Positions 1 through 64,000 of a stretch of 64,000 bases of DNA are shown one piece after another. Numbering within the stretch: position 1 is the first letter of the stretch; each line of letters opens with the position of its first letter. Source of the stretch: Taeniopygia guttata. Lineage: Eukaryota; Chordata; Aves; Passeriformes; Estrildidae. The notes under the pieces were generated by a model that saw nothing but the letters and a program-made list of their open reading frames with translations, made no database searches and had not been told where the DNA came from. The stretch lies in contig NC_133064.1 of NCBI RefSeq assembly GCF_048771995.1, forward strand, positions 28,933,001-28,997,000, read 5' to 3'. Both the position numbers and the translations under genes were made by a program.

Positions 1-2
1 TC

Positions 3-1096
3 TTTAGAATGAGGGCTGAGATTTCTAGAGGGGCTGATGAGACCTCTGACCCAGGAGTAGACCCAGGTGTGAGAAATCCTGAGTGGTGTGAGAAATGGGA
101 GGATATGGGCCAAATCTGAAAGGAATTTTCTGACCCTATAGCCTGGGACTTTCCATGTGAACAAATTCATAATCCGGCCGAGGTGGTGAAGTACCTGAAA
201 GATAAGTGCCATCTTAATTCTAAGGAGAAAAAGATCATTGCAGTGAGCTGGGCCCTAGCATATGCTTATCGCACCCTGCTAGATACTGTAGGGCAGCAGA
301 CAGAGGAAGGGGGGCAGGGAGATAAATCAGCAGCTATCCCAGTCACTCAGGCTGCAGCCAACACCTCCGGTTCAAAGCCAGCAGCTAAACCAGACAGTGA
401 GCCTAGGCTAGCAGCTAAACCAGACTCAGCAGCCAAGCCTCAACCAATAGCTGTTGCTACTAGCACAAGAAGTGGGAAGCACACAGAAAAGACCAATCGA
501 CCAGTGGATGATGACGACGATGATGATAATGCAGGAGAAGGACCCTCAATGCCTGCTGACATAAAATCAGAAGTCAAGGCAACTGGTACAAGATCAGAGG
601 CCAATATTGAGTCCTTTTCCCTAAAGGACCTTCGTGGCCTAAGGAAGGATTACACTCGACGACCTGATGAGTCTGTAATTAGTTGGTTAGTCTGTCTTTG
701 GGATGCTGCCGGCGAGGATACAATTCTGGATGGTACTGAGGCAAGACATTTGGGATCCCTGTCACATGATCCTGTCATTGATCAAGGAATGATGAGGGGG
801 GCTAACCCTCACAGCCTCTGGGCATGGGTTCTGGAAAGTGTAGCACAAAGATACCTGTGTGCAGATGATCTTTATATGCAGCAGACCCAGTGGAAGACTA
901 TAGAACAAGGGATCCAATGTCTGAGAGAAATGGCAGTGGCAGAGATTATCTTCTCAGATGAAATAACAACTAGGAATCCAGACTTGGTACCATGTACATC
1001 TGTGATGTGGCGAAAACTTGTACGGCTTGGGCCACATGAATACGCTTCTGCCTTAGCGATAATGAAGCGGGATGAGAGGGATGAGACCGTGCTCGA
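3..1096 (+). pseudogene. ERVL gag, first part
   Basis: One frame is open from the left edge to 1096 apart from a TGA at 117-119. The product is a Gag-like protein with no obvious retroviral zinc knuckle here. Residues encoded at about 340-560 are Ala/Pro/Lys-rich and low complexity, with an Asp run at about 508-527. The part at 600-1090 looks globular. The frame is cut by the class I ERV at 1097 and continues in phase at 10361 beyond the duplicated target CTCGA, so the coding frame was open at the moment of insertion. Assignment to ERVL gag rests on its position upstream of a recognisable ERVL protease and polymerase, not on a motif. Confidence 0.7.
1092..1096. repeat. Target site duplication, left copy (CTCGA)
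   Basis: CTCGA immediately precedes the 5' LTR of the class I ERV and is repeated at 10361-10365 directly after its 3' LTR. A perfect 5-bp duplication marks an authentic integrase-mediated insertion. Confidence 0.92.
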
Positions 1097-1689
1097 TGTT
1101 AGGAAAATAAGGCCTTTTTGTTCATAATATAGAGTTTTCACATCCATAAAATAGAATTTTCACTTAGAGTTTTCACTTGTCTGAACATGTTCTCATTTTG
1201 CCAGGCATTCCAGAATATCTCTCAAGGACAATTTCGTTACAAACTGTTTTAGGGAGTTGAAACTAATTTAGGGAGTTGAGGTTGCTAGGCACCAAAGCAC
1301 CTAAGCGAATATCTTCAAGGACAGTTCCGTTACAGACTTAGCAAAACATTTACTCTTGTGGAATGCGAGTAAACGTGCCTAGAAATAACATTTCTTGTTT
1401 TGAGAAAGTTCCCAGATCACAGGGACAACCTTGAGGAAGACTACTGGCCTTCATCCCATGACCACCAGGAGGCAGAAAACGACCACCTAGCAACAGAGTG
1501 CACCTGCGCAGAAAAGACACCAGAACGTCACACATCCGGAAGAGAAGACCCAATAAGTTGGGGGGGAACGGGGCACGAAAATGCGGTAGTTGGAATAACT
1601 GCTGCCCAGCGCGCTGATTTGCTTTCGTTTCCTACCATTAATAAATCTTTTTAATTAGATTAGACAGCCTATTGTGCTCGTTCATAACA
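1097..1689 (+). repeat. 5' LTR of class I ERV
   Basis: This is a direct repeat of 9768-10360 at equal length (593 bp). An AATAAA near 1640 is the likely polyadenylation signal. The 3' end TTCATAACA is followed by ATT and then the primer-binding site. Differences from the 3' LTR lie near 1351, 1436 and 1664. The 84-codon open frame inside it (1400-1654) recurs in the 3' LTR simply because the LTRs are copies, and I do not call it a gene. Confidence 0.95.
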
Positions 1690-1692
1690 ATT

Positions 1693-1710
1693 TGGTGCCG
1701 TGACTCGGAT
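1693..1710 (+). promoter_or_regulatory. Primer-binding site, tRNA-His type
   Basis: TGGTGCCGTGACTCGGAT, three bases after the LTR, is complementary to the 3' end of vertebrate tRNA-His including its CCA. This is the class of primer that names the HERV-H group, but primer type alone does not prove kinship. Confidence 0.88.
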
Positions 1711-2108
1711 CGCGGATCTGGGGAACCTCTCTCTGAGAGGGGCGCCACGATTCCGCTCCTTTGAGCGGACTCAGACCGGGGTTTCTACCCTCATCCCGAC
1801 TGACAAACCTAAAAGCCTAGAAAGCGAAAGCAAAAAAAAGGAAGCGGGCCCAGGGTACCCCTTAAATTTTGTGCACAAAGTCCGGACGAAGACGCAGGAC
1901 GCGTAAGTATAGAGGGACCCGTCCGGGCGGGGTTCGGGATCCCGGAGTACGGAGAGTGTGTGTGTGAATGAGAGGAGAACCGGCAGCCGAATTCTCCAAG
2001 TGAGTGTGGACCCTTAGTAGTGCGTTTTCCAGAGCTCGCGAGGGCCTGGGCCACGAACCAGGGGAAGCGATTGTGCTGTCGTGAGTGATTGAAGGTACTC
2101 CGGAGGAC

Positions 2109-3527
2109 ATGGGGCAGGGGAAGAGTAAGAGTAAATCCCCCTCCCCGGTGGGGGTAAAACTTCCCCCAATTCCTAAGGATAGTCCCTTAGGGTTTATGTT
2201 GACAAATTGGGAGCACTTTCCAGGAGCACCTGGGAAGGATAAAGCAAAGATGATACACTATTGCATAGAAGTATGGGGAGGACAAGAGATTTCTAAAGGT
2301 GTTTTTTGGCCCATCTTTGGGTCCTCAGAGGACTGGGTAAAGCAACTGTTAAATGGTTGGATAAACACTAAACAACCTCCTAACCCTGAGGAGAGTGCCT
2401 ATGCCCGAGTCTGGACAGAAAAACCGGAGGTGCTCGTGTTTAAACTCTCGGGGGTTTCAGGGGGAAAGAAAAAGAAGGGGCGAGCGGAAGAAGTAATTAT
2501 TGCACCCCCGCCCTACATTCCCCCTGCGCCGAATGCACCCCCTCCTCCTCCACAATCGGATGAGGAAGAATCAGACTCAGACTCTGATCAACCCTCAGGC
2601 TTGCGTGGTCCCCTTACCCGAAGTAAGACGCGAGGCAAACTATTTCCTTTAAGGGAAATGCCTATGGGGGGACCACAGCCGGGGATTGGGTTCATTTCGG
2701 TGCCCTTGAGTTCAGGGGATGTTAGAGACTTTAAGAAGGAGATGGGAAATTTGTTAGAAGACCCCCTGGGCGTGGCAGAGCGGGTGAATCAATTTTTAGG
2801 TCCTAATATATATACTTGGGAGGAATTACAATCTATACTTAACATTTTATTCACGGTTGAGGAAAAGAACATGATAAGAACTGCTGGAATGCGGGTCTGG
2901 GATGCTCAACCTGCACATGCCCAGCAGCGGGCCGATACCAAATGGCCTCTCGAGAATCCCAATTGGAATAACCAGGATCCGGTCCATAGAGCTAACATGC
3001 GGGACTTTCGGACCATATTAATTGATGGCATAAAAGAGTCCGTTCCTAGGGGCCAGAATATAAATAAAACATTTAATGACAGACAAAAGAAGGATGAAAC
3101 CCCCACTGAATGGTTAGAGAGGTTAAGGAAAAGTTTTCAGCTGTACTCGGGGTTAAACCCGAATGACCCAATGGGACAGGCAATTCTTAAAGTCCAGTTT
3201 GTCTCTAAGTCCTGGGATGATATTAGGAGAAAGATACAGAAAATGGATGATTGGCAGGACAGGGGTTTAGAGGAATTATTGCGAGAGGCACAGAAGGTTT
3301 ATGTCCGAAGAGAGGATGAAAGTCAGAAGAAGCAGGTGAAAATGATGGTTGCTGCAGTAAGGGAAAGCAGGCGGGCGGAGGAAGGACAGAAGAGAGTCAC
3401 TCGGAATAGGGAGGGTGACAAGGGAAAGGTAGGAGAAAGGGTGTGTTATTATTGTGGTAAGAAGGGACATTTCAAAAAGGAGTGCAGAAGGAGGCTTAAG
3501 GACGAGGAGGAGTTCAAAATCGAATAG
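2109..3527 (+). CDS. gag: Class I ERV Gag polyprotein (open)
   Basis: About 472 codons. I take the ATG at 2109 as start rather than 2085, because it gives Met-Gly-Gln, a typical N-myristoylated matrix start. After matrix comes a proline-rich stretch with a PPPY late-domain motif (about 2500-2560) and an acidic Glu/Asp/Ser patch. A capsid region follows, and near the C-terminus one CX2CX4HX4C zinc knuckle (about 3448-3489) flanked by charged residues. The frame is open throughout and ends at TAG 3525-3527, directly followed in phase by protease. Gag would assemble the particle at the plasma membrane. Size and layout fit gammaretroviral Gag. Confidence 0.9.
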   Translation: MGQGKSKSKSPSPVGVKLPPIPKDSPLGFMLTNWEHFPGAPGKDKAKMIHYCIEVWGGQEISKGVFWPIFGSSEDWVKQLLNGWINTKQPPNPEESAYARVWTEKPEVLVFKLSGVSGGKKKKGRAEEVIIAPPPYIPPAPNAPPPPPQSDEEESDSDSDQPSGLRGPLTRSKTRGKLFPLREMPMGGPQPGIGFISVPLSSGDVRDFKKEMGNLLEDPLGVAERVNQFLGPNIYTWEELQSILNILFTVEEKNMIRTAGMRVWDAQPAHAQQRADTKWPLENPNWNNQDPVHRANMRDFRTILIDGIKESVPRGQNINKTFNDRQKKDETPTEWLERLRKSFQLYSGLNPNDPMGQAILKVQFVSKSWDDIRRKIQKMDDWQDRGLEELLREAQKVYVRREDESQKKQVKMMVAAVRESRRAEEGQKRVTRNREGDKGKVGERVCYYCGKKGHFKKECRRRLKDEEEFKIE

Positions 3528-3533
3528 GGGAGT
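3525..3533 (+). promoter_or_regulatory. Probable UAG readthrough context at gag-pol junction
   Basis: gag and pol share a frame and are separated by one TAG followed by GGG. This is the arrangement known from gammaretroviruses, where a fraction of ribosomes decode UAG with help from a downstream pseudoknot. The following 20 bases are G-rich. I did not fold the RNA, so the pseudoknot is unproven. Confidence 0.6.
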
Positions 3534-6500
3534 CAGGGGCTCTACTTTATGGGGACCGGGAAACATCAAAAAGAGCCCTTGATAAAATTGAAGGTGGGTC
3601 CCCAGGGCCAGGAAATAAATTTCTTGGTCGATACGGGGGCAGAGAGATCTACTATTCAATTTCTGCCTCAGGGCTGTAATTTATCGAAACAGACAGCCAC
3701 GGTAATAGGGGCTAAGGGGGAACCATTTGAAGTACAAATTATTAAAGAGGTGATGGTAGAATCGGGAACTAAGATGGGGGTGGGTGATTTCCTATTAGTT
3801 CCTGAAGCGGACTACAATTTGTTAGGGAGAGACTTGATTGTTGAATTAGGAATTCAAATTGAAGTAGTAGAAAAAGAGTTAAAGATTAGACTCTGCCCCC
3901 TCCGTTTAGAAGACGAAGAGAAAATAAACCCTGAAGTATGGTATAATCCAGGAACCGTGGGCAAATTAAATATAACCCCATTTACAGTAAAAATCAGGAA
4001 TCCCGAGGTCCCGGTAAGAATAAAACAGTATCCAATTTCACTAGAAGGGAGGAAAGGGTTAAAACCTGAAGTTGAAAGGCTGTTAAACAAAGGACTGCTA
4101 GAACCATGTATGTCGCCTTTCAATACCCCGATCCTGCCAGTAAAAAAGGCAGATGGATCCTACCGATTGGTGCATGACCTTAGGGAAATCAATAAGAGAA
4201 CCGTAGCTCGGTTCCCAGTGGTGGCAAACCCCTATACTCTTTTAAGCAAACTAGGACCTGAGAACGAGTGGTATAGTGTTATAGATCTGAAAGATGCTTT
4301 TTGGGCTTGCCCTCTAGACGAGTCTAGTCGAGATTATTTTGCCTTCGAGTGGGAAGACCCCGATACAGGAAGGCGGCAGCAACTTCGGTGGACTGTGTTA
4401 CCCCAAGGATTTACCGAATCCCCCAATTTATTCGGGCAAGCCCTAGAACAAGTTTTACAAGATTATAAGACAGCCTCAGAAGTGAAACTAATTCAATATG
4501 TGGATGACTTGTTAATAGCAGAGAGCGAAGAAGACAAAGTCCGGGAGGAGAGTATCAAGTTATTAAATTACTTAGGATCAAAGGGGTTAAAAGTCTCCAA
4601 AGCGAAGTTACAATTTGTAGAAGAGGAAGTTAAATACCTGGGACACTATTTGAAAAAGGGAGAAAAGAGGATTGACCCAGACCGGGTGCAAGCAATTCTG
4701 TCTCTCCCTCTACCACAAAATAAACGACAAATTCGTCAAGTATTAGGACTTACGGGATATTGTAGACAGTGGATTGAAAACTATAGTGGGAAAGCAAGAT
4801 TTTTATATCACAAACTTACCCAGGATGGTCACCTTAAGTGGACAGAAGAAGAAAGATCTAAATTTCAAGAATTAAAAGAGACTTTAGTCCACGCTCCAGT
4901 CTTGAGCCTCCCGGACCTAAAAAGACCCTTCTTTTTATTCGTTAATACCACAGATGGGGTAACGTACGGAGTACTTACTCAGGATTGGGCAGGGAAAAAG
5001 AAACCTATTGCCTATCTATCTAAAATCTTAGACCCCGTGAGTAGGGGATGGCCTAGCTGTCTGCAAATAATTGCAGGGTGTGCAGCACTAGTAGAAGAGT
5101 CACGGAAAATCACTTTTAATGCTACTTTAAAAGTATTAACTCCACATAACATACGGAGTGTGATGCAACAGAAAGCAGATAAATGGATATCTGATGCCAG
5201 GCTCCTGAAATATGAAGGGATTTTATTAGAAACCCCTAATTTTACCTTAGAAACCACCACTCTGCAAAATCCAGCCTCCTTCCTTTTCGGAGAGCCCGAA
5301 ACTGAATCACTGATGCACGACTGTGTAATCACTATAGAATAACAAACTAAAATTAGACCTGACCTAGAAGAAGAGGAATTAGAAACTGGAGAGAAATTGT
5401 TTGTTGATGGATCATCCAGAGTAGTCGAGGGTCAAAGAAGATCAGGATATGCCATAGTGGGGGGGCCTGACCTAGAAGTAATCGAATCTGGAGCCCTAGA
5501 CAAAACATGGTCAGCCCAAGCCTGCGAGATATACGCTATCCTAAGAGCCTTGGAGCTATTAGAAGGAAAAGAGGGGACCATCTATACAGATTCTAAATAT
5601 GGGTACGGGGTGGTACACACTTTTGGGAAATTATGGGAAGAAAGGGGCCTCGTGAACTCACAGGGAAGGGACTTAATACATCAGAAGCTAATAGTAGCCC
5701 TCCTGAGGGCTTTGAGAGGCCCTACAAGGATAGCGGTGGTCCATTTAAAAGGGCATCAACGGGGAATGGATTACCGGAGTAGGGGTAACAATGCGGCAGA
5801 TTATGAGGCAAAGAAAGCTGCAATTATTAAAACACTAACCTTAAGTGAAGGAGTTAGGAAAGACCTTGTGGATACCCCAAAAGACCCTGAGTCGACTACC
5901 CAGGATAAGCTGATATTTACAATAGAAGAACAGGAGAAGCTTACAAAATTAGGAATAAAAGAGAAATCAGGGAAATGGCTGTTAAAGGATGGGAGGGAAG
6001 TTCTACCTAGAGCCATAGCTCAGCGGATGCTCAGTAAATTACACCAGAGAACACATTGGGGCGCTCAAGGACTGGTGGATCACTTTGCCACCCATTACAT
6101 GACGGTGGGCCTACATGACTTAGCGAAAGGGATTACTAGGAGTTGTCCAACCTGTCTACGGGTAAACAGAAAAAACCTAAGGAAACTGCCCCTGGGTGGG
6201 AGGCCAGTGGCAAAGAAGCCCTTTTCAAATCTGGAAGTAGACTTTACTGAGCTCCCCAAGGTAGGGAGACTAAAATATCTTTTGGTTATAGTGGATCATT
6301 TAACACATTATGTGGAAGCAATCCCCACTGCCAGGGAGACAGCTCGGACAGTAACAAAAGCCTTGCTGGAAGAAGTAATACCTAGATATGGGGTCCCAGA
6401 GACGATAGACTCTGATAAAGGCCCCCATTTTACTTCAAAAATAACACAGATGCTAGCAGAAGCTCTGGGCATAAAATGGGAACAACATACTCCCTGGCAT

Positions 6501-7082
6501 CCACAGAGTTCAGGGAGGGTAGAAAGAATGAATGGAGAAATTAAGAAACAACTCACCAAATTAGTACTAGAAACTAAACTATCCTGGATAAAATGTCTGC
6601 CGTTGGCATTATTAAATGTTCGAACTCAGCCACGAGCTGATATAGGACTGTCCCCATTTGAAATGTTGTATGGGATGCCCTATTCCCTAGAAAAAGTTCA
6701 AACTAATCCTAACATTACTGATCAAAGTATTAATAAATATTTAACCACTTTAATGAAATATAAAAAACAGTTATGGGAAAAGGGGATGTGGGCCCAAAGA
6801 CCACCCCTAGATCTTGTGTTACACCAGGTACAACCCGGCGGCTGGGTCCTCATCCGAAGCTGGAAGGAAGATTCAATCACCCCAAAGTGGGACGGACCAT
6901 ACCTGGTTTTAATCACCACTGACTCCGCAGTCCGCACAGCAGAGAAGGGATGGACTCATGCTAGCAGAATAAAGGGGCCGGTGGATCCAACTCGATTCCA
7001 TACAGCTTCCAGGGAAACGAGCTGGAAAATTGACGGGAAGCCAGGGGATTTAAAGTTAACAGTAAAAAGGACTTACAAGTAA
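3528..7082 (+). pseudogene. pol: Class I ERV pol (protease, RT, RNase H, integrase), one in-frame stop
   Basis: The frame follows gag in phase and is open to TAA 7080-7082 apart from one TAA at 5340-5342 between the RT connection and RNase H. Domains in order: aspartic protease with DTG at 3630-3638; reverse transcriptase with YVDD at 4497-4508; RNase H from about 5397, with a DGS start and a TDSKYG segment; integrase with an HHCC zinc region at about 6040-6180, catalytic acidic residues near 6240, 6409 and 6520, and a gamma-type WDGPY segment near 6890. Length fits a gammaretroviral Pol of about 1180 residues. The stop would remove RNase H and integrase, so this copy cannot complete replication alone. 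Confidence 0.93.
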
Positions 7083-7087
7083 TTTTC

Positions 7088-7720
7088 ATGAACACTATCA
7101 ACTCTAAGGACATTTGGGTTGGGGATAACTGGGGACTGCAAGTACAACTAGTTGGATAAACAAAACCCCCAGGATACTGTAAACGTCTAGAAGATTCAGC
7201 CCAGCAGCCCTTTTATCGGTTCATCCGACTTGAAAAAGAGCAGAAACCTTGGGAAGGGGAGGGCCATGCTGAACATCAAAGTATTAGAGTAAAGTGTAGC
7301 TGGTTAGATTGTCATTGTTACCCTTTTGCCTGTTTTTCCTGCAAAATCTGTAAAGGATTGTGGTGGGCTCACTGCAGAAAGGGGAGAGCTCCAAAAAGTG
7401 TATGTCAACGCTGCTGGCTGGAGCAGCGCAAATTGACCTCTGAAGTACTAAATTACAAGGTTGCCACTCGGGAATTGACTAAAGGATCCCCTGAGTGGTG
7501 GGAGATTTTCGTAAAAGGAATAAACCCTGAATTCCACTGTTACCATTCCAATGAACCCCTAGGTCCATTCCTCACGGATATAGTCCAAGTCAAGTGTCGC
7601 AAATTAGTCAAAAGGCTCAGGTGCGACACCCCACAGTTAAATGCGAAAAACTGGAACTCCCGGAGGTCAAAGTGGGAGAGAGGGAACGATCCCACCCCTG
7701 AAGAATATCTCTGCTGTTGA
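7088..7720 (+). pseudogene. Unrecognised cysteine-rich accessory frame between pol and env
   Basis: A frame different from both pol and env starts with ATG 7088, five bases after the pol stop, has one TAA at 7157-7159, and is then open for 187 codons to 7720. It overlaps the start of the env frame by 80 bases. Its centre (about 7298-7425) holds about ten Cys and several His and Trp in some 45 residues, suggesting metal binding. Lysine- and arginine-rich stretches follow, and more Cys occurs near 7540-7625. No signal peptide or membrane segment is visible. I do not recognise the family. Position between pol and env resembles where complex retroviruses keep accessory genes, but that is only positional. 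The frame could also be a spliced exon or chance, although its length and composition argue against chance. Confidence 0.55.
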
Positions 7721-9749
7721 GAAGATGGCTTACCCTGTAACTTGTAGCAACCAAGTTGACAGGCGAGACAGAGAGGTAGGTAGTGGGGTTGTGAGGCCCT
7801 CCCAAACCTTGAAAAAGAACGTAAATCATCATGGGTATGAAAATGGTAACAACGGAAAGAAGGAAAATGGGAATGTAAAACTGAACATGATAAATAACAT
7901 CCTCCCCTGCAGTGCGTATCACTCAATCCTATGGGTTTTTATGTTTGTATGGCTTCCCCTCCAGAGTGCCACAGTTAATATACATGAACCCTTTAAATGG
8001 ACCTTAAGCAGATGGGAGGATCACGATACCCGTCATATTTTACAGACAATAACGGGACCTGGAGCACCGAGCTTTAAGATTGGGATTTGTGATTTAACTC
8101 GAAGTTCAAAATGCGGGCAGCTGTTAAATTTAACAAGCTTCTATATGTGCCCTGCCTCGAACCCAGGGAAGCAATACTGTAATTACCCTAGACATTATTA
8201 CTGCGCCTATTGGGGCTGTGAAACAATAGCATCAGCGTGGGCTCCGGGTGGAGGATTAGACAAATATTTAAAAGTAGGGCATGGACCAGCAGGGTGTAAA
8301 CGACCACGAGAGTGGCCTTGGACTGGGAAAAACTTACTTGGGAACTGCACCTTTCTTTACCTAAATGTCACTCAACCAAGTGATTCTGGATGGTTAATAG
8401 GCAAAACATGGGGGGTTAGGCATTGGATAGAAGGACATGATCCAGGAAATCTGATACAAATAAAAAAGGAGGTAGCTCCACATGACCCTAGTCCCATAGG
8501 CCCAAATCCAGTAATAAGCAATAATTTAAAGGAGAGTAATAAAACCAGAGATAATGTTATAAAATCAAACAAAAGTAATCAAGAACCTCAGATATTAGTG
8601 CAGAAGTATACAACCTTATGGAAAATTATGCAAGCTACTTTTGGAGTTTTGAATCATACTTATCCTAACTTAACCAAGGGGTGTTGGCTTTGCTATATGA
8701 TAAATCCACCCTTTTATGAAGCTATTGGGATTACATCTGAGGCAAGAGAAATAAATGGTACAAATCCAAAGGAGTGTCTCTGGAGAAAGGGAAGAGATAG
8801 TGTTTCAGGCATTACACTGTCCCAGGTTAGTGGACAAGGAAGGTGTGTAGGGAAGGTTCCAGCAGATATGCGACACCTCTGCAACACAACAATGAGCATT
8901 AGCAAAACAGACAAGCCTTCTGATTGGCTTATGCCAGCAGTCAATACTAAATGGGTATGTCAACAACTTGGAGTTACACCCTGCCTATCGGTAAGAGCCT
9001 TTAATAATTCAGACTTCTGCATTCAAGTTCTAATAATCCCCAGAATCGTATACCATCCAAAAGAATACGTACTAGAACATCAAATGACCCCTGAACACTA
9101 CCTGACTAAAAGGGAACCACTTACAACACTAACGGTAGCAATTTTGCTCAGCATAGGAGGAGCAGGAGTAGGAACAGGGGTTGCCTCCTTAGTAAGTCAA
9201 AACCAGGGTATGAAAGCTCTGCGCACATCTGTAGATTAAGATCTGAGTAGAATAGATAAAGCCATAAGTGAACTAGTTAAATCAGTGAAATCCCTTTCTG
9301 AGGTAGTCCTCCAAAACCGAAGGGGATTAGATTTGCTATTCTTACAGCAGGGGGGGCTGTGTGTTGCTTTGCAGGAAGAATGCTGCACTTGTGTAGATCA
9401 CACGGGTATTGTAAAAGACACGATGGCTGAATTACGCAAACAAATAGAACAACGAAAAAGAGAAAGAGAATCCCAGCAGAGTTGGTATGAATCCTGGCTC
9501 ACCTATTCTCCCTGGCTAACCACTCTATTATCCACCCTTGCAGGACCAGTAATTTTACTAATTCTAGTACTTACTTTTGGGCCATGTATTCTTAACAAGC
9601 TTATTACAATAGTGAAAAATAGATTAGAAGCTGCACATTTAATGATGGTAAAACCAAAATACGAGCCACTTAGCGAAGTAGAAACTGAAGATTATTTAGA
9701 ATTGAGCAAAAGGGAATTAGAGCGCTTTAGTGAACAAAAAGAGGGTTAA
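7641..9749 (+). pseudogene. env: Class I ERV envelope glycoprotein, one in-frame stop
   Basis: The frame is open from ATG 7641 to 9749 except for TAA 9237-9239. A long hydrophilic leader of about 90 codons precedes a hydrophobic signal segment (about 7920-7970). SU follows with many N-glycosylation sequons and a CWLC motif at 8682-8693, the disulfide-isomerase site of gamma-type envelopes. A Lys-Arg candidate cleavage site lies near 9106. A Gly/Ala-rich fusion peptide (about 9120-9200) is followed by the stop. TM then shows an immunosuppressive-domain-like heptad region ending in CX6CC (9360-9386), a membrane anchor (about 9510-9590) and a cytoplasmic tail. The stop falls just after the fusion peptide, so no anchored envelope would be made from this copy without readthrough. 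Confidence 0.92.
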
Positions 9750-9767
9750 AATAAAAAGGGGGGATAT
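9747..9767 (+). promoter_or_regulatory. Polypurine tract of class I ERV
   Basis: A purine run ending in six G then ATAT sits directly before the 3' LTR. It is the expected plus-strand DNA primer. Confidence 0.85.
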
Positions 9768-10360
9768 TGTTAGGAAAATAAGGCCTTTTTGTTCATAATA
9801 TAGAGTTTTCACATCCATAAAATAGAATTTTCACTTAGAGTTTTCACTTGTCTGAACATGTTCTCATTTTGCCAGGCATTCCAGAATATCTCTCAAGGAC
9901 AATTTCGTTACAAACTGTTTTAGGGAGTTGAAACTAATTTAGGGAGTTGAGGTTGCTAGGCACCAAAGCACCTAAGCGAATATCTTCAAGGACAGTTCCG
10001 TTACAGACTTAGCAAAACATGTACTCTTGTGGAATGCGAGTAAACGTGCCTAGAAATAACATTTCTTGTTTTGAGAAAGTTCCCAGATCACAGGGACAAC
10101 CTTGAGAAAGACTACTGGCCTTCATCCCATGACCACCAGGAGGCAGAAAACGACCACCTAGCAACAGAGTGCACCTGCGCAGAAAAGACACCAGAACGTC
10201 ACACATCCGGAAGAGAAGACCCAATAAGTTGGGGGGGAACGGGGCACGAAAATGCGGTAGTTGGAATAACTGCTGCCCAGCGCGCTGATTTGCTTTCGTT
10301 TCCTACCATTAATAAATCTTTTTAATTAGATTAGAAAGCCTATTGTGCTCGTTCATAACA
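9768..10360 (+). repeat. 3' LTR of class I ERV
   Basis: 593 bp, starting TGTTAGG and ending TCATAACA. It is nearly identical to 1097-1689 and is followed by the duplicated target CTCGA at 10361-10365. Confidence 0.95.
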
Positions 10361-10852
10361 CTCGACATGGCAAGGAAACTCCGAGCATATGCAGATGCTG
10401 TACATGGCCCAACCCATGCCAGAACTGCAGCAGAGGAAACACATCTGCAGAAATTAGAAGATAAGATAGAGGAGAATCATAAGAGACTCAGGGAGGAGAT
10501 TAAGGAGGACCTTCTCCAAATCTCAGCAGTACAGATCAGAGGTTCTGGTATCCAACGTAGACGTTCCTCAGATGGTGAAAGAAGGTACACCCCACGAACT
10601 GAGCTGTGGTTCTTCCTGCGCGATTGCGGAGAAAACATGAGGAAATGGGACGGAAAATCTACTGCTGCTCTGGCACAACGGGTGCATGAATTCAAGGAAG
10701 GCAAGACTCAGAGAGGAAGTGCCACCAAAGGGAGAGCAGCTCCAGTTGCCCGTAGCCAAACTGCCAGGCATGATGATGAGGATGACATGTCTGATCCCCT
10801 TGAAGGAACCTCTAAGACATACGCCCAAGGCAAGAAGGATAACCAGGCTTAG
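10361..10852 (+). pseudogene. ERVL gag, second part
   Basis: This continues the 3-1096 frame beyond the insertion. It is highly charged with a coiled-coil-like Glu/Lys region (about 10430-10520), then Arg/Ser-rich and acidic patches. It ends at TAG 10850-10852. The protease follows in the same frame without a further stop before DTG, so gag and pol of this ERVL are separated by a single in-phase stop. Confidence 0.75.
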
Positions 10853-11244
10853 AGGGTCCCTGCCTCTAGCCAGGTAGAGGCGAGGGAAAACCATGTTTTC
10901 TGGACTGTGTGGATTCGCTGGCCTGGCACATCGGAACCACAAAGATATAAGGCTTTGGTCGATACTGGTGCACAATGCACATTAATTCCATCGAGACACA
11001 TAGGGGCAGAATCTGTCTCTATTGCCGGTGTGACAGGCGGATCACAGGACTTTACCTTGGTGGAAGCTGATGTAAGTCTGACAGGAAATGAGTGGAAGAA
11101 ACACCCTATTGTGACTGGCCCAGAGGCCCCATGCATTTTGGGCATAGATTACCTTTGAAGGGGGTATTTAAAAGACCCAAAGGGACTCAGGTGGGCATTT
11201 GGGATAGCAGCTGTAGTGACAGAGGGCATCCAGCAATTGAACAC
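10853..11244 (+). pseudogene. ERVL protease and start of pol
   Basis: An aspartic protease domain has its catalytic DTG at 10961-10969 and the conserved GIDYL-type C-terminal strand near 11145. A stop follows at 11156-11158, and coding resemblance continues to the solo LTR inserted at 11245. The polymerase resumes on the far side of that LTR after the AACAC duplication. Confidence 0.8.
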
Positions 11245-12649
11245 TGTCGTGGTTTGACACGGAAAAGGAATTTTTCCGGAAGGAAGAGGTCAATTTGGAC
11301 ATTGACCAATTGAAGGTAGACACGCCTCAGAGAACACAGAGGGGTTAAAAGCAGAATTCCCAGGAGAACTCGCTCTCTTAGGTTCTGGTCAGCGGTCAGT
11401 GCAGGACTCTCCCCTGCCCGGCCACGAGCTGGGTGGGGGAGGGGAAAAGCCATGTGGCCTTCGGAGGTAGGCCCAAGGGTGGAGGGGCTGGAACCGGGCT
11501 GGCCCCCTGCAGATGGAAGGGTGGAGAAAATCTGGGATGTCTCCGTTCCCCCCAGAGTCTCTCTCTCCCAAGAGAGAAAAGAGACGGCGGTGGTTTTATC
11601 AGCAGTTCACCGCGGAGAAGGAGAAGAGCAGGGGGGCCGCAAGGTGCCCAGCCGGACTGTGGGAGCTGGAGCCTGGGCAGCAAGCCATCTCTGGGAGTTG
11701 GGACTTTTAACCCTTCCTGAGAAATGAAAGCTTTGTGAAATTTTTCTCCTCCTTGGTTTGAAAAAGAGAGGAAAAGAGACAGTCTGGGACCTGGGATGTT
11801 GGAAGGAGAAATTCTAGGTGGGAGGAGATGATGGAGTGGCTTTTTGGCTGGACTTTTTCTTGGCAGCCACAGATTGAACTGATCTTCTCCTCCAAGAGAG
11901 ACTGTATTTTAGGAGGATGCCGGTGAGCCAAAGAGACCTGCTTCAGCTGGGAAAAGACAGAAGTGGAGCGAACAGAGAAAAGTTAAGGAGGTTTGTGGTG
12001 GTGCCCCCTGTCTTCGCAGAGGAAGAAGAGAAGAAGATCTCTGTTCTTGGATCCTCAGCCCCAGGGGAAAATGGGGGGGACTGTGGTCCCAAAAATGAAA
12101 AACTGAACTGTTGTTTTTTCCCCTCTTGGCAGGGCATCCTTGAAAAGGAAAAATCCTAAAACGCAGTCTGTCCATCCATGCATTGGTGATGAGAGCACTG
12201 TGCATGGAAAGGAGAGGGTCACCACTGGCAAACTTTTTTTCTCCGGGCGGTGCCATGTGGTGACATGGAAGCACAGGATGTGGCAGCTGTGTTTCTTGGG
12301 GGGTCTGTGGCACAGAAGAGACTCCTCTCTCCCTGCAGATGGACTGGGTGTTGATTATCGGGAGGGTGGAAACCTGATTGGGGTCCAGATTGTGTCTCAC
12401 TGTGGGATGTTGGAGTTGGGTGGTGGGAGGAGGAATACTTTGGAAGGTTTTCATTTTGAATTGTGGGTGTTACTTTTTTTTTTCCCTCTCTTTTATAGTA
12501 GCATAGTGGTAGTAGTTTAATAAAGTTTTTTTCTTGTAATTAAGCTTGGGCCTGCTTTGCTCTGTTCTCGATCGCATTTCACAGCATTCAGTTGAGAAAT
12601 TGCATTTTCATGGGGGGCACTGGCATTGTGCCAGTGTCAAACCATGACA
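11245..12649 (+). repeat. Solo LTR, 1.4-kb family, copy 1
   Basis: 1405 bp, TG to CA, flanked by a perfect 5-bp duplication AACAC (11240-11244 and 12650-12654). The termini are inverted repeats of about 16 bp with one mismatch. A potential stem (GGCACTGGCATTGTGCCAGTG) lies just before the 3' end. AATAAAG near 12520 is the probable polyadenylation signal, placing the sense strand on plus. It interrupts the ERVL pol. The copy at 61745-63158 is about 97 percent identical by eye. Short open frames inside it are not genes. Confidence 0.93.
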
Positions 12650-15235
12650 AACACCTTGCCTGGACTGTCTGAGAATCCAACTACAGTAGGACTTTTGAAG
12701 GGAGAAGAACAAAAGGTACCAATTGCCACTTCAACAGTGCATTGTCGACAGTACAGAACAACTCGAGATGCTGTGGTTCCCATCCATAAGATGATCCGAG
12801 AGCTGGAGAGCCAAGGGGTGGTCAGCAAAACCCACTCACCCTTCAACAGGCCCATTTGGCCTGTGCGTAAATCTGAAGCAGAATGGAGATTGACAGTGGA
12901 CTACCGTGCATTGAATGAAGTGACTCCACCACTGCTGTGCCAGACATGCTGGAACTCCAGTACGAGCTGGAGTCCAAGGCAGCGAAGTGGTACGCCACTA
13001 TTAATATTGCCAATGCATTTTTCTCCATTCCTCTGGCAGCAGAATGCAGGCCTCAGTTTGCCTTTACATGGAGGGGAGTGCAGTATACCTGGAACCGACT
13101 GCCCCAGGGGTGGAAGCACAGTCCTACCATCTGCCATGGACTGATCCAGACTGCACTAGAAAAGGGTGAGGCTCAAGAACATCTACAATATATTGATGAT
13201 ATTATTGTGTGGGGGAACACAGCAGCAGAAGTGTTCGAGAAAGGCAAGAAAATCATCCGAATCCTCCTGGAAGCTGGTTTTGCCATCAAGAAGAGTAAAG
13301 TGAAGGGACCTGCTCGAGAGATACAGTTCTTGGGAGTGAAGTGGCAAGATGGACGGCGTCAGATTCCTACAGATGTCATCAACAAGATCACAGCTATGTC
13401 CCCACCAACCAACAAGAAGGAGACACAAGCTTTCTTAGGCGCCATCGGTTTCTGGAGAATGCACATTCCTGAGTACAGTCAGATCGTGAGTCCTCTCTAC
13501 CTGGTCACCCGCAAGAAGAATGATTTCTGCTGGGGCCCTGAGCAGCAGCAAGCTTTCACCCAGATAAGGCAGGAAATTGCTCATGCAGTAGCCCTTGGCC
13601 CAGTCAGGACAGGACCAGATGTGAAGAACGTGACTCTGCAGCCTGGAACCATGGTCTGTCCTGGAGCCTTTGGCAGAAGGTGCCTGATGAGACTCGAGGC
13701 CGACCACTGGGATTTTGGAGTCGGAGCTACAGAGGGTCTGAAGCGAACTACACCCCAACAGAGAAGGAAATCTTGGCCGCCTATGAGGGAGTCCAGGCTG
13801 CCTCAGAGGTGATTGGCACAGAAGCACAACTCCTCCTGGCACCCCGACTACCGGTGCTGGGGTGGATGTTCAGAGGAAAGGTTCCCTCCACACACCATGC
13901 CACCAGTGCTACATGGAGCAAGTGGATTGCTCTCATCGCGCAGTGTGCCCATATTGGTAAGCTGAATCGCCCTGGGATTTTGGAAGTAATTACAAATTGG
14001 CCCGAAGGTGAAAGTTTTGGTGTCACAGATGAAGAAGAAGAACCAGTGACACGGGCTGAAGAAGCTCCACCATATAACCAACTGCCAGCAGAGGAAACAC
14101 GCTACGCTCTTTTCACTGATGGTTCCTGTCGCATTGTAGGGATGAATCGGAAGTGGAAAGCAGCTGTATGGAGTCCACACAATGGGTTGCAGAGGCCACT
14201 GAAGGAGAAGGTGGATCAAGCCAGCTTGCTGAACTCAAAGCCGTTCAACTGGCCCTAGACATTGCAGAAAGGGAGAAGTGGCCAAAGCTCTACCTCTACA
14301 CTGATTCATGGATGGCAGCCAATGCTCTATGGGGGTGGCTAGAGAGGTGGAAAGAAGCTAACTGGCAGCGTAGAGGAAAACCAATTTGGGCTGCTGAAGA
14401 GTGGAAAGATATCGCTACCCGGGTAGAGAAGCTACCTGTGAAGGTTCGCCATGTAGATGCCCATGTCCCCAGAAGTAGAGCTAATGAAGAGCAGCAAAAC
14501 AATCAGCAGGTAGATCAGGCTGCAAAGATAGGGGTGTCAAAGACAGACCTTGATTGGGAACACAAGGGAGAGTTGTTCCTAGCACGATGGGCCCATGATG
14601 CCTCAGGCCATCAGGGTAGAGATGCCACCTATAAGTGGGCATGAGACCGAGGGGTGGATCTAACCATGGACAGTATTTCTCAGGTGATCCATGACTGTGA
14701 GACGTGTGCTACCATCAAACAGGCCAAGCGAGTGAAGCCCCTCTGCTATGGTGGTCAGCGGTCCAAGTACAAATATGGAGAGGCCTGGCAGATTGACTAC
14801 ATCACACTGCCCCAGACATGCCAAGGCAAGCGCTACGTGCTCACAATGGTAGAAGCCACCACTGGATGGTTGGAAACCTACATGTGTCTCATGCTACAGC
14901 ACGTAACACCATCCTGGGCTTTGAAAAGCAGGTCCTTTGGAGGCATGGTACCCCTGAGAGGATTGAGTCAGACAATGGGACTCATTTCAAGAATAGCCTT
15001 ATCAATACCTGGGCTAGGGAACATGGCATTGAGTGGATGTACCACATCCCCTACCATGCACCAGCTGCAGGCAAAGTGGAGAGGTACAATGGACTGTTAA
15101 AAACCACCCTAAAAGCATTGGGTGGGGGATCTTTCAAAAATTGGGGGCAAAATCTAGCAAAAGGCCACCTGGTTATTTAACAGCCGAGGTTGCACCAATC
15201 GAGCAGGTCCTGCCCAGTCTGAGCCCCAGAATATA
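12650..15235 (+). pseudogene. ERVL pol: reverse transcriptase, RNase H and integrase, multiply frameshifted
   Basis: RT motifs are clear, with YIDD at 13189-13200. RNase H follows, with a TDGS segment near 14115 and TDSW near 14300. Integrase shows an HHCC region (about 14590-14720), then catalytic acidic positions near 14795 (D of the DYIT segment), 14970 (SDNGTHF) and 15075 (KVERYNG). The coding frame changes near 12940, 13640, 14190 and within integrase (about 14890), and a TGA lies at 14642. No envelope follows; 15235-15637 is non-coding spacer. The YIDDI-type active site and lack of env fit ERVL. The element cannot encode an active polymerase. Confidence 0.92.
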
Positions 15236-15637
15236 GTAGATGGAGATAAAGTCCCAGTGGCACATGTCAGAGGTTTGTTAGGGAAATCAGTGTGGATCAA
15301 TCCTGCCTCGAGTACAGACAAACCCATTCGTGGGATTTTCTTTGCTCAGGGACCAGGTTGTACATGGTGGATAATGCAGAGAGATGGAACAACATGATGT
15401 GTACCTCAGGGAGATCTGATTGTGGGGTGAAACTATTGTGCAAATATCACTGTTTGCTGGATGTTACTGCCAATGTCTGTGCATGAAAACACACAGACAT
15501 GAGAAAGAAGGAAATGTGTAAGTGTCAAAGGTTTGAGCAAGTGAAATAGAAGGAAATGTGTAAGCGTCGAAAGTATGAGTAAGTGAAAGATATAAGTTTT
15601 AACTTGATGGAGTTTTTACATGATGTTGAAGATATGG

Positions 15638-15652
15638 AGATAAGGGGTGGAA
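15638..15652 (+). promoter_or_regulatory. ERVL polypurine tract
   Basis: GATAAGGGGTGGAA lies directly before the LTR start TGTCCTAG. The matching site in the minus-strand ERVL fragment (near 53208-53222) has nearly all these G changed to A. Confidence 0.75.
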
Positions 15653-16337
15653 TGTCCTAGGGTGACGTTATGGTGTTTGTATCTCCAATCGTGTGTTCTG
15701 TTTACATTTGATATTATGTTCTGTGCTTTCAGAACTGACTCTGAAAGTGAAGGTTTGTTTTGCCTTGTTATCAGCCAGTTCACCTCCCCCCATGGTCAGC
15801 TGTCTAGAAAAGGCTAGTGCTGGCTGGCTGGCTTTTGCTTTGCTTGCTTGCTTGGCTGGCTTGCTTTGCTTGCTTCTGCTTTTTCCTTTGCTTCCTAGTT
15901 AGTTTAGCTAAGCAGTCCAATTCTTTCCCTGGACTGTTTCTTTTCCTTTCCTCTTGCTGAATACCATCCAACCTGCTCCGGACTGGGACCTGGGAAACAC
16001 CGAGGAGCACCGAGATCCTGCATTTTGTGATCTGCAGCAGCCATCCCCAGTGCTGGAGAGCAATCCCCAGCGTCCAGCCCTGGGCGACCACTCCCAGGAA
16101 AGACTTTCTGGATTTGTTCATCTCTTCAGAGTGGTGAAAGAGTTTTGTTGTCATCTGGTGTTGCTAATTTTCTTTTTGGTGCTGGGGGGTGCTTTGTTCG
16201 TTGAATAAACAGGTTCTTTACCACTTCTCTGAGAGAAAATTTTTTCCCGAACCAGGTGGGTGGGGAGGGGCCGTGGGGGTTTGTTTTCTGGGGGCTCCTT
16301 CCAGAGGGTTTTCCCCAAATTTGCCCTAAACTAGGAC
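15653..16337 (+). repeat. ERVL 3' LTR
   Basis: 685 bp with perfect 8-bp inverted ends (TGTCCTAG and CTAGGACA). AATAAA near 16205 is the likely polyadenylation signal. A tandem TGCTTGCTTGGCTGGCT-like stretch lies at about 15820-15890. The 5' partner is outside the window, so divergence cannot be measured. Confidence 0.88.
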
Positions 16338-18939
16338 ATCCTCCCATAGCTAAATACAGTGCATAGATATCCTAACATAAGGTCTAGGATTATATTACTA
16401 TTATTATATTTTATTATATGTAGCTCTAGGGTTGCTTTAGCACTTTTCCACTACCTGAGTGACAGCTATTGCTTTTATTTGGCTGTTCAGCTATGTTAGA
16501 TAGTTAACAGCTACCAACTTATCAGAATTACAGTTTTATTTCAATTTGCAGGATTATTTTAAGCAAGGTTATATTTTGCTCATGAGCCCACATTCAAAAA
16601 CAAAGAACAAAAAGGAGTACAGGATCATTAAATCTGCATAAAAGTGTTGCTTTAGTGTTAAGCAGCTCCCAACACTAGTGATGTTTTAGGGGGAAAACCC
16701 ACTATTGTCAGTTTTATCGAGGATATAAACACTCAGAAAAATCACATTACTTGGATAGTCAAAATACTGGAATGTATTAAATATATTCCAGCAATCACTA
16801 TGTGAAGACAGTGAATATACTCAGGGATGCAGCATCTCTACAGGACAGACTTTGTCCCTTCCAGCATCTTTCAGGTTTTCTGTTTGTCTTTAGACACTGT
16901 CCCTCTTTTTGCATTATTCAAAAGAGATTTTAGTGTTTAAATGTGTCGTATTTCAAGTGCAAAGTGCAGGAGGCACTGAAGACAGCATCACCAACTATAC
17001 ATAAGGGAAACAGTTTTCAGGTGATCCACAGAAGACTTTCAAAAGTCCTTCACATGATTTAGAGATTAAAACAAAGCCTTCTAAGTTAGACCTTCAGAAG
17101 CTTTTTGAGTCTGGATACATGCTTATTTAATTCCAGCTTTTCTCATGCAAACAAGGTCCCCTCCTCAGCAACACAGCTTTCTTGCTAGGACTTCTCAAGA
17201 GCACTTTCTCTCACTTGATTTTAGTTTTTTAAACCAATGCAACACTGTGCATGCAGGATTTTTTGCTGTCGACGGCAAAGGAAGTAGCTTTTCTGCTCAG
17301 CGTGACTGGCCAAGTTAGTAAAGGGTGGATTCAACGGCTAGTTCAGATTTGCCCTAAACTAGGACAGTGTGCTTCCAACAATATCAAATATTACACATAT
17401 CATATTATACTGGCCTCAATTACACTCACTACATATAACAATAGTAACTAGTCAGACTATCAACTGACTAGACAACAGGTAGTATTTAAAATCGCTTTAA
17501 GAACCCAGTGAAATGCCACAAACATTCTGGTTTAAATTTTCTTGTGTAGCCAGCCTGCTTAAGGAGGTTTAGCCATTAAACAATTTAGAATAGGTTTTCA
17601 TTTTCTCTCCCAATGCAGCTTCATCTCTGCTTAATAACCTGGGCATTTATCTTTTTTGTACTGTATAATCACAACCTGTAGAAATACTTTTAGTCATTTC
17701 ACAACTGAGAGGAAGCATTCTGTTTAAATAAAAGAATGCAGCTTGGGAATGAACAGCTTTTCTGAAATATGTCAAGCAGTCATTTTTAATGAAGTAGATT
17801 AATTTTTCCTTCTTTGTTATTTCGGTGTGCAGTGTCATGCTTTGCAGACCAGCAGCTGTTGGCCTTGTAGTACTACCATCCAGTGTTTCAGTCAGGTAAC
17901 AAAGGATTTGCACATAGTCGCAGGGGTTCTTGCTTTCTGATTAAAAATTTTTGGCAACCTAGCAATGAAACAAGGGCTGTGCCAGCTTAACAGACTCTCA
18001 TTTTAAAGCTGTGTCCATATATAGCTATTGCAGGCTCATAGAAAACAAATCCCTGCATGTTCCTGTCAGCACATTTGGCAATGCTATGCCATCCCCTGCT
18101 GGTCTGGAGGGGCTTCCCAGACCTTGCCCTTGCCTTCTAGGCAAGAAATTAGCTATGGCTTTGCTAGCAGCTCATTGTTTGGGGTTGATGTGAGTAATTA
18201 TTCTGTTGCTGCCTTGTTACTTGGTGTCAGCTTATTATGGTGGTCAGAGCACTAAAGATGGTATTCAGAATGGAGGCTGTAATACAATATTGTCTTTCAT
18301 CAGATAACTGCAAAGCTACTGAAAAATATATTCCTGCGAACTATGGCTTTCTCTTTAGTGCTGATGAGCTGTGAGATCTGTGGTTGCTCTGGAGACAAGT
18401 TGAAGGATGGCAGACTTGGTCAGGGCTGCTCATCAGCCCTCCCTCCTGTTTAAGAGATTAGTTGGTGCTAATACAACTTCACCCTGCTTGCTGCTCTTCC
18501 AGCCTAGGCTGTACTAGTGGCTTCACACGGGATTTGTGTGTTTGAAGAGCTGCAGGAAGTTCTCAGTTTTGATCCCCTTAGATAGTTACTTGTCAGGAGC
18601 AGGGAAGGAAAACAAACTGATGTTGTCATTTGGTTGTGGTTCACAGGGGCTGCTCACTGAATTTTTACCCACCATGACTTCCAGGCTTCTATTTTTGGAT
18701 AAATTTCTTTCAGATTTTTTTTCCTAAATCCCTCTGTAATTGGGGAGGCAAGATTAAACAGACACAATGGTAAGAAGGTTTAATTTCCTGTATGTGCCTG
18801 AACCCCAGTTTTGCAGCACTTGGCAAGAGGAATGTGGGTATAAGGTGTGTGTCCCTGATGTGACAGGTTACATTTTGCTACTGTTGATAATTTGAAGGAT
18901 TAACGACTTCTGTTCCATGGTGAGAGAAGGGATACCACA
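16338..18939. other. Non-coding region, probable MEX3C intron or flank
   Basis: AT-rich single-copy-looking DNA without a convincing reading frame, RNA gene or full repeat. It lies on the 5' side of the MEX3C-like terminal exon, so it may be intron or 5' flank. The first MEX3C exon is not seen. A short match to the ERVL LTR 3' end lies at 17348-17366. Confidence 0.5.
17348..17366 (+). repeat. Short match to ERVL LTR 3' end
   Basis: TTTGCCCTAAACTAGGACA is identical to the last bases of the ERVL LTR at 16319-16337. The sequence before it does not obviously align to the rest of the LTR, so it may be a truncated relic or a recombination scar. Confidence 0.35.
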
Positions 18940-20262
18940 TGTCATGGTTTGACAAGGAAGTGAATTTTCTCAGGAAGTTGGTAGTCAAACCAATCAGTGG
19001 TCGGGGTTGGATATCGGCATTTGGACTGACCACTGAAGGCATGGACACGCCTCTGAGAACACAGGGGGTCAAAAGCAAGAACTCCCAGGAGAACTGTCTC
19101 TTTGGTTCCGGTCAGAGTGGAGTGCAGACTCTCCCCTGCACAGCCTCAGGCTGGGTGGGGGAGGGGCAGCCATGTGGCCCAGGCTGAGGTAGGCCAAAGG
19201 GTAGAGGGACTGGAACTGGGCCAGCCCACTGCAGATGGAAGGGTGGAGGAAATCAATGGTGACAGTAGTACACCATCGGGGGAGGGGGGGGGGAGGTGCC
19301 CAGTCATGGGAGTTGGAGGTCTGGGCAGAGATCCCGGGCGTCTGGAGAATTTGAGTCTTTTAACCCCTTCTTGGATTATGAAAGCTTTGTGAAATATTAC
19401 TCCTCCTTGATCTGAAGGAGAAGAGATGGCCTGGGAGTGAGTGGTCAGAAGAAGATGGGGAAATTAATTATAGTGTGGGAGGAGATGATGGAGTGGCCTT
19501 GGCTGGACTTTTCTTGTATAGCCATAGACTGAACCAGATTCTCCTGCAACAGAGACTGAATTTTTAGGGGGATGCAGTGGTGAGCCAAGAGACCTGCTTC
19601 AGCAGCCGAGAGTGACAGGAGTGGAGTGAACAGAAGAAAGTTGAGGAGGGTGTGGTGATGCCCTCTGTCTTCAGAGGAGAAGAAGATCTCTGTTCTTGGA
19701 CCCTCGGCCCCAGGGGAAAATCGGGGGGACTGTGGTCCCAAAATGAGAAACTGAACTGGTTTTTTTTTCTTTGGTCCTTGGTAAAGCATCCTTGAAAAGA
19801 AACCCTATGAGCAGTCTGTCCATGCATGGTGGTGAGAGCACTGTGACATGGAAAGGAGTGTCACACTGGCAGATTTTCTCCAGGCGGTGCCATGTGTGAC
19901 ATTGAAACACAAGAGGTGGCAATTGTGTTTCTTGGGGGGGTCTATGGCACAGGGGAGACTCCTATCTCCCTTGATGGACTGAGCATTGATTATCTGAAGG
20001 GTGTTAACTTGACTGAGGGTCCGAGTTGTGTCTCACTGTGGTTTGTTGGAATTGGAGGGGGGAGGATGAATGTTTTGGAAGGTTTTCATTTTGGATTTAG
20101 TGTGTGTATGTCTTTTATAGTAGTAGTTTAATAAAGTTTTTTTCCCTTTGTTATTAAGCTTAAGCCTACTCTGCTCTGTTCCTCTTTGCATCTCACAGCA
20201 TTTATTTGGGAAGGTGCATTTTCATGGGGGCACTGGCATTGCGCCAGCATCAAACTGTGACA
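18940..20262 (+). repeat. Solo LTR, 1.4-kb family, copy 2 (older)
   Basis: 1323 bp, flanked by a perfect 5-bp duplication CCACA (18935-18939 and 20263-20267). It aligns along its length to 11245-12649 but with many substitutions and small gaps, so it is clearly older. AATAAAG near 20130 keeps the same orientation. Its G content is normal, making it a useful comparison for the hypermutated copy at 56401. Confidence 0.9.
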
Positions 20263-20267
20263 CCACA

Positions 20268-23200
20268 CAACAAAGGGAACCTCATCTATAAATTGATCTT
20301 TGTCCCATTCCCGCTGTGTGACATGGAGGTGAATTCAGCAGAAGGAAACTGGGGAAAGGTTACATTTCTCCATGGCTGTGCCGAACAGGAGTCTGGAATG
20401 CTTTTTTTGGGGTGGTTCTTGGCTCATGGCAGCAGCTCAGCTGGTGTGGTGTGAAGCAGGTGTGCACAGGGTTCCCACTGCGGTTACTTGGCTCTTCTGG
20501 CTTCATTGGGGAGTTTCCTTCATGGATTGAATGGCCTGAGACTGGGTTTGATGTCTCTCATCCTGTTAGTGATGATGAAATGTGAAAGGGGGAGTGAAGG
20601 CTGAGCTGGTTGTTGCTGTGTGATGGGTGAGGACTTCAGGTGCTGTGGCTGCTAAACTTAACTCTCATTTCAAGGTGGAAAAATTGTTCTGTCTTCTTAT
20701 CATCTCTTTTTAATTAGGAAGTATTTGATAATTTCAATTGGCAGTATATGTGGTAACCTATTCCTTTATTTTTTCTTCCCCTTTTTCTTTCTCAGTCTCC
20801 TGAGCTTAGATACAGAAACATCTTGATTTATCCTTTGGCCCTGTGATTTCATAGCTGGCAGAACTTGTCATTGTGGCGGCAGAATTGTTGGAGAGGGGAT
20901 GGGATCTGCTGTGCTTTGCAGCATTGCCTCAGTAGTGACTAATAGAAGAGGGTGGGAAACCAGAGCAGCTGAGTAAAAGCAAATAGAAAGGTCATTCAGC
21001 AGGAGTAGTATAATGGGCTAATGACCTTGTATTTTGACATGAGTGTCTTTTGTGGGGATTTCCAGCACTCCTTATTGACAAAATCTGGTGGATGTTGACT
21101 GACTCATTCAGAAATATTTGGTTTTGTATGTGGTGACTTTCTTCAGTTCTTCCTAACTTTTCAGATACAGATTTAGAGTTGATCTTGATGGTCTGGGGAG
21201 TCAGCTTTCCACTGAAGCCAACTTTCTGATGTTTAAAAGTCTTGTTCTGTTGCTACAGGGCTTTGAGGCAGTGTTTGGCCTCTGCTTTCTAGGTATGTGA
21301 CTCATACCTTAAAAGCATCTTGGTCTGTGCTGTTCTGCAGCCTGAGAAAGAAAGGCAAGAAGGCTTTTCTTTATACTGGAGTGGTTTGGAAATGTGACAC
21401 TGGCAAAGTACTCTCTGGGAATTTGCAGGGAATGGAGTTGAAGGTGCATAATTGTAACTTAATTTGAATTTCTAAAATATCAGGAAAATCTTGTTTAAAA
21501 TGTAAGCTGTAAGACGTGGTAAGGCTGTATGAAATCTGGAATTAAGTGGCTTTGAACTGTGATATATAATATAGAATTATATTGCTATTTAGATGTCTAT
21601 GTCTAAATGCCTCTAGTATTCTTTAAATGTTGCCTCCGTAATTTTTCAGGAAATAAGGATATATACTTGAGTGGAATGGAGTAAATGAAAGTAATCTGTG
21701 TATATTGGAGAATAATTGATACACAGCAGGAGACTGACTTTGGGTTTAAGTGTTCCAGTAAAAAGAGTGTGAAAACTTCAGTGACACCATTTTACAGATC
21801 CTTTGGCTTAATGTTTGAGCCCACTTTATTTTCTGAGTAACTGGGAAGGAATTGTTATAGATGAGTAAATGGTTGGCTCTCACAATTCAGGGGTAAACAT
21901 AATATGTATGGTAAAAGAAGTTTTATAAATGTATAGTTATGTTACTGCAATGTGCTCCCCCCAGTATGTGTTATCATGGGATGGTTTTGGTAATCTGGGG
22001 ATTTGGAAAGGTTGGCTTGTTACTATGGCAGCACATGACCTCCAATCAGAATGTAAGAAAGTGACTTCTACCACTGGACAGCAAGGAAGGAGTTGACTGA
22101 CAAGGCTCTAGGAGGGGCTAGAGATATGAAAGGCGAAGCATCCATCTTGAAGATAAGCCAGCCATGTGGTAGGCAGCCATGAAGGAGGTTCTCAGGACTG
22201 TTCTTCCTTATTTAGTCCTTTTGCTGTATTATTGTTAAGGTTTAATAAACCTTTAAATTTTTTTTAAGTGAGCAGTTGTTTCTCACATAATGGGAATGGA
22301 GTGGGTAAGCAGATTTGCTACAGGGAGAAATGCAAAGACATGGAAGGAGTAAAGGTAAGTTGCCAGTGAGGTGCTGCTCTCTGGTACATGTAGGGAAATG
22401 GCATGGCTTCAAAGGATGTGTGCTTTGCCACCTCCGTAAGACATCTCATGTCTTATGGGTTTGTTCTCTCCTACTGACACTTGCTGATCGACATGTTTGG
22501 GTCTCTGGTCTGTATCCCCTCCTTTGCACAGGTATGTCTGTGCCTCACACCTTCTCTTCCGGGAGCCCTCCTGTACTCCTCCGTGTGCTTTCTGGGGGAG
22601 GTAGGGCCTCTCAGAGCCCTCACTAGCTATTGAAGATTAATGAACTTTATTTCCAGCTGTGTCATGAAAACAAAGGGCTGTTGTGTTCAGCCTTTGTTCT
22701 TGCTATGTGCAGGGACCCTTCAAGAAGCAGCTCTTCCTCCCCTCTATTCCAACCAGCATCTGCATGTTTGCTACTTTCTTTTTATTAGTAGATAGTACTG
22801 AATAAAATGCATCTTTGTGTGGTTTTCTAACTGTACAATTTATTGCTTGTGATGCATTGGGTGCAGAGGACTAATAAAACACTATTTTGAGTACCCAAAT
22901 GGTTATGAGATGCTTAAAGTAAATAAGGAAAAGGTGAATAAATTGCTGTAAGTGAAATGATGCTTAAAACACTTGATCTGAAAATGTTACTTATAATTTT
23001 TTCAAGATGAGGTTCACTATAAAATAAAATTTACTGTGACATGCTTTTGAATTTGTTCACAATAGGATAAATTCAATTAAGACTGAAGCCAGTAGACTGT
23101 CTTGCATGCCATGGACCTGCTTGTGTCTCTTCATTTTGCAATGCCTGCTTTTCTGGTTCTGTCATGGGTAAAAGGAGCTTCTGTATGTATTTCAAAATGC

Positions 23201-24035
23201 CTTGAGCATCTTGGGAAAGAGCCTCTTGTCAATGTGTCATAGCAAACTTTATAATTCAGTCCTCAAAAATCAAAGACAAATATTTCATTAACTTTTTGCT
23301 TTTATTTCAGACTATATTTACTCAGTTAATGAATGAGAGAAATTCCACATAGGCACATACTATTACATAGTAAGCCTTATTTACATGCAACAAACTGCTT
23401 GAACTCCTACTTGGCAGTTCAAGGAGTGGCTCCTTCATCCCCCAGGGAAGAGTAAAGTTTTAAATAACACTTGCTGATAAAAGGAAGCAAATTACGAGTT
23501 CTCAGTTAATCAATTTTATCTATACCCTACACAGGTTGCAATACAGACACGTCTCTCACTTGTAAATGTTTAATTTGCTTTTAGGTCATGCTTGTTCGTG
23601 GAAGGCTAATATATCAGCAAACTTGTGTGTGAACCTTTACTCCTTTTGCAGGATCTTAGAAATAACTGAAGTATACCAAATCAATGGAAAAAAATTTAAA
23701 CCTACCAGTATGTATGGGATAATCACAAAGGTGGTTGACGGAGGAAAAAGTCATTCATGTTTATTCACCATCTAATAGCAATTGAAGAGTTGCTGGGCTA
23801 AACCAGCCCAAGAAGAATTGCTAAAATAGTTTGTGGCTATAAGTATCAGAGGCATGTTTGGAAGTAATAGGTATAAGTTGTTACTGGTTTTGCTGATGTG
23901 GCTTGCAGAAATGCAAACAGCTGCTTCTGGTTTCACCCTATGGTTTCTTGAAACTCTCAAACAGGTTAGATGGCTTTCTTGTGGATTTCTAAACTTGGAT
24001 GTCTTGCTAAACTTGTATATGTTTCCTTTAAACAG
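20268..24035. other. Non-coding region upstream of MEX3C-like exon
   Basis: AT-rich and intron-like, with a pyrimidine-rich stretch and AG just before 24036. No gene is supported. A possible old LTR-like segment lies at about 21967-22290, with TTTAATAAACC near 22240, but clear ends and a target duplication were not found. Confidence 0.5.
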
Positions 24036-25261
24036 GTTGCAAAATAAAAGCACTAAGGGCCAAGACAAATACTTACATTAAGACCCCTGTTCATGGAGAA
24101 GAACCCGTCTTTGTTGTCACTGGGCGAAAGGAGGATGTAGTCATGGCTAAAATGGAAATTCTCTCAGCTGCTGAACACTTCTCCATGATCAGAGCATCAC
24201 ACAACAAGAGTGGTCCTGCCCTGGGAGGCCTGCCATATACCCCTAACCTGCCAGGTCAGATGACAGTCCAAGTCAGGGTGCCTTACCATGTAGTTGGGCT
24301 GGTGGTTGGACCAAAAGGAGCTACAATCAAAAGAATTCAGCAGCAGACCCATACCTACATAGTCACCCCCAGCAGAGACAAGGAGCCAGTCTTCGAAAGT
24401 CACAGGAATGCCTGAAAATGTCAACTGTGCACGTGAGGAGATAGAGATGTGTATAGCCATGCGTACTGGGAACTACATCAAGCTGAATAAAGAGAATGAT
24501 TTCCACTACATGGTACAGATGTGAGTTTTGAAGGAGGCACTCTCAGGTCTGCATGGCTTGCTTCTAATCCTGTCCCTCTTAGCTGCACCAAAATGATTTC
24601 TAATTATAGGAATGACAGCTCCAGCTCCTTGGGAAGTAGTTCCACAGATTCCTGTTTTGGAAGCAATAGATTGGCTGACTTCAGCCCAACAAGTCCATTC
24701 AGCACAAGCAACTTTTGGTTTGGAGAAACGTTGCCTTCAGTGGGCACGGAAGACCTCGCAGTTGACTCTCCTGTGTATGACTCCTTATCAATGCCTTCCC
24801 AAACCATTTGGAATCCTTTTGAATCTGTAAACCCTCTCCCTGGCTTTGGTAGTGACCCTGCTATTAATACCAAGCCTCAATGCCGAGGGAGACAGCCATC
24901 TACTCCTTGCCTGTCACTCACATTTCCAGAAAGCCTGGATCACCTGCTGGCTGGGAGAGTGAATAGTGACCCACCTAGCACTGGCCACCAAGTAGACCTT
25001 CCTATCTACATCCCTGCATTCTCCAATGGCACCAACAGCTATTCATCTTCCAATGGTGACTCCACGTCCAGCTCACCCCCTGAGTTGAGATAGAAGCTCG
25101 ACTGCATGATGTGTTTCGAGAACCAAGTTGTTGCGGCCCTGGTCCCCTGTGGTCACAATCACTTCTGCCTGGAATGTGCCAACAAAATCTGTGAAAAATA
25201 AGTCCCATCCTGTCCTGTTTGCCAGACAGCTGTTACTCAGGCAATTCAAATTCACTCTTAA
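24036..25261 (+). pseudogene. MEX3C: MEX3C-like terminal coding exon, broken
   Basis: MEX3 proteins are RNA-binding E3 ubiquitin ligases with two KH domains and a C-terminal RING. Here a splice acceptor (AG 24034-24035) leads into the end of the first KH domain, then a complete second KH with the [18 protein letters not shown] core (about 24285-24345). A Ser-rich linker and a C3HC4 RING (about 25100-25240) follow, with its Cys and His residues still visible. Breaks: an extra base near 24398, a missing base near 24512 that restores phase, a TAG at 25091-25093 before the RING and a TAA at 25199-25201 inside it. The conserved acceptor and intron-like upstream DNA argue against a processed retrocopy. 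It fits a decaying gametolog or segmental duplicate. No first exon is seen in the window. Confidence 0.88.
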
Positions 25262-27076
25262 ATAGAGATATTATGGGGATATTATCATATGTGGACTTTT
25301 AAAGACTTAAAGGCATGGATGTAATGGTACCTTCTAGCAAACTTTCTAATGAATTCTGACTGTTGGATTTCCTTGGGATTAGGCTGAAGTTATTAATAAA
25401 TTTTTACTTTCTCAAAAGGCTGCTATGGTAACACTACACTTAAGTGGTCTCTGTCTGGTTCAGTGTAAGCAGATGGCATGTTTAGCAGAGATACATCTGG
25501 TATAATGTTATGGCACAGTGAGGGCAATTTTTCATAAAATACACAACTGAAAAAAACCCTCAATTTTTCCAGGCTTTTCTAAAGGATCTCTGTTAGTTGT
25601 TTGGCTTCTGTGAGTTGGCAGCAATGAACCTTGTTGCCTAAATGCAAAAGTACTTGTCTGCTATGGAGGATGTGTGGTATTATCAATATATCAAACCACA
25701 CTTCCAATGCTATCTTCTACCAGTTTTGAGGAAATATTTTTTGCTTTATGTGACAACTTATGCCTAATTCTTCAGCACTGCAAATATCTTTTAAAGCATA
25801 GTTTGATTTATTGAAAAGGATTGTATTATTTGTCAGGTTCTGATAATAAATAACAAACAAGTGGGAAGAAAGAAGCTGCCAGATGCACCTCCATTTTGTC
25901 CTTGATAAGTGCAGTATGTCCAGAGGATCAGGAATGTCTCAATTTGTGAATTCCTACCCACTGCTTTTGTTAGTGTAATGTGGAAAAAGTCTGGCTGGCT
26001 TCATCCAGTTACAGTAAGGGCTTTGGGATGCACATACTTTGACTTAGAGTGATGATGCTGACATTCTGTTCATTAGTCTGATCAAGCTGTTCTTTACCTT
26101 TTTAGAGAGTATATAGTTCAAAATGTGAAGCATTTTTATGTTAAATTCATGTCTTACACATAAACATATATTTTTAGTAAGAAAAAGGAAAAAGGGGGAG
26201 TTGTGTAAATGCCCTTGTATTATTCATGACAGCAGCTGTGACAGTGGCCCTGTAATCAGTTTACTTCATTTCAAAATTGTCTTTCCAAAACAACAAAAGT
26301 CTCTTGAATGAGATTCTTACATTTCAACCTGTGGATGTTTCTAGCTTTTTCATCCTCAGTACATTCTCAAATCTGTGCTGACATATATTTAAACAGCAAA
26401 AACAAACAAAAAAAGGACACAAAAGTAGAGTTCTGATCTATTTTTTTTCTCTTTTTTAAAGCAGTATTTTCCCAAGACAATCTTTTTCTCAGTGTAACAA
26501 AAAAAAACAACAACAAAAAAAGAAATTGTGTATTAAACTAATAAATATGCAGAAATTTTTATTTTTATTTCCACTTGAAGAGTTACATTTTGTATAAAAG
26601 TTTACAACTAGGAGTTGCCTTGAAGGCATATTATGTGGTGCATAACTTTAATACTATAATTGCTTGTAGGATAGTTACATGTCAGTATTAAAATCTGATC
26701 TCTAGCTACAGTCTTGTAGATGTGAACAAATGTTCACTGAGTGTGTATTTTGTTTTACTGCATTGTACACTGCAACTAATAAGCCAAGGAATCAACAGAC
26801 ATAAGGTGTGTGTACCACTTCTATAAACCACAAACTAAGAATAAACTGATAAACTATTGATCTAGCTTAGTATTTGCTAATTTTATTACACTCTTTGTTA
26901 TGTATATGTAGGGAGGTCATAGGGATTATAAATTCAGTTTTGGTAAAGTTTAAAAATTATATATTTTATGATAAAGGGCCTTTAAATTATGATGGCCAAA
27001 GCGCTGATATTATATATTTGTTGTAAAGAGAATTATAAGAGTTTTATTTTTCTGATATTAAAAGTTACTTAATAAA
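25262..27076 (+). other. Probable MEX3C 3'UTR
   Basis: This AT-rich, frame-free sequence begins directly after the terminal stop and ends at a strong AATAAA (27071-27076). It contains A-rich tracts near 26395-26410 and 26500-26520 and many TATT/ATTTA-type elements. Sharp loss of this character after about 27100 supports the end of a transcript there. Confidence 0.55.
27071..27076 (+). promoter_or_regulatory. Candidate polyadenylation signal for MEX3C-like gene
   Basis: AATAAA, followed by a T/G-rich stretch (CTTGTTTCC, then TTGAATGTTTTGC) within 40 bases. Confidence 0.5.
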
Positions 27077-27559
27077 GACTTGTTTCCATTAACTTGAATG
27101 TTTTGCTCTCTTCATGGTTGTCACCTGGAGCAGCTTAGGCAGGCTGGGGCTGGCTGATGTCCCCCACCCAACCAGGGGCATTCCTGGTGCTTAGTATTTC
27201 ATGTGCAGGGCTCAGGCTGGTGGGATCCCGTTCCAGTGCTGCAGGGCTCCACTCCTGAAAGAATTTTACCTGGTATAAACAAAAATTGAGGGGTTTTGTG
27301 GGTTTTTTTTTTGGTGGGTTTTTTTCTCCCAAAATACCCTTGGCCCAATTTTTCCCAAAGTTGCAGGGAGGAGTTTCCAGAAGCTGCTGGGTTAAAGTTT
27401 AAAATAAATGCATACAAAATGAGCTGAAGTAGCTGAGGGGAGAGTGCAGATTGTTGCTAAGAAAACAAATGGCTTTTGGGCAAATGAGCTGCACCAGTAA
27501 CTGTAGGAAATCCATAATAGTGAGGCTGGCAGGTACCTGCCCAGGGTGTGACATTGTTT
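27077..27559. other. Intergenic DNA, nothing recognised
   Basis: GC-richer than the preceding 3'UTR, with homopolymer T runs near 27300. I see no gene, RNA or defined repeat. Confidence 0.4.
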
Positions 27560-27642
27560 AGCGGTGGACTTGGCAGGGCTGGGTCAATGGTTTGACTCAA
27601 TGGTCTTAAAGGTCTTTTCCAATCTAAACCATTCTCTGTCCA
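27560..27642 (+). mobile_element. CR1 LINE 3' end fragment, plus orientation
   Basis: The sequence GGACTTGGCAGGGCTGGGT, followed by the TTAAAGGTCTTTTCCAA block, is the typical 3' end of bird CR1 elements. Only about 80 bases remain. Confidence 0.75.
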
Positions 27643-27671
27643 TAAGTCAAAGGGGAAAAGAAATATAGATG

Positions 27672-27985
27672 ATATAGTCACATAGGTTGGAAAAGACCTC
27701 TGAAATCAGAATCCAATTGTTAACTCAGCACTGCCAAGTCTACCCCTAAACCATGTCTCCAAGTGACACATCTATATGCTTTTTAAATCCTTCCAGGGAT
27801 GGTGACTCCATTACTACTCTGGGGAGCCTGTTCCAATGCCTGACCACCCTTTCAGGGAAGAAATTTTTTCTCATCTCCAATTTAAACTGCCCCTGGCACA
27901 ACATGAAACTCATCCTACTGCTTGTTATTGGGATGCTCCATGCCTGCTCCCCACTTGAGGTCTGCTCCCTCAACCTGTGCTAACT
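27672..27985 (-). mobile_element. CR1 LINE 3' end fragment, minus orientation
   Basis: On the plus strand it reads as the complement of a CR1 3' region: AGGTTGGAAAAGACCTCTGA, then the CTCCAGGGATGGTGACTCC-type block and the GGGGAGCCTGTTCCA block. It lies tail to tail with the plus-strand fragment at 27560-27642. Confidence 0.82.
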
Positions 27986-29267
27986 TGAGTGGCATGTCAG
28001 TGGTGCATCCCTTCTTCCTGCTGCTGACACCAGCTGCTCAGGTATCCCCATGGATCCCTACCCACAGCAGCCATTCCCACCTCTGCTACCACCATACTAT
28101 GTGTCCTTGGTCATGTCACTACACCCAGAGGCAGCTTCACTGCAGCACCCAAACCTGACATCCTCGTGCCAGCCATGCAGCTTCCCTGCTCTGAGCATGG
28201 CCATGCTGCTTTGCACTGTTTTGGCTGCATTTACTTCAAGATAATGCTTCACCCTTACTCAACAAATCAACAAAATCAACCTGAACTGCCAGTCTGCCCC
28301 AGGGTGTCCCCATCTTCTGCTGGCATCCTATATCTATGAAGAACATGACCAAAAGGAGACATGACCCACACCATCTGTAGGATGCTCCCAAAGCTGCCCT
28401 CCCACCCTCTGCCATGTTTTCAGATGTAGAAGATGGAGCACTAGTGGACACCTACCCCAGATGCCCCAAGGCAGCTACAGAACCCCCTGGTGCATAACCA
28501 TAACCCTGTGGCAAACCCAGTCTTGTGTCCCTTGGGTCACTCTAGTACCCCCATGGACACACAAATAGCAACAGCGTGGGCAGGGGTCTGACATGGGACC
28601 GTCCTTCAGCCCCTGGGGCAGCACAGAGATGTTCAGACTGAGATATTTTGGGCCAGCTTTAGCTTTTTGATATGGATTTATTCCATGCCTACAGCTACGT
28701 GGTTGTACCAGAGGTTTTAAATGCGCATCATGTGCTGGTATATAGTTTCTCAGTGCTCTAAAGGCAAATACCAGTATGCTATCCAATGCTTTTACCTTGG
28801 CCACAACAATGACCAGCCACCAGTTACAAAATAGTTGCTAAGTACCAGGAGGCAGCATCTGAAAAGCTCTCTGGAGAAGTAGGGAGCTAAAACTGCTTTA
28901 AGGTGTCTTATGGAGGGACTGCAACTAAGCAGGAACAACTTGGCCACAGAAAATTTGAGGATTTTATGTTTCTGTATATATAGGAAGCTGTTCAGGAGTG
29001 GAGGGGAAGTATTATCTTTCACATTTCAGTTATTAGTCTAGTACTGTAAGATACACAACTTATGCATCCATGCCCTCCAGCCTGCCACAGCTACCCATGA
29101 AGCCCCAGACCCAGAGTGGGTGGGCAGTGAGGCATTCTGTTGTACCCATTCCTGCTCAAACAGGGCGCCAGATCTGCAATGGAGAAAGAAGGAATTTTCA
29201 CCTTGCCTCATGCTCATAAATCACTGGAGTTCAGAGGGTTGGTGTCTTAGGGATCTTTTTTTAATCC
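27986..29267. other. Intergenic DNA, nothing recognised
   Basis: No open frame with coding character, RNA gene or clear repeat. It ends at CATATC (29268-29273), the likely target duplication of the outer ERVK. Confidence 0.4.
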
Positions 29268-29273
29268 CATATC

Positions 29274-29619
29274 TGTCGCTATTGAGTAAGAAATGACACA
29301 GACTCATCAGAAGGCTGATTGGCATAATGTGAGCATTGTATATTTGGAACTGCTCCTTTTTATAAGCTGTTCCAATCCAGGTAGACTTGATTGGTCATTC
29401 AGTTAATACATTTCACCTGATTGGCTAATTAACAGGATGCTCTTCTTATAAACAATCTTTGAGAAAAACAAGAAAACAAAGAGTAGGAAAACAACACCTG
29501 CAGGTTGTTTATAATAATAAGCTATCATTGTTTATCTTCAACTCCCTAAAGTCTCTCAGGTAGATTCTGGGAAAACTTATCTAGTTGTCTTGCTCTCTGA
29601 TCAGGCTGTCACATCCACA
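29274..29619 (-). repeat. Outer ERVK 3' LTR
   Basis: 346 bp, matching 42585-42914 along its length with small gaps (for example an extra AATCTTTGAGAAA segment near 29455). TG...CA ends. It is followed at 29620 by the complement of a polypurine tract. Confidence 0.85.
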
Positions 29620-29959
29620 TGTCCCCCTTTTTGTTTAAAGGAGGAGGTGGTGTTTGTAATCCTCTGTGGGGACCCTTGCAGAAAGGAGAACAAAACACTG
29701 TTCCAGAGGTTCCTCTAGCAGTTGCTAGTTATCAGTCAGAACCTCAATTGGATGACATTTTGAAATGGTCAGAGAGGTCAAATCTTGTGATTTCATCTTA
29801 CAAGAAATAGACTTATAATCTTAACATCAGTTACCTATTCTAATACACTATCACTACTAAGTCTAATATAGTAACAACATATTGTTAGTTTGTTCAAAGA
29901 ACTGACAGTCTTAACTTGTCAACAGTCCTTTTCCAGAAACAAGGAAAGGATATAATGTT

Positions 29960-31200
29960 CATTCCCCACTCATGGAGGGGCCATCTGATTGATGGTTGTC
30001 ATCTTGATCATTGTTTGGAGATGGTGGGTCCTTGCACTGGCACCCGGCTGCTTTTTGGCCGCAATGACAGATTGGTTGTTTTGCAAACTGCAGTAACTTG
30101 TGACTGGCCAGATGATAGGCAATCTGCCCTGAAAAGTTTTGCAGCGCACTTTGCAAAGGAGCACTGTTAGCAAAGCTCCATTCAAAGTCTACCCGTTCTA
30201 CTGGAAGAATGATTGGTGCGGGATCAGCTGCCATTAATTGCAAACACTGTTGACAGAATTTGATTATCAAATGAGCAATCAGTTCAAATAGTGTGGGTGC
30301 TTTTTTGGTTGATAGGGCAAGAAGACCCATTCCAAGATGTGCAAAGGATCAGACCATTTGCCACTCCATTGGCCAATGATACCTGTAGGATAAAAATCTG
30401 GATCAGTAATGAAGACAGTGATACCAATGGAAAGGTCTACTTGATGAACCTGACAAGCAGAAACAGCCCTTTGGACCTCCCCCAGTGCTCACTGAGCCTC
30501 AGGAGTAAATTTCCTAGGTGATCTCAGGTCAGGGTCCCCTTTTAGAGTATCATACAGCGGGGACAGTTGTTTTTCAGTTAGTTCCAAGTAAGGACTCAAC
30601 CATCTGATGACACCCATCAATTTCTGGGCATCATTAAAGGTCTTAATAGAATCCAAGAATTGCACCTCCTGATGCTGAATAGTTCGGTCAAGAATTTTGA
30701 CTCCCAGATATTTCCAAGGAGGGTGCTGTTGAACCTTCTCCGGAGCCACCTACAGCCCATAAGAATGCAGAGCAGTGAACAGCTGAGGCTGTATCCTCAG
30801 TAACTCATCCTGGGTGGGTGCTGCCACCAGGATGTTGTCCATGTAATGATAACAACATATGTCAGGAAACTGCTTGCGGACTCTGAAGAAGGCCTGAGCC
30901 ACATACTACTGACAAATAGTCGGGCTATTGCAACAGCCCTGTGGCAAAACTCTCCATTGATATCTCTGCACAGGTTCGGCATTGTTGATTGAAGGCACTG
31001 TGAAGGCCAACTTTGGTTTGTCATCAGGATGAAAAGGAATTGTGAAAAAACAATCCTTCAAATCAATGATCAAAATTTCCCATCCCACGGGGAGCATGGT
31101 GGGTGAGGGCATACCAGGCTACAGTGCCCCCATACTTTCCATCACTGCATGAATTTTTTGGAGGTCCTGTAACAGCATCCTTTTCCCAGATTTTTTTCTT
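29960..31200 (-). pseudogene. Outer ERVK reverse transcriptase and start of RNase H, broken
   Basis: Read on the minus strand, RT blocks occur in order from about 31112 ([17 protein letters not shown] segment and LPQG block) through the active site at 30834-30845, which reads YMDN rather than YMDD, to the thumb and connection (about 30490-30750) and a remnant at 29960-30330. Stops and frame changes separate the pieces. The altered active-site residue and breaks make it inactive. Nothing recognisable as integrase or envelope lies between here and the polypurine tract. Confidence 0.85.
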
Positions 31201-32060
31201 TACCACAAAGACAGGAGTATTCTAGGGACTAGTAGAAGGCTCAATGTGTCCCTGTTTCAATTGTTCCTGAACCAATTCACAAAGGGTGACCAATTTTTCT
31301 CTTGTCAGGGACCACTGGTGTATCCAAATAGGTCTGTCCACTAGCCACCATGAAGGCAGCATAGGATATTTTCTGCCCTTTAGCACAGTGGCCCCAATTA
31401 AAAATCCATCCCAATTTGTACCCCCCAGGCTGCCAATACATCACACCCCCAGAGATTCATTTGAGCTGCAGTGACATAGGGCTGAACTGCAGCTGTCTGC
31501 CCATCCATGTTTCTGATCAGCACAGACTGTTGGCTTACAAAGTTCTGCGCTGCATCCCCCAACCCTTCGATGGCTGACCTTATGGAAGCCAAAGGCCACG
31601 GAGGAGGCCACGCAGAGAAGGAGATGACTGTCACATCCACCCCTGTGTCAATCAAACCTCGAAGCCAGGTCTTCATCAGGCAGGCACTCAATAGTGTCAG
31701 GGTACACATCATCTGGGGTCGCTGAGCAGAATTATCTGCCAATCAGATGACTTGTGGCAGTCCTATGGATTCAAAGCCGCCAGTCCTCAGGATACATGAC
31801 TGAAAAGGCATAAGTTGAGCATTCCGAGTCCCTGCCGGAATAGTGACAGGGGAGTGGGCGTAGAAACCGTAGCACAAATTTGACCCGAAAAACCAGAGTC
31901 AATGTCACCTGGGTAAACAAAGATTCCTTGGTGGGTGAAAGTAGATCTTCCCACAAGCAGTGCGCTCAGTCCTTGTCCCAAAGGTCCGAACACATTTAAA
32001 GGAACCTTATGTTCACAACAGGATTCTAAGATGACTGCAGTTGCGGTATGTACATCCACC
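31201..32060 (-). pseudogene. Outer ERVK dUTPase and protease, broken
   Basis: From about 32059 to 31787 the minus strand encodes a dUTPase-like segment with GRSTFTHQGI and a PGDIDSGFSG block, matching conserved dUTPase motifs. At 31398-31742 an aspartic protease follows with DTG at 31641-31649. A dUTPase beside protease is characteristic of betaretroviruses. Frames differ between the two, as expected for betaretroviral pro frameshifting or from decay. Confidence 0.78.
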
Positions 32061-32793
32061 CCAGCAGAGCCGTGGGTGCTGCCCCTGAACTGGCTGAGCA
32101 GGCCTGTGCCAGTGCCATGCCCTGAGGAATCACTTGCGTCAGAGCACAGTTCCCCTGTGTGCTCATCCTCCTGTTTCCCGGGCCTGCCAAAGGCTGGCCA
32201 TTGGCATGATATTTAGACTTACATTGGGTTGCATAATGACCTGCCTTTAGGCACCTAGAGCACAAGAAATTTGTATTTGGTCCTGTTTGCCTGTGTATTC
32301 CCTGCTTCTTCTTGCCTTTATTTTTGCCTTTCTTCTGTTATCTTCCCGCTGAGGATTTCTGGCCTAGATGTAAAGCAACTGTCAGAGTAGACACTTTGTG
32401 GTCTACAGCATCTAGTTTGGCACATGCATGGACCATGTCTGTTAGCATCGGGTCACCTGGAAGAGCATCTATGATCTTTTGGCAATCACTGTTTGTGTTG
32501 TCCCAAGGTAACTGCTTGCATAAAACCTACCTCAAGATATCATCCTTAACCTGCTTCTTCAGGGCTGCTGCAAGTTTCTCAAAAAATGGCAGAAAGGGTT
32601 AATCTGCCCCTTGAGTTATTGTCACATATCGTGGCTTGGGAGCGGCCATTTCTATAGTTCTTATCAATGCATTAAATACTACCCTTTGACTCTGCTCAAG
32701 AACGGCAGGGTCCCAGGTAGCCTGAAGATCAGGATTGGAAAAGGCCTATTCGCCGAGGAGAATGTCCACTCCCACGTAAAACCTAGGATCTCC
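32060..32793 (-). pseudogene. Outer ERVK gag, 3' part with zinc knuckle
   Basis: Minus-strand coding continues from the capsid C-terminal domain (about 32450-32793) to a nucleocapsid CX2CX4HX4C knuckle (about 32219-32262). Several TAA/TAG codons interrupt it. It is the continuation of 39842-40226 across the inner ERVK. Confidence 0.75.
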
Positions 32794-33136
32794 TGACGTT
32801 CCCCCCCTCACACTGCCCCCTGAATAATCAGGCTAGCCCAGAGATCCGAGGCTTTGAAGGGAGGAATATCAGGAGATGGCAAAGATTTCCAAAAGAGGCT
32901 CTTACCCCGAGATATGTTGGTTCAGCTCTCTTTATTCTGTGATGTCCTAGGGGAGAGCGGGGCAAAAGAGGACAAACAGGAAATGTCAGGGGTCTATATA
33001 GACTTTGGACAGGGTGGGCTTCTCTGGCTCTCTGCAAACCCCGTTGGGGCAGGAAGGAGGGGTCCAGGGTTATCTTGATCAGAGTCACGAGGTCCCAGGG
33101 AGGGGGGAACAGAATGCCCATGAGCACAATGTAACA
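32794..33136 (-). repeat. Inner ERVK 3' LTR
   Basis: 343 bp. On the minus strand it begins TGTTACA, preceded by the polypurine tract AAATAAGGGGGAGG (33137-33150), and ends GGAACGTCA. TATATAG near 32995 lies in its promoter region. Confidence 0.92.
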
Positions 33137-33185
33137 CCTCCCCCTTATTTGTTAAACAAGGTTACAGGAATTCACTGGGCTCAAT

Positions 33186-33470
33186 TCAACCCTGAGTATG
33201 GGTTTCCCACCACCTACAGTTAGTGGCGTAGTCAGGCCTCCTCAGGTTTGCCAACTCTATGTGGCTGACTTCTGAGGTAGAAGGTATGAGACCCTTGATA
33301 GCCTTGAAAATCAAGTGACGCAGGATCCTGAATGCCAAGGTTACAAGGAACAAAATAACAAGGAGTAACAAAATTGATCTAACAATAGATGTCCACCACC
33401 CCATGAATCCCCAACCCTTAAACAATCTTTTCAGCATTCGCAGGATGACAACTTGGATGGGGTTCATCAC
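33186..33470 (-). pseudogene. Inner ERVK envelope TM tail remnant
   Basis: About 94 codons on the minus strand, with a long hydrophobic Leu/Val/Ile-rich anchor followed by a basic cytoplasmic tail, ending just before the polypurine tract. No SU or ectodomain is present between this and integrase, so most of env has been deleted. Assignment rests on position and membrane segment. Confidence 0.6.
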
Positions 33471-33564
33471 AGGGTTGAGTGGGAGGTAGGTTTTCTCTAA
33501 GAGGGAAAAACAAACATTTTAAGAACATATTAAGGTTTCTGTTTCTGCCGGAAGGAATTCACAC

Positions 33565-36302
33565 TTAGGAACATTCCTCTTCTTCCATCCAGCAGCGTCT
33601 TCTTTCCATCCAGCAGCGTCTTCTCTTTGAAGCATCAGCTACTTGCTTCCTGTCCCCTTTTGTCTGACCTGGATTCTTGGGGACAAAAGGTTTCACCCAT
33701 TTCTGGGGAATCCACCGAGGGCCTGAGGGAGTAGCTACACATGCATAGCCACGACCCCAGGTTACAAGTTCATAAGGACCCTTGGCTTCCCAAGTTTCTG
33801 GATCCCTAATCAAGACCGGGGGATGCTGAGACAATTTGAACTGGTTGCCACTGTTAAAGTGACGTACAACAGGTGGACTCATGTTTTCAAATGAAACGTT
33901 CAGAAAATTGATGGTAAACATGGCTTTACAGAGCTTCTCTCGTGGAGACATCCACGGAGCTGAACTGTTTTGTTTCTTCAATACCTGTTTGAGCGTCTGG
34001 TGTGCACGCTCGACTACAGCTTGACCTGTGGGGGAGTGGGCAATGCCAGTCTTATGTTCCACTCCCCACTGTTGGAGAAATTACAGAAACTCCTTGGATA
34101 TATACACTGGGCCATTATCTGTTTTGATAATTTTTGGAACCCCCAATACTGAAAACGCTTGCACTAGGTGTTGTTTGAAATGCGCAGCCTTTTGTCCTAT
34201 ATGAGCAGAGGCATACACTGCACCTGAGAATGTGTCCACCTTTACATGAATGCATTCAAGGCGACCAAAACTCTGAATGTGTGTGATGTCTGTCTGCCAT
34301 ACCTCACAGCTGCTAATGCCTCTGGGGTTTACCCCCATGCCCAACAATGGCACGGCCTGGAGCTGGATATTACGACAGTTGGTTCCAATGGCTCGAGCCT
34401 GACTCCGTGTTAGCTGGAACTCTTGAATCAAACCTGGCACATTCTGATGGTAATGCTGGTGACTCAGCTTTGCCTGTTGGAAGATATCAGGGAGATGTGC
34501 TTTTTCGACTGGCGCAGCAAGGGAGTCTGCTTTGCGATTCCCCTCTGCAATCTGACCTGGCAAATCAGTGTGTGACCTCACATGCATCACAAAGAATGGA
34601 TGCTGTCCGAGAGAGATTAAATAAATCAGCCTTGAGAGCAACCTGAAGAGAGGTTCATTTTCTATTTCTTTGAGCACAGCCTGCTCCGCCCTGGACACGA
34701 CTCCTGCCACATAGGCAGAGTCTGTCACCAAGTTGATCGGCTCAGAAAACTTCTCAAAAGCTCTCACCACTGCAGCCAGTTCAGAACCTGGGGGGATCCC
34801 TCCACAAGCTCAACATCAGCTTCCCAAAGCTGAGTCTGTGGGTTTCTCCAAGTCATCACCGACTTGTGGGAAGCCCCAGAGGCATCCGTGAACACTGTGA
34901 GAGCCTTGAGTGCCCACCGGCTCCTTTTCTCTTGAGGAATAAGGTGGAATTCCTCATTGAACAACTTGTGAGACGGGGCATGGACTGATATTTGTCCCCT
35001 GTAGCTGTCCAGAGATAGCTGGAGATTGGCGCTGCTCTGGCACAAATGCTCAAACATCCCTTTGGTCAATCTCTCAGGAGAGTTCCTTCCCTTCTCAGAA
35101 AGCCTGACTGGAAGGTGGATACATGCAAAGTCACACCCTGCTAATTTGCACAATCTCACCCTGGCCTTCTGAATCAGCTTTTCTATCAGCTCTTGTGGCC
35201 GAGTGATGGTTTTGGATCTTTGGAGCGATAGGAAAACCCATTCTCTGATTAAGAGTAGATCCTTCTGCCCCTCGATCAATTGGAAAATCAACCCATGTAG
35301 GTGTGGCAGCTTTCCTAGAACAATGAACTGGAAAGGCACGTTTGGGTCACACCGATGTGCCTGCCTTTCTGACAAGGCCTTCTCTACCTTTTCGATTGCA
35401 GTCTTTGCCTCTGGGGTCAGTTCCCTGGGGGAGGCCAGCTCCCTCTCCCCCTTCAATAAATTGAAGAGAGGTTCCAGGTCCCCATTTGTGAGGCCTAGCC
35501 ATGGTCTTACCCAATTTAAAGACCCACACCGCGAGTGGAGATCTCCTAATGTTCTGGGGTTGCAAATAATCTCCAATTTCTGAGGGACAATAGTCCTTGC
35601 AGAGATTTCCAGGCCCAGGTATCTCCAAGGTGGCATTCTTTCAACTTTGTTTTTCTGCAATTGAAATCCAACAGAGGTTAAAACTTCAACCACTAGGTCA
35701 AGCGTGTATTGGAGTATAGAGTCATTGGGAGCACACACAAGCACATCATCCATGTAGTGAAGGATGATGGCGTCCTTTCTGTCTGCATGTACTGGAGACA
35801 GTAGTGCTGCTACATACTGTTGGCATATGAAAGGGCTGGATTTTAAACCTTGGGGCAAAACTTTCCAGTGGTAGCGTTTCATTGGAGCTTCCCGATTGAT
35901 GGTAGGAACTGAGAATGCAAACCTCGGGGCATCTTCAGGGTGCAATGGAATTTGGAAGAAACAGTCCTTTATATCTAATACAGCTAAATTCCAATCCTGG
36001 GGGAGCATATCTGGACTAGGCATTCCCAGTTGGAGAGGTCCCATGTCCTCTACAATTTTGTTTATTTCTCAGAGATCGTGGAGCAATCTCCACTTGTCCT
36101 TCCCAGGCTTCTTTATTACAAAGACTGGGAAATTCCAAGGGCTTTCTGTCTCTTGCAGGTGTCCTTGAGCTAACTGCTCCTTCACAAGTTTCTCAAGTGC
36201 CTCGAGTTTCTCACTACTCACAGGCCACTGTGCTACCCACTTTGGGGTGTTATCCAACCACTTTAACTTGTGGGCAGGGTGCTCCACAGTGGCTACTTCC
36301 AA
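33565..36302 (-). pseudogene. Inner ERVK pol (RT, RNase H, integrase), two stops and one frameshift
   Basis: The minus-strand frame begins near 36302 with the RT N-terminal palm. A TGA at 36069-36071 follows the LLHDL block. RT then continues openly with YMDD at 35745-35756, connection and RNase H start (TDASGASHKS near 34880) to 34764. The frame shifts at about 34770. RNase H ends with TDSAYV, and integrase follows with HHCC residues, a WQTDITH block (about 34280) and KTDNGP (about 34110). A TAA lies at 34081-34083, and the frame then runs through the catalytic Glu helix to 33565. The last codons hold an 18-bp tandem duplication. Otherwise it is well preserved. Confidence 0.9.
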
Positions 36303-37108
36303 AAATCCTGGGGTGTTTTACGAATGATTAACTGGAATCCCCATTGGGACATGGTGTCTCTCCCCCACAGAGGAGCCTTATAGCCTGCCACAAATGGGCG
36401 AACACTTGCCAATTTCCCATCAGGTCCCTCAATTTGCACAACATTTTTTTAAATTTTTGCCAATGTGGTTCCTCCTATGCCCTGAAGTTTGCCTGCCACA
36501 GGTTGCAATTCCCAGTGCCGTGGCCACATGGTTTTGGGTATCACCGTGATGTTTGCACCTGTTTCCAGAACCCCTTCCACCTGAAGGTTCTCTGACCCAT
36601 GTGCTAGGTTGCATGCCATGGAGGGTCTATCCTCTCCTACTACCTCTGCCCAGTAGACTTCTGGTGATTTTCCTTCTACTGTTATTTCTACTGGGATGGG
36701 AATGGCTTGTGCCAGAATTTGCCCCTTTTCTAGATAGAATAAGGGTGTAAACAGCGTGCCAACAGCATAAGACTGGATATTTTTCCCTTAGTGGTCATGG
36801 GAACTATTTCAATCTCAGGAGGTGCGTATGCTGTGTCCCCAGTAACAAAATACTCACTGTCCAGTTCCATATCGTACGCCTGCAGGTCTTGTGAGCTGTT
36901 TGACAGGTCCACTATAATGACTTCCCAATCAGTGGTTCTGAAATGAAATCCTTTGGCAGTCACTAGGCGAGGTCTCCCTAGCGGCTGCCAGACCTTGTTA
37001 GTTGTACATTTTACATTTTTATTTTTCTCTTCCCCCCTCCACCATGAGTTCTGCCCTCCCCCTTATTTTTTAAGAGAGAGGCATTTTCCCATCTGGGTCC
37101 CGCTATAT
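36303..37108 (-). pseudogene. Inner ERVK protease region, catalytic DTG changed to ETG
   Basis: Minus-strand translation from about 37000 to 36303 gives a dUTPase-like or linker segment (36730-36963) and then the protease. Its expected active-site triad reads ETG at 36558-36566 instead of DTG. A stop lies downstream near 36450, and the C-terminal GRDTMSQWGF-type block is at about 36330-36360. Asp-to-Glu at this position would disable a retroviral aspartic protease. Confidence 0.7.
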
Positions 37109-38898
37109 TTATATCTTTGCACGTAGTTGTTTTAGCAGCGGGCACGCACTGTCCACGTAGTTTTTTTGTTTGTTGATCTGTCTCTGGTTCTGGTTTTGAG
37201 GATAGTTTCTGGCAAAGTGTCCTTGTTTCTTGCAACGCAGGCAGATGATGTGCTGCAGCTGTTGTGATGACATTGGTTGCCTCCTTGGACTTGGTGCAGC
37301 AGTGGCAACAGGCTGTAGTTCTGCAGATGTTGTATGACTGTCAGGGGTATGGAGCAGCTCTGCTCTCCTGGCGCAGGCATCAATCATCTGAGCAAGACTA
37401 GGTGCTTGGTCGAGAGGAAGACTGAGAATACTTATACAACAGGTCTCATTTGCATTCCTCTGAGCCATCTCTTTAATCAGCTCTGTTTGTACCCTGGGGT
37501 CTTGCACCTGTCTCTCAACTTGGGTTCTCAAACGATCCACAAACTGTAAAAAACTCTCGGAAGGAAACTGTTTAATGTTAAGATAGCTGCCCTTAGCCTC
37601 AGTTATTGGTAATTGATACAATGCTTTTTCTGCAGCATTACAGATTTTTTCCAAAACCGATCTAGATAACAGTCTGGTTTGTTTTTCTGGGCATTGTATG
37701 TCTCCTGTACCGCATAAATGATGCATTGTAATAGGATTGCCATCACTGTCAATGGCCTCACTGGGTGTATGTTGTATTTCTTGTAAAACTACTGTCAAAG
37801 CTAACTTACACTTATTTTCCCATATCTCATAATCAGAAGGTGTTAGTAAACATTTAAAAAAATCAGTAAAATCTTTAGGTACCATTTCATTTGAATTAAA
37901 CATTGCTTTAATCATACCTTTAAAAATCTCACTGGACCTCCCAAATTCTCTCTGTATTTTACAGATCTCTTTTGTCTCTATATGGTAGTGGCTGGTATGT
38001 TCCGGTACCGTTGCTCCTTCCTAAATAAACAACCGGTGCTGTAGATTGTATAGATTCCTCAGCAGAGGCAGGGTTGTGTCCCCCCTGCTACCCCCTGGGT
38101 CCCGGTGAGAGGCAGCTCGCCCCCTCCCTCCTGGGGTGTCGGTGCCGCGGTGGAAACTCCGGCCCCGCCCATGCTGTGAGCGGCTGGGCTGCCCTGACCT
38201 CTGCCTGCCGCGCTGTACTCAGTGCTGGGGCTGGGAGCTGTGCAGGGGCCAGCCCCTCCCCCGTTCCCGGGGCAACTCGGGGGCTGGCTCTGATAAGGAG
38301 GGTGTGGGGGGGCTGTGGGAGATCGGAAGGGATTGGAGGAGGGGTGGGTGGGTGGGGGCAGGAAAGGGCTGGGAGGGGGAGGGGGAGGGGGACAGAGCAC
38401 ATGGTCGCCACCATTATACTCCCGCGTGGGTTTCAGAGACATTGCAGGGAGCTGTGAAGATAATTCCTCAGTTTCGGAGAAATCCGGACTATATTTCTCA
38501 GAAGAACCAGGTGTTAGAAGAGGATAGAGGGTGTGTGAAGGGATATCAGGGCTGGGATATTGAGGAGGTGGGTAAGTGGGTGAAAAGGGATTATTCGGAC
38601 TGTGATTCTGTATTTGTATGCTTTTATCTGCTTCCAAGATCTTTTTTTGTGCTTGTAAAAATATCGGAAGAAATCAAGAAGCTTTATGTTCACCATTTTT
38701 GACTTTTAAAGTTAATATCTGTCCAATTTGGTCCCAAAAAGAAAGCAAATTCAGTTCTTGCACAGTAAAATTTGGTATTTCTGCTATTAACCAGCATACA
38801 AAACGCAGGAGGAGCTTATTTGAGAACGATACATTGTTTAAAATATTGCTAAGGTGTTTTAGTGTGCTCTTTTGTTCCACCGATACTTTTGCACCCAT
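37109..38898 (-). pseudogene. Inner ERVK gag (matrix, Pro-rich, capsid, nucleocapsid), broken
   Basis: The likely start is ATG 38898-38896, giving Met-Gly-Ala-Lys, a myristoylation-type matrix N-terminus. A TGA lies at 38674-38676. The same frame then continues through a Pro-rich region with PPPQYP and several polyproline runs (38059-38637). A frame change follows, and capsid to nucleocapsid is open at 37109-37915. The visible zinc knuckle (about 37200-37245) has Tyr in place of its last Cys. The GC-rich stretch 38060-38420 is part of this Pro-rich coding region. Confidence 0.85.
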
Positions 38899-39479
38899 TA
38901 TTTTAATTGTATCGCTGGTCTATTCTCCACCAGACTTTGTAACACAGCACGAATTTTTTGAATTCCCGCCGTATAAGGGGATCCAAGCGGGGGGGGGGGG
39001 GGGGGCGGGCGGAGGGGCGCTCGTCCCGCCGCTGCCAGAGCGGCTCCTGCCCTAACTCTGGGGACAGGGGGGTTTCTCCCGCCGCTGTGCCAGAGCTGTT
39101 GGCTCCCTCCCGTCACTTCTCCCCCCGGGAACGCGGGTACTTGTCAGCCCGCCGGTTCCAAGCTGGCGTGCGCAGGGTTCCTGGCTCCCCTCGCAAGCAG
39201 CGCTCGCAGTCACTATGGTAGCTCCTCCCAGCCAGGCGCGATCCCGGAGTGATGTGAACGAAGGACTTACCAAGCCTATGAACTGCAGGGTTCGTCTGTG
39301 AACTCGTCTGGGGTCCGTCTCCAGTCGGCTCGCCTGGGGTACTCAGGCAAGGTCCCCGACTTTTCCCTGTCACTCAAAGCCTTTAAAGGCAGCTAGAGTA
39401 ATAGGGCAGTTGACTGTCCCAAAAAGCTATCGAGATCCTCTCAAATAGGGTCTCCAGCTTCTTCATGGGCTTATAGGCA
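38899..39479 (-). other. Inner ERVK 5' leader
   Basis: Untranslated leader between primer site and gag. It is GC-rich, with an uninterrupted C/G homopolymer of about 17 bases near 38989-39005 that will be hard to assemble. No convincing gene. Confidence 0.6.
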
Positions 39480-39497
39480 GCACACATTGGGCGCCAA
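39480..39497 (-). promoter_or_regulatory. Inner ERVK primer-binding site, tRNA-Lys type
   Basis: The minus strand reads TGGCGCCCAATGTGTGCT, one base beyond the LTR. The first nine to eleven bases match the Lys-1,2 primer class used by betaretroviruses; the rest has diverged. Confidence 0.7.
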
Positions 39498-39498
39498 C

Positions 39499-39841
39499 TG
39501 ACGTTCCCCCCCTCACAAAGCCCCCTGAATAATCAGGCTAGCCCAGAGATCCGAGGCTTTGAGGGGAGGAATATCAGGAGATGGCAAAGATTTCCAAAAG
39601 AGGCTCTTACCCTGAGATAAGTTGGTTCAGCTCTCTTTATTCTGTGATGTCCTAGGGGAGAGTGGGGCAAAAGAGGACGAACAGGAAATGGCAAGGGTCT
39701 ATATAGACTTTGGACAGGGTGGGCTTCTCTGGCTCTCTGCAAACCCTGTTGGGGCAGGAAGGAGGGGTCCAGGGTTATCTTGATCAGAGTCACAGGGTCC
39801 CGGGGAAGGGGGCACAGAATGCCCGTGAGCACGCTGTAACA
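39499..39841 (-). repeat. Inner ERVK 5' LTR
   Basis: 343 bp, the partner of 32794-33136, with the same ends. It is bordered on the right by the ATCTCC target duplication. Confidence 0.92.
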
Positions 39842-40226
39842 ATCTCCCTGAGGCAATTGCGTGTTGTCTGCTGCAATCCTTTCAGCAACCTGCCTCCAGT
39901 TGTCCAGAAAAACCCTAAATTGCACAGGCTGGAACAATATTTGAGCTGTATGTTTAATATCAAATGGAGCAAGAGGATCTGTGTTTATCATTCTAAGAAC
40001 CTGCATAACTTGTGCAGAGCCAAGGCCATATTTTACAACCTTATCTTGCAAATCCTGGACCACCCTCCAGGCAATTACATCATGCCTGTCAGCTTGTCCC
40101 GTATTTGGGACAGCTTTATACACAGGAAAAGCTTGAATCACTCTTCGTGGTGGAACATTTTCTTCCTGAACCACCTGTGTCTCCTCCACAGATGCTGGAT
40201 TAACTGTTTGACTGACATCCGTGGCC
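39842..40226 (-). pseudogene. Outer ERVK gag, capsid N-terminal part
   Basis: Minus-strand coding from about 40189 to the inner ERVK boundary shows a typical retroviral capsid N-terminal domain: FPVYKA near the start, then helices including IAWRVVQDL and the LFQPVQF block near 39930. It is interrupted by the inner provirus and continues at 32793. Confidence 0.8.
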
Positions 40227-40232
40227 CCTTCC

Positions 40233-40538
40233 TGTGGAGGCTCTCAGTTCAGTCAAAGAGAGAACAGAGAGAATTCTCTCAGGCTTTGGCCTGGGAAAGT
40301 TAGGAGAAAGAATTCAAACAATTATTATCTCTCTTTCTGTTCATGTTGTTTATAGTTGTGTTGTTAGAGAATGTGCTATTCATAGTTCACCAATAGAGTG
40401 AAAGGTTTTGACTTTGAGACCAATCATATTTCACCTTAGTGAGTCAGACTATAAAAGCACTTGCTACTTCTTAATAAATGCTCTTTTAGCCTTCTGAACC
40501 ATGGAGTCATTTCGTCCATCCCTGACTCAACAGCATCA
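40233..40538 (+). repeat. Solo LTR (306 bp) inside outer ERVK gag
   Basis: TGTGGAGG start and CAGCATCA end, flanked by a perfect 6-bp duplication CCTTCC (40227-40232 and 40539-40544). TATAAAAGC near 40452 and AATAAATGC near 40472 give plus orientation and a compact promoter/polyadenylation layout. It is unrelated in sequence to the ERVK LTRs around it. Confidence 0.85.
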
Positions 40539-40544
40539 CCTTCC

Positions 40545-42248
40545 CTCGGATCTGGTGTGGTGTCAGCTTCACAGCATGGCATTCCCACCCTTTCTAGCAG
40601 GTTCCAGTCTCTAAAGCTTGCATCTTAACTGCTTCCCAAAAGTGGCGAGGGTTCTTGGGGCGCAAGGTCACCTGATAGGGGGGCAAAGTCCACAGATTAC
40701 TCGGGGACGATGTTGGTGCCAGCACTCTGCTGCCAGGGCATGCCCCCACCAGGGGGCTGACCATTGGCATTCATCGCTGTCGCTGTCCCCATCCAGGGAT
40801 GGGGAGGACAGTCTGCAGGTAGCGGGGGGGGGGGGGGGGGTGGGTTGGCCAAAGGCTCCAAAGTTGAGGGACCGACTGCGGACTGCGAAGCTGAGGGGCT
40901 GATTACAAGCCCTGTTGTGGAGGGGCTGACTTCCGGCGGTGACGCAGCCGGAGGCCCAGCCGCAGATGGGGGCTACAGACGTGGCTGTCACCGGCACGGG
41001 CTGCAATGGCAAAGCTGCAAAAGACATTACGTCAACTAAGTCAGCCGCCATGCAGGGAGTAGGAGGAGGCAGTTGTTTTGCAACTAAAGGTGGGGGGGCA
41101 AAAGGGAACACAGCTCCTGTTGTGTGATTTACCAATTGGAGAGATGCTACTGGTGCCGCGGTCACTGTTGCTGTCATCTGCGTAGGCACCATGGAAAAGG
41201 GGGGGGAAGCTGGCGGGGGGTGTGACATTCACTGGAACAAATGCTCGTCAGCAGGTGCTGATGATGGGTGCAGCTAGTACACCTGCACAGGCTCCATGGC
41301 TGACAACAAGTGAGCTTACAGAGGGACTGCTCCGGCTGTGGTGACTGCTGCCGACGGAGGTGGTTCCGCCCTCACCCGCAGTGTGGGGAGGGAGAATCTG
41401 AGTCGGGAGCAGCTCCTGCAGGCCGTGATGGAGTCGGTTCCCGGCTTGCGGAAGGGGGAAGGTGGGGCCAGCAGGCAGGGCCAAGTGGCTTGTGGGGCAG
41501 CGCAAGGCTGTCCTCCTGGACGAGGCAAGGCTGGCCAAAACACAGACATGTCTGCTGCATCCCACGGAGTGGAGGCGGGCATCACTGGTGACTGGAGTGG
41601 GGCCAGCTGTTGCAGCGACTCACCAGCCGCTCTTTGCGGGGCAGGGGAAAGCTGATCCACTGGGCATGGCAGCGACAGTTCTGGCGCCTCCAGCAGCGGT
41701 AGAGGGGTTGAAAGCAGCATAAACAGGGAGGGGCCATTCCCCGGGTGCGGCCAGGACACGGCTATCACACTCAGCAGTGCCAGTTTTGTGGAAGGACACA
41801 TTAGTCTCACATAATCATAGGGATGAGGATATTTCGGTGGAACATAATCTCTAGGTGAGAGATAGGTTCCGCAGGGGATCCCCATGTCCCCCGCCAGTAC
41901 GTGCAGTGCCAGAGAAAAGCCATCAGTCGCCTGGCCTACCGTTCCTCCCCTCGTGGTGTTGATGCCCCCAGAGGCAACATCGTCACCCTCTGAGGCCTCC
42001 ATTTCTGATTCGCTTTCCCTCTGAGTGTGGCCTCGGAAGACATGGGACAGGAGTCCCCATACAGGTATAAGTTGAGGCATGGTGGAATCCCCATTACCAA
42101 CTTCTTCCATGAGCCGGTAGCCTAATGTTTTCCACAGTTGCAGACTAAAAGCAGTCTCTATATCTACCGGAAAGTCATGAGATTTGGCCCAGGCAAGCAG
42201 AGTGCAGAGTGACTCATCTGACACAGACTCCAATAAATGTCCTTCCAC
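40545..42248 (-). pseudogene. Outer ERVK gag, matrix and proline-rich part
   Basis: From ATG 42248 the minus strand encodes a betaretrovirus-like matrix (FSLQLWKTLGYRLMEEV, then a WGLLSHVF block) followed by low-complexity, Pro/Ala-rich sequence to 40545. At least one frame change lies near 41230-41320. A G run of about 18 bases at 40827-40845 is a possible assembly error site. Confidence 0.72.
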
Positions 42249-42564
42249 ACAGAAACAATCATGCGTCCTTCCCTAGAGAGGTGACTCCCCATTGTGAAAA
42301 CACTGGCCCCCAACCTCCAGCAAGAGGTACTGACTGCTTTGCTGGGGAATTCGTTCCCGCCCGAGCTTTTAAACTATCAGGGCAAAACCATGATCCCAGT
42401 CCTTTCCAGGAGGATGCGGGGAAAGGTAGTTACCTCTCCAGAAGAATAGAGGTTGTCCAGACATGGACAGGCTGTGTGGGCGCCACGGGGTCCCAGCAGA
42501 GTTCCAGCGGGGTACAAGGTGTCCCTTCATCTGTCCTGCGATCCAAAAGGGCTGACCGATGCAA

Positions 42565-42582
42565 ATCACATCGGGGTCACCA
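42565..42582 (-). promoter_or_regulatory. Outer ERVK primer-binding site, tRNA-Trp type
   Basis: The minus strand reads TGGTGACCCCGATGTGAT, which matches the tRNA-Trp 3' end with one mismatch, two bases beyond the LTR. Trp primers are typical of avian alpharetroviruses and some ERVK. Confidence 0.8.
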
Positions 42583-42584
42583 GA

Positions 42585-42914
42585 TGTGGCTATTGAGTAA
42601 GAAATGACACAGACTCATCAGAAGGCTGATTGGCATAACGTGCACGCCGTATATTTGGAACTGCTCCTTTTATAAGCTGTTCCAATCCAGATAGATTTGA
42701 TTGGTCATTCAGTTAATACATTTCACCTGATTGGCTAATTAACAAGATGCTCTTCTTATAAAACAAGAAAACAGAGAGTAGGAAAACAACACCTGCAGGT
42801 TGTTTATAATAATAAGCTATCATTGTTTATCTTCAACTCCCTAAAGTCTCTCAGGTAGATTCTGGGAAAACTTATCTAGTTTTCTCGCTCTCTGACCAGG
42901 CTGTCAAATCCACA
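42585..42914 (-). repeat. Outer ERVK 5' LTR
   Basis: 330 bp, the partner of 29274-29619. Ends TGTGGCTA and ATCCACA on the plus strand; followed by CATATA, near-identical to CATATC at 29268-29273. Confidence 0.85.
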
Positions 42915-44570
42915 CATATACATTTTGGGGTTTTTTTTGTTTTGTGTCCAGGGTGGTTGTTGCCCCCCCCCAGCTCTCTGAGTCTCGTGATGCATGAGAG
43001 CCCAAGATTCCTGAGAGAGTTGGGGGTGAAGGGGGGGATTGCTTCCTTCCAGTGGGGCGATTCATCTCAGTGGCCACATGGCACGATCCCTCTGATGATA
43101 CTGTTGCCATGTGTTTTTTGCCCAGTTTATTTTTCTTTTCCTTTGGCACTATAACTGGAGGTTACTGGCCTGCTTCTCTGCTGCTTGGGAGCCCAGAGCC
43201 AGTGCGTGCCATGCTGGGACCTGGGAGCACCCCATCCCCTAACGGGGCTGCCCCCTCTGCACAGCCCGATCCCGGGTCCAGCCATTGCTGGTGAGCTGCC
43301 CAGGGGAGTGATTCCCTGCCCAGCCCTGGTGTTCTCTGCCACTGCTTCAGGGCTTCTTGCTACATTTTAACCTAACATCTGGACACCCTGCAGCTCCTGG
43401 CATGGCCCTAGTCTCTGCTACACTTTGTCACCCTGGGTCTGCTTGACTCTGCCATTCCAGCTTGCTGCTTCTGAGGTTTCTGCTACAGCCCATTTCACCA
43501 TCTGGAGGGGCATTGAGACTGCCCCTGGGGGTTTGTAAAGGAAGCCCCTTTTCTATCTCTTCCACCAGCTTGTCCACCATTATTGTATGGATGGATGGCT
43601 GAGCTCGCACCACAGCGCCCCCTGCAGCTGTGGGGGAATCATCGCACCTGCCCTGCTCAGCCAGGAGCCACCAGCATCCCTGCCAGCTGTGACCATAAGT
43701 ACACCAAGGGTGAAAGTGCCTGACAGCTGAGAGAAGGCTGTTACTGGGTTTCTGTTTGTTGTTGCTGCCACTGTTGTTTATTTGCCTTGTTATACACCTA
43801 TATAAGTAAAGAACTGTTATTCTTTTTCCAATATCTTTGCCTGAAAGCCCCTTAATTTCAAAATTATAATAATTTGGAGGGAAGGGGGTCATATTTTCCA
43901 TTTCCAAGGGAGGTTCCTGCCTTCCTTGGCAGACACCTGTCTTTCAAACTAAGACAGTTGGTGTATGTTTTTTTCCCTTTCTCTCCCCCTGGGATGCAGC
44001 TGCTTATGGAGATGAGGAGACACAGAGCATTAGACACATCACCTGCCTCCTGCTTTATTCCTACATTGCATGACCTGTGGTGGTTGGTATTTGATTCATT
44101 TATTGGGAAGAGCTCTGCAGCCTGACTGCAGGAGCAGGTGGAGTAGAGCTCCTGTGCAACTTTTAACATGGGATGGCAATCACTCACCCACACCTGGCAC
44201 TCATTCTGATCTCTGGTCCTTCCTCTGAGACCCACACGCAGCTTGGCTGGTGGCCTAAACGAAGCAATTTCCATTAACATGAACACCCACAGAACTGTTG
44301 TGCCCCACCAGCTTAAGGCAGACTGGTATTTGCATACCTGCAGGCACCCAGAGACATTTCTACACTGGAAACTGACCTTGGCTTTGGGTTTGATACTCGT
44401 TGTACCCAAGTATATGAAATGGGACTCAGAGGAGGGACCCTCTGGAATCACAGCTCTGCTCCAGCAAGCTCCCCTAGCCCTGACACAGTTCAAGACCGCA
44501 GCTAGCAGCTCCAATAGCTGACCAGAAACAGGATAAAAGCTCTCCACTGAATGAAATAAAGAAGCCAAAG
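42915..44570. other. Unassigned segment with LTR-like signals
   Basis: GC-richer than the SMAD4 3' region beside it. TATATAAG near 43799 and AATAAAG near 44555 look like promoter and polyadenylation signals of an LTR on the plus strand, and a stretch ending AACTAAGACA near 43947 looks like an LTR end. I could not find matching starts or a target duplication. A 234-codon open frame on the minus strand (43864-44568) resembles nothing I recognise and looks fortuitous. Confidence 0.3.
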
Positions 44571-47500
44571 ACTAGAATCTTTACCTTTTTTAATCAAAAA
44601 CATACTCTGTAACAGAATTTCAGGAGAGTTAACTACAGTATATTATCCACAAACTAGGTTGAATGAAAACATACAGTAAGCTACAAAGGAACTACTGGGA
44701 ATTCTGTTGACTGCTTATCAAAAGGCAATGGCTGAAAGAAGAAATGCTTAACTAGGCTTTCATGCTCAAAAAAAAACCCTCTCACAGCAGGTTTTGGATT
44801 GTGGGTACTTCACAGCTCTCAATCCAGTTGAATCATTTTGTCCTGCTACAAAACTTCACCAGAAAGACACAGAAAAAGGTACAGGAGCAAGAAAGTGCTA
44901 CGTGGTTTTGGTGAACTTAAACAAGTCCTGCAAATTTAGGAGCGATGTATCACCCAAAAGGCAAAACAGCAGCCAACAGTGTCAAAACCTCTTGAGCTAT
45001 TGTTGACAGTAGTTCTGCTTTCACGAGGTCTCACCAACTGAAACTTTCACGTTGCTGAAAAGTCAAGTCAGTTCCTGGGGATGTCAGCAGGATCATGTGC
45101 AGTAGCTTCGGGTCAGCATGGTCACATGCCTTAGATAATTTTCAGAAACACACAATCAAGAAGAGTGTTTTGAAAGTGAATGACACAACAAAAGGAGATG
45201 TTCAGCATCCAGCTCCTAGGGCTGGTGGAGAAGCACTTTCCATTTTTGTTTCCCTGTCCAGGACCAAAGTGCATTAGAGGTTAGAAGCATGAGCACAAAG
45301 CTGGTTCACACACATGCCTATGACAGGCAACTTGCAAATCTCAGTCCCAAGAACAATGCCATGGTCCTCAAAAACCTGATACCAGTCATGGAAATACTCC
45401 TGTTATCAGCAGGACCAGGCAAGACCATAGCTTTCAAAGTCTTTCAAAAACCAAAAGAAGGTAACCTCTCCAAAACTGCATCCTTAAAAATACCTGACAA
45501 CTAAGCATCTTAGAATTTTATAGAACAGATGTTAATTAGCATGGGGCCTGAGACGAGGGGGGAGAGGAAAGAGAATTTCTTAAATGAAGTCTGAATCCCA
45601 CTTAGATGAAGATCCACGTGGCTGTCTTTAACTGGTTGTATTAAAGTGACCAGCAAACCCAGTCACTCTGTGTAACAGAGTAAAAATGTGAATTGAGGAG
45701 ATGGTTCTTTCTAAAGCACTTACTCTTCAAAGAAGAGATTAAAGATGCCTCAATAAAGACCACTATCAAGACATAACATTTGAAGGGTTTAAAGGCAGAA
45801 GCCCCTCCTATATACACTGGTATATGAATTTTGTAATGGTTCCTAATAAAAGAACAGAGGCAGTTGTTCCTGAGCCACACAGAGAGAATGCTGTCATCAG
45901 AAGTGTTATGAGAAGATGGTCTCAAAGGTAAGGCACAGGAGTTGGACACAGGTTCCATGACTACTGCTGCAACAGACCTGTTTGGTGACTGGGGGAGACC
46001 ATTGTCTTGTTTGCAGTGTAGGTCCCTCCCTAGAAAGCAGAAGGGTACTTCTCAGGTCTTCAGTAGGCCAGAGCTGTAAATGAAGTGGTTTATATCACAG
46101 CCAGAAGCTCCAGGTCTCTGAGCACATCATTCTCATCAAGTTCAGAAAAGTGATGAAAGGAACAACCACTTTCAACCACCACTGTTTAGCAGTTATGCCT
46201 CCTTCCAAGGGATTCCTGTAGAATTAAGTATTAACCATTCCAGAGAAAAGCTTTTCTGTCCTACATCTCTACCATATTAACCTTAAATGCCTTCGCTTTC
46301 AAAACTAACAGTAACACAGATAAAGCAATCTAAACCTTCTGGTGTTAATCCCAGCTCACCAGTACACGAAGTGAAATTACATAGTATTCCAGCACAATGT
46401 GTTTTCTGAGGAGCACATAATCAAGGGTGAGAAACACAGAGGTAATTACTTCATTGAAAGAACTAAGCAGAGCAGACATGGGAACAGGATTGCAAGCAGG
46501 AGATTGCTAGCTGAAAAAATACTTGCTGAATTTGAAACATTCAGAGCTGAAGGAGACAGAATTCCTGCCTGCTGCATGTATAGGGGTCATCATGGCTATC
46601 AAGTAGCTGTAGCTCTTCTTCAACTCTCAGAAAAAGACAAATGCAAGACTCAAAGAATCAGTGTACAGCCACTGAAGGGTTTCTAGTCCATTATGCACTA
46701 CCTTTTATGCCTTGTCATAAAAGTACAAAAAATTAAGTTAAATGCATATTAAGAAATAAGAATGAGATTCTCTCATTTTGACCTTTTATACTTACAACAG
46801 CATCTTATCAGAAACTACCTGCTGGAGAAGATGAATGCCTTTTCAGTATTTGTACTGCCTCACACAATGCTCAGATTTCTCCTGACATGGAGCCTGCAAT
46901 TTCGTGTTTCTGATAAACTCATCTGACATTATTTTGTTATTCTATTCCAAACATTTTGGGCCATCTAAATACTACACTGTAGATACAGACTTAAGGAGAC
47001 TTGCAAAACATCTGCAAAGAAAACTAATCTTAAAAGTTGAATTCTTTCAGACCATAGTACAGGCCAATATACCAACAGGTGGAAGTAATCTTTCACTATT
47101 TTACCAAAGTTTGGTACAATCAAAGCAGAAGCAACTGGTACAGAAAGTTGTCTGTGAAGCAGTCATATACAGATCAGTCATCCACCAAGAAAAACACCTT
47201 GCAAAACCACAAAGTTAAATAGGGAGTAAGCTCATGGACTCCTAATCAAACAAACAGCCTGTTATAAACAATAATCAGACAGAAGGTTACATACTTTCCA
47301 AACACTGAGGCACCTTGAACCCAACAGTAAGTGCGGGGCAGATAATCTAATAGGAAGGCTGGCAAGAAAAACATGTAGTCAGGCTTTTAATTTCTTCCCC
47401 CAAATCAAGGTTTCTGTTGTGGATGATGCGTAACCAAGCTGCTGGTTAATAAGCTTCTCTGAGGATGTGGTCTGAATCCTCTACTAAGTGTTCCTCAAGA

Positions 47501-49415
47501 CTGTGAAGCAGCTTGCTTTGCAGACAAAATAGATCACTTGGAAGAGAAAGAAAAATGAAAAAGGTTTTAAACTAAAGGCCATGAGGAAAGCAAACACTAT
47601 TTTCCCATACATCAAGAAGTTGTCACATAAGTGAAAAGAAAAAGTGATCTCAGAAAGTTAGTCTGAAGAAGACAGCATTGTTAGTGAAAATACAGAGAAA
47701 ATGGATCAATTTCTGGCCATTACTCCCAGATCACCTGTCTTCTGTACTTCCACACCTAAGAGAAACAATGACTGCTGACTTCATAAGAATTCCAGCATAT
47801 GGGAGAAGCAATAACTAAACACTGTGTCACAGCCCTCTACAGATTCCTGAAACTATGCAAGAAACTTGTCCAAAAGCTTTTGAATAATCTCTTCCAAGAC
47901 TTCTACTTCTGTTAACCACTCCAGCTGTGCTGCCGCATCAGCTCAGCACAGCAGGCAGACCGATCCTGCAGCACTTGAAGGACTTCAGTGTATGTCCTTT
48001 TAAGCCTGTTTAATTGAGCTCCAACTCCCTACACACATGCTAAAAAAGAAGGAATTCCTGTTCTCTCTCTATACCCCATCAAACAATCAAAAATATATAT
48101 CCTCAGGACATGCTTTTATTGAGAAGCAGTGGAAGTAAGAAAAATTGGACTTGTTCCTGGCACATTTAAACCGACAAAAATTCCTACCACTATTGGCTGC
48201 TGCAGGTTTTGCAAAGGAAAGGAATCCATCGCTCAAGATCAATGATTTCAAGATGCAGAATAACATTATATAAGCAAACTAAATTTATAAAAATCAGGCT
48301 TTTCATAATTTTATTTATACTATTAGCTAGAGAGAAAGCATACACATTGTATCTGTCATACAGACAATACATTTGCAGGTTTTTTACTATAAATTCTCTA
48401 TACAAAGTCATTGCCAATTGATACGGTCATTGGTGGCATAGGGCTTAAAATAACCAAGAGCTATAAAAACAAGTTTGCCATCTTGCCCTGAGTGGAAATG
48501 GTGAACAGATACAAAAACTGAATCCTATATATTGATGCATTATTATACATGATTTAATGGTATATGCAAGTAAAAAGAGTCATGCAACTTCTTTAAATAC
48601 CTGCCAAATTTTAGTTGAGTAAAATCATAGAAATCAGTAGTAATTATGAAAATATGATCCTTCCATTAGGTGCTTGTTATGCAATTTCAGTGGCAACTTT
48701 GCAGACTAGGTCTTTCATGTTATTTGAGTGTTAGCACTGAAAGCATCCATTTTCTTTAGTGTTTTAAAACTCACCTGCCTATATAAATAAAAATCTAAGA
48801 TATCTTTTTTAAAAAACTAGTGAAGGAAAAGCCACATTTTTTTCCTTGCTATTTTTAATCAGTGCCAACAACATATGTCTCACTGCCTCACTTTTTGGCA
48901 GCCTCTGTTTTAATCTGGAAAAATCATAGCAAGATTGTCAAAAATATAGAGAAGTCATCTGTTAACTATTGTTCCCTAAAAAGAACATCACAAATCAGCT
49001 GGAACTTTAAAGTTGCTACAAGGTAAATATTTGTAACTAGTAGAAGGAATTTTCAGATAGAAATATAGATATAATATATATTCTGCATACAAAAGGCTCC
49101 TGTGAGACTTATCACCAAGATGCAATAATAGAGAAGGAAAGTTTCAAAGGGAACAAACCCAATACTATAAAGTCTCTATAAGGCATTTACCTTTCACCTT
49201 AAGTCCTGTATTATGACAAGTTCTGAAAATAACTGAAATCCAAATGCTTGATTTCTTTCTGCTTAGAGCAAAATGGCAAACACATTTTTAAAACCTGGGT
49301 TTAGAAGATTAAGTAGAACAAAAGTAAATTATGTTTTCAGGTTATAAACAGTACTGTGTTTTACAATCCATCACCCTCACAATATAATGGCCTGTAGCAG
49401 TGCAGCAGAGGGATC
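44571..49415 (-). other. Probable SMAD4 3'UTR and downstream DNA
   Basis: Frame-free AT-rich DNA directly downstream of the SMAD4 stop. Vertebrate SMAD4 has a 3'UTR of several kilobases, so much of this is likely transcribed. On the minus strand several AATAAA occur (for example the complement of TTTATT near 48312), and I cannot choose the main end. Confidence 0.5.
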
Positions 49416-56400
<6,985 letters not shown>

Positions 56401-57778
56401 TGTTGGTTTGGTTTGATAAGGAAGTGAGTTTTTTCAGGAAGTTGGGGTTAAACAAATTAGTAGTTAGATTTATATATTGATGCTTAAAGTGACTACTGAA
56501 GGCATTAGACACGCACGCCTCTGAGAACACAGGGGGTTAAAAGCAGAAAACTCCCAAGAGAACTCTCTCTTTAGTTCCAGTCAGCAGAAGAGTGTAGACC
56601 TCCCCTGCCCAGCTGCAGGCTGGGTGGAGGAGGGGTAGCCATGCAGCCTAAGAAAGGTAGGCCCAGGGTGTGAAAAGACTAGAACTGGGTCGGCCCCTGC
56701 AGACAGAAGCGTAGAGAGAAACTGAGATGTCTTTGCTCGCCCCCCCCAGAGGGAGAGAAAGAGAGAGAGAGGCAGAGCCACCTGAAAATTTAATATCATG
56801 TGCCAGCAGTACCCCGGCGGAGAAGGAGAAGGGAGGGGGGTGGAATGTGCCCGGCCATGAGAGTTCTGAGAAAGCCAAAATTTCAGCCATCCTAGAAGTC
56901 CGAGACTTTTAACCCCTTCTTAAACAATAAAAACTTTGTACAACATTAATCCTCCTTCATCTGAAAGAAAAGACAACCTAGAGCCTGAAATGTCAAAAAA
57001 AGATAAAGAATCCCAAATAAAAAGAAATTAATGACTTTTAGCTAAACTTTTCTTATATAACCATAAACAAAACCAATTTCTCCTGCAACAAAGACTAAAT
57101 TTTTAAGAAGATGCAATAGTTAGAGCCAAAAAAGTGACCTGCTGCAGTAACACCAAAAAAGTAATAAAAGTAAAGTAAACAAAAAAAGATTAAAAAAGTG
57201 TAATAGTGCCCTCTGTCTTCAAAAAAGAAAAATCTCAATTCTCAAGACCCTCAGCCCCAGGGGAGGAGAAAATAAGAAAAACTGTTATGGCAAAATAAAA
57301 AACTGTTATTCTTTAATCCTTAACAAAACATCCTCAAAAAAGAACCCTATAAACAGTTTCAGTCCATACACAGTATTAAAATACTATAACATAAAAAAAA
57401 AAGAATGACAATAACAAATATTCTCCAGTTACCATATATAACATAAAAGTCCTAAAAGTCTATAATACAAAAAAACCTCCTCTCTCCCCTAATAAACTAA
57501 ATATTAATCATCTAAAAAGTAGTAACTTAATTAAAAGTCCAAATTTTATCTCACTATATTTTATTAAAAACTAAATAAAAAGAAAAAAATATTTTAAAAA
57601 AATTTTGTTCTAAATTCAGTTTATATCTTTTATTATAGCTATAAGTCAATAAAATTTTTTCCTATATTTCTAAACTCAAGCCTGCTCTACTCTATCCCTA
57701 ATCACATCTCACAATACTAATTTAAAAAAGTATATTTTCATAAAAACACTAACGTTACACCAACATCAAACCATAACA
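56401..57778 (+). repeat. 1.4-kb family LTR, copy 3, G-to-A hypermutated in its 3' two thirds
   Basis: It aligns along its length to the copies at 18940 and 58548. From 56401 to about 56920 base composition is like the other copies. From about 56920 to 57778 almost every G of the homologous sequence is A, while C, T and A are kept: GGCTGGAC became AGCTAAAC, and a 60-base block at 57541-57600 retains a single G. AATAAAATTTT near 57646 fits the family polyadenylation signal. The left flank ends CTACTA and the right flank starts TATGTC in CR1, so there is no target duplication and one side was probably rearranged. Confidence 0.88.
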
Positions 57779-58547
57779 TATGTCTACCTGGACTTCAGCA
57801 AAGCCTTTGATACTGTCTCCCATAGCATATTCCTGGAAAAGCTGGCAGCCCATGGCTTGGACAGGTACACTCCTCGCTGGGTTAAAAACTGTCTGGATGG
57901 CTAGGCCCTAAGCATGGTGGTAAATGGTGCCACATTCACTTGGCAGACAGTGACTAGTGGGGTTCCCCAGGGCTCAGTATTGGGGCCAGCCCTGTTTAAT
58001 ATCTTTACTGATGATCTGGAAGAGGGATCGAGTGCACCCTCAGTAAGTTCACAAACAACACTAAGTTGGGTGGGAGTGTTGATCTGCTGGAGGGTAGGAA
58101 GGCTCTGCAGAGGGATCTGGATAGACTGGATCAATGGGCCAAGGCCAACGGTATGAGGTTCAATATGGCCAAGTGCTGGGTGGGTCCTGCACTTCAGTTA
58201 CAACAACCCCATGCAGTATTACAGACTTGAAGAAGAGTGGAGTGGTTGGAAAGCTGTCTGACAGAAAAGGACCTTGGGGTGTTGGTTGACAGCTAGCTGA
58301 ACATGAGCCAGCAATGTGCCCACATGGCCAAGAAGGCCAATGGTATCTTGGCCAGTATCAGGAATAGTTTGGGCAGCAAGACCAGGGAGGTGATTGTCCC
58401 TCTGTATTCAGCACTGGTGAGGACACACCTCAAATCCTGTGTCCAGTTCTGGGCCCCTGACTGCAAGAAAGACATTGAGGTGCTGAAGTGTGTCCAGAGA
58501 AGAGCAACAGAGCTGGTGAAGGGTCTGGAGCACAAGTCCTATGAGGA
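57779..58547 (+). mobile_element. CR1 LINE ORF2 fragment (reverse transcriptase region)
   Basis: Translation of the plus strand gives CR1 polymerase blocks: VYLDFSKAFDTVSH, then [16 protein letters not shown], and further on the [16 protein letters not shown] and [12 protein letters not shown] blocks, with stops and frame changes. Both ends abut LTRs of the 1.4-kb family. Old and inactive. Confidence 0.92.
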
Positions 58548-59414
58548 TGTCATGGTTTGAAACGGAAGTGAATTTTCTCAGGAAATGGGGTCAAACCAAT
58601 CAGTGGTCAGGTTTGGATATCAGCACTTGGAGTGACCACTGAAGGCATGGACATGCCTCTGGGAACACAGGGGGTTAAAACCAAGAACTCCCAGGGGAAC
58701 TTTCTCTTTGGTTCTGGTCAGTAGAAGGGTGCCCAGCCACAGGCTGAGTGGGGGAGGGGAAGCCATGCTGCCTGGGAGAGGTAGGCCAGGGTGTGAAGGG
58801 AGGGGAACCGGGCCAGCTCCTGCAGACAGAAGGGTGGAGGAAATCTGAGATGTCTTTGTTCCCTCCCCCCACCACCAGAGAGAAAGAGATAGAGAGCCTG
58901 AAGGCACCTGGAAATTTACCAGCAGAGGAGAAGGAGAAGGGGGGAAAGGTGTCCAGCACGGGAGTTGGAGTCTGGGCGAGATTTCAGCCGTCCAGGGAGT
59001 CTTTTAACCCTTTCCCGGGAAATGAAAGCTTTGTGAAATATTACTCCTCCTCGATTTGAAAGAGAAGAGAGACAGTCTGGGACCTGAGATGTTAGGAAAA
59101 GAATCCTAGGTGGGGGGATGATGATGATGGAGTGGCTTTTGGCTGGACTTTTCTTGTTAGCCGTGGACTGAACCAATTTCTCCTCCAATAGAGACTGCAT
59201 TTTTAGGGGATGCAATGGCGAGCCAAGAGACCTGCTTCAGCAACTACCAGCACAGGAATGGAGTGAACAGAGAAAAGCTGAGCAGGGTATGCTGATACCC
59301 TCTGTCTTCAGGAAGAAGATCTCCGTTTGCACCCTCAGCCCAAGGGGAGGAGGGAAATGGAGGGGACTGTGGTCCCAAAATGAAAACTGAACTCTTGTTT
59401 CTTTTGGTCCTTGG
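58548..59414 (+). repeat. 1.4-kb family LTR, copy 4, cut by tRNA-Arg ERV
   Basis: Starts TGTCATGG inside CR1 after GAGGA. It aligns to copy 2 up to GGTCCTTGG, where the third provirus begins at 59415. The remaining 3' third would lie beyond that provirus, outside the window. G content is normal, unlike copy 3. Confidence 0.85.
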
Positions 59415-60077
59415 TGAAATAAAGATTTTCAGAGTTCACTCGAGCTAACAAAACAAATTTAACTTTTAGCTTGTAGAATCATTTGTTGAATTTTAATAAA
59501 CCTCTGCCATGGTACAAAGGGCATAGGGAAATGTAAATCTTTGAAGCTTCTTGCATAAAAGACAATACCAGAGAAGACCAGGGAATGCAAAGAACCCGGA
59601 CAAGGAGGCCCCTCTGTTTCCGGGAATGCAAAGAACCCAGATAAAGAGACCCCTCTGTCTCCAATCATATCAAGGCTAACAGACATACTCAGATAAGACA
59701 CCAAAGGACCAAAAGTGCATGTGCAGAGGAGGAAAGTTCAAAAGTTCAATCCAGAGGAAGACTACAATTTTCAGCCTCAGAAGACCACCAGAGACCCCCG
59801 CGGGACCACCGCAGCAAACCACGCATGCCCAGAAGGGCGTAGACCTATCTAGCATGAGAGGCGAGGACAGGCGGGGCCAGGGGTTGAATATGCATAGAAA
59901 AGTTATGTAATGTATTGCATATGGAACACCTCTGTGAATAAAGATGTGGGACAGACTGCGGCTCGGGGCACAAGTTTTTGGAGAGCTATCTCGCTTGTGC
60001 CGGGAGCTGACATACATATCCACTTCATAACTACATCGAGTTATGAAGTCTATTTATTTATTCCACGTATCGCTTCA
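59415..60077 (+). repeat. 5' LTR of tRNA-Arg ERV
   Basis: 663 bp, inferred from TGAA start and TTCA end, the junction with the LTR family copy on the left, and a primer site directly to the right. AATAAAG near 59938 is the likely polyadenylation signal. A 17-base near-duplicate block (GAATGCAAAGAACC) occurs at 59583 and 59624. Confidence 0.75.
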
Positions 60078-60079
60078 GT

Positions 60080-60097
60080 TGGTGACCACGAAGGGAC
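60080..60097 (+). promoter_or_regulatory. Primer-binding site, tRNA-Arg type
   Basis: TGGTGACCACGAAGGGAC starts two bases after the LTR end. It matches the 3' end of tRNA-Arg(UCG), CCA included, at 17 of 18 positions as I know that tRNA. Confidence 0.7.
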
Positions 60098-60479
60098 GTC
60101 TCTGCTCACCTGCGAGTCTGGTTGAGGGCAGACGCCCTCAGGCGCCGCGGGGCTTTTCCCCAGAGGGACTCTGCGCCTCGGCTGTACACTGCGGGGAGCA
60201 GACCACATCCCGTCGACAAGCGGACCAAAAGAGGTATGTATTATTTTCTTTTCCTAAGGATTGGCACTGATAAGTCGCATTAAGACGTTTTTGCGCGCAG
60301 GTTTGCCAAGGGGCTTGCAAGCAGACTGCCACCGAGAGTAAGATCGGCGGCGGAGAGGTTCTACCCTGCAGCCAATAGCGCGGCTAGGGGGGAAGGAAGA
60401 AATCCCAATTTCAGTGTGGTGTGTTTGTTACGTCCGGACGTGCGTGCTTGTATACGTGTGTGTGTCTGTGTGAGTAAAA

Positions 60480-60742
60480 CAGTAGCACGCGGCGCGGCGG
60501 TGCTGGAAAGCGCGGCGTGGCGTTGCTAGGATACCTAAACGCGGCGCGGCGGTTCTGGGAAAGCGCGGCGTAATGTTACTAGGATACCTAAATGCGGCAC
60601 GGCGTTGCGACATTGCTGGAAAGCGCGAGTGCGAGGCAGCTCTCAGCCGGCACTGTCTGATAGAGCAGATGGGCGCATTTGCGAATGCGAGGCAGCTCTC
60701 AGCCGGCACTGTCTGATGGAGCAGATGGGTGCATTTGCTTGA
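60480..60742 (+). repeat. Two tandem repeats in retroviral leader
   Basis: First array: a GC-rich unit of about 53 bp (GCGGCGCGGCGG, then CTGGAAAGCGCGGCG, then TTGCTAGGATACCTAAA), about 2.5 copies from 60488 to about 60625. Second array: a 56-bp unit (GCGAGGCAGCTCTCAGCCGG...) present twice, at 60631-60686 and 60687-60742, with few differences. They sit between primer site and gag, where packaging or IRES-like RNA structures are found in other retroviruses. Confidence 0.85.
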
Positions 60743-61101
60743 TAGGGCAAGCAATGCGCATGCACGGCGCGGGCTGTCTCTGGTGAGCGGGAGCGCGGCG
60801 CAGACTTGCAAAAGTGCTTTAAGTGCAGCTTGGCTGATAGCGCAGCGGGCGCGCGGGCACAAGCCGCGGTTTGTGGAGTTGCTTTGAACGCCGCTAGCTA
60901 ATAATGCAGTTAGTAGGGACGTGGTACAAGTTAGGACTTACAAGCACCGCTCACAAGCATCGCTGGTTAGTAAGGGCCAAGAATCAGCTAAAAGTAATCA
61001 ACGAGCCCAACAGGAGTTCAGTGTTTGTTGTGCAGTAATACTGCCCTACTGCCCTTCAGAGTCAAAAGCATTTGCTGCTGAGTTCTTGCTAATTTGGACT
61101 G

Positions 61102-61124
61102 AAAAAAAAAAAAAAAAAAAAAAA
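61102..61124 (+). repeat. Poly(A) tract of 23 bases in leader
   Basis: An uninterrupted A run flanked by GACTG and GCCACC. It could be a slippage-prone microsatellite or the tail of an unrecognised retroposed fragment. Confidence 0.6.
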
Positions 61125-61397
61125 GCCACCTAGTCCCTGAAACCTGGGACGTGTTTTAAAAAGAAGAACTAAGGATTTTTTTTTTTCTCTCCTTTTCCTA
61201 TTCTTTCCTCCCCAGTGGTTTGGATTGAACCCTTAGGAGTCTGTAAATTTGTGGGGGAATGGACAAACAACAAGTTAATAAATGTTAATGGTTTATTATG
61301 AATATTTTATTTGAAATTATTATTATAACAACAAAAAAACCCAGATTTTTTTATACATATTTGAACTGAATAAGTTAAGTTTGCTCTAAAAGACATA

Positions 61398-61744
61398 ATG
61401 GGAGCAAAACAAAGTAAAGAACTACCCAAGGCCAGCCCATTAGGGCGCATCTTAGCTCACTGGAAAGAAATAGCAGGCAAAGGGGGTGTGGAAAATAAAA
61501 AAAAAGTTTAATCAAATATTGCTTCCATTGGTGGCCATTATATAGCCTAGAGGAGGGGACCAGATGGCCTCTTACAGGTACATTAAAGTATAATACCTTG
61601 TTACAGCTAATGCTATTTTTATGAAGGGAAGGGAAATGGGAGGAGGTTTCTTATTGTGATATGTTCTTCTCCCTCCGGAATAACCCTGATTGGCAAAGGG
61701 ACTGTGGCATCAGGGCCTCCTCTGATCCCCTCATTCTGGCTCTT
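61398..61744 (+). pseudogene. tRNA-Arg ERV gag, matrix part
   Basis: ATG 61398 gives Met-Gly-Ala-Lys, a myristoylation-type start, then SPLGRILAHWKEIAG, like the start of gamma-type matrix proteins. The frame reaches a TAA near 61510 after a run of nine A, and matrix-like coding resumes in another frame (WWPLY-type segment near 61535). The A run suggests a slippage frameshift. The solo LTR begins at 61745. Confidence 0.75.
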
Positions 61745-63158
61745 TGTCGTGGTTTGACACGGAAAAAAGAATTTTTCCGGAAGGGAGAGGTCAATTTGGA
61801 CATTGACCAATTGAAGGTAGACACGCCTCTGAGAACACAGAGGGGTTAAAAGCAGAATTCCCAGGGGAACTCGCTCTCTTGGGTTCCGGTCAACGGTCAG
61901 TGCAGGACTCTCCCCTGCCCGGCGATGAGCTGGGTGGGGGAGGGGAGAAGCCATGTGGCCTTCGGAGGTAGGCCCAAGGGTGGAGGGGCTGGAACCGGGC
62001 TGGCCCCCTGCAGATGGAAGGGTGGAGAAAATCTGGGATGTCTCCGTTCCCCCCAGAGTCTCTCTCTCTCCCAAGAGAGAAAAAGAGACGGCAGTGGTTT
62101 TATCAGCAGTTCACCGTGGGGAAGGAGAAGAGCGGGGGGGCCGCAAGGTGCCCAGCCGGGCTGTGGGAGCTGGAGCCTGGGCAGCAAGCCATCTCTGGGA
62201 GTCGGGACTTTTAACCCTTCCTGAGAAATGAAAGCTTTGTGAAATTTTTCTCCTCCTTGGTTTGAAAAGAGAGGAAGAGAGACAGCCTGGGACCTGGGAT
62301 GTTGGAAGGAGAAATTCTAGGTGGGAGGAGACGATGGAGTGGCTTTTGGCTGGACTTTTTCTTGGTAGCCACAGACTGAACTGATCTTCTCCTCCAAAGA
62401 GAGACTGTATTTTAGGAGGATGCCGGTGAGCCAAAGAGACCTGCTTCAGCTGGGAAAAGACAGAAGTGGAGCAAACAGAGAAAAGTTAAGGAGGTTTGTG
62501 GTGGTGCCCCCTGTCTTCACAGAGGAAGAAGAGAAGAAAATCTCTGTTCTTGGACCCTTGGCCCCAGGGGAAAATGGGGGGGACTGTGGTCCCAAAAATG
62601 AAAAACTGAACTGTTGTTTTTTCCCCTCTTGGCAGGGCATCCTTGAAAGGAAAAATCCTAAAAGCAGTCTGTCCATCCATGCATTGGTGGTGAGAGCACT
62701 GTGCATGGAAAGGAGAGGGTCACCACTGGCAAACTTTTTTTCTCCGGGCGGTGCCATGTGGTGACATGGAAGCACAGGATGTGGCAGCTGTGTTTCTTGG
62801 GGGGTCTGTGGCACAGGAGGGACTCCTGTCTCCCTGCAGATGGACTGGGTGTTGATTATCTGGAGGGTGGAAACCTGATTGGGGTCCAGATTGTCTCTCA
62901 CTGTGGTTTGTTGGAGTTGGGTGGTGGGAGGAGGAATGCTTTGGAAGGTTTTAATTTTGAATTGTGTGTTTTCTTTCTTCTTTACCCCCCCCCCCCCTTT
63001 TTATAGTAGCATAGTGGTAGTAGTTTAATAAAGTTTTTTTCTTGTTATTAAGCTTGGGCCTGCTTTGCTCTGTTCTCAATCGCATTTCACAGCATTCAGT
63101 TGAGAGACTGCATTTTCATGGGGGGGCACTGGCATTGTGCCAGTGTCAAACCATGACA
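61745..63158 (+). repeat. Solo LTR, 1.4-kb family, copy 5 (young)
   Basis: 1414 bp with a perfect 5-bp duplication CTCTT (61740-61744 and 63159-63163). About 97 percent identical by eye to copy 1 at 11245-12649. AATAAAG near 63027. A C run of about 13 bases lies near 62984-62996. Confidence 0.93.
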
Positions 63159-64000
63159 CTCTTGAAAAAGAAAACAGAAGCAAAATGAGGAAACTTAAAC
63201 GGTGCTGCTCGGCCTGTAGCATAGGACAGAGGTGCACCAGGACAGATAAAGTTTATCACACAGCACTAGAGGAACAAGAACAAGATCTAGGCAACATATT
63301 TAGCCCTCACCTGGGGGAGCAAAGGGGAAGGGGTGGGAACTTAGGAGGGGCAGCAGCACCACCTACATCACCTACACCACCTACATCACCTACACCACCT
63401 GCACTACCTGTTCCACCTATTCCTCCCATTAATTCTACTCCTTCTCCTTCTTTGGAGAAGACACACGCTCCAACCCCTCCAAGCAGCCCAATTGCATCCC
63501 GAACCAGAGGACAAATACTGCAGGCCCCTTTACGGGAGACAGTAACATCAGGGGGAGAAAAGATACTAGTTAAGGTGCCATTCTCCACCCTTGATTTGGA
63601 AGCATGGGAAAGGGTTGCAGGAGATTACCGAAATGACCCAGTCAACCCTGCTAAACATCTACGGTACATTATGAAGCAGCACAACCCAGACTGGGGTGAT
63701 ATTCAGTTGTTATTAGATGCATTCACTGAAACAGAAAAATAGTTGGTTCTAAAAACAGCAGGAGACCTGGTAGCAGACCACTTTAGACAACAACAAGTGG
63801 ATCTAAGGGAACATTTTCCACTTCAGGACCCAGGCTGGAACCCAAACACACCAGAAGAAAGACAAAGGCTAAAGAAATATCAGGATTGGTTTATATTGGG
63901 AGTGGAAAGAGCAATGCCTAAAACTACAAATTGGTCAGCTCTATATGCTATTAAACAGGGACCCTTGGAATCCCCCACAGAGTTCCTAGACCACCTGAGA
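63159..64000 (+). pseudogene. tRNA-Arg ERV gag, Pro-rich and capsid part
   Basis: After the solo LTR the frame runs through a basic Cys-containing segment, a proline-rich repeat (12-bp units CCACCTACATCA at about 63358-63405) and the gamma-type capsid start (KVPFSTLDLEAWE near 63575). TAG lies at 63740-63742, and the same frame continues openly to the window edge through the conserved QGPLESPTEFLDHLR block (major homology region). One nonsense change therefore splits capsid. Confidence 0.85.

Follow-up and report, generated by a model that had tools for sequence, protein, structure and literature searches.

How did a single LTR in the genome of the zebra finch (Taeniopygia guttata) come to lose most of its G, mainly over its 3' two thirds, and did this happen before or after it entered the genome? 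The LTR, referred to as copy A, lies on contig NC_133064.1 in the stretch of 64,000 nt that was analyzed (the window), together with four related copies, C1 to C4, which served as references (Table 1). Copy A starts with TG, ends with CA and carries an exact duplication, TATGT, on both sides, which marks it as a complete solo LTR of a retrovirus-like element. Its identity was 68.8% to C2 (906 columns) and 63.2% to C1 (1433 columns), values taken over different spans, and the sequence comparison indicates that C2 is probably its closest relative. The family of all five copies, which occur without an internal region, is putatively ERVL (class III). The 3' flank at 57784-58547, which we assume to resemble a CR1 LINE fragment, has no second copy within the 64,000-nt window; it directly follows the 3' duplication of copy A and runs up to the first base of C2, so that both of its edges bear an LTR insertion. 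The motif AATAAA occurs seven times in copy A, once each in C1, C3, and C4, and not in the 3'-truncated C2. The AATAAA site listed in Table 1 may mark the end of R, and the R and U5 regions named below are putative.

Table 1. Positions in the window of copy A, its parts and flanks, and the four reference copies.
Feature	Position	Strand	Evidence or counts
Copy A, solo LTR, 1375 bp	56404..57778	+	TG...CA termini, exact 5-bp duplication, homology to four other copies
5' target-site duplication TATGT, copy A	56399..56403	+	Identical to 57779-57783
3' target-site duplication TATGT, copy A	57779..57783	+	Matches 5' duplication exactly
LTR head, C-to-T excess (plus-strand deamination signature)	56404..56505	+	6/8 changes after T
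Weakly raised or near-background G-to-A	56506..56868	+	Majority ancestor: G>A 26/115, C>T 4/72, A>G 20/76
First edited level, ~60% G to A	56869..57276	+	G>A 65/108, C>T 4/67
Purine-rich island with surviving G in edited part	57246..57278	+	Lowest residual of context and position model
Second edited level, 83% G to A	57277..57778	+	G>A 111/133, C>T 11/84; survivors mostly GT
AATAAA signal position	57648..57653	+	Once each in C1, C3, C4; motif list and alignment
3' flank of copy A, G content normal	57784..58547	+	G 29.8% in 57777-58549
C1 reference, solo LTR, duplication CCACA	18940..20262	+	
C2 reference, 3'-truncated LTR	58548..~59418	+	
C3 reference, solo LTR, duplication AACAC	11245..12649	+	
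C4 reference, solo LTR, duplication CTCTT	61745..63158	+	

For the main substitution count the five copies were aligned and only columns with at least two reference bases, all agreeing, were used (unanimous columns). For the change-point, context and region counts the ancestor was a weighted majority (C1 and C2 with weight 2, C3 with 1, C4 with 0.5); the context and change-point fits omit G turned into C or T, and the last two LTR bases, neither of them G, are omitted. As a pairwise check, two scoring schemes were applied to alignments of copy A with C1, C2, and C3. The ancestral base rests on four copies; C2 stops near 57325, and much of the head is missing from C3 and C4.

The window also holds other elements. 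The gammaretrovirus-like element at 1097-10360 is a young insertion, its LTRs (593 bp) being 99.5% alike; its matches to Gag_p30, RVP/RVT_1, RNase_H/rve, and TLV_coat lie in single open frames. A second element at 32793-39848 has minus-strand frames and an LTR-like pair about 94% alike, with matches to Gag_p24 and RVT_1/RVT_thumb in between; around it, at 29274-42914, are two repeats that lie 13.3 kb from each other and are 91% alike, and this pair and the enclosed element are possibly nested insertions. Tandem repeats with periods of 53 and 56 lie in a G+C-richer stretch at 60487-60738. An Rfam scan of 50000-64000 and a tRNA scan gave no matches.

The earlier note had described strand-specific G-to-A hypermutation in 56920-57778 and proposed an alignment with a count of substitution types. 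This count bore the description out, as 135 of 186 ancestral G in unanimous columns were A in copy A, compared to C-to-T at 8/114, A-to-G at 6/157, and T-to-C at 17/195 (G>A versus C>T, odds ratio 35, p about 2e-31, Fisher). Equal rates of C-to-T and G-to-A change, which the note regarded as evidence against editing, were looked for and were absent. In the upstream part (56401-56919, unanimous columns) G-to-A change affected 27/123 sites, C-to-T 9/69, and A-to-G 11/74, and the difference in G-to-A between the edited and the upstream part was significant (p 1e-18, Fisher). The G content followed the same pattern, with 29.5% in 56404-56919, 8.3% in 56920-57776, and 29.8% in 57777-58549. Pairwise against C1, C2, and C3, both schemes gave G-to-A fractions of 45-64% in 56869-57276 and 75-86% in 57277-57778, where just 8-14 G of the second range come from C2. 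The G state at the counted sites is present in all four other copies, and five comparisons among these copies gave G-to-A at only 13/256, 23/270, 32/399, 29/396, and 7/440 (2-9%), with C-to-T at about the same level. Moreover, no clear G/A excess was seen in the LTR-like pairs of three other window elements, where A/G versus C/T differences numbered 1 and 0, 9 and 4, and 5 and 6, out of totals of just 3, 19, and 15 differences.

That nearly all G had become A, as also claimed, holds for the last 450 bp (57331-57778), where 99 of 110 scored G are now A, but not for the rest, since the losses in four successive blocks of 56920-57778 were 26/46 (57%), 27/40 (68%), 41/52 (79%), and 41/48 (85%). 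Similarly, the start proposed at 56920 is not abrupt; the onset lies nearer 56869 and is graded, with two rises. The best single change point was 56863/56869 (support 56860-56922), but a single sharp edge was rejected, since one step gave an AIC of 404.0 versus 382.0 for two steps; a step with a ramp (386.5), a logistic ramp (389.1), and a hinge (389.8) lay in between. In the two-rise fit, G-to-A change rose at 56869 and 57277 from about 23% to 60% and then to 83%, and the gradient inside the edited part had a likelihood ratio of 19.5. The profile shapes fitted to copy A point to no one mechanism. That the edge marks how far the cDNA was exposed, or the place of a strand transfer, as had been suggested, is possible, but the profile is graded, and since copy A is a solo LTR, a crossover between LTRs could also have created the edge.

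Upstream of the first rise, in 56506-56868, there were hints of weak editing. G-to-A exceeded C-to-T (p=0.002), G followed by a purine (GR) was changed at 25/75 sites versus 1/27 for G followed by a pyrimidine (GY; p=0.002), and the pairwise comparisons with C1, C2, and C3 gave 15-19% G-to-A and 6-12% C-to-T. Since A-to-G change was equally high in this purine-rich sequence (20/76), such weak editing is inseparable from poor alignment. Within the edited part, the island at 57246-57278 retained more G than predicted by the context and position model, its residual being reached in a fraction of 0.0125 of 2000 simulations. Shelter of surviving G in hairpins, which is an expectation for single-stranded DNA, was dropped as an explanation, because kept and edited G were similar in predicted pairing, with no significant difference among 12 comparisons (p 0.135-0.64); for the C2 minus strand, the fold spanning the island had a z of -1.43.

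The base following the edited G, which the earlier note had singled out for examination, revealed a preference. In 56905-57778 the edited fractions were 57/65 for GG, 60/75 for GA, 20/28 for GC, and 30/47 for GT, which on the minus strand reads as CC and TC above GC above AC. Over 56869-57778 a purine after G was favored (GR 122/148 versus GY 52/79, p=0.008), and in 57331-57778 nine of the 11 surviving G were in GT, the kept fractions being 9/30 for GT, 1/18 for GC, 1/32 for GG, and 0/30 for GA. In the controls the purine preference was not significant (p 0.3-0.6), with 5/135 versus 0/58 in C1, 9/141 versus 6/62 in C2, and 14/146 versus 4/60 in C3. A preference for GG and GA is known from HIV-1 editing by APOBEC3G/F. 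No preference for WRC (GYW on the plus strand) was detected (31/37 versus 136/178, p=0.39), in a test weakened by near-saturation; AID is therefore not favored, and was set aside as the editing enzyme within the limited power of that test. Birds are not known to have APOBEC3, and hence APOBEC1 is a candidate enzyme for the editing of copy A. Decay of CpG, which the earlier note had argued against, can be ruled out as the cause, since only 3 of 218 context-scored G in 56905-57778 were preceded by C.

At its 3' side the G loss runs to the very end of the LTR. Each of the 12 G inferred for the ancestor in 57742-57775 has become A, including the last one at 57775, and the number of G goes from 4 in the final 100 bp of the LTR to 21 in the 100 bp that follow it. 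The flank is thus spared (8.3% G inside versus 29.8% in the 3' flank, a comparison of composition on the 3' side only). Since the loss ends at the junction of the 3' LTR and the genome, editing most likely preceded integration, and one would not expect clustered genomic mutations to halt at the LTR end. The strand bias, target preference, gradient, and stop at the 3' junction agree with the earlier attribution to an APOBEC-type enzyme acting on minus-strand cDNA, and such deamination before integration is, with high probability, the best explanation. An APOBEC-type cytosine deaminase would have acted on exposed minus-strand cDNA during reverse transcription, giving G-to-A on the plus strand, with exposure presumably longest at the U5 end and declining toward U3. 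The edited DNA would then have integrated, and we infer that recombination between the LTRs deleted the internal part and left copy A as the solo LTR of an endogenous retrovirus.

A different kind of change, which the earlier note does not mention, was found at the opposite end. The start of U3 is a place where the plus strand is briefly single-stranded in reverse transcription. At sites with C in both C1 and C2, a rule that ends the range near 57325, C-to-T change affected 8/14 sites in 56404-56505 versus 4/105 from there onward (p=1.6e-6, with the boundary set post hoc). Pairwise, the head gave 8/16 or 9/16 against C1, 8/16 against C2, and 2/6 or 6/8 against C3, which lacks much of the head. 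A pyrimidine before C was not significantly preferred (7/8 versus 2/6 for a purine, p=0.09). No G-to-A change was present in the first 50 bp of copy A (0/13), and both types were raised in 56450-56499 (G>A 6/12, C>T 5/9). The plus strand is described as briefly single-stranded during reverse transcription in a passage of PMC4117599, where the C-to-T excess on the plus strand of HIV is reported as not significant, in contrast to the C-to-T-rich head of copy A. Among the titles and abstract openings of the literature searched, none described an LTR combining a C-to-T head with a G-to-A tail.

Editing of the cDNA may have taken either of two forms, which divide the confidence placed in that explanation and do not add to it. 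One, tentatively the somewhat better candidate though short of an even chance, is that the 3'-LTR minus strand was displaced while the 5' LTR was being completed and was edited from U5 inwards, while the U3 start of plus-strand strong-stop DNA, edited C-to-T, went on to form the 5'-LTR head; a crossover near 56869 or 57277 would then have joined this 5'-LTR head to the 3'-LTR tail in the solo LTR. The C-to-T cluster of the head with six of its eight changes after T, the unedited G of the first 50 bp, and the climb of G-to-A to the U5 end are all in favor. Against it, the pattern comes from one locus, the head boundary is post hoc and the head is covered mainly by two references, both change types are raised in 56450-56499, the pyrimidine preference was not significant, and HIV has no significant C-to-T excess (PMC4117599, as cited above). 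Mouse Mtv proviruses bear on both sides, since G-to-A specific to the 3' LTR was observed and displacement proposed, yet the changes specific to that LTR lie in U3 except for two, and not in U5, according to excerpts of Shaffer et al. (2025; PMC12548423). It is doubtful, though conceivable, that this one solo LTR keeps both late single-stranded intermediates of reverse transcription, as C-to-T at the U3 start and graded G-to-A from the 3' LTR, joined by recombination. The other form, to which we give slightly less weight than to displacement, is that minus-strand R-U5 was deaminated before the first transfer, so that R would begin at the edge and the edits would pass into both LTRs. A gradient peaking at the first-made U5 end fits this form, but since AATAAA aligns near 57648 it requires an R of about 750-800 bp, which is long by usual standards. 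Moreover, C1-C4 contain neither TATAA nor TATAT, the two-level profile lacks a single sharp start, and the C-to-T changes of the head are left unexplained. Editing of strong-stop DNA by A3G is nevertheless described for HIV in part of a review (PMC7760323).

Explanations other than editing of the cDNA of copy A itself fare considerably worse. Poor alignment does affect the purine-rich upstream part, as seen from A-to-G at 20/76 in 56506-56868, but in 56869-57778 C-to-T was at most 15% and A-to-G at most 7% as compared to 45-86% for G-to-A in the alignments tried; neutral decay, CpG loss, and misalignment are thereby refuted for this part, and the chance that they account for the pattern is negligible. 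Deamination of the integrated DNA in a cluster, of AID type or linked to R-loops, could in principle leave such a footprint, since genomic deamination of this kind generally yields strand-biased clusters. This is nonetheless very improbable, because the 3' limit falls within 3 bp of the LTR end, the G content shows no depletion past the junction, and no WRC preference was seen (p=0.39, a test weakened by near-saturation). A less remote, though still improbable, alternative is that copy A inherited its A from an element that was edited once and then amplified into an A-rich subfamily. Editing has been suggested as a source of LTR subfamily diversity in finches (excerpts of PMC6523648), but none of the four other copies within the window, C2 included, shares the A-rich tail, and this alternative, too, would trace the A back to editing. 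Searches for related DNA gave 0 matches in viral_contigs and genome_contigs, which are viral and prokaryote collections and uninformative on birds.

Editing of LTR elements is known in birds, as the earlier note had stated, and the zebra finch is a reported strong case. In the account of PMC6523648, consulted here in excerpt, Knisbacher and Levanon (2016) attributed G-to-A change in LTR elements to APOBEC and, among 111 vertebrates, found it "especially strong in zebra finch", a study cited also in parts of PMC6497032 and, as a catalog, of PMC12548423. Copy A shares the APOBEC-attributed G-to-A with these elements but differs from them, since it is a solo LTR and its editing is concentrated in the 3' two thirds. 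Its density is about 193 G-to-A per kb (176 in 910 bp, 56869-57778, majority ancestor), or 157 per kb at unanimous sites (135 in 859 bp, 56920-57778), whereas the higher of the zebra finch entries that PMC12548423 lists in its Table 3 has 71.5 per kb across 5,486 bp; we claim no record, because the value for copy A describes a short peak within a G-rich LTR and the entry is a mean over a whole element. The excerpts of PMC12548423 report for Mtv21 120.8 G-to-A per kb and a G content of 8.3% in env, the value also found for 56920-57776 of copy A. Mtv21 and Mtv61 (Shaffer et al., 2025) resemble copy A in ultra-editing that spares the flanks, steep gradients, LTR-specific edits, and LTRs of more than 1.3 kb. 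In contrast, they are two-LTR proviruses edited by mouse APOBEC3, with few (2-16) LTR-specific differences per provirus, which in all but two cases lie in U3, and no C-to-T head is described for them in these excerpts. In HIV-1, APOBEC3G/F likewise deaminates minus-strand cDNA and targets strong-stop DNA, whereas the gradients there peak 5' of polypurine tracts and copy A has no internal sequence (PMC7760323, in part). Such editing is known in birds and mammals, but it is unusually dense and uneven in copy A.

Ultra-edited LTR elements show that retroelement cDNA is deaminated even in hosts without APOBEC3, such as birds, which are not known to have it, and copy A is dense enough for a target preference and an order of exposure to be read from one locus. 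The strand-split footprint is the part of copy A worth following. If the split between head and tail recurs in other copies, it would add to the warning, voiced in part of PMC12548423, that LTR divergence is an unsafe basis for dating elements, and solo LTRs would provide a test of where in reverse transcription the avian deaminase acts. If copy A does keep both late intermediates, edited solo LTRs would preserve, as a fossil record, the identity of the exposed strand and the length of its exposure in an avian retroelement.
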